The notes under the pieces: model-generated
What the model saw: the letters and a program-made list of their open reading frames with translations, nothing else
Told to the model about the DNA's origin: nothing
Database searches by the model: none
Program-made: the position numbers and the translations under genes
Origin: Akkermansia muciniphila
GTDB lineage: Bacteria > Verrucomicrobiota > Verrucomicrobiia > Chthoniobacterales > Chthoniobacteraceae
Length of the DNA stretch: 33,397 nt
NCBI GenBank assembly: GCA_945874745.1
Contig: CAMCIN010000010.1
Location: 1-33,397 of the forward strand
Direction: 5' to 3'
Part shown: one piece after another, positions 1 to 33,397 of the stretch
How positions within the stretch are numbered: position 1 is the first letter of the stretch
Layout of the letters: every line of letters starts with the position of its first letter

Positions 1-210
1 AAGGAGATTCCAAAGCAGGATGTCCGCCGGATTCTGCAGAGGATTGACGCCCTCAGGGATGAGCCGCGCCCACAGGGAAGCGTGAAACTGTCAGGCAAGG
101 AATACTACCGAGTTCGTCAGGGAAATTACCGGATCATCTACGAGATTCAGGACTCTCAGCTGGTGGTCATCGTGATCAAGGTGGGACACAGGCGCGAGGT
201 TTACAGGTAA
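1..210 (+). CDS. RelE/ParE-family toxin, 3' part only
   Basis: The frame is open from base 1 and stops at TAA 208-210, giving 69 residues of what is normally an 85-95 residue protein, so the start lies outside the window. The visible part has the RelE/ParE fold signature: a basic helix (DVRRILQRIDAL), then the strand pattern YYRVRQGNYRIIYEI, then VIKVGHRREVYR at the C-terminus. Family members are mRNA interferases or gyrase poisons, normally encoded directly after a small antitoxin gene. That partner would be to the left and cannot be seen. The R-G-x-Y-R-I-x-Y and VGHRR-x-VY elements match the RelE-like branch, but which target it hits cannot be told from this fragment. Confidence 0.9.
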   Translation, partial: KEIPKQDVRRILQRIDALRDEPRPQGSVKLSGKEYYRVRQGNYRIIYEIQDSQLVVIVIKVGHRREVYR

Positions 211-241
211 ACGTCCAGCCCGGTCCGTGGCTGCCCACGAC

Positions 242-592
242 TTATACCAACTCTCAATGATAATCGGAGTGTTTCCGCCCCGAAGGGGCAGGCCACTCGC
301 AGCCCATGGCAACGCCGTGGGGTTAATCCGTTTTAAAACATTAAGCCCTGCAAGGGCGCCCCATGAGGATGTTACTCTTTGGGAGGGATCGGGCATGTTA
401 GGGTGCCCTTTCAGGACGGATTCTTTTTTGGGGACAGTTTTCCCATGGCGTTGCCATGGGCTGGAAGAAAAGTGCCCCTTACGGGGCGTCAGACTTGGCG
501 AAAATCCGCGCCGGTTTTCTGCACAAGGCGTAACGATTGCTTCACGGGGTACAGATCGCTAAGAGTCTAGAAAACTCAGATAAGTGGTATTA
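242..592. repeat. Composite inverted-repeat element with internal palindromes (REP/MITE-like)
   Basis: The 556-bp gap between the toxin and amylase genes holds no convincing gene. Arms at 300-321 and 442-463 are inverted copies of each other over 22 nt with one mismatch. Each arm is flanked on the outside by a GC palindrome (gccccgaaggggc at 277-289; gccccttacggggc at 474-487). A further palindrome is at 345-357 (gccctgcaagggc), with a degraded counterpart near 400-417. The outermost sequences TTATACCA (242-249) and TGGTATTA (585-592) are inverted with 7 of 8 matches and may mark the ends. This looks like two diverged copies of one repetitive extragenic palindrome set head to head. Mobility and the exact ends are inference. 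Confidence 0.7.
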
Positions 593-627
593 GCCTTGAA
601 ACTGAGGCAGGAAGCGGACAAGGCGGT

Positions 628-733
628 GTTACGGGACGTAACCCGGTTGGGCGTCCCAATTTCGCAACCGCAGACTGGCAACTCCCGGCACCCAGGAGTC
701 TGAGATGGCGCAACGCGATGGGTTCGGTGCGTT
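628..733. other. Cluster of hairpins downstream of the GH13 gene
   Basis: Several stem-loops lie just beyond the minus-strand stop at 767: 628-632/638-642, 633-638/652-657, 671-676/697-702 (alternative pairing 681-685/695-699) and 712-716/729-733. Some are mutually exclusive. None is followed by a clear U-tract on the minus strand, so a simple intrinsic terminator is not supported. They may mark the 3' end of the amylase transcript. Confidence 0.3.
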
Positions 734-766
734 ACAAATCCACAAGCCCCTGCCCGGTCTGCCCCG

Positions 767-2260
767 TCAGGCGCCGGCGCGCCGGACCGAGAACAGGCGC
801 GCGCCGCGGGCCTCCAGGTCCAGATACAGACCCGTGGAGGCAAGCTCGGTGCCGTCCCGTTCCCAGCGCTCCTCGCCAAGGCGGTCTGACAGAACCCACT
901 GGCGGCCGGCAAGGCCCCTGGCCGTGAGCCGCACCCGGCACTGCGCGCGGTGGGGGGCGAGGTTCACCACCACCAGGTCAAATGCGTCCTCCGCTCCCGG
1001 GCGCTGCCACTGGATGACGTTGAGGCACTGCGAGGTCGGGTTTTCCTCCCAGGCGCGGCCGGGTAACAGCAGGGCATACTCCCCGCGCCCCACACCGCTC
1101 TGTTTGAACGCCGGCAAAAGCGCGCCGTACAACTGGGAGACCGCCGCATCCAGCGGTTCCTCCGCGCGGCGCGCCAACTGCACGCGGGCGAAACGGCGCA
1201 GCCCTTCAAACTGGCCGTCGTGCAGAAACCGCATCCCCGGCAACCCCAGCGCCAGCACGGCGGCCGCCCGGTGCAGCTCCAGTCCGACGCTCCCGGCGAT
1301 GCGCGGCTCGTCGTGGTTTTCCAAAAAGTGGGCGCGGTGCGCGTTGGCGGCGCCCAGTCCAAGCAGGTGAGGCTGCATGTCCCAGGGGCGGTCGTGTTCG
1401 ACAAAATCGTACATCTTCTTGTCGTAGGCGTAGTCGAAACCCAGTTCGCAGAGGCGCCCCTCCAAGTCCCAGTACGCCTCGGCCAAAAACAAGAAGTCAG
1501 GCCGGGCTGCCTTCACCCGCGCCGTGGCGGCTTGCCAAAACTCCCCCCGGGCCGGTTCGAACTCGGCCGGCACATGCTGCCAGGTGCGGTGGAGCACCTC
1601 CTCGAGCACCAGCATCGCCATGTCGCACCGGACCCCGTCGCATTTTTCGGCAATGCCCTCGAGCAGGCCGGCCATCGCCTCACGGGTTTCGGGGCGCCGG
1701 TAGTCGAGCTGCACCGTGTCGGTCCAGCCGGGAAAGTAGGGGTCCTTGCCGTGGGCCAAAAAACGCGGGCCGGAGGCGGTTTCCACCGGAAAGGAGTCCG
1801 GGAAGGGGTGCGTCTGGCCGACGAAATATTCGGGATGGGTCCGGACCCATGCGTGGTCCAGCCCCAGATGGTTGGGGACAAAGTCCAACACCAGCCGGAT
1901 ACCAAACGCTGCCAGACGCTTGCGGAGCCGGGCCAGCGCGGCGTCCCCGCCGAGAAGGGGTGCCACCTCGAGGGCGGCGACCGCATAGGGCGACCCCAGG
2001 ACGTCCGCCTCGGTCCAGCCGGGCAGGGCGTTGCCGTATTCCCGGCGCAGGTCCGCGTGCTCCAGGGCCTGGGCCCGGGACTTGGGTCCGGTCGGCCAGA
2101 CGCCCATCAGCCAGAGGTGGGTGAACCCCTTCTCCGCAAGCGCCTCCAGTTCCGCCTCGGGCACCGACCCCAAATCCAGCGTCTGCTGGTCCGCGTATTT
2201 TTGACGCAGGGCGGAGATCCAGTGCCGGGCGTTGATCTCGTACAAAAGGGGATGGTCCAT
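767..2260 (-). CDS. GH13 alpha-amylase-family glycoside hydrolase
   Basis: A 497-residue cytoplasmic protein (no signal peptide) with the (beta/alpha)8-barrel motifs of GH13 in order: region I DFVPNH (residues 126-131), region II GVRCD (209-213, nucleophile Asp213), region III FLAEAYWD (general acid Glu261) and region IV ENHDEP (314-319, stabiliser Asp317). A C-terminal beta-sandwich-like part follows from about residue 410. Enzymes of this family hydrolyse or rearrange alpha-1,4/1,6-glucans by a retaining mechanism. All catalytic residues are present, so it should be active. It is divergently transcribed from the GH63-like gene across a 170-bp gap, which suggests joint use in storage-glucan or alpha-glucoside metabolism. 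The exact specificity is not visible. The ATG at 2258-2260 begins a typical barrel N-terminus (LLYEIN) and lacks a clear Shine-Dalgarno site. Confidence 0.92.
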   Translation of the reverse strand: MDHPLLYEINARHWISALRQKYADQQTLDLGSVPEAELEALAEKGFTHLWLMGVWPTGPKSRAQALEHADLRREYGNALPGWTEADVLGSPYAVAALEVAPLLGGDAALARLRKRLAAFGIRLVLDFVPNHLGLDHAWVRTHPEYFVGQTHPFPDSFPVETASGPRFLAHGKDPYFPGWTDTVQLDYRRPETREAMAGLLEGIAEKCDGVRCDMAMLVLEEVLHRTWQHVPAEFEPARGEFWQAATARVKAARPDFLFLAEAYWDLEGRLCELGFDYAYDKKMYDFVEHDRPWDMQPHLLGLGAANAHRAHFLENHDEPRIAGSVGLELHRAAAVLALGLPGMRFLHDGQFEGLRRFARVQLARRAEEPLDAAVSQLYGALLPAFKQSGVGRGEYALLLPGRAWEENPTSQCLNVIQWQRPGAEDAFDLVVVNLAPHRAQCRVRLTARGLAGRQWVLSDRLGEERWERDGTELASTGLYLDLEARGARLFSVRRAGA

Positions 2261-2413
2261 CAGGCGGGCCTATCAGTGGAGCCCTTGCGGCTCAAGCAGC
2301 GAAGCGCGGACCGGGGCGTTCGGGAGCCGTCGGACAGGCGGTTGCAAACAAGGCATGGGGTTGGAAACAGCCAAACAAAGGGCCCCTAACGGTTTCCTAT
2401 CTGATAAAACACC

Positions 2414-2422
2414 TGATATAGA
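2414..2422 (+). promoter_or_regulatory. Possible extended -10 promoter for the GH63-like gene
   Basis: TGATATAGA fits an extended -10 (TGnTATAAT) and ends 8 nt before the ATG at 2431. It overlaps an inverted repeat (CTATCT 2397-2402 / AGATAG 2420-2425) and a direct repeat of CTGATA (2401-2406 and 2413-2418). No good -35 and no ribosome binding site are seen, so the transcript could start at or next to the start codon. The repeats could be an operator. Confidence 0.4.
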
Positions 2423-2430
2423 TAGCGGGA

Positions 2431-5130
2431 ATGGAGCGGGAAATCGAACGGCTCACCGAGGCGAAGGACGGTTCGAAGCACTGGCGCCGCTGGGGACCCT
2501 TCCTCAGCGAACGCCAGTGGGGGACCGTGCGCGAGGACTATTCCGACCACGGCAACAGCTGGGACTCGTTCCCGCATGACCACGCCCGGCGCCGGGCCTA
2601 TCGGTGGGGGGAGGACGGCCTGCAAGGGTGGACGGACCGGCAGTGCCGGCTGTGTTTCGCCCCGGCGCTCTGGAACACGAACGACACCATCCTCAAGGAG
2701 CGGCTCTTCGGCCTCAACGGGCACGAAGGCAACCACGGGGAGGACGTGAAGGAGTGTTACTACTATCTGGACTCCACTCCGACGCATTCCTACACCAAGG
2801 CACTCTACAAGTACCCGCAGGGCAAGTACCCCTACACCGAGTTGCGACTCGAAAACCAACGCCTCGGAAGGCTCGGGCCCGAGCTGGAACTGGCCGACAT
2901 GGGGATGTTCGACGAGGGCCGCTACTTTGACGTTTTGCAGGAGGTCGCCAAGCGCACGCCGGAGGACCTGCTTTGGCAGATCACCGTCACCAACCACGGG
3001 CCGGAGGCCGCGCCGCTCCACGTACTGCCCACCCTCTGGCTGCGAAACGTTTGGAGCTGGGAGAACAACCGGGAATCGCCGCTTACCATGCCCGGGATCA
3101 CCGGGGCCGACGGCCACCTCGTCGCGCAGCACGAAACCCTCGGGCAGTACGAATTCTATGCGGACTCCCCGGACGCCGCCTCCGCGCCGGCCTGGTTGTT
3201 CACCAACAACGACACCAACCTCCACAGTTTTTCGGGCGCGGAAAACCCCGTGCCCTATGTAAAGGACGCGTTCCACCGGCATATCATCCACGGGGAGAAG
3301 GGGGCGGTGTCGCCGGAGCCGCAGGGCACCAAGGCGGCGGCGCATTTCAAGTTCATGGTGCCGGCGGGGGGGAGCGTGAGGGTGCGGTGCCGCCTGGTGC
3401 TCCAGAGCGAGTGCCATCTGGTGCGGGGCCTCGAGGGGTTTGAGGAGGTCTTCGCGCAGCGCATTGCCGAGAGCGAAGCGTTCTACGCGAGCGTGATTCC
3501 CGAGGGGATCACCCCGGAGGAGCGCATGATCTGCCGACAGGGGTACGCAGGCCTGCTTTGGACCAAGCAGTTCTTCTACTACGTCGTCGAGGACTGGCTC
3601 AAATGCGACAAGGCCGCCCCCCCGCCCGAATTCCGGCTGAAGGGGCGCAACGCGGACTGGCCCAACTTTTTCGCCAAGGACATCCTCTCGATGCCGGACA
3701 AGTGGGAGTACCCGTGGTTTGCGGCGTGGGACACGGCGTTTCACATGCTGCCCTTTGCGGCGGTGGATCCGGACTTTGCCAAGGACCAGCTCCTGTTGCT
3801 GTTGCGCGAGTGGTACATGCACCCCAACGGGCAGCTGCCCGCCTACGAGTGGAACTTTTCGGATGTGAACCCTCCGGTGCACGCCTGGGCGGTGTGGCGG
3901 GTGTACAAGATTTCGGACAGAAAGGGCAGCCGCGACCTGTTCTTCCTGGAACGCGCCTTCCAAAAACTGCTGCTCAACTTCACCTGGTGGGTCAACCGCA
4001 AGGACGTCGAGGGACGCCATGTGTTCGGCGGCGGCTTCCTCGGGCTCGACAACATCGGGGTGTTTGACCGCTCCCAGCCCCTGCCCGGCGGCGGCCGCCT
4101 CAACCAGGCGGACGGCACCGCATGGATGGCCTCCTACTGCCTGACAATGCTCTCCATCTCGCTGGAACTGGCGCTGGAAAAGCCGGTTTACGAAGACATC
4201 GCCTCGAAGTTTTTCGAGCATTTCGTCAACATCTGCGACGCCATCAACGCGCTGGGCGGCACAGGCCTGTGGGACAGCACCGACGGGTTTTACTACGACC
4301 AGCTGATCATCAACCACAGGGAGCCCATCCCTCTGCGGATCCGTTCCCTAGTGGGGCTCCTGCCCATGTGCGCGGTCAATGTGCTCAAGCAAAAGACCAT
4401 CGACGCCCTGCCGAATTTCCGCAAACGCATGGACTGGTTTCTGGTCAACCGGCCCGACCTGCTCAAGTACATCACCGTCCGGCGCGCGACGGGGAAGAAC
4501 CCGGGGCGCTGTCTGCTGGCCATTCCGAGTGAAGCGCGCCTGCGCAGGAGTCTGGAGTACATGTTGGACGAGAAGGAGTTTCTCTCCAACTTTGGGATCC
4601 GCTCCCTCAGCAAGGCGCATGATGAAACCCCCTTCACCTTCCTGCACGAGGGCCAGAGGCACGAGGTGGCCTACGCCCCGGGGGAGGCCACGACCGAGAT
4701 GTTCGGAGGCAACTCCAACTGGCGGGGGCCGATCTGGTTTCCGATCAACTTTCTCATCATCGAGGCCCTCGAACGGTACGCCTACTTCTACGGGGACACC
4801 TTCACCATCGAGCACCCGACGGGCTCCGGCAGGATGGCGACCCTCCGGGAGATTGCCCTGGACCTGTGCGACCGACTGGTCTCGCTGCTGACCCCCGACG
4901 AGGCGGGGTACCGGCCCTGTTTTGGCGCGGCAAAACGCTACACCGACGCGCCCGACTGGAAGGACCTGCTTTTGTTCCACGAATATTTCCACGCGGAAAC
5001 CGGCGAGGGCATCGGCGCCTCGCACCAGACGGGCTGGACTTCGCTCATCGTCAGCCTGGTGCGGGACCGCCGCGAATCTCTCCTGCGGGGCGCCCTTTCC
5101 GGAGAGCAACCGCCAACCGACGCGCCCTGA
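2431..5130 (+). CDS. GH63-like glucosidase (MGH1-like glycoside hydrolase)
   Basis: An 899-residue cytoplasmic protein with the organisation of bacterial GH63 'glucosidases': an N-terminal beta-sandwich domain (about 1-370, containing WGTVREDYS and GNSWDSFPHDHARRRAYRWGE in separate short blocks) and a C-terminal (alpha/alpha)6 barrel. Barrel landmarks include AAWDTAFH (Asp434), PAYEWNFSDVNPP (470-482) and GGNSNWRGPIWFP (759-771), the family's strongest signature. The acidic residues in these blocks are the candidate acid and base. GH63 enzymes are inverting alpha-glucosidases and include mannosylglycerate/glucosylglycerate hydrolases and YgjK-type enzymes; the substrate here cannot be assigned. 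The absence of a signal peptide and the divergent GH13 neighbour suggest intracellular alpha-glucoside turnover. Two long reverse-strand frames overlapping it are shadows of its GC-rich codons. Confidence 0.9.
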   Translation: MEREIERLTEAKDGSKHWRRWGPFLSERQWGTVREDYSDHGNSWDSFPHDHARRRAYRWGEDGLQGWTDRQCRLCFAPALWNTNDTILKERLFGLNGHEGNHGEDVKECYYYLDSTPTHSYTKALYKYPQGKYPYTELRLENQRLGRLGPELELADMGMFDEGRYFDVLQEVAKRTPEDLLWQITVTNHGPEAAPLHVLPTLWLRNVWSWENNRESPLTMPGITGADGHLVAQHETLGQYEFYADSPDAASAPAWLFTNNDTNLHSFSGAENPVPYVKDAFHRHIIHGEKGAVSPEPQGTKAAAHFKFMVPAGGSVRVRCRLVLQSECHLVRGLEGFEEVFAQRIAESEAFYASVIPEGITPEERMICRQGYAGLLWTKQFFYYVVEDWLKCDKAAPPPEFRLKGRNADWPNFFAKDILSMPDKWEYPWFAAWDTAFHMLPFAAVDPDFAKDQLLLLLREWYMHPNGQLPAYEWNFSDVNPPVHAWAVWRVYKISDRKGSRDLFFLERAFQKLLLNFTWWVNRKDVEGRHVFGGGFLGLDNIGVFDRSQPLPGGGRLNQADGTAWMASYCLTMLSISLELALEKPVYEDIASKFFEHFVNICDAINALGGTGLWDSTDGFYYDQLIINHREPIPLRIRSLVGLLPMCAVNVLKQKTIDALPNFRKRMDWFLVNRPDLLKYITVRRATGKNPGRCLLAIPSEARLRRSLEYMLDEKEFLSNFGIRSLSKAHDETPFTFLHEGQRHEVAYAPGEATTEMFGGNSNWRGPIWFPINFLIIEALERYAYFYGDTFTIEHPTGSGRMATLREIALDLCDRLVSLLTPDEAGYRPCFGAAKRYTDAPDWKDLLLFHEYFHAETGEGIGASHQTGWTSLIVSLVRDRRESLLRGALSGEQPPTDAP

Positions 5131-5150
5131 CGCGCGACGGTGTGCCCGGG

Positions 5151-5178
5151 GGGGCGTGCATGGATGCACGAGTGCCCC
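5151..5178 (+). terminator. Possible 3'-end hairpin after the GH63-like gene
   Basis: GGGGC-GTGCAT-GG-ATGCAC-gagt-GCCCC forms a strong stem with a 4-nt bulge, 21 nt after the stop codon. No U-tract follows, so intrinsic termination is uncertain. Confidence 0.3.
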
Positions 5179-5294
5179 GCCACCTCCAACTGGTGAAAAA
5201 TTCAAGGAAGCGTATGCGAACGCCTCGGGAAACTGCAGGTGGCTCGAATGTCTTTCGCGCTGAAGACCGCGCTTCTTCTCTCAATTAAACTTTT

Positions 5295-5384
5295 CATTCA
5301 GAAACAGATCCGCAGATTTTACAGATTCAAAAGATGCGGAAAAACCTTGGAAACATCCTGAATATCTGCGGCATCTGCGGATCC
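5295..5384 (-). repeat. Dispersed repeat, copy R1
   Basis: Intergenic copy of a repeat whose ends are inverted: cagatccgcagat near the left and atctgcggatcc at the right. The left end begins cattcagaaa, as does copy R3. It sits between the convergent 3' ends of the GH63-like gene and accA. The minus-strand label is relative to copies R2, R4 and R5. Confidence 0.7.
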
Positions 5385-5409
5385 CTACCCGCTCCCCCAG
5401 CAGGGCGCC

Positions 5410-6369
5410 TCAAACCAGCGCAAACTCACCCACTTTGCGGAACTTCGCGTAACGGGCTTCCAACATTTCCTCCGTGGGCACTTTGACCAGTTCGTCCAGC
5501 TGCCGGGTGATGGCGTTGCGCAGATTCAGGACCGCCGCAGACTGGTCCTGGTGCGCCCCCCCCATTGGTTCGGGAACGACCCCGTCCACCAGTCCAAGCT
5601 CCTGAAGGTCCATGCCAGTCAACTTGAGGGCCGCAGCCGCCTCGGGGGCGTGCTTGCGGTGCTTCCACAAAATCGCGGCGCAGCCCTCGGGGCTGATCAC
5701 CGAATAGTAGGCGTTCTCAAGCATCAACACCCGGTCGGCCACGCCGATTCCCAGCGCCCCGCCTGAGCCACCCTCGCCGATGACCACGGCCACCGTGGGC
5801 GTGCGCAGCGTCATCATCTCGCGCAGGTTCAGGCCGATGGCCTCTGAAATGTGCCGCTCCTCGGCCCCCACCCCGGGGTACGCACCTGGGGTGTCGATGA
5901 GCGAAACAAAGGGGAGCCCGAACTTTTCAGCCAGCCGCATCAGGCGCAACGCCTTCCGGTAGCCTTCGGGGTGTGCGCTGCCAAAATTCCGCCTGAGGTT
6001 CTCCTTGGTGTCGCGCCCCTTCTGGTGGCCGATGACGACGCACCGGTGGCGGCCGATCGTCGCAAAGCCCCCAGGCATAGCGGCGTCGTCACTGAAAAGC
6101 CGGTCCCCGTGCAGCTCCAAAAAGTTCCCGAAGGAAAGCTGCATGTAATCAAGTGCGAAAGGGCGCGCGGGATGGCGCGCGATCTGCACCCGCTGCCAGG
6201 CCGTCAAATTCGAGTAGGTCTCCAGCCGGGTCTGCTCGAGCTTTTGCTCCATCCGGCGGACCTCGGCCTCGAGGTTGATGTCGCTCGCGGCGGAGCTGTT
6301 CCGGAGGTCGGCCAGTTTGGCCTCCAATTCCAGGACCGGTTTTTCAAACTCGAGTGGCTGCAGTTTCAT
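5410..6369 (-). CDS. accA: Acetyl-CoA carboxylase carboxyltransferase subunit alpha
   Basis: Starting at ATG 6367-6369 gives 319 residues, the classic AccA length and N-terminus (MKLQPLEFEKPVLELEAKL). The open frame extends further upstream but overlaps the previous gene and has no AccA-like content. AccA forms the alpha2beta2 carboxyltransferase with AccD and moves the carboxyl group from carboxybiotin to acetyl-CoA, making malonyl-CoA for fatty acid synthesis in the cytoplasm. Signatures: coiled-coil-like N-terminal helices (10-60), GNFLELHGDR (81-90), IDTPGAYPGVGAEER (158-172), GEGGSGGALGIG (198-209, oxyanion-hole glycines) and SVISPEGCAAILW (223-235). accD is not adjacent in the window. 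It lies 7 nt downstream of the LysM gene's stop with no Shine-Dalgarno site, consistent with translational coupling. Confidence 0.97.
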   Translation of the reverse strand: MKLQPLEFEKPVLELEAKLADLRNSSAASDINLEAEVRRMEQKLEQTRLETYSNLTAWQRVQIARHPARPFALDYMQLSFGNFLELHGDRLFSDDAAMPGGFATIGRHRCVVIGHQKGRDTKENLRRNFGSAHPEGYRKALRLMRLAEKFGLPFVSLIDTPGAYPGVGAEERHISEAIGLNLREMMTLRTPTVAVVIGEGGSGGALGIGVADRVLMLENAYYSVISPEGCAAILWKHRKHAPEAAAALKLTGMDLQELGLVDGVVPEPMGGAHQDQSAAVLNLRNAITRQLDELVKVPTEEMLEARYAKFRKVGEFALV

Positions 6370-6376
6370 GAGGTGG

Positions 6377-7243
6377 TCAGCGTATGGTGACAGCATCGCC
6401 CTTGCGGAGCAATGCGGAGAGCACGCGCACTGCTTCCGGGTCCAGACCGTAGCCAGAGGGAGGCTTGGGGGCGCCCGGACCGCCGTCGGCGTCGTTTTGA
6501 AAAAGGGTGTGCCCGGCTGGTTGAAAAACAATCCACTTGGGCGCTTCCCTGTAGCCTTTCTCCCCAAAACTCAGCCGCTGCCCCTCTCTCCAGGAGGGTT
6601 TGTCCTGTACCTTGACGCTCAGCGCCGGAGTCGCTCCCTTTTTCGCGGGGCCAATCCGCGCGTTACCCAATGTTCCCAAAATGGGAAACTGGCAGAAAAA
6701 AGTGCGGTCCCGCAGCACCACAACCTTGGCCGCAACCCGGTCGATGGTGACTGAGAAGTTTGCATCAGCATGGAAGATGCGCTGGCCGACACGCAGATTC
6801 ACCGTTTCGAGTTGGTTGATTTCAAGGAGCAGTTCCGGCGAGGTTTTGAGCCGGTGCGCCAGTTTGTTGAGCACGTCGCCGGACTTTACAGTGTAGGCGA
6901 GCTTGTCGGGCGAGGCGCGCGGGGAAAGCAGCAGCGCGCTCTGGATCGCCCCCAACCGGTACCTGGCCTCCTCCGCCTTGGACGAGTCCGGGTAGGCATC
7001 GAGAAAGTCGGAGTAGGAGCGGCGGGCCGCAAGAGGGTCGCCTGCCGCCTCCATCTGAAGGCACTTCTGGTACTCGGCCAACGTTGGATCTTGGAGCGCG
7101 GGGGCCGTCCGCGCGGGCGAGTTCTTCTCCTCCTGTAGCTGAATTTCCGGATGGATGTAGAGCTGGTAGGTGTAATAGCCGCCGCCGCCGAACACGGCCA
7201 CAGCCAGCAGCAAGATGAACAAGCCTTTGAGAAATCCAATCAC
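6377..7243 (-). CDS. Membrane-anchored LysM protein with degenerate L,D-transpeptidase-like domain
   Basis: A 288-residue protein starting at GTG 7241-7243, preceded by AAGG at 5-nt spacing. Residues 4-28 form an uncleaved-looking hydrophobic anchor. Residues 53-105 are helical and TPR-like (YQKCLQMEAAGDPLAARRSY). Residues 117-160 are a LysM peptidoglycan-binding motif (YTVKSGDVLNKLA...VGQRIF). Residues 163-288 follow the course of a YkuD (L,D-transpeptidase) domain: VTIDRVAAKVVVL at its start and LDPEAVRVLSALL-KGDAVTI at its end. In active YkuD enzymes the segment before that last helix is S-H-G-C-x-R; here it reads SGYGLD with no Cys, so the catalytic nucleophile is missing. It is most likely an envelope-binding or scaffold protein in the periplasm. 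It lies 74 bp after the conserved unknown gene and is tightly followed by accA. Confidence 0.88.
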   Translation of the reverse strand: MIGFLKGLFILLLAVAVFGGGGYYTYQLYIHPEIQLQEEKNSPARTAPALQDPTLAEYQKCLQMEAAGDPLAARRSYSDFLDAYPDSSKAEEARYRLGAIQSALLLSPRASPDKLAYTVKSGDVLNKLAHRLKTSPELLLEINQLETVNLRVGQRIFHADANFSVTIDRVAAKVVVLRDRTFFCQFPILGTLGNARIGPAKKGATPALSVKVQDKPSWREGQRLSFGEKGYREAPKWIVFQPAGHTLFQNDADGGPGAPKPPSGYGLDPEAVRVLSALLRKGDAVTIR

Positions 7244-7261
7244 AGCCGCCTTACAGACAGG

Positions 7262-7283
7262 TTAAAGCACACTTAAAGCACAC
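7262..7283. repeat. Perfect 11-nt tandem repeat before the LysM-accA genes
   Basis: ttaaagcacac occurs twice without a gap (7262-7272, 7273-7283), 19 nt upstream of the LysM gene's GTG. The period is about one helical turn, so it could be an operator half-site pair or a translation-initiation element; replication slippage is the plain alternative. Confidence 0.6.
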
Positions 7284-7317
7284 TCATAGGGCAGGTGAAA
7301 CACGGAGCCAGCCCACC

Positions 7318-7848
7318 CTAGAGCAGGCCGCGCCTTCGGAACTCTCCCATATTGGAGCCAGAGGACTCCTGAATCAGATCCGCGGCAAACTTCAGCAGGC
7401 TAATCTCCCAGCCTTCGTCAATCCCCTGAATGATCGCACTCAGGGGGTCCTCGGAGTAATCAATCTGGTCCTTGATCCGCTGGATGACCTCGCCCACCGG
7501 ACTGTGCACGATGGACTCGGTCACGTCGGTCTTGCGAAATTGGAAGCCGTACTTGAGCGCCGCCAGGTGGCCGGCGTTCTGCTGCAACCAGTCCATATAC
7601 TGCTCGGCCCGCTCCCCAAACCCATCCAAGAGCAGCCGCTGCAAATGGCCCGGCGCAATGATCTGCGGCTTGTCAGCGTGCAACCTTCCATCCCTGACCC
7701 GGACAGCGTTGACCTCGTCCATCAACTCGGTGACCAGGTAAAACCTGAAGCTCGTCGAGCCGAACGTCTCAATGCGCCTTTCCGGTGCAAGGATCACCTC
7801 CGTGTTTTCGAGCACGTATTGGAAGGATGCCGCATCAAGCATGGACAT
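7318..7848 (-). CDS. Conserved protein of unknown function
   Basis: From ATG 7846-7848 this is 176 residues (start MSMLDAASFQYVLE). The open frame continues upstream to 8091, but that extension is Cys/Arg-rich, unlike the body, and runs into nnr on the opposite strand, so it is rejected. An alternative ATG lies at 7840-7842. The protein is soluble, without signal peptide or membrane segments, mixed alpha/beta, and moderately acidic. Recognisable blocks are FGSTSFRFYLVTELMDEVN, VRVRDGRLHADKPQII and GHLQRLLLDGFGE; a C-terminal helical half ends with SAIIQGIDEGWEISLLKFA. I cannot assign a domain family. It is first in a minus-strand cluster with the LysM protein and accA. Composition and codon use resemble its neighbours, so it appears to be a genuine gene. 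Confidence 0.8.
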   Translation of the reverse strand: MSMLDAASFQYVLENTEVILAPERRIETFGSTSFRFYLVTELMDEVNAVRVRDGRLHADKPQIIAPGHLQRLLLDGFGERAEQYMDWLQQNAGHLAALKYGFQFRKTDVTESIVHSPVGEVIQRIKDQIDYSEDPLSAIIQGIDEGWEISLLKFAADLIQESSGSNMGEFRRRGLL

Positions 7849-7854
7849 CTGCGT

Positions 7855-7882
7855 AATGTAGGCCTCCACGCGGGAATGGCAA
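7855..7882 (-). promoter_or_regulatory. Sigma70-like promoter for the conserved unknown gene
   Basis: On the minus strand TTGCCA (7882-7877) and TACATT (7860-7855) are separated by 16 nt and match 5/6 and 4/6 of the -35 and -10 consensus. The -10 ends 6 nt before the ATG at 7848, which places the predicted transcript start on the start codon. A GGAGG lies within the spacer, 14 nt before the ATG, and would not be transcribed. Confidence 0.45.
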
Positions 7883-8017
7883 ACTGGAACCCTGCAAAGC
7901 GGCAGGTGCCGTTTCGGCCACCGCAAAACAGCCGCCCGCCCTTCCCAAGGCGAATCACACCCGCTCCCCCTTTGCTTTTTTCTCGCACCCTTCCGCTCCA
8001 CGACGACCCTCTCCCCC

Positions 8018-9517
8018 ATGCTGACCCCGTCACAAATGCAGGCCCTTGAACAAAGCGCCTTCGCCGCCGGTGCAAACGCAGAGGCGCTCATGGAAGAGCC
8101 CGGCCGGAAAATGGCGCTGGCCGTGCGCCAGTTTCACCCCGTTCCGGGCCAGTGCGCCGCGGTTTTCGGTAGGGGTCACAACGGGGGCGACGCCCTGGTC
8201 GCCGCCCGGTTTCTTTCCGAAGCCGGCTGGCAGGTCGACCTGATCCCTGCCTACCCAGCAGCGGCATGGGCCCCCCTGACCACCCGCAAGTGGCACCAAG
8301 CCGGCCGCTGTGCCACTCTGAATCCAGACGATTTCGGCCGTTGGCAACCGGCCCCGGCAACCCCCTGCGTCCTTTTGGACGGACTCCTCGGCGTCGGCGC
8401 GCGTCCCGGCTTGCCCGAACCCGTCGCCCGCTTGTGCCGGCGCCTCAACGCGCTCAGGCAAGCCTCCGGGGCGCGCACCTTCGCCCTCGACCTGCCCACA
8501 GGCCTCGACGGCGCCACGGGCGCAGCCGATCCAGACGCTGTCCTCGCAGACGTCACCCTCACTGTCGGGTTCGCCAAAACGGGCCTCCTCGCCGACGGCG
8601 CCGAACGCTGGGTGGGCCGCCTTGCGGTGCTTCCATTAGAAGCCCTCAACCCGTTCGCTCCCGCGCAGCCCTCTCTGGAACTCGCCACTTCGGAGGCGCT
8701 TTCCCCATTCTGGCCGCGCCGCCCCGCCGACCTGCACAAAGGGGACTGCGGGCGCGTCGTTTTGGTCGCAGGCGGCGTGGGCACCGTGGGCGCAGCCGCT
8801 CTTGCGGCGCGGGGCGCCCTGCGCGCAGGCGCCGGGCTCGTCACCCTGTGTGTTCCAGAAGCCGTCTACGGCCCGGCAGCCGCCCAAGCGCCGATGGAAT
8901 GCATGGTGCAGCCAGTGCGCGACCTGCGCGAAGTACTCGGCTTCCAGGCCGACGCCCTTGGCATCGGCCCCGGCCTGGGCAAGGCCTTCCCTGAAGCGGT
9001 CGCCGAAATCATCCGGACGGCGCCCGCCCCGGCCGTCGTGGACGCGGACGCACTCAACATTCTTGCAGACGGCCGCCTGGACACGCTTGACCACTGCGCC
9101 GCGGCGCGTCTTCTGACGCCGCATCCCGGAGAGATGGCCCGGCTTGCTCCAGATCTGGCCGGACTCACCCGACGGACGCTTGTGGAACGGTTCACCAGTC
9201 GCTGGCCGGCAACCCTCCTGCTAAAAGGGGCCCGCACCCTGGTGGGCACCGGAGGCACGCACCTGAGCTACAACACCACAGGAAATCCGGGGATGGCTTC
9301 GGGCGGGATGGGGGATGTCCTTACGGGGGTGTGCGCGGCCCTGCTTGCACGAGGACTTTCCCCGCACACAGCCGGTCTGCTGGGGGCGTGGCTCTGCGGG
9401 CGGTCTGCGGAGGCTGCCCTGATTTCAGGCAGCAGAAGCGAGGAATCGCTGCTCGCCTCGGATGTGGCCGACGGGTTGGGGGCGGCTTTTACCGCCCTGC
9501 GGGAACCCTCCTGGTAA
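8018..9517 (+). CDS. nnr: Bifunctional NAD(P)H-hydrate epimerase / ADP-dependent dehydratase
   Basis: A 499-residue cytoplasmic repair enzyme that converts damaged NAD(P)HX back to NAD(P)H. The N-terminal YjeF epimerase domain (about 1-215) has GRGHNGGDA (51-59) and LDLPTGLDGATG (157-168, Asp158). The C-terminal ribokinase-like dehydratase domain (about 225-495) has HKGDCGRVVLVAGG (240-253), TPHPGE (367-372), LKGARTLV (402-409) and NTTGNPGMASGGMGDVLTG (419-437, with Asp433 as the general base). The usual N-terminal loop is GxGNNGGDG; here the first Asn is His54 and the last Gly is Ala59, a mild departure. The fused domain order and length are standard for bacterial Nnr. It is divergent from the 7318-7848 gene and 118 bp upstream of the polyprenyl synthase gene. 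No Shine-Dalgarno site precedes the ATG. Confidence 0.95.
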   Translation: MLTPSQMQALEQSAFAAGANAEALMEEPGRKMALAVRQFHPVPGQCAAVFGRGHNGGDALVAARFLSEAGWQVDLIPAYPAAAWAPLTTRKWHQAGRCATLNPDDFGRWQPAPATPCVLLDGLLGVGARPGLPEPVARLCRRLNALRQASGARTFALDLPTGLDGATGAADPDAVLADVTLTVGFAKTGLLADGAERWVGRLAVLPLEALNPFAPAQPSLELATSEALSPFWPRRPADLHKGDCGRVVLVAGGVGTVGAAALAARGALRAGAGLVTLCVPEAVYGPAAAQAPMECMVQPVRDLREVLGFQADALGIGPGLGKAFPEAVAEIIRTAPAPAVVDADALNILADGRLDTLDHCAAARLLTPHPGEMARLAPDLAGLTRRTLVERFTSRWPATLLLKGARTLVGTGGTHLSYNTTGNPGMASGGMGDVLTGVCAALLARGLSPHTAGLLGAWLCGRSAEAALISGSRSEESLLASDVADGLGAAFTALREPSW

Positions 9518-9599
9518 AAGGCTTCCAAAGAGACGGTTGCGGCCTCCAGCCAACGCCCGGGCGGCAGACGGCGCCGAACGCCAATTGAGGCGGGTTCCA

Positions 9600-9627
9600 T
9601 TGACTTCGTGCCTTGGAAAACTATCGT
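9600..9627 (+). promoter_or_regulatory. Sigma70-like promoter for the polyprenyl synthase gene
   Basis: TTGACT (9600-9605) and TATCGT (9622-9627) are 16 nt apart and match 5/6 and 4/6 of consensus. The predicted transcript start is around 9634, next to GTG 9636, which favours that start over the in-frame TTG at 9600. Confidence 0.45.
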
Positions 9628-9635
9628 GGAAGGAC

Positions 9636-10661
9636 GTGAATCCGCCCTCTGAACTGGAGCCGCAACTGGACAAAAGCCTCGCCCTAAAAAGGGCTTTCGA
9701 GCCGATTTTAGACAACCTCGCTCAAGTGGAAGAGCGCATCTGCGCCCAGGCACGGGCCTTTGACCCCGCGGTGGAAGCTTACGTTTCGTACGCGATTCAG
9801 AGTAACGGGAAGCGGCTCCGCCCCGCACTGGCGCTGCTGGCGGGAGGGGCCACAGGCAGGATTCTCTCTGAGCATGGAGATCTGGCGACCATTGTGGAGC
9901 TGATCCATGCCGCGACGCTCGTCCATGACGACATCCTCGACCACGCGGATATGCGGCGGGGCCAGCCCACGGCAAACGCCAAATGGGGCAACTCCCTCGC
10001 TGTGCTCCTCGGGGACTGCCTCTTTGCCCACGCGCTGCGCCTCTCCTCCAACTTTGACAACGCGCGCATGTGCCGGCGGATCGCAGACGCCGCCAGCGAA
10101 GTCTGCTCGGGCGAAATCATCCAGACCCAGCGCCGCTTTGACCTGAGTTTGACCGTGCCGGATTATTTCCGAATTCTGGAGATGAAGACCGGCGCACTCT
10201 TCGCCGTGGCAACGGAACTGGGCGGCCTTTTGAACGAGGCCTCCGAGCAAACCCAGCAGGGCCTGCATGCGTTCGGCCTGCGCCTGGGCACCGCCTACCA
10301 AATTTACGACGACTGCCTGGATCTGGCGGGGGACGAAGCCAAAGTGGGCAAAACACTGGGAAGCGACCTGCGCCGCGGAAAACTCACCCTGCCGGTGCTG
10401 CACCTCCTCCAGACCAGTACGGAGTCAGAGCGGACCCGCCTGAGCGGCCTGATCCTCGAGGGGAACGAGGAGGAGGTACGCGGGCTGGTCGAACAGGCGC
10501 TGGACAGGGGGGCGGTGCGTTACGCCGTCACCACCGGCCGCCGGATGCTCACCGAGGCCCAAGACAGCCTCGAGTCGCTGGAGTCAACGCCCTACAAGGA
10601 CTCTCTGGAAAGTCTCTGCGTCACCTTGGACGCCATGATTGCCCCGCTGGCGGGCGCTTGA
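9636..10661 (+). CDS. Long-chain polyprenyl diphosphate synthase
   Basis: 341 residues from GTG 9636-9638. Trans-prenyltransferases elongate farnesyl or geranylgeranyl diphosphate with isopentenyl diphosphate to make quinone side chains. Signatures: GKRLRP (58-63), first Asp-rich motif HDDILD (97-102) followed by MRRGQPTAN, and second Asp-rich motif YDDCLDLAGD (224-233) followed by GKTLGSDLRRGKLTLP. The residues 4-5 positions before the first motif are small (Ala93, Thr94), as in IspB-type enzymes that make long chains rather than FPP/GGPP synthases; IspB is therefore the closest guess, but chain length is inference. The start is uncertain: TTG 9600 in frame would add 12 residues. GGAAGG directly before the GTG is too close to be an ideal ribosome site. 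Probably membrane-peripheral, serving menaquinone synthesis. Confidence 0.9.
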   Translation: MNPPSELEPQLDKSLALKRAFEPILDNLAQVEERICAQARAFDPAVEAYVSYAIQSNGKRLRPALALLAGGATGRILSEHGDLATIVELIHAATLVHDDILDHADMRRGQPTANAKWGNSLAVLLGDCLFAHALRLSSNFDNARMCRRIADAASEVCSGEIIQTQRRFDLSLTVPDYFRILEMKTGALFAVATELGGLLNEASEQTQQGLHAFGLRLGTAYQIYDDCLDLAGDEAKVGKTLGSDLRRGKLTLPVLHLLQTSTESERTRLSGLILEGNEEEVRGLVEQALDRGAVRYAVTTGRRMLTEAQDSLESLESTPYKDSLESLCVTLDAMIAPLAGA

Positions 10662-10724
10662 GGGCCGCCTCCGAGGCCCGCACGGGGTTCCGTCGTTTCT
10701 CTGCCCCGCGCGCGATGCCATGTT

Positions 10725-11420
10725 GTGGGAGCCGCTAAAATCAAGGAACCAACCGGGCCTGAGCAACCGCGGGAAAAGCTGCTGGCCAGCGGCCATTCCT
10801 CGCTGACCGACAGCGAACTGCTCGCCGTGTTGCTGCGAACCGGCACCCCGACGAGTACCGCGCATCAAATAGGCCAACAATTGTTACAGCGTTTTGGTTC
10901 CCTGGGGGGGCTGAGCCGTTGCAGTGTGGGCGAACTGGCCCGGATGCGCGGCCTGGGACATGCCAAGGCCGTGCAATTGGCGGCCGCCTTCGGACTCGCC
11001 TCGCGCCTCTCGGTAGAAAGCGTGCGCAAGGAGCGTATTGATTCCCCAGAACGCGTCTTCCAACTGCTCGGAATGGAGATGCGCGCCCTCTGCAAGGAGT
11101 CGCTGCGCGTCATCCTGCTCGACACCCGTTTCCAGCTCATGCGCGTCGAAGAAATCTCCCGCGGCACGGTCAACGAAAGCATCGCCCATCCCCGGGACAT
11201 CTTCGGACCGGTCCTCACGGCCTCGGCCTTCGCCTTTATTCTGGTGCACAACCACCCTTCCGGCGACCCGACCCCCAGCGAGGCCGACCGCCGCCTCACC
11301 ACCCGCCTTTCAGAGGCGGCCCGCCTGCTTCAGGTCCAGCTGCTCGACCACGTGATCCTGGGCTCCCCCGACAACGGCCGCCTCCCTTGGTTTTCCTTCA
11401 AGCAACTTGGGCTGCTCTGA
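10725..11420 (+). CDS. radC: RadC-family JAB-domain protein
   Basis: 231 residues from GTG 10725, giving the usual RadC beginning (PREKLLASGHSSLTDSELL at 15-33, LLRTG). Residues about 1-100 form the helix-hairpin-helix UPF0758 N-terminus (RMRGLGHAKAVQL at 74-86). Residues 105-231 form the JAB/MPN metalloprotease-like domain with SRGTVNES (145-152, Glu151), HNHPSGDPTPSEAD (175-188; metal ligands His175, His177 and Asp188) and the terminal LLDHVILG. All metal-binding residues are present. Despite the name, no direct DNA-repair role is established for the family. It lies 63 bp after the prenyltransferase gene on the same strand and converges with the giant protein gene. No Shine-Dalgarno site is visible. 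Confidence 0.93.
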   Translation: MGAAKIKEPTGPEQPREKLLASGHSSLTDSELLAVLLRTGTPTSTAHQIGQQLLQRFGSLGGLSRCSVGELARMRGLGHAKAVQLAAAFGLASRLSVESVRKERIDSPERVFQLLGMEMRALCKESLRVILLDTRFQLMRVEEISRGTVNESIAHPRDIFGPVLTASAFAFILVHNHPSGDPTPSEADRRLTTRLSEAARLLQVQLLDHVILGSPDNGRLPWFSFKQLGLL

Positions 11421-11478
11421 AGGACATCAAAAACGCCCTTCCCTATGAACAACAGCCCGCCCCCACGGGTTGATTCGC

Positions 11479-11495
11479 TGCGGAGCAGTTCCGCA
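11479..11495. other. Hairpin between convergent radC and Ig/NHL gene
   Basis: TGCGGA-gcagt-TCCGCA is a perfect 6-bp stem in the 108-bp convergent gap. With no T-tract on either side, it is only a weak bidirectional terminator candidate. Confidence 0.3.
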
Positions 11496-11528
11496 ATGCA
11501 TCACCGCATCAGGATCGTCGAATCCGTG

Positions 11529-14500
11529 TCACTGCGCTTCGGGCGGAAGCAGCTCCAGGCGCCATCCTCCCGTCCGGGTCGCAGGCAGGACTCCTGTGTC
11601 GACCCAACCGGCACCTCGGAGCGGCTCTTCATCCGAGGGTCGAGCGACCACGCCCACCAGATTGCAACGCAGCCTCGTACCCGGTGAGACAAACGAACCG
11701 GCCCACTCTCCCCGGGTTTTGTCGAACCGGAATGTCAAAGTGGGCTGTACCGTGGAGGTGTAGTTCGCCACCCGAACCGTCCCTGTAGCTGACATAGCAA
11801 CGGTCCAAACGTAGATGTCCCCTAACACCGGATCCTCCGCCGTGAGATAGAGGGGAGGAATTTCCGCCACTGGAATACCGCTTCCCGAATTGAAAAACGT
11901 CTTCAACCCCAGCGCAGTAGGGCTCGGCCAGCGACAACTGGTTCCATTTTGAAAATCGACTGCTTGCGCTCCCGACCACCTGAACCCGGCTGTTTCCAAA
12001 CCGGCGAAATCGAAGCCATTATCGAAAACAGGCTTCCCGCTAATTTTGGAGACATAACAGGACTGCCGCTCCAGCCTGTCGTCTCCATGTGCAGTCGCAA
12101 CACCGGCACTCCAAACGGTTCCAACGGAAACGAGCTGGAACCGGAGTTGGCCGAGAAGGCTGGTGGTGGAAAGGAACTTGGAAGTGGAGGAGGTCCGTCC
12201 TTGGTAAATCTGGACCCTTGCGGCGTCGGCAGAAGTAGTGCTCAAGGTCGCGGAACCACTTCCCGTAGAACCGCTCAACCGGGACGTCCACAAGACCTTA
12301 CCAGTCTTGAGCACCTGCGCCAGGAGCGTTGCGTTATTATCTAATCCGGGCCCGCTGCCACTCTCGATGGTAAAGTCAGAACCGATCGCATAACGCCCTT
12401 CCAAAGAACCGAAATCTACAGTTCCAGACTCGACGGGCACCCCGGTGAGTTTGGTCAGTCCTCGAACGGCACCATTTCCCTCGCTCTTGCACCCCGCCTC
12501 GCCCAAGTACGGTGGAACCGAAACCCAATCGCGCACGAAGGCACTCAGCTCGAATGTGGCAGTCGAAAAATCCAACTCCAACGTGAGCGCCTGCCTGTTC
12601 GCCTGCGTCCCGACCCCGAGCTTGGGTGTGCAAACCAACCTGGCTGGATTCTCTGCAGAGGGTGTAAAGGAGGAAGAAAAAGATCGAACCACCGCCACGT
12701 AGGCCCGCTCGGTCCCAATCGGAGCAAGGTCGGTTTCCGGCGCTGTCTCCAGCGGAGCCGCCTCGTTGTAAAGGACTCTGCCCGAAACTGCACCGGTCTT
12801 ACTCACCGTCGCGACCAACATCCCACGATAGGCCGCGCCATCTCCAACGAGCCCTTCTTCGTCGGCAAGCAACAGTTCGTACGTACCAGCGGCGTCCTCA
12901 AGCGTCTTCAGCCTGACCTCGAAATCTGCTGTTACCACGCCACCGATGACTTCCCCATCCGCGTATTCCCGAGAAAGCACCACCCTGTAAAAGCCGTCCG
13001 CCGTGAGGCTCCTCAAGGGGACATCAATTTGGCCGTTTGCCGGAACAATCCCCGAAATCCCGGTCTCTACGCCCGAAGCTCTCACAAGTTTGTAGGTGGT
13101 TCGCAACGCATCAGGCGGATTTAAATCCACGCTCACCCTTACACTTGTCGCCGTGCCTCTGATGACATTCGTCGCCTTTACGGGATCGGGATTCCCGAGC
13201 ACCGAGATTCCGCGACCGGGCGATATTGTGAGGGTCGTCACCCTGCTCTGCTCGGCCGTCGGGTAAAATGGGTTTCTGACCTCGACAAAATATTGAGCGG
13301 AACCCGTCCGAGAGGTAGGCACCGAATAGGTCGAGCCCGTACCGACCAACGTGCTGCCCCCCCCCTCCATAAGGTACCATTTATAGGAAAAAGGCCCGGT
13401 TCCACTCACAGCAACGCCCAGAGACACCTTTGCATCAACGGTCACAGAGATAGAAGCCGGAGGTTGGGTCAGAATCCTCGGTGGGAGATTCACCACAAGT
13501 TGCGCTGCCCTGCTGGTCACGCTTCCGAGGGCGTTACTGACTAGGACGTCATAGAAACCTGCGTCCTTTTCCTGAACGTTTCGCAACTCAAGAGTAGCCG
13601 CTGTGCCGCCGCTGCTCGGCACACCGTCCTTCCGCCACTGGTACACCAAAGGTTGGCTACCACCCGCATCCACCGAAAAAGTCAAAGTGTCACCGATTTT
13701 GACCTCGGAACGTACCGTCGGCTCAGACTTAATTTCGGGCGGAGTTAAAATTGATACTACTGAAGAGTCGCTGAACACCGGTCCCACCACATTTCTCACC
13801 TCAACCTTGTAGGTCCCAGCGTCCGAGTTGGTCGTCGCCTGAACACGATAGGTTGCTGCCGTCCCGCCGTTGATCGGAACCTCATTTTTGTACCACTGGT
13901 ACGTCAGTTGCGCTGTTCCAGTAGCAGAGACCGTCAAGTTGAACGGTTTTCCAACCGCCACGGCCACCTCTTTCTCCGGCTGATTGAAGATCGAGACAGG
14001 CGTGTTCACCGTGATACTCGCAGTGCCCGCCTGCAACACGCTTCCCGCTTTTAGTTCCACACGATAAAGTCCGGCATCCGTGGCTCTCACTGGTGATAGC
14101 CGGTACACTGCCAGGGTTCCGCCGCTCAGGGCCACATTGTTGCGATACCACTGGACTGTGGTGGTACTCGGCCCATCCCAGTCAACCTCCAACGCTGCGC
14201 TGGTACCTGCCACAAGCGTCGCAGCCTGCGGCCCCTTGCGGATCGCCAGCTGCGGTTCCACTGTGAACCGAACCGGGGCACTGGTCCTGAGCGTGACTCC
14301 AGCGAGTAGTTCCACTTGGTAAACGTCTGTGTCGGCCACCTTTGCTGAGGGGAATCTTAGGATCGCCGAGGTGCCCCCGCTCAGGGCCACCCCGTTCCGG
14401 TACCACTGTAAGGTTGTGCTACCCGGCCCCTCCCAACCAACTTCCAAAGCCGCGCTGGTACCTGCCAGAACCGTTGCAGACTGAGGCTCCCTGAGGATAG

Positions 14501-16670
14501 CCAACTGCGGTTCCACTGTGAGCCGAACAGGGACACTGTTTTGCAGCTCCGACGCAGCCCGAAGCTCCACCCGGTAATCACCTGTGTCGGTCAATTTAGC
14601 TGAGGAAAACCTCAGGATCGCCGAGGTTCCGCCGCTCAGGAGCACGTTGTTCCTATACCACTGAAAAGTAGTGTTGCTCGGCCCCTGCCAAACGACTTCC
14701 AAGGCCACCGCCGTTCCCACCACAACCGTTGCAGCCCGAGGAGCGCTGAGGATCGCCAGTTGCGTGCTGGTACCTACCGTCGCCGTCCCCGAGGTGACAG
14801 TCCCGGATGTGTTGCTAGCCTCAACCGTGTACACTCCCCCCCCGGCAGCACCCGAAGCCATTGTGTAGGAGGCTCCCGTGGCTCCCGAAATCGCCACTCC
14901 GTCACGATACCACTGATAGGAAAGGGTCCCCGGACCGACGGTAGTCGCCGTCAGCGTCAAAGGAGCTGTACCCCCCACCGGATGCGAAAGAAACACAGGC
15001 AACCCGGAGGGCGTCCCCTTGATTACGGTGTTGAGGAACGGATCCACCGCGTAAACCGTCCCTTCCGCGTCCACCGTCAGCGCTCGGGGAGCTGCGAAAT
15101 AGTCCACCGCGGCAGTTAAGTTTACCGGCAGACCGCTCGCCGGCGTGCTCAGGCTGACATCCCCCAGCAACTGCACAGTGCTTTCCGTAGCCGCGTACAG
15201 GTTGCTTCCAGCGCCCAACGCCAGATCCGTAATCGGAAAGGGATAGGGGCCGTAGTTTGTGGCAGTAAAAGTTCCGGTGGTGAGGCGCGAGAAAACCTTG
15301 AATTCAGCGCCTTCGTACGCAGCGGCGAAGATTTTTCCACTGCTGTCCAACGCCATCGCCATCGGCACTGGTTGCGTGCCCGTGTACGCCTCGGGCAGTT
15401 CACCAAAGAGAAGTGTGAACTGCGTTTTGCTCACCACTTTCCGGATGGACGAATCATCGAGCACATACAGACCGCCGCTCGGGTCCAGTGCGACCTTCCA
15501 CGGTGTGTTGAGTCCGCCAGTCACTCCAAACTGACCGGCCACTCCCGCCACCGTGCTCACACTGGCGGAGGAGAGCCCGGGACTGGTTAGCTTCCGGACC
15601 GTGTTAGTGTTGGGCTCGGCAATGTAAACCGCCCCCGCCTTGTCCACGGCAATCCCCTGCGGAGAATCCAACCGTGCTGTGCTCAGCGCGCTGCCATCTA
15701 CACTGCCCTGGCCCTGTGCGCCGAGCGATCCCGCAACAGTCGTCACCACCCCGGTTTGCGTGACCTTGCGAATCGCATGGTTGTTTGTGTCCGCCACGTA
15801 GATGTTCCCCAGTCCGTCCATGGCAATGGAGGACGGATTGTTGAACTGCGCCGCAAGCCCTGTACCGTTTACACTGCCTGGCAGACCGCTCCCCGCCAGG
15901 GTAGTCCAATCGTAGGTAGCCTTCTGCAGATTTGGGGCCACTTTTGTGGCCACTCCCACGTAGGCTGGAGTGCTGTAGACCTCCCCGAAGGAATTGCGCA
16001 CGACAACGTCGTAACGCCCCGCGTTGACAGTGCCCACCGCCGATAGCAGATAGCTCGCCCCTGTCGCGCCCGCAATGGCCACCCCGTTTCTGCGCCATTG
16101 GTAAGTCACTCCACTTTCCCCCGCGGTCACCCGCAGTGTGTAGGGCAATCCCGTTTTGACGCTTCCTCCCGACGGGTTCTCGATGATGTAAGCCCCGCCT
16201 TCCACCACTGTAAGCCACGCCCGCGTACTGGTCACGCTCCCTCCGTCTCCAGTGACGACCACATCGTAACCCGCGGTCCCCCCATAATTCTCGTCACTTT
16301 GCACGGTTGCGTCGATCCTGTAGGTCGCCGAGGTTGCGCCAGCCAGCGCGACGCCGTTTTTGCGCCACTGGTAGCGTAACGTCCCCCCTCCCGCGGCCAC
16401 CACGCTGAAAACCGCCGGGAAACCCGCCGTCACCTTCACCTCCACGGGCTGCACGGTGATCACGGGCAACTCCGCCGACACCGCGGCAGCCATCGCCGAA
16501 ACCACCAGCATCGAGGCTACCTTTACCGGACTGAAATTCTCCCTTGCGCCCGGAGACCAAGCAAAGCCGCGGGAAACCAGCGAACTCCAAAGACAAAAGA
16601 CCGCCACAACGAAAGAAACGTGGCGGGAGACAGCGCGGCTACGGACGGCGAATGCGAGTTGGGTAGTCAT
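11529..16670 (-). CDS. Secreted Ig-like/NHL beta-propeller protein (1,713 aa)
   Basis: N-terminal hydrophobic stretches (about residues 17-33 and 52-66) indicate export; cleavage after AAAVSA fits the second. Modules in order: two Ig-like domains (about 71-241, with YQWRKNGV and YQWRRNGV); six NHL blades (about 249-560, e.g. GLGNIYVADTNNHAIRKVT) expected to form a six-bladed propeller; one Ig (561-635); three tandem 85-residue Ig repeats (636-890, LAILSAP.., LAILREP.., LAIRKGP..); three more Ig domains (894-1152); and a roughly 560-residue C-terminal region shared with the downstream giant. It probably acts outside the cytoplasm in adhesion or ligand binding; no catalytic motif is seen. Start choice: ATG 16668-16670 is used; GTG 16697 adds nine residues, while ATG 16511 has AAAGG at 8 nt and starts just before a hydrophobic signal-like segment, so it is a real alternative. 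No LPxTG, PEP-CTERM or C-terminal membrane anchor is seen. Confidence 0.93.
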   Translation of the reverse strand: MTTQLAFAVRSRAVSRHVSFVVAVFCLWSSLVSRGFAWSPGARENFSPVKVASMLVVSAMAAAVSAELPVITVQPVEVKVTAGFPAVFSVVAAGGGTLRYQWRKNGVALAGATSATYRIDATVQSDENYGGTAGYDVVVTGDGGSVTSTRAWLTVVEGGAYIIENPSGGSVKTGLPYTLRVTAGESGVTYQWRRNGVAIAGATGASYLLSAVGTVNAGRYDVVVRNSFGEVYSTPAYVGVATKVAPNLQKATYDWTTLAGSGLPGSVNGTGLAAQFNNPSSIAMDGLGNIYVADTNNHAIRKVTQTGVVTTVAGSLGAQGQGSVDGSALSTARLDSPQGIAVDKAGAVYIAEPNTNTVRKLTSPGLSSASVSTVAGVAGQFGVTGGLNTPWKVALDPSGGLYVLDDSSIRKVVSKTQFTLLFGELPEAYTGTQPVPMAMALDSSGKIFAAAYEGAEFKVFSRLTTGTFTATNYGPYPFPITDLALGAGSNLYAATESTVQLLGDVSLSTPASGLPVNLTAAVDYFAAPRALTVDAEGTVYAVDPFLNTVIKGTPSGLPVFLSHPVGGTAPLTLTATTVGPGTLSYQWYRDGVAISGATGASYTMASGAAGGGVYTVEASNTSGTVTSGTATVGTSTQLAILSAPRAATVVVGTAVALEVVWQGPSNTTFQWYRNNVLLSGGTSAILRFSSAKLTDTGDYRVELRAASELQNSVPVRLTVEPQLAILREPQSATVLAGTSAALEVGWEGPGSTTLQWYRNGVALSGGTSAILRFPSAKVADTDVYQVELLAGVTLRTSAPVRFTVEPQLAIRKGPQAATLVAGTSAALEVDWDGPSTTTVQWYRNNVALSGGTLAVYRLSPVRATDAGLYRVELKAGSVLQAGTASITVNTPVSIFNQPEKEVAVAVGKPFNLTVSATGTAQLTYQWYKNEVPINGGTAATYRVQATTNSDAGTYKVEVRNVVGPVFSDSSVVSILTPPEIKSEPTVRSEVKIGDTLTFSVDAGGSQPLVYQWRKDGVPSSGGTAATLELRNVQEKDAGFYDVLVSNALGSVTSRAAQLVVNLPPRILTQPPASISVTVDAKVSLGVAVSGTGPFSYKWYLMEGGGSTLVGTGSTYSVPTSRTGSAQYFVEVRNPFYPTAEQSRVTTLTISPGRGISVLGNPDPVKATNVIRGTATSVRVSVDLNPPDALRTTYKLVRASGVETGISGIVPANGQIDVPLRSLTADGFYRVVLSREYADGEVIGGVVTADFEVRLKTLEDAAGTYELLLADEEGLVGDGAAYRGMLVATVSKTGAVSGRVLYNEAAPLETAPETDLAPIGTERAYVAVVRSFSSSFTPSAENPARLVCTPKLGVGTQANRQALTLELDFSTATFELSAFVRDWVSVPPYLGEAGCKSEGNGAVRGLTKLTGVPVESGTVDFGSLEGRYAIGSDFTIESGSGPGLDNNATLLAQVLKTGKVLWTSRLSGSTGSGSATLSTTSADAARVQIYQGRTSSTSKFLSTTSLLGQLRFQLVSVGTVWSAGVATAHGDDRLERQSCYVSKISGKPVFDNGFDFAGLETAGFRWSGAQAVDFQNGTSCRWPSPTALGLKTFFNSGSGIPVAEIPPLYLTAEDPVLGDIYVWTVAMSATGTVRVANYTSTVQPTLTFRFDKTRGEWAGSFVSPGTRLRCNLVGVVARPSDEEPLRGAGWVDTGVLPATRTGGWRLELLPPEAQ
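13995..14764 (-). repeat. Three tandem Ig-domain repeats, period about 255 nt
   Basis: Three consecutive 85-codon units within the 1,713-residue protein begin near 14757, 14502 and 14247. Each contains the core (T/F)xQWYRNx(V)xLSGGT and a Val-Glu-Pro-Gln-like linker. DNA conservation around the ccgctcagg and gcgctggtacctgcca segments shows they arose by duplication. The downstream giant has only one equivalent unit (about 19210-19460). Confidence 0.8.
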
Positions 16671-16732
16671 CAGGGGATCTGTTTGGGGAACACTCACAAG
16701 TCAGAATCGCGGGGGGAAGCCCGTGTACTTTA

Positions 16733-16741
16733 TTTATACCA
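16733..16741 (-). promoter_or_regulatory. Extended -10 promoter for the 1,713-residue protein gene
   Basis: The minus strand reads TGGTATAAA, an extended -10 with 5/6 match in the hexamer, and lies in the AT-richest part of this gap. Predicted transcription from about 16726 leaves a leader of about 30-55 nt to the GTG/ATG starts. No convincing -35 is seen. Confidence 0.4.
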
Positions 16742-16884
16742 CCTCCAACAGAGCAACACCCGCGCCATTTTGCCACCAACCTAATCCGGCAACCATTGCG
16801 GCCCCCATTTGCCTACAGGCCCATCCTGAAACTGTGCGATTAACGGTGTCACTTCCCGCTGATTCCTCAGCGGCCAGGGGGTTC

Positions 16885-16960
16885 ATCCGAAGATGATCCA
16901 GAGGTTCGCAGATGCTGGTTACTGTTTTTTTGTCCTCTGTTAAATCTGAAAGCTGCGGAG
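16885..16960 (+). repeat. Dispersed repeat, copy R2
   Basis: Copy in the 611-bp gap between the two giant genes (16671-17281). It aligns with R4 over cagatg(c/c)tg.ttactg...ttaaatct...tgcgg. The rest of this gap holds a second shared block (17014-17036) and copy R3. A minus-strand frame of 129 codons across R2 is not a convincing gene. Confidence 0.6.
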
Positions 16961-17013
16961 ACATTCTTAATCTGTTACGCAGCCGTCCCAAAGGGATTAA
17001 GCTGCTCGCGGAG

Positions 17014-17036
17014 GGCTCCTCGCTAATTTCAGTGGG
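17014..17036 (+). repeat. Second shared intergenic block, copy 1
   Basis: A 23-nt block (ggctcctcgct ... tttcagtggg) recurs at 30211-30233 with two mismatches, both times in a gap that also carries the dispersed repeat. It may be part of a longer, decayed mobile or repeat unit. Confidence 0.55.
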
Positions 17037-17157
17037 AAAGAGGTTCTGGGAGGTGGAACATGAAACTTCAAGAAACGGCTTGAGGATTGAATGAATTTCA
17101 CTCTGGAGGTCGTAGTGTGCCACTCCGTCGACTCTCCTAAGTAAAGCCTGGCCCTCT

Positions 17158-17248
17158 CATTCAGAAAACTATCCGGAGATTCCTCAGATTTAGCGGATGA
17201 GCGGAACCCACAAAAACATCTGTGGAAATCTGAGTCATCTGCGGATAC
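17158..17248 (-). repeat. Dispersed repeat, copy R3
   Basis: This is nearly the reverse complement of R5 across its whole length: the cctcagatttagc, acatctgtgg and tgagtcatctgcggata blocks match. It begins cattcagaaa like R1. It lies immediately downstream of the large giant gene's stop, before the promoter region of the smaller giant. Confidence 0.75.
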
Positions 17249-17281
17249 CTGCCCGTTTTCCTGAGAGGCGCGAAGAGTGCC

Positions 17282-20200
17282 TCAGGGAACCTGGGGGGGA
17301 GGAAGCAGTTCGAGTCTCCACCCCCCTGTCCGGGTCGAAGGAAGGGCCCCTGTCTCGACCCACCCGGCACCCCGGAGCGAATCGTCCAAGGGACGAGCAA
17401 CCACTCCGTACAGGTTGCAACGCAACTTCGTACCCGGTGAAACAAACGAACCGGTCCACTCTCCCCGGGTTTTGTCGAACCGGAATGTCAAAGTCGGCTG
17501 TGGCGACGAGGACGCGTTGTTCGCCACCCGGACCGTCCCGGTAGGCGATAGAGTCACCGGCCAAACGTAGGTCTCCTCTCCCACCGGATCCTTCGCCGTG
17601 AGATCAAAGGTACGATTGCCTTCGGGCGGTTCACCGCTTCCCAAATGGAAAAACGCCTTCAGATCATTCGCAGCGGTGCCCGGCCAGCGGCAACTGGTCC
17701 CATTTTGAAAATCCAGCACCTGCACGCCCGACCACCTGAAAGCGGGGGTTTCGACGTTATCCAAATAGAAGCCGTCATCAAAAATCGGCGTCCCGCCACT
17801 CTTGGAGACATAACAAGACTGCCGTTCCAACTTGTCATCCCCATTGGCAGTCAACACACCCGCACTCCAAGCGGTGCCTCCGGAAACAACCTGAAACCGG
17901 AGTTGGCCGAGAAGGCTCGTGGTGGAGAGGATTTTGGAAGTCGAGGAGGTCCTCCCTTGGTAGATCTGCGCAACCGCAGAATCGGCGGCGGTGGTGCTCA
18001 ACGTCGCGGAACCACTTCCTGTGGAACCGCTCAGACGGGATGCCCATAAGACCTTGCCAGTCTTGAGCACCTGCGCGAGAAGCGTCGCATTGTTGCTCAC
18101 GCCCGGGCCGCTTTCATCCTCAGGGGAAAAATCGGAGCCAATTACATACCGCCCCTCCAAAGATCCGAAGCCCGCAGTGCCAGACTCGACGGGCACCACA
18201 CTGAGCTTGGTGAGTCCTCGCACCGCACCAAACCCTTGGCTCACGCAGCCTTCTTCGTCCACATCCAACGGAACCGACACCCGGTCGCGTACCACAGCAC
18301 TCAGCTCGAATGTGGCAGCCGAAAAATCCAACTCCAACGCAAGCCCCTGCCTGTTAGCCTGCGTCCCGACCCCAAGTTTGGGGGTACAAACCAACTTGGC
18401 CGGATCCTCGGCAGAGGGTGTGAATGAGGAGGAAAAGGAGCGCACTACCGCCACGTAAGCCCGCTCGGTTCCGGTCGCCTCCTCCAGGGGAGCCGCCTCG
18501 TTGTACAAGACCCTGCCCGACACTGCCCCCGTCTTACTCACCGTTGCGATTAACAACCCACGGTAGGTCGCGTTGTCTCCCACCGCCCCATTGGAGTCAC
18601 TCAGCAACAGTTCGTAAGTGCCAGCGGCCTCTTCAAGCGTCCTCAACTCAACGACAAAGGCGGACGTCGTTACGCCGCTGATGACCTCCCCATCCACGTA
18701 TTCCCGAGACAGCACCACGCTGTAAGAGCCACCCGCCGTCAGGCTCCTTAGGGGAACCTCAATTTGCCCGCTCGCCGGAACAATTCCCGAAATCCCGGTC
18801 TCCGCACCCGAAGATCTCACCAGTTTGTAGCTGGTTCGCAACGCGTCAGGCGGATTTGCATCCACGCTCAGCTTTAACGTTGCCGCAGTTCCCCTGATGA
18901 TACTTGTGGGCCTTTCGGGATAGGGATTTTTCAGCACCGAGATTCCGCGGGTGGAGACCGTGACGGTCGCAGTCTCGCTGGAAATTACTCCCACAACATT
19001 TGCTACCTCAACCCGGTAGCTCCCGGTGTCAGAGTCAGTCGCCGCCCCCACACTGTAGGTCGAAGCGGTCGCGCCATTGAGCGGAACCCCATTTTTAAAC
19101 CACCGGTACGTCAGAGGCGCTGTTCCAGTGGCAGACACCGATAAGCTGAACGGTTTTCCAAACGGAACGACGTCCCTTTTCTCCGGTTGGCTGGTTATCG
19201 AAACGGGAGTGTTCACCGTGAGCCTCACTGTCGCGCTGGTAAGCGAAACGGTTCCGGCCTGAAGCGCCACGCGATAGTCACCTTGATCCGCACTTTTCAC
19301 CGCTGAAAAATTCAGACTCGGCGAGGTCCCACCAGCCACTGCCACACTATTGCGATACCACTGGAATGTGGTGTTGCTCGGCCCCCGCCAACCGACCTGC
19401 AGGGCCACCGGAGTTCCCTCAACAACCGATGCCGCCAGAGGCTCACTCAGGATTGCCAACTGCGTATCCACCACCGTCGCTGATTCGGAGGTCACGGTAC
19501 CAGCGGCGTTGCTGGCTTCCACCATGTAAACTCCCCCGCGCGCGCTCCCTGGCGCCATGGTATACGAGGCCCCTGTCGCACCGGGAACTGCTGCTCCGTC
19601 ACGGTACCATTGATAAGACACCGTGCCCGCTCCAATCGCGACAGCCGAAAGAGTCAGGGGAACACCGTGAACTCCCGTAGCACCAGCAGGATGCAATAGA
19701 AATGCCGGCAACCCCGTGGGGGTCCCTTTGACCACCGCATTCAGAGAGTCGATCACCGCATAGACAGACCCATCCTCGTCCACCGTCAGTCCACTAGGAG
19801 AGAACTGCGAGTAATCACCGTCCAAATACACATAGGCGTTCAAGCTCACCGGAACCCCGGCTGGGGGAAAGCTCTGACTGAGGTCTCCCAATAAGTACAC
19901 ACCCTCCTCCATTGCTGCGAAGAGATTGTTGCCGGCCCCGAAGGCAAGGTCTCGAATCGAAGGATACGGTCCGTAGTTCGTATTCCGGGAATAAATATTA
20001 CCGTCGCTCAGCGCAGCGTACAGCGTGCCGGTGCGATCCAAGGTCATGGCCGTCGGCCCAATCTCAGTGTAGTCCAAGCTGCCGTGCACCACTGTGAATT
20101 TGCCGGCACTCTCAACCTTCCTGATGGACGTCTGATCCATAAAGTAGACCGCACTGTTGGGGTCCACCTCTACTCTGATTGGTCCATTTCCGTCGGGCGG

Positions 20201-23200
20201 TTCCCCTGGCACCCCTGCCACCGTCGTCACGGCTGCCGTGGGCTGCCCCGGATTGGTCAACTTGCGAATCGTGTTATTAAATTGATCAGCGATGTAGACA
20301 GCACCCGACTTATCCACGACAACTCCGGTGGGATAACTGAACCGGGCCGTGCTCAGAGCGTTGCCATTCGCAAAGCCCCCCTCCGCACCGGCCAACCCAG
20401 CCACAGTGCTCACCACTCCGGACCGGGTGACCCTCCGGATCACATGATTTTCTGTGTCCGCCACGTAAAGGTTTCCAAGCCCGTCCATCGCTATGGAGGA
20501 AGGTCGGTTAAATGAAGCCGCCCTGCCCGTGCCGTCCGCACTGCTCCCTTCCCCGTTGCCTCCGGCCAGAATTTCCCATTGGTAAGTGATCTCCTGTAGG
20601 TTCAGAGCCACCTTCGGCGACGTGCCAACATACGCCGGAGCGCTGATCACCTCTTTTCCATCCCAGTCTTTGATCGCTACATCATAACGCCCGACATCCG
20701 TCGCGCGGAAGGATGGCAAAATCAGCGTTCGTCCCGTTCCTCCGGAGATCGGAACCCCATTCTTGCGCCATTGAAAGGTGGTATCTGGGTCATCAACCAA
20801 CACGCGCAAGCTATAGAACGCCCCCAGCTTGACAGTGCTCCCAACCGGGTTCTCGCGCACATAGACGCCCCCCTCAACCACCGTCAACCCCACCCGCGTG
20901 CTGGTCACGCTTCCCACATCTCCAGTCACCACGACGTCGTAACCAACCCCACTCACGGCCTCATCCGTTTTCTGAGTCTCCTCGATCCGATAGGTGGCCT
21001 CGGTGGCGTCCGCAATCGGCACTCCATTCTTGCGCCACTGATACCGCAACGTCCCGCCGCCCGTGGCCACGACGCTAAAGACCGCAGGCGCCCACTCCGC
21101 AACTTTCACTTCGAGCGGTTGCAACCGAAGGACCGGCGGCGATCCTGTCGCAATTTCCAAAGTCACGGTAGCTGTGGACACACCACCGGCGTTGGCCGCC
21201 CCAATGGTAATCGCGCTCGTGCCAACCGCAACCGGCGTTCCGGAAATCAGACCCGTGCTGGCGTAGAGGGAAAGCCCGGTGGGAAGTCCCGAGGCGGTGA
21301 ATGAGGTCGGGTTGTTCGTCGCGGCGATCTGATAACTGAAAGCGGCCCCCACCACTCCTCCTGCCAATGTGCCGCTCGTAATTACTGGCCGTGCCTGCGC
21401 GACGAGCAGCGTCAACGTAGCGCTTCCAGTGCCGGCCACATTTGTGGCCCCCAACGTCACCGTGCTCTGTCCCGCTGTCGTGGGCGTGCCGGAGATCACA
21501 CCCGTGCTCGCGTTCACGCTCAGCCCCGCAGGCAGCCCGCTCGCACTAAAGGAGCCCAGGCTGTTTGTCGCCGTGATCTGATAACTGAAAGCAGACCCGA
21601 CCGTCCCTCCTGCCGATGTGCCGCTCGTGATTACTGGCCGTGCCTGCGCGACGAGCAGCGTCAACGTAGCGCTTCCAGTGCCGGCCAAATTTGTGGCCCC
21701 CAACGTCACCGTGCTCTGTCCCGCTGTCGTGGGCGTGCCGGAGATCACACCCGTGCTCGCGTTCACGCTTAGCCCCGCAGGCAATCCGCTCGCACTGAAG
21801 GACGCCGGGTCGTTGGTCGCGGTGACTTGGTAGCTGAAGGCCGCCCCGATCGTACCAGAGGCGGCAGTCGCGCTGGTCAGGACCGGTCTGCTCGGAAGAT
21901 TGTTCACCGCCAGTACTGCATTTCCACTGGTCACGCCTCCAGAAGCGTTGCCCACCACCACGCTGTAGGTTCCCGCGTCCGAGAGTTGCGCCGAGCCGAT
22001 CGAATACATGGCGCTTGTCCCTCCAGTGATGTTCACGCCGTTCTTGCGCCACTGGTAGCCGAGTCCGGTTCCCGTCGCAGACACACTGAACGTGGCAACA
22101 CTCCCCGTCCCCACCGTCAGTCCCACAGGCTGGGTTGTAATAACCGGGACATCCAACAGCGTGTTCACCAACCGGAAATCATCCACCCAAAGCTGTCCCT
22201 CAGAAACCGGCCCATAATAGGTGTTCGCAAGCAAACCCACGGCGATTTCCCTCGTAGTAGTCGAATCCAGAATAAGCTCACTCAGGGGCGTACTCCGCAA
22301 AAACTTCCAATTCGTTCCCAATCCTGTGTCGTCGTACCAGGACTCGAACTTCTCCGCTCCCGCCCGGTAAATCACCCGCAGGCGGAACTCCACCAGAGAA
22401 GACTTTGCAACCACCTGACCCTCGGAAGGATCCGCGCCGGGACTAAACCCATACTGAAACCTCCCGTTCACCGGAGCAGAGTCGGTTCTGGCAAACTCCA
22501 CGCTAAAATTATTGTACGCGCCCGCACCGGAAACCGCCCTTGCGTCCGCCACGACCAACTGGATGCTGGACCCGCCGCCCGAGGAGTATGGGACGGCATT
22601 GCGCCCGCGCACTTCCACCGACCAGTCCACGTTGGCCGTCGGTCGGCCATTCCAAACGAGGTAGGCATTCTGCTCCGCGGTGGAACTCCCTGTGACTAAG
22701 AAACTCGCGTGCCCGTTCGCAGCCGCCACAGTCATGGTCCCGTGGTTGGCCTGCACGGCGGTCCACTGCGTCGAACTGAGCGCTGAGGTAAAGCTGTCGC
22801 TCCCATAGGTGCTGGCGGCGATCGTGAGAAACAGCGACGCGGTCCCCGTCCCAACTGTATTGACGGCCCCCAAGGTGACCGTGCTCTGGCCCGCCGTCGT
22901 GGGTGTGCCGGAGATGACCCCCCTCGTGTCCACGCTCAGGCCCGCAGGCAGTCCGCTCGCGCTAAAAGAAGTCGGGCTGTTTGTCGCCGTAATCTGGTAG
23001 CGGAAGGCCGTCCCTAAGGTGCCGCTCACTGCCAACGCGCTGTTCACAACCGGAGCAGGCGCCACAGGAAGGACCTTCACGAGGGGCGAGTCGAGCACCC
23101 CGCCGAACATATCCTCTGCCGAGATCGAAAACGCCAGGGAACCCCCACTCATGCCGGAGAGCGGCACGGCGGCACGCCACTTGTAGCGTCGCGTGCCATC

Positions 23201-26200
23201 CGCTGCGGGGATGAGTTCCTCCAAATCCGACTCAAAAACCTGTTTCGCCCCGTCCGGCCCCACGGCCACCGTGACGCGGCGCACCCCGGCCGCGTCCTGC
23301 ACCGTTCCATCCAGGCTCACCCAGCCATCATACGAGCTCAAGACCGTTACCGGGCTCATTTCCAGCACTGGTGGAGTGGAGTCCGCACGCGTCCCCAGAG
23401 CCTCCGTCCATTTTGGCTCGGCGACGATCATCGCCTCCTCAAGCCCAGCCACATCATCGAGAGTCAGAGAAGGAAACATGCTCTGCAAAAGCGCCCGGTT
23501 GATAGAATTCCGCTGGTAGAGGTTCCGGCTAAACTTGGGCAGGTCACTCCTCCAGCCCGGCGCGTGCTGGAAAAAGGCGTGGGGGGAAGCGGTCAGGCTG
23601 AACCCATCGGTAGTTTGCAAGGTGCGGCGCCCGGCCACAGCATCGGCCGCGTTGATGGACTCCAGTGTCTTGTTGACGGCGTTGCGGAATTCCCGTTCAG
23701 CATCGCGATTTTCTACCGTTTCGAGCCGCGCAATGCCGATGCTTTGGTCCTGCCGCTGCCCCAGCGCAGGGGTGCCCGCAGGATTCGCAAAGTCCGAAAA
23801 CACCTTGTACCGTTCCAGCGCCTGCTTGAAGCGGGAGACAAACTCGGCCTGCGCCGCCGGACCGGTTGTCGAAGCCGTCAAGAGGAGCGGGTATTTTGCC
23901 AGCAACGACTCGATCGAGAGCCGCCCGTTTTTGCCGTCCAACTGCAGGACGGCTAGGTCCACGTCGGTGTTTTGGGCTTCGAGCCATTTGACGGCGGCCA
24001 GTACAACATTGAGGAACGCGCGCAACACTTGCACATCGCCGTAATCGACGACGGCGCCTTCGCCCTGAAGTCCTAGCTCATAGGGACCGAAGGAGGTGAG
24101 AAATCCCGTGTCGGTGACCTTGGCGAGATTCGCCTCTGCCGCGGCAATTTTGGGGTAAAGCGTGCCCACCAGCCAAGCGCGTACCGGCGCGCTCAGCGCT
24201 CCTTTTGGAAAGCCATCGGCGCTCCATCGAAGCGTGGAATTGAGAGGATCGGCGCTCCCCGTAAATCCGAGTGCAGCAAGGTTGGTGGCGACGCCGGGAT
24301 CAGACCAGAGGTTGTACAGATCCAAGGCGGAGCGCAGAAACAAGGCAGCGCCATCCACTGGGTTTGCCGCCAGAGCCAGATTCAGCTGAGCAGATGCTGT
24401 CGAAAAATTCCGGGCGTTGAGCTCCTTACGAGCCTCTTTGACATTGGCGGAATCCACCACAGCCGCAGTCACACGGCCGCGGATGGCTGCCTTTCCGGAA
24501 ACCGCCTGCACCCAGTAGGAGCCCGCATTCCCCGGCACCGCCGAAATGGCCAGCTCTGGGGAGGTTCCCCCCGGCACGGCCACCCCGTTCTTGTACCACT
24601 GGTATGAGACGGTCGAACCTCCCGCGTTGATCCCGCCCTGCAGCCGCAAGCTGCCCCCGCTGACGGCAACCACAGAGGGCTGTCCGGACTGCGACCAGGA
24701 ATAAAAGGAGGCCACGGAGGTTGCGGTAGAGGCTCCGCGTGTGACAGTCAGATTATACGCTCCGAGACCGTCCGCCGGCATTGGATCAAAGCTCAAAGGC
24801 ACGGGAATTCCGCTTACGGGCGAGGGGAGGCCCCAGTCAGCATTTACCCCGGCCTGAACCGGTTCCGGCGCGTAGGTCATCCGCCAGTCCTGCCAAGGAT
24901 TTGAAAGGTCTCGCGGCGTGTAGTTGCCGATCTGGCCGAAATTGTTCCAACCCCACATCCACAGCACGCCGTCGGCGCCTACCGCGCCAAAGGAATAGCC
25001 GCCGGCAGCCGTTGAAATTATGCTGGGAGACACCGCCTTGGCAGAACTCCAGTCATCCCCGATTTCAAACAGCGTGCCATCGGGCCGCGTGCCAAGAACT
25101 GAGTATTCGGCAACGGCTACAGCCGTCCAACGAGCGTCTTGTGGTCCAACGCGGCGCGGAGTCATCTGGCCACCCCATCCGTAACTGTTCCAATCCAGGT
25201 CCGGAAAGAAGTTGGGAGCGAAGCCCCAAGCCCAGAGCGTTCCGTCCTTTTTGACAGCCGCAGAAAGAACGTTGCTCCACGTGTCTGAGCTGCACGTGGC
25301 GACGGTCAGCCAGTCTTTGTCGGTTCCCAACTGTGCGGGGGAGGACACGGTGCCGTAGTAGCCCCAGCCCAGGCCCAGGTGGCCATTTGCGTTGTCTCCC
25401 CACGCCCAAAGGGTGCCGTCGCGCTTGATGGCAAAGTTCATCCGGGCGCCGCGGCCAAGTCCCGCCGCCATCTCAGCCCAATCGCTTCCGGAATCCACGG
25501 GCGTCCCGGTCCCGTCGGACCATACAAAGAGCCTGCCGCCCCGGGTCAGCACTAGCGCGTGATTGTCCGAAGCGGAAACGCGGGCCCATGTCTGACTCGT
25601 GGCGGTCAAACCAGTCAACGCAGTCAGTTGCTCGAAAGTTCCAAATGGTGAACGTCCCGAAACCCAGAGAGACCCACTCCGGGTCAATGCGACCGTGTAA
25701 CTTCTCCCACAGCTCACCGAAGCCCAGTTTGAGCCGTTGCCTACTCTTTGGGGAAACTGACGGGCGGTGCCGGCACCAAGTTGGCCGTCGGAATTAGAGC
25801 CCCAGGTCCAGAGAGTGCCGTCCTGTTTGATCGCCGCCGTGTGGTAGCCTCCGATACTCACGGAGGCCCAATCATCCACCGCAGACGCGGTTCCAGCCTG
25901 AAGCGATGCGCCGTTGCGCCTCCAGGTGAACTGAAGCGTGCCCGACGTAGGCACCACAACAGCCATCGCCCCCGCTCCCCCAGCGACAATCTCCCGCGCC
26001 CGCTCGGGCACCACCGGCAGGACTGCGGCTGCGGCTGCGCTCAGTGTGACCGCTGCCGAGGTCGTGGTGACATTGCCCGAAAAATCCCACGCGCTCGCAG
26101 CGATTGTTCCCGCACCCACAACCGCGGGCAGCTGGGCCGTCCAGTCATAAACGCGAGCTGCAGCTCCCGTTGCGGGAGCCCGTTCCACAACCCTCGCCAC

Positions 26201-29083
26201 CGCGCTGGCGACGTCGACACCCGATGTGCGGGTTACCAGGACACGTCCCACGCCCGTCACATCCGCAACGGTTCCGGAAACTGTCAGCCAACCGTTTGTC
26301 GCAAGCGACGCTCCGTTTTGGAGCGTTACGGAGGCGGAACCCGAGTTGAGGCTCAACAGCTGCACATTCGGCGGAACCGTCTCGCGGCCCGTCTTGAACC
26401 ACTCGGTCAATCCGGGTTCCGCTGCGGCCAGTTCCGCCTCGAGACGGCCAATCTCCTCCAGCTTGAGAGCGGGGTAGAAGGCGATGGCGGTGTCCGCCCG
26501 GAACGTGCCGGGCACATACGCGTTCGCCTTGAATGCGGGAAGCTCGTTCCGCCAGCCCGGGGAGTGTTTGAAGAACACCCAGGGCGAAGCCTGCACAGCG
26601 AGCGTGCCCTCAAAGCCAGTCGTGGGCAGCGAGAAAGACTGCAGGCCGGCGCCGGCCGAGGTCGCAGCAAGGGAGGCCTGCAACCTTTCGCAGTTCAGCC
26701 TCAGACGGCGTTCACCTTCCCTGTCGTCGTCGGTGGTCAGCGTGAACAATGCCTGCTCCGCGTCCAAGCGCCTGGCACCGGTCGAACCCGCTGCGGGATT
26801 CGCGAAGGCGGAGAAGTTGAGGTAGTAGGAAATCGCCTTTCCAAACCGGTCAACGAACTCGGTCTGGGCCTCCGTGGCGGTGGCTGACGCGTTCAGCAAA
26901 TTCGGATACATCGCCAACAGGGATTCCAGCGACAGCCCCCCTGTGTTCCGTTTGTCTTTCAGCGCGAGCAAGCCTACGTCCGTGTTTTGAGTTTCCACCC
27001 ATTTGAGGAGTGACATCACTAGGTTCAGCCCGGCGCGCGCCACCTGAACGTCGCCGTAATCAAAGGGGATGGTCTCCGTGCTGGTGGAGCCGAAATCAGA
27101 GGCCACCAAGGCGGCTATAAACCCGGTCGAGGTCACATTCCCAAGCCGCACCTCCGCCTCCTTGAGCTTTGGATAGAGGATGTCCTTCATCCAGTTGCGC
27201 GCCTCGGAGGTGAGAGCTCCTCCCGCCGGAAAGCCGGCATGTTGGAGCGTAAAGTTGAAAGGATCGGTACTCCCGGTGAAGCCCAACTGATTCAGCATCA
27301 AGGTCGTTCTGGAGTCCTGAATGAGCAGATAGACGTCCGTGAACGCCTTCAGCACGTTGGCTGCAGGATGCGAGGGGGTGGCTTGAAGCATCGTTGCCAG
27401 CGCGCTGCTGGCAGCCGCGTGCGACTTGGCTGCAAGGAGGGTGTGGACTCCCGCGAGTGCGCTATCCTCAATCACCACCGATGCGGACTCGCTGCGGGCC
27501 GCCACGCCTCCGCGCTTCATCTCCAGCCAATACACGCCGGAGGCGGAGGTCTGCGCGTTCGCCAAACTATAGCTCGGAGACGTCGCGCCGCTGAGCGCCA
27601 CGCCGTTCCGGTACCACTGATAGGTTGGAGCCGTGCCGGCCCCAAGGGACCCGCCGGCGGCCAGCTGGAGCAAACCGCCCGCAGTGAAGCGCCGCGTCTC
27701 GGGCTGGCTCGTCCACTGTGCCAGCGCCACGGAACCTGCCGCCACGTTGTTTACGAGCAACTCGTAGACCCCAAGGTTTGCCGTTTGGAAGTTTGGGAGG
27801 ACCAGGCCCAGCGGCGCCCCAAGCACCGGGCTGCTCAAGCCCCAGTCCTGATGCACCCCCACCTGGACTGCATCGTAACGGACCATGCCCGCCGCGGAGG
27901 TCGTGTCCTGCACGTCTCCAAGCTGGCCGTAATCGTTTCCACCCCAGGCCCACAAGGTTCCGTCCACCCCAAGCGCCAGCCCCTCGTTATTCCACTTGCT
28001 GGAGTCCACCGAACGCCCGACAACACTACGGCAGGCCACCGGAATCTCCCCAACCTGCCAGGACCAGCTCTCAGCCACCTGATGCACCCTCCCCTCGCCG
28101 TCCACCGCGAGAGGAAGCACATCGGCAGCGAGGCTCTTCCAATCGGAACGCGAACCCAACCGGCGCGGGGTGTATTGCGTCTGCCAGCCGTTGTTAAACA
28201 GCCCCCAACCACCGCCTCCGCCCATTCTCTGCCAGGCCCAGAGGGTTCCATCCTCCCGCAACGCCACTGCATATCCCGGACCCGCGCACGCCGCCTTCCA
28301 GCGCCCCGACTGCACCATGTAAAATCCGCCCTCGGGCGAGCTTTGCGCCATTCCCGCCCCCATTGCATTGTAACCCCACAACGTCCCGTCCCGCTTCAAG
28401 GCAACCACCATCTCTCCCCAGGCGCTCACCGAAGCCCAGTCCCGCACTGTGCCAATCAACGAAGGCGCCGATTCCATGTACGGTTGGAACGCATAGACAC
28501 CCCCGAGAGAGACAAGATACATCGCTCCCGTCCCGCCAAAAGCCGCCGACTCCCAAAACTGGTCCCCCGCGACCTTCTTCATTTCCGGGGAAGTGGCCGT
28601 CCCGCCCCAATACCAGGCGGTTCCGTCTTTTTTGATGGCGCAACTGCGGTCTCCGCTCGCAAAGACGCCCATCCAGTCGGCGGCCGAACCGATCCGCGTG
28701 GGGGCACTCCGCCTCGGATTACCCGCGGCTACGGACGCAAGGGCAAGCTGCCAGTTTTGGTTGTTTCCCCAGCCCCAGAGGGATCCGTCGTTCTTGAGCG
28801 CCAGCGTGTGGGAGGCCCCTGCGGCAACGCTCTTCCAGTCGTTGGCAGCCACCGCGCTGCCGCTTCCGACTACGACCCCGGCCTTCTTCCAGACGTACGA
28901 GGCAGCAGCGCTTCCCGTGACGACGGCGCCGACGCCCACCGTCGCGCCGGTCTGGACCTCAGTGGGCCTGGGCGCAACTTGAAACAAGGGCGTTTGGGCC
29001 CTCAGCCCCGAGGCGCCGAGGCACACAAGGAGACCGAGCAAGAAAGCCCTTAAAATAAACGGAATCCGTCTGGATACATTCAT
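17282..29083 (-). CDS. Giant secreted multi-propeller Ig protein (3,933 aa)
   Basis: ATG 29081-29083 opens a clear Sec signal peptide (MNVSRRIPFILRAFLLGLL, cleavage after GLRA, about residue 30); the in-frame TTG two codons earlier is unnecessary. Modules: RCC1-like seven-bladed propeller (about 80-415, e.g. LALKNDGSLWGWG); Ig (455-540); uncharacterised helical domain (540-900); beta domain (900-1035); second seven-bladed RCC1 propeller (1070-1417); Ig (1461-1545); second helical domain (1545-1898); beta domain; one putative-Ig repeat (2012-2092); concanavalin-like domain (2093-2311); Ig (2312-2397); three putative-Ig repeats (2398-2646); two Ig domains; six NHL blades (2832-3128); three Ig domains; and a C-terminal region (3379-3933). 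From about 2648 on it parallels the 1,713-residue protein. No protease, glycosidase or anchor motif is visible. Expected roles are surface adhesion, polysaccharide capture or inter-cell contact, all inference. No Shine-Dalgarno site. Confidence 0.95.
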   Translation of the reverse strand: MNVSRRIPFILRAFLLGLLVCLGASGLRAQTPLFQVAPRPTEVQTGATVGVGAVVTGSAAASYVWKKAGVVVGSGSAVAANDWKSVAAGASHTLALKNDGSLWGWGNNQNWQLALASVAAGNPRRSAPTRIGSAADWMGVFASGDRSCAIKKDGTAWYWGGTATSPEMKKVAGDQFWESAAFGGTGAMYLVSLGGVYAFQPYMESAPSLIGTVRDWASVSAWGEMVVALKRDGTLWGYNAMGAGMAQSSPEGGFYMVQSGRWKAACAGPGYAVALREDGTLWAWQRMGGGGGWGLFNNGWQTQYTPRRLGSRSDWKSLAADVLPLAVDGEGRVHQVAESWSWQVGEIPVACRSVVGRSVDSSKWNNEGLALGVDGTLWAWGGNDYGQLGDVQDTTSAAGMVRYDAVQVGVHQDWGLSSPVLGAPLGLVLPNFQTANLGVYELLVNNVAAGSVALAQWTSQPETRRFTAGGLLQLAAGGSLGAGTAPTYQWYRNGVALSGATSPSYSLANAQTSASGVYWLEMKRGGVAARSESASVVIEDSALAGVHTLLAAKSHAAASSALATMLQATPSHPAANVLKAFTDVYLLIQDSRTTLMLNQLGFTGSTDPFNFTLQHAGFPAGGALTSEARNWMKDILYPKLKEAEVRLGNVTSTGFIAALVASDFGSTSTETIPFDYGDVQVARAGLNLVMSLLKWVETQNTDVGLLALKDKRNTGGLSLESLLAMYPNLLNASATATEAQTEFVDRFGKAISYYLNFSAFANPAAGSTGARRLDAEQALFTLTTDDDREGERRLRLNCERLQASLAATSAGAGLQSFSLPTTGFEGTLAVQASPWVFFKHSPGWRNELPAFKANAYVPGTFRADTAIAFYPALKLEEIGRLEAELAAAEPGLTEWFKTGRETVPPNVQLLSLNSGSASVTLQNGASLATNGWLTVSGTVADVTGVGRVLVTRTSGVDVASAVARVVERAPATGAAARVYDWTAQLPAVVGAGTIAASAWDFSGNVTTTSAAVTLSAAAAAVLPVVPERAREIVAGGAGAMAVVVPTSGTLQFTWRRNGASLQAGTASAVDDWASVSIGGYHTAAIKQDGTLWTWGSNSDGQLGAGTARQFPQRVGNGSNWASVSCGRSYTVALTRSGSLWVSGRSPFGTFEQLTALTGLTATSQTWARVSASDNHALVLTRGGRLFVWSDGTGTPVDSGSDWAEMAAGLGRGARMNFAIKRDGTLWAWGDNANGHLGLGWGYYGTVSSPAQLGTDKDWLTVATCSSDTWSNVLSAAVKKDGTLWAWGFAPNFFPDLDWNSYGWGGQMTPRRVGPQDARWTAVAVAEYSVLGTRPDGTLFEIGDDWSSAKAVSPSIISTAAGGYSFGAVGADGVLWMWGWNNFGQIGNYTPRDLSNPWQDWRMTYAPEPVQAGVNADWGLPSPVSGIPVPLSFDPMPADGLGAYNLTVTRGASTATSVASFYSWSQSGQPSVVAVSGGSLRLQGGINAGGSTVSYQWYKNGVAVPGGTSPELAISAVPGNAGSYWVQAVSGKAAIRGRVTAAVVDSANVKEARKELNARNFSTASAQLNLALAANPVDGAALFLRSALDLYNLWSDPGVATNLAALGFTGSADPLNSTLRWSADGFPKGALSAPVRAWLVGTLYPKIAAAEANLAKVTDTGFLTSFGPYELGLQGEGAVVDYGDVQVLRAFLNVVLAAVKWLEAQNTDVDLAVLQLDGKNGRLSIESLLAKYPLLLTASTTGPAAQAEFVSRFKQALERYKVFSDFANPAGTPALGQRQDQSIGIARLETVENRDAEREFRNAVNKTLESINAADAVAGRRTLQTTDGFSLTASPHAFFQHAPGWRSDLPKFSRNLYQRNSINRALLQSMFPSLTLDDVAGLEEAMIVAEPKWTEALGTRADSTPPVLEMSPVTVLSSYDGWVSLDGTVQDAAGVRRVTVAVGPDGAKQVFESDLEELIPAADGTRRYKWRAAVPLSGMSGGSLAFSISAEDMFGGVLDSPLVKVLPVAPAPVVNSALAVSGTLGTAFRYQITATNSPTSFSASGLPAGLSVDTRGVISGTPTTAGQSTVTLGAVNTVGTGTASLFLTIAASTYGSDSFTSALSSTQWTAVQANHGTMTVAAANGHASFLVTGSSTAEQNAYLVWNGRPTANVDWSVEVRGRNAVPYSSGGGSSIQLVVADARAVSGAGAYNNFSVEFARTDSAPVNGRFQYGFSPGADPSEGQVVAKSSLVEFRLRVIYRAGAEKFESWYDDTGLGTNWKFLRSTPLSELILDSTTTREIAVGLLANTYYGPVSEGQLWVDDFRLVNTLLDVPVITTQPVGLTVGTGSVATFSVSATGTGLGYQWRKNGVNITGGTSAMYSIGSAQLSDAGTYSVVVGNASGGVTSGNAVLAVNNLPSRPVLTSATAASGTIGAAFSYQVTATNDPASFSASGLPAGLSVNASTGVISGTPTTAGQSTVTLGATNLAGTGSATLTLLVAQARPVITSGTSAGGTVGSAFSYQITATNSLGSFSASGLPAGLSVNASTGVISGTPTTAGQSTVTLGATNVAGTGSATLTLLVAQARPVITSGTLAGGVVGAAFSYQIAATNNPTSFTASGLPTGLSLYASTGLISGTPVAVGTSAITIGAANAGGVSTATVTLEIATGSPPVLRLQPLEVKVAEWAPAVFSVVATGGGTLRYQWRKNGVPIADATEATYRIEETQKTDEAVSGVGYDVVVTGDVGSVTSTRVGLTVVEGGVYVRENPVGSTVKLGAFYSLRVLVDDPDTTFQWRKNGVPISGGTGRTLILPSFRATDVGRYDVAIKDWDGKEVISAPAYVGTSPKVALNLQEITYQWEILAGGNGEGSSADGTGRAASFNRPSSIAMDGLGNLYVADTENHVIRRVTRSGVVSTVAGLAGAEGGFANGNALSTARFSYPTGVVVDKSGAVYIADQFNNTIRKLTNPGQPTAAVTTVAGVPGEPPDGNGPIRVEVDPNSAVYFMDQTSIRKVESAGKFTVVHGSLDYTEIGPTAMTLDRTGTLYAALSDGNIYSRNTNYGPYPSIRDLAFGAGNNLFAAMEEGVYLLGDLSQSFPPAGVPVSLNAYVYLDGDYSQFSPSGLTVDEDGSVYAVIDSLNAVVKGTPTGLPAFLLHPAGATGVHGVPLTLSAVAIGAGTVSYQWYRDGAAVPGATGASYTMAPGSARGGVYMVEASNAAGTVTSESATVVDTQLAILSEPLAASVVEGTPVALQVGWRGPSNTTFQWYRNSVAVAGGTSPSLNFSAVKSADQGDYRVALQAGTVSLTSATVRLTVNTPVSITSQPEKRDVVPFGKPFSLSVSATGTAPLTYRWFKNGVPLNGATASTYSVGAATDSDTGSYRVEVANVVGVISSETATVTVSTRGISVLKNPYPERPTSIIRGTAATLKLSVDANPPDALRTSYKLVRSSGAETGISGIVPASGQIEVPLRSLTAGGSYSVVLSREYVDGEVISGVTTSAFVVELRTLEEAAGTYELLLSDSNGAVGDNATYRGLLIATVSKTGAVSGRVLYNEAAPLEEATGTERAYVAVVRSFSSSFTPSAEDPAKLVCTPKLGVGTQANRQGLALELDFSAATFELSAVVRDRVSVPLDVDEEGCVSQGFGAVRGLTKLSVVPVESGTAGFGSLEGRYVIGSDFSPEDESGPGVSNNATLLAQVLKTGKVLWASRLSGSTGSGSATLSTTAADSAVAQIYQGRTSSTSKILSTTSLLGQLRFQVVSGGTAWSAGVLTANGDDKLERQSCYVSKSGGTPIFDDGFYLDNVETPAFRWSGVQVLDFQNGTSCRWPGTAANDLKAFFHLGSGEPPEGNRTFDLTAKDPVGEETYVWPVTLSPTGTVRVANNASSSPQPTLTFRFDKTRGEWTGSFVSPGTKLRCNLYGVVARPLDDSLRGAGWVETGALPSTRTGGWRLELLPPPQVP
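21145..21890 (-). repeat. Three tandem putative-Ig (He_PIG-like) repeats, period 249 nt
   Basis: Each 83-residue unit has FSYQ(I/V)(T/A)ATN, SASGLPAGLS and GVISGTPTTAGQSTVTLGA. Units starting near 21371 and 21620 are almost identical in DNA for about 190 nt, far closer than to the third unit or to the separate unit at about 22810-23050. Confidence 0.85.
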
Positions 29084-29374
29084 GACCAATGGTTTTGTAA
29101 AAAAATGCCGGCCTGACTGGCTGGCTAGCGCTGTTCAGGGGACTCAAGCTCGGCTTCGACCAACTCCCGGGAACCACTCCTCGTTGCCGGAAGCGCTCTC
29201 ATTTGACAGGGAAAGTTTCGTGGGAGATATGCATCTTCACATAGCGCGCAAACAGTCAGCCTTGCAATACCTTAATTAATCATTCTTTTCTTTTATGATC
29301 CCAGCTCAAGATTTTTGTGTCTAGTCTAACACTTAAAGAGGCCGGCTGGCTCTTCATTGAACGGGAAGCAAGCC

Positions 29375-29447
29375 ACAGACGCAGACATTCACAGATCCTG
29401 ATTACTGCTTTTCCTCATCCATTAAATCTTTCGAATCTGCGGATACT
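29375..29447 (+). repeat. Dispersed repeat, copy R4
   Basis: Copy in the 466-bp gap 29084-29549 between divergent genes. It matches R2 and R5 (cagatcctgattactg, ttaaatct, gaatctgcggata). The rest of this gap contains an AT-rich stretch (29264-29330) that could hold the giant gene's promoter; no gene is visible. Confidence 0.65.
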
Positions 29448-29549
29448 TTTCTGCATATCGCGTTTGTTTGATTTTCGTTGATAGGGCCGCGCATGTTCCT
29501 TTCCGAACTGAGGTGCATTTGGCCGTGAACACGCCCTAGCCTGCACGCC

Positions 29550-30137
29550 ATGCCCAACGAACCGCGACTCCCCCCCTGGCCCGCTGCTGCGTTCCTCGCT
29601 CTTTTGCTGCTGCTGGCCGCTCCTGCCGCCTCCGCCAAACCCGGGCTCTCCGGCCTCCAGTTTCCAGTAGGCCAACCCGCCGACCAGCCGTCGGCAAAGG
29701 TCGCCATCGAAGAGGTCATCCAAGGCGCACAAAAACGCGGCTTTCTCAAAATCGCCCTCCTGCCTCTGGCCTCCGCGAACGGGGTCCAAATTCGTTTTCT
29801 CCGCCCGGATCCAGCCGTTTTTCTGGAAATCACCGCCACCCTCCGCGCCCTCACCAAACTCGAGGCCCAAGAGCTCAACCGCATCGAAATATTCGCCCCG
29901 GGCGATCCAATTCCGCGCTTCGTAGCCGAACAGGCCTCCCCCAATGCCGACAGCTGGACTTTCAAAAGAGCCAGATTCCATTCAGGCGCCTCCACGATCA
30001 CGCTACCAGAGTGCAGCCTCTCCCTGAGCGGCCCAGCCTCCGGGCAGTTCTCTGTCAAATCCATGCACCCGGAAACCACATCGAACCTTCCCGCCGCTTT
30101 GCCCACGCTCGAAGAACTCCTCAAGCGCGTCCCCTGA
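29550..30137 (+). CDS. Small secreted protein of unknown function
   Basis: 195 residues with a strong signal peptide: positively charged start, hydrophobic core at 11-26 (AAAFLALLLLLAAPA) and a cleavage site after AASA at residue 29. The mature part (about 166 residues) has no cysteine pair, metal motif or catalytic motif that I recognise. It begins GLSGLQFPVGQP and contains RIEIFAPGDPIPRF and a Ser-rich C-terminal section ending LPTLEELLKRVP, perhaps an amphipathic helix. It is likely a periplasmic or envelope protein. The neighbours (the giant gene upstream on the opposite strand, a secreted esterase downstream) suggest an envelope-related region but no defined task. Its GC-rich codon use matches the esterase gene. 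The competing minus-strand frames in the same place lack any domain character. Confidence 0.8.
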   Translation: MPNEPRLPPWPAAAFLALLLLLAAPAASAKPGLSGLQFPVGQPADQPSAKVAIEEVIQGAQKRGFLKIALLPLASANGVQIRFLRPDPAVFLEITATLRALTKLEAQELNRIEIFAPGDPIPRFVAEQASPNADSWTFKRARFHSGASTITLPECSLSLSGPASGQFSVKSMHPETTSNLPAALPTLEELLKRVP

Positions 30138-30210
30138 GAAGAAACGGCAGTGATTCACGGATTAAAAAGATGTTCACAGGTCCACCTGAAGGTCTTCTGT
30201 CATCTTTTGA

Positions 30211-30233
30211 GGCTCCTCGCTGTTTTCAGTGGG
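30211..30233 (+). repeat. Second shared intergenic block, copy 2
   Basis: Partner of the block at 17014-17036 (21 of 23 identical). Here it lies upstream of the dispersed repeat, whereas at the other site it lies downstream, so the two blocks are independent units or have been rearranged. Confidence 0.55.
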
Positions 30234-30268
30234 TATCTTTTAACTCCCTCAGGATGGGGCAGACAGTT

Positions 30269-30353
30269 ATCCGCAGATGACTCAGATCACTACAGATGTT
30301 TTATGAGTTCAACTCATCTGCTAAATCTCAGAAATCTGCGGCTGGTTCTGATT
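30269..30353 (+). repeat. Dispersed repeat, copy R5
   Basis: The best-preserved partner of R3. Its ends are inverted (atccgcagatgac ... gaaatctgcggc). It lies in the 321-bp gap 30138-30458, which otherwise holds only the shared block at 30211-30233. Confidence 0.75.
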
Positions 30354-30458
30354 GATAGGTTATCCATTTGTCTTTGTCTGATCCCCTGTTGAACCTAAAC
30401 GCAACAGTGGGAATCCCCCTCTGGCTGCCTCGTCGTACCCCTGCACGGCCCCCAAAAA

Positions 30459-32564
30459 ATGCGCCCCCCACTTCTTCTCACACTCCTGTTTTTGGCCGCC
30501 GGCTTAGCCCAGGCTGCCTCCCCTTATCCCGCTCCCTCGCCTGACACGCAGGCAAACCGCGCCCTCCAGCAGTACTGGGAAAAACGCACGGCGCAGGTGC
30601 ACGCGGAAGGCTCGCTTGCTCCCATCCGGTCGGCAGCCCAGTGGAACGCCGGCAAAGCCGAGGCGCGAGAGCAGCTTTTTGAAATGCTTGGCCTCTCTCC
30701 ACTCCCGGCCAGGACGCCCCTCCAATCCGTGGTAACCGGGGTGCTCAAAGAGGACGGCTACCGCGTCGAGAAGCTGCACTTCCAGTCCCTCCCCGGTTTG
30801 TATGTGACTGCCAATTTGTATCTTCCTGAGGGCCCTCAAAAGCCGCTCCCGACCGTTCTTTACGTGTGCGGGCACGCCGTCATGAAGAAGGACGGCGCGA
30901 GCCTTGGCAACAAAACCGGTTACCACCACCACGGGGTCTGGTTCGCTCGCCACGGGTACGCCTGCCTCATTCTCGACACGCTGCAACTCGGCGAGATCGA
31001 GGGCAAACACCACGGTACCCACAACCTCGGCCGCTGGTGGTGGGTCGCAGCCGGTTACACGCCCGCCGGCGTCGGGGCTTGGAACTGTATCCGCGCCCTC
31101 GACTACCTGGAAACACGGCCCGAGGTCGACGCCGCCCGCATCGGCGTCACCGGACGCAGCGGCGGCGGCGCCTATTCCTGGTGGATCGCAGCCCTGGACG
31201 AGCGCATCGCGGCAGCAGCCCCCACCGCAGGCATCACCTCGCTTCAGAACCACGTTGTCGACGGCTGCATCGAAGGCCATTGCGACTGCATGTTCATGCT
31301 CAACAGTTACCGGTGGGACTTTGACCGCGTCGCCGCTCTTGTCGCGCCACGGCCCCTCCTCATTTGCAACACCGACAAGGACTCCATCTTCCCCGTCGAA
31401 GGCGTCTTTCAAATCTACACAAGCGTCCGCCGCCTCTACACGCTCCTCGGCAAGGAGAGGAACATCGGCCTCCAGATCGCGGAAGGCCCGCACATGGACC
31501 TCCAACCCCTCAACACCGGGGCCTTCCACTGGTTTGAACGCCACCTCAAGGGCGCCGACCCCATGGCCACCACGGACGAGGCGGCAAAGAAAACCCTGCA
31601 ACCCGAACAGCTCCGCGTCTTCACCACCCTCCCCACGGACGAACGCAACACCCGCATCGACGCCGAGTTTGTACCCCTCGCCCCGCCCGCAGCGCCGCCG
31701 GAATCCGCCGCGCACTGGGCCCTCCAGCGGGATGCCCGGCTTGCCGCCCTCAAAAAAAACTGCTTCGGAGCCTGGCCCGCCGACGCTCCCGCCCCAAACC
31801 TCACAAAGGTCGGCAACATCGAGTCCGACGGGGTCTCCCTTTCCGCATACGACTTCGTCAGCCAGGAGGCGTTCCCACTGCGCCTCTACGTCGCTCACAG
31901 CGCCGCGCTCCAGCCGGACCAACTGGAACTTACCGTCTTGCACGCACTGGACCAGGGCGGCTGGGATTCCTTCGTGGCGGCGTACCAATCCCGCTTTTCC
32001 ACACTGTTCGAATCCGCCACCCCTGCGCCGCCCGATGGGAAGGCGTTCGGAGCCGAGGCGAAGATGCTCTCCGCAAACAAGTGGGCCATGGCTTACGTAG
32101 CACCGCGCGGCGTCGGCCCCCTGGCATGGACCGGCTCCGATAAAGTCCAGACCCACCGCCTCCGCCGCTTCAACCTCCTCGGAGAAACGCTCCAAAGTGG
32201 ACAGGTCTACGACATACGCCGCGCCGTGCAGGCCCTCCGCACCGTCAGCACAAACCCGACCGCCAAAACATGGCTGGCCGCAGAGGGCGAGATGGGGATC
32301 AACGCGCTGTACGCCTCCCTGTTTGAGGACCGCATCGACCGCCTCGACCTCTCCAAACCGCCGCTGAGCCACCGGGCCGCCGCCCCCTATCCAAACGTGC
32401 TTCGGGTGCTCGACATTCCCCAGGCTGCCGCGCTGGCGAGCGAACGCACAAAGGTGGTCCTCTACACGGATACCCCGGAGCGGTGGAGCCACCTCACGGA
32501 AACCGCGGCAAAGCTCGGCTGGCCCAAAAACGTGCAGCTCCGCAGCCTGCCAGCCCCCCAGTAA
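30459..32564 (+). CDS. Secreted alpha/beta-hydrolase (esterase/peptidase-like), two-domain
   Basis: 701 residues. The signal peptide is MRPPLLLTLLFLAAGLAQA, cleaved about residue 20. The first alpha/beta-hydrolase domain (about 60-365) resembles acetyl-xylan-esterase or dienelactone-hydrolase-like members of the prolyl oligopeptidase clan. Its triad is visible: nucleophile Ser234 in GRSGGGAYSWW, Asp308 in NTDKDSIFP and His345 in GPHMD. Strand VLYVCGHA (134-140) and the Tyr/His-rich YHHHGVWFARHGY (155-167) are typical of the family. The second half (about 400-700) repeats a hydrolase-like layout (LRLYVAH.., TVLHALDQGG.., MAYVAPRGVGP, YDIRRAVQAL) but has GEMGIN where the nucleophile elbow should be. 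It probably acts in the periplasm or outside on plant-polymer or ester-linked carbohydrates; the substrate is inference. It is a standalone gene followed by a terminator. Confidence 0.9.
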   Translation: MRPPLLLTLLFLAAGLAQAASPYPAPSPDTQANRALQQYWEKRTAQVHAEGSLAPIRSAAQWNAGKAEAREQLFEMLGLSPLPARTPLQSVVTGVLKEDGYRVEKLHFQSLPGLYVTANLYLPEGPQKPLPTVLYVCGHAVMKKDGASLGNKTGYHHHGVWFARHGYACLILDTLQLGEIEGKHHGTHNLGRWWWVAAGYTPAGVGAWNCIRALDYLETRPEVDAARIGVTGRSGGGAYSWWIAALDERIAAAAPTAGITSLQNHVVDGCIEGHCDCMFMLNSYRWDFDRVAALVAPRPLLICNTDKDSIFPVEGVFQIYTSVRRLYTLLGKERNIGLQIAEGPHMDLQPLNTGAFHWFERHLKGADPMATTDEAAKKTLQPEQLRVFTTLPTDERNTRIDAEFVPLAPPAAPPESAAHWALQRDARLAALKKNCFGAWPADAPAPNLTKVGNIESDGVSLSAYDFVSQEAFPLRLYVAHSAALQPDQLELTVLHALDQGGWDSFVAAYQSRFSTLFESATPAPPDGKAFGAEAKMLSANKWAMAYVAPRGVGPLAWTGSDKVQTHRLRRFNLLGETLQSGQVYDIRRAVQALRTVSTNPTAKTWLAAEGEMGINALYASLFEDRIDRLDLSKPPLSHRAAAPYPNVLRVLDIPQAAALASERTKVVLYTDTPERWSHLTETAAKLGWPKNVQLRSLPAPQ

Positions 32565-32572
32565 AAGGGACA

Positions 32573-32601
32573 GGCGCAGGCTTCCATGCCAGCGCCTTTC
32601 T
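32573..32601 (+). terminator. Intrinsic terminator after the hydrolase gene
   Basis: GGCGC-A-GGC / GCC-A-GCGCC (8 paired bases with an A-A mismatch, loop TTCCAT) is followed by TTTCT, 9 nt after the stop codon. It sits between two convergent genes. The U-tract is short, so efficiency is uncertain. Confidence 0.55.
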
Positions 32602-32636
32602 AGCCGCCGGCGGGAGAAGAAAACCTCCGGTCCGCC

Positions 32637-33397
32637 TCAGCCCTCCAGCAATGCACTCAATCTGGCGGCGGACACACTTTCAGCCGTGCCCAGTTCCTGC
32701 GCAAACAAGGACACCCGAAACTCCTCCAGAAGCCAGCGAAACGCTTCCCGCCGCTCGGGTGCGACACGTTTCCGCCAGTCCTGAAACTGCAGGATCTGGG
32801 CCGCCTTTTCCTCATCTTTCGCCGGCTTGAGAACCGCCCGCTCGGCCCGGACCTGAATCGCCTTCAGGTAACGGGGAAGGTGCTGCAGCTGGGCAAAGGG
32901 CGTGTGCTCGGGCAGGTTCCCAGGGACGAGCCGCTCCACATCCGCCTCCATTCCCTTGTATCGCTTAGGAAAGGCTTGCAGCGCTTCCTTCAGGACGAGC
33001 ACCTGGCGGGTCCATTCTGCCAACTGGTAAGCCAGCCCGGGCAACGCACGGCGTCCATTCTCCAAAAAGACCTCAAACCGCCGCAACTCCAGCGGCTGTA
33101 CGGGCGTCCAGGCAAATGCGTGCTCCACAAGCCGCCGCAGAGCCGACACCTGAAACGCCTCGGGGGTGCATCCCGCCGGAGACCCGCTCCCCACAAGACC
33201 CAACTGCTGCAGCGAGTTTGCGAGCGTCCGCCCCTCCCGCTTGGGTGTCTGCATTTTGCGGGCAACACTCAACAGCTCCCTGCTCAAATCCACCAAATCC
33301 CGGCTGATCCCAAGTTCCACAAGCTTCCTGATGCCAGACACACTCGCGACAGCAGCCTCCCCAGCCTTTTTGTACAGGCGCACATTCACAGACTCGC
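32637..33397 (-). CDS. hrpA: HrpA-like ATP-dependent RNA helicase, C-terminal domain only
   Basis: The reading frame is open through the right edge of the window, so the 5' part with the DEAH helicase core is outside. The visible 253 residues match the C-terminal extension of HrpA (DUF3418): VRLYKKAGEA near the edge, LPRYLKAIQVRAE in the middle and the near-diagnostic EEFRVSLFAQELGT with SAARL close to the end. HrpA-type proteins are cytoplasmic DEAH-box helicases implicated in mRNA processing and ribosome rescue. The apparent GTG at 33387-33389 is internal, not a start. It converges with the hydrolase gene across 72 bp containing a terminator. Confidence 0.86.
   Translation of the reverse strand, partial: ESVNVRLYKKAGEAAVASVSGIRKLVELGISRDLVDLSRELLSVARKMQTPKREGRTLANSLQQLGLVGSGSPAGCTPEAFQVSALRRLVEHAFAWTPVQPLELRRFEVFLENGRRALPGLAYQLAEWTRQVLVLKEALQAFPKRYKGMEADVERLVPGNLPEHTPFAQLQHLPRYLKAIQVRAERAVLKPAKDEEKAAQILQFQDWRKRVAPERREAFRWLLEEFRVSLFAQELGTAESVSAARLSALLEG

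Follow-up and report, generated by a model that had tools for sequence, protein, structure and literature searches.

A 33.4-kb contig of a verrucomicrobial genome carries two giant genes side by side on the same strand, which raises the question of what kind of proteins they encode and whether they work together, since the original prediction, made from the sequence, took them for a perhaps two-part extracellular system of adhesion or nutrient capture. The window, namely the whole stretch of DNA analyzed (33,397 nucleotides), was the complete contig, and the assembly amounted to 4.21 Mb in 382 contigs with 94% completeness. Together, the two genes took up 17.5 kb of the window, i.e., about half of it, as had been predicted. 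The features of the two genes were as follows.

11529–16697, minus strand: gene 1 (P1, P0001), open frame of 1,722 residues, ATG possible at 16670; signal-peptide-like start, two Ig units, NHL propeller, seven Ig units, and C-terminal module (CTD)
16560–16670, minus strand: gene 1, signal-peptide-like start counted from the ATG at 16670 (hydropathy heuristic)
15948–16472, minus strand: gene 1, Ig1-Ig2, residues 76–250 (Pfam, motif scan, alignment)
15003–15947, minus strand: gene 1, NHL propeller, residues 251–565 (Pfam, alignment)
13212–15002, minus strand: gene 1, Ig array with the 255-bp tandem repeat, residues 566–1162 (Pfam, motif scan)
11532–13211, minus strand: gene 1, CTD, residues 1163–1722, Ig/FN3-like domain and three predicted beta-barrels (structure prediction, VIA-align)
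17282–29089, minus strand: gene 2 (P2, P0002), open frame of 3,935 residues from TTG at 29089, alternatively from ATG at 29083 (ORF, Pfam)
23063–29083, minus strand: gene 2, front, residues ~1–2009, two copies of RCC1-like propeller, Ig, and helical domain (Pfam, alignment)
21188–23062, minus strand: gene 2, linker, residues 2010–2634, He_PIG and Ig units with a 249-bp tandem pair (Pfam, repeat scan)
20618–21187, minus strand: gene 2, Ig-Ig, residues 2635–2824, where the block shared with gene 1 begins (Pfam, alignment)
19712–20617, minus strand: gene 2, NHL propeller, residues 2825–3126 (Pfam, alignment)
18947–19711, minus strand: gene 2, three Ig units, residues 3127–3381 (Pfam, motif scan, alignment)
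17285–18946, minus strand: gene 2, CTD, residues 3382–3935 (alignment)

Pfam analysis indicated Ig_3/I-set and NHL domains in both P1 and P2, the NHL matches being above the cut-off in each, and additionally RCC1 and He_PIG in P2, where WD40_RLD, RCC1_2, and RCC1 were above the cut-off. BLASTP similarity ran from around residue 2583 of P2 through the C-terminus. The predicted common scheme, Ig-Ig-NHL-Ig followed by a shared C-terminal part, was thus confirmed by both methods. In a global alignment, the identity between P1 and P2 was 75.5% in the C-terminal ~560 residues, 59.2% in Ig1-2, and 57.4% in the NHL propeller. A simple motif scan counted nine Ig units with the W motif in P1 (two before the propeller and seven after) and five in the matching block of P2 (two before and three after), and a 255-bp tandem repeat of 2.5 copies was present at 14115–14758; the extra tandem Ig units expected in one of the genes therefore belong to gene 1. 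The expected N-terminal extension of the other gene, ~2,600 residues ahead of the shared block, was found in gene 2.

In gene 2, the 249-bp tandem pair of the He_PIG region (21313–21802, 93% matches) is a recent domain duplication. Elsewhere in the window, among the frames at 6377–7243 and 5410–6567, the longest frame of accA overlapped a same-strand frame with a LysM domain, and the true start of accA is probably further in. A 195-aa ORF with a hydrophobic start (29550–30137), flanked by gene 2 and an esterase-like gene, gave no Pfam match at E ≤ 1e-4. Scans for tRNAs, Rfam families, promoters, and terminators gave nothing useful.

The two genes were compared at strictly aligned four-fold sites with a best-fitting breakpoint, that is, one chosen to fit. 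Before P1 residues 655/656, 78 of 125 sites differed, and after them 91 of 246, corresponding to a step from 0.62 to 0.37 at window positions 14732 and 19432 (P2 residues 3219/3220), next to where the tandem Ig array begins. The Fisher p value was 5e-06 when the choice of the breakpoint was ignored, and when that choice was allowed for, none of 1000 shuffles reached the likelihood gain of the step. Protein constraint does not explain the step, because the Ig unit before it had 71% amino acid identity and a four-fold difference of 0.79, whereas barrel 3 of the CTD had 68% identity and a difference of only 0.32. The likely cause of the step is recombination of the 3′ half, by gene conversion or otherwise.

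The CTD was used as a single-sequence query, giving matches in nine of 12 genomes of the genus (one to seven each where present) and in none of 26 other relatives. The MAGs of the genus relatives are presumably of freshwater origin. The two genes, predicted to be paralogues, accordingly belong to a larger giant-protein family. In 27 of the 29 CTD genes, the frame ended within nine residues past the CTD profile match, although two of the 27 carry no information on this point (one is truncated by a contig end, and in the other the frame stops within the module). The exceptions were G010:C6, with 131 residues after the match, and G000:C235, with at least 63 up to the contig end. At L045:7515–9299 (G001:C26), the module frame stopped inside the module, the profile search reading through stops; this is probably a decaying copy.

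What stands in front of the module varied widely. Of the 29 CTD proteins, 25 (P1, P2, and 23 others) were scanned with Pfam, and Ig-type domains were matched at E ≤ 1e-3 in 18 of them, 16 above the Pfam cut-off and two below. Further domains in various members were NHL, PKD, Peptidase_S8, FGE-sulfatase, Laminin_G_3 (which occurs with FG-GAP), Big_9, He_PIG, PATR, and RCC1; LRR_5 and Lcl_C/YHYH were each found in one of the scanned proteins, a Reprolysin_5 metallopeptidase was matched below the cut-off in one, and five had no Pfam match. One frame of 4,479 residues combined 26 NHL stretches with an FGE-sulfatase domain. By a simple, uncontrolled hydropathy rule, 18 of the 22 CTD genes with a complete 5′ end had a signal-peptide-like start and four failed, and a simple scan found no lipobox in the 22 starts. 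Such starts support the predicted extracellular location. Judged by sequence, the CTD is the tail that unites a family found across the genus, whose fronts are interchangeable.

In none of the 22 aligned tails (alignment A1, drawn from the 29 CTD genes) did a Pfam family name the barrel part; Ig-type and two further families each matched a single member, and none of the 22 matched an NCBIfam family. A recurrent partner gene was looked for and not found: among ORFs of at least 110 aa up to four places away, in stretches that in part stop at contig ends, no family lay beside more than two of the 29 CTD genes, so that no partner is pointed to. The tail module appears to be undescribed so far, as nothing on it was found in the openly licensed papers, which leave most subscription papers and preprints outside.

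The relationship between the two genes was examined with a tree of 24 of the 29 modules. P1 and P2 were sisters with a support of 100/99, and their neighbours were G010:C114 (99/97), G000:C110 (93/85), and G003:C11 (98/96). In the genus genome G003, one gene of 1,758 aa with the same scheme adjoins radC, as in the window. Among the fetched stretches of the 11 genomes in which radC was found, the radC site held the pair in one, a single gene in one, and no CTD gene in nine; G010 gave no radC match. The 29 CTD genes lay on 28 loci without a second tandem pair, but some of the loci stop at contig ends, where a neighbouring CTD gene can be missed. The sister placement and the single copy of G003 at radC point to tandem duplication rather than to a conserved two-part unit, and as far as tree, synteny, and identity show, the pair is a young, lineage-specific tandem duplication beside radC.

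That the tandem genes constitute a conserved two-part system for adhesion or nutrient capture is accordingly very unlikely. Adjacency, the same strand, and the common scheme speak for it, but no other pair was seen in the fetched stretches, the duplication is young, the radC site is mostly without CTD genes, and 611 bases separate the end of gene 2 from the ATG of gene 1. The functional proposal was thus rejected. It had been said that single, unrelated Ig proteins without pairing in related genomes, or an intracellular location, would speak against the prediction as a whole; pairing was indeed absent from the fetched stretches of the relatives, whereas their proteins were related and no intracellular location was indicated. 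Near radC in the genome G004, there was also an open frame of 1,906 aa (L081:11939–17656) without a Pfam match at E ≤ 1e-4, which could be a genuine gene or a long frame open by chance.

The front of gene 2 had relatives of its own. A single unit occurs twice within its ~2,000 residues, and the two copies share 33% identity across 999 columns (E 6e-136). A helical-looking domain of ~355 residues without a Pfam match occurs twice in gene 2 (26378–27445 and 23390–24418); it was found in six of 40 genomes of the family, its own genome included, and twice each in two free-standing frames of sister genomes.

L148:575–9106: free-standing frame of 2,844 aa (G001:C88)
L149:5091–13631: free-standing frame of 2,847 aa (G009:C91)

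These frames aligned to residues 43–2009 and 21–2009 of gene 2, respectively, with 43–44% identity. Both proteins carry a divergent form of the C-terminal module and then a further domain, which we take from its motif to be FGE-sulfatase. Because the front is homologous to free-standing giants that end differently, gene 2 is by these alignments a chimera, to which one type of giant contributed the front and another the back.

The structure of the CTD was predicted with AlphaFold2. The whole module with 22 genus sequences gave a pLDDT of 88.6 and a pTM of 0.85, and residues 258–560 predicted apart gave 85.2 and 0.83, respectively. In the model, the ~560 residues are predicted to form one Ig/FN3-like domain and three beta-barrels. 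VIA-align placed residues 1–102 closest to GbpA (Z 9.8), followed by the T-cell receptor, titin, and other Ig/FN3-type domains (8.0–8.8). For barrel 1 (residues 103–251), the C-terminal fHbp barrel was closest (Z 10.3, rmsd 3.2, 110 aligned), and fHbp took all of the 13 top rows. For barrel 2 (residues ~265–428), the fHbp barrel (Z 7.4, rmsd 3.2, 104 aligned) competed with a designed barrel (7.3), HphA (6.7), and OmpA (6.4). For barrel 3 (residues ~429–555), the best row was rhizavidin (Z 6.0, rmsd 4.4, 105 aligned), with PmSLP, which depends on Slam, at Z 4.5 (rmsd 3.3, 102 aligned); rows of haemophilin and TbpB spanned barrels 2 and 3. Since the Z values of barrels 2 and 3 were below 8 and tied with those of other barrels, these two are likely to be barrels of unsure kinship, and the resemblance could be merely a common arrangement.

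Foldseek against the PDB ranked no barrel protein convincingly. Its highest-ranked hits superposed over long stretches but poorly (best E 1.8e-05 with rmsd 30.8, and E 2.3e-03 with rmsd 17.5); further down, single domains were fitted by CopC, which matched the Ig-like part (probability 1.00, target TM 0.54), and by lipocalin-type prostaglandin D synthase (TM 0.33–0.36). The assignment of the barrels accordingly depends on VIA-align. The CTD profile against PDB sequences gave two weak rows, both of pilus-anchor proteins (E 0.18 and 0.23, residues 16–98). The possibility that the three barrels are one sequence repeat was rejected, as hhalign between the parts gave no match.

A restriction of the CTD to a single genus, at first suggested by the searches, did not hold up once profile searches had turned up divergent relatives outside it, both in other genera and in other families. 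The CTD profile gave partial matches in other genera, amounting to 16 of 40 family genomes in all (E ≤ 1e-3), and the tails from other genera aligned with the barrel part. Profiles of the divergent form, A5 (7 rows) and A6 (21 rows), were built from rows hand-chosen from the matches. The hhalign comparison of A1 and A6 gave 99.2% (E 1.8e-19, 357 columns), and the parts alone gave 97.4% (E 1.5e-11) for barrel 1 and 96.4% (E 1.2e-09) for barrels 2/3, against at most 0.37% in five column-shuffled controls. On these profile comparisons, the CTD is homologous over the barrel part to a wider, divergent module. The divergent form is a three-part module of ~350 residues, and none of the 21 A6-type modules had a Pfam or NCBIfam name.

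The wider form gave 61 matches in all 12 genus genomes (one to nine each), of which eight fell on the first barrel of CTDs counted before; some frames contributed two rows. With the 7-row profile at E ≤ 1e-6, it was found in at least nine of 194 sampled genomes of the phylum, in five families, with up to 10 candidates scored per genome. In 27 frames from 30 loci examined, 6–92 residues followed the match. In these frames, the wider form is therefore terminal or nearly so, but there are two FGE-type exceptions elsewhere: it precedes a further domain in the 2,844- and 2,847-aa proteins and hence is not always terminal.

Taken together, these findings suggest a history for the pair and a role for its tail. 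One ancestral gene beside radC was duplicated in tandem; gene 2 bears a front of the other giant type (RCC1-like/helical, internally duplicated) ahead of its NHL-Ig-CTD block, in gene 1 the Ig array is expanded, and recombination, as suggested by the silent sites, would have kept the 3′ halves of both genes alike. As for the role, we give about an even chance to the reading that the genes encode two Sec-exported giant surface proteins and that the CTD is a C-terminal module for surface export and/or anchoring. The chain would reach the periplasm through Sec, recognition of the tail would take place at the outer membrane, and the part displayed outside would be the variable front with its propellers, Ig stalks, protease, or leucine-rich repeats, which may bind polymers, particles, or other cells there. 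In the openly licensed literature, we found no paper on how Verrucomicrobiota display such giants on the surface. A more tentative proposal, which we regard as doubtful, is that the tail is the address of an unnamed outer-membrane export and display route of Verrucomicrobiota, in which tandem TbpB-type barrels borne by giant proteins are recognized by a translocator other than Slam, T9SS, or exosortase, and that such a route is a relative of type XI secretion in working principle, having arisen or survived in the phylum.

Two other readings of the tail, each of which we consider unlikely, draw on the same observations. The module might be a working head, in which three lipocalin-, avidin-, or TbpB-like barrels on Ig/NHL stalks bind a ligand such as a glycan, metal, haem, or pigment. 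The rhizavidin row of barrel 3, the haemophilin and TbpB rows over barrels 2 and 3, and the low-ranking lipocalin rows of Foldseek are consistent with this, and barrels of such a class are established as possible ligand carriers, haemophores and metal-binding cargo being named in PMC12282271; however, the terminal position behind very different fronts, such as Peptidase_S8 and leucine-rich repeats, suits a common service role better. The same terminal position in nearly all cases would be left unexplained if the module served matrix proteins as a structural spacer or an adhesive tail, with a general exit (e.g., type II secretion) for these proteins and no role for the module as an export signal, a reading in keeping with the lack of a lipobox in the simple scan of 22 starts, with the lack of a recurrent partner gene, and with an all-beta architecture typical of extracellular proteins. 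Returning to surface export and/or anchoring as the preferred role, the CTD offers a handle by which candidate surface proteins of the genus can be listed from sequence, and a single domain for testing export or anchoring. If the barrels are export signals, the cargo principle of type XI secretion would reach beyond Proteobacteria into a further phylum, and would do so without the translocator known for it.

Several known systems resemble the present one in part. The C-terminal parts of PEP-CTERM/exosortase proteins and of autotransporters target proteins in diderm bacteria, and in having a C-terminal targeting part, they are like the CTD proteins. No PEP-CTERM tail was matched in P1 or P2 by Pfam or NCBIfam models, and the PEP-CTERM protein model ScyF matched the NHL part only, far below the cut-off. 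Pfam found no autotransporter barrel in P1, P2, or the 22 CTDs; passenger repeats (PATR) are present in one further CTD protein, but again no such barrel. TIGR04183 and TIGR04131, which we take to be the NCBIfam models of type IX sorting tails, matched neither P1 and P2 nor the 22 CTDs. In type IX secretion, one conserved C-terminal domain is borne by many unrelated exported proteins and is preceded by an Ig-like domain (PMC4804311), and the CTD is similar in all these respects. However, the type IX domain as described in the accessible part of that source is a small Ig-like sandwich, whereas the present tail has ~450 residues of barrels.

The cargo of type XI secretion, including fHbp, TbpB, and haemophilins, has a variable front and a C-terminal eight-stranded barrel and is translocated by a DUF560 protein (PMC12282271, PMC8406197); haemophores and metal-binding proteins are among such cargo (PMC12282271). 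The CTD proteins are like it in the variable front, the C-terminal barrel, and the Sec signal, at least as this cargo is described in the accessible text of PMC12282271, and in the model, barrel 1 shows the TbpB/fHbp fold by which type XI cargo is judged (fHbp Z 10.3). They differ in having three barrels, an Ig/FN3-like domain, and giant fronts, and they come from Verrucomicrobiota, whereas the cited type XI surveys, in the parts accessible, concern Proteobacteria. None of the 22 CTDs matched the Pfam families of cargo barrels at E ≤ 0.1. Slam/DUF560 was found in none of the 12 genus genomes, which are incomplete drafts and in which the search control was silent too, and the DUF560 model gave weak matches in 16 of 194 phylum genomes. 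Because there was neither DUF560 nor a cargo-family sequence match, the CTD proteins are not filed as type XI members; by analogy, they may nevertheless work like type XI cargo.

The pair itself also has a counterpart. In Apilactobacillus kunkeei, Giant1–5 are adjacent giant surface-protein genes diversified by recombination (PMC12863079), and the present pair shares the adjacency and probably the recombination. They differ in that A. kunkeei is a lactic acid bacterium and its giants have beta-solenoid fronts, the likeness being drawn from the description in the accessible part of that paper. Thus, adjacent recombining giant surface proteins, as described there, are already known in other bacteria (PMC12863079).
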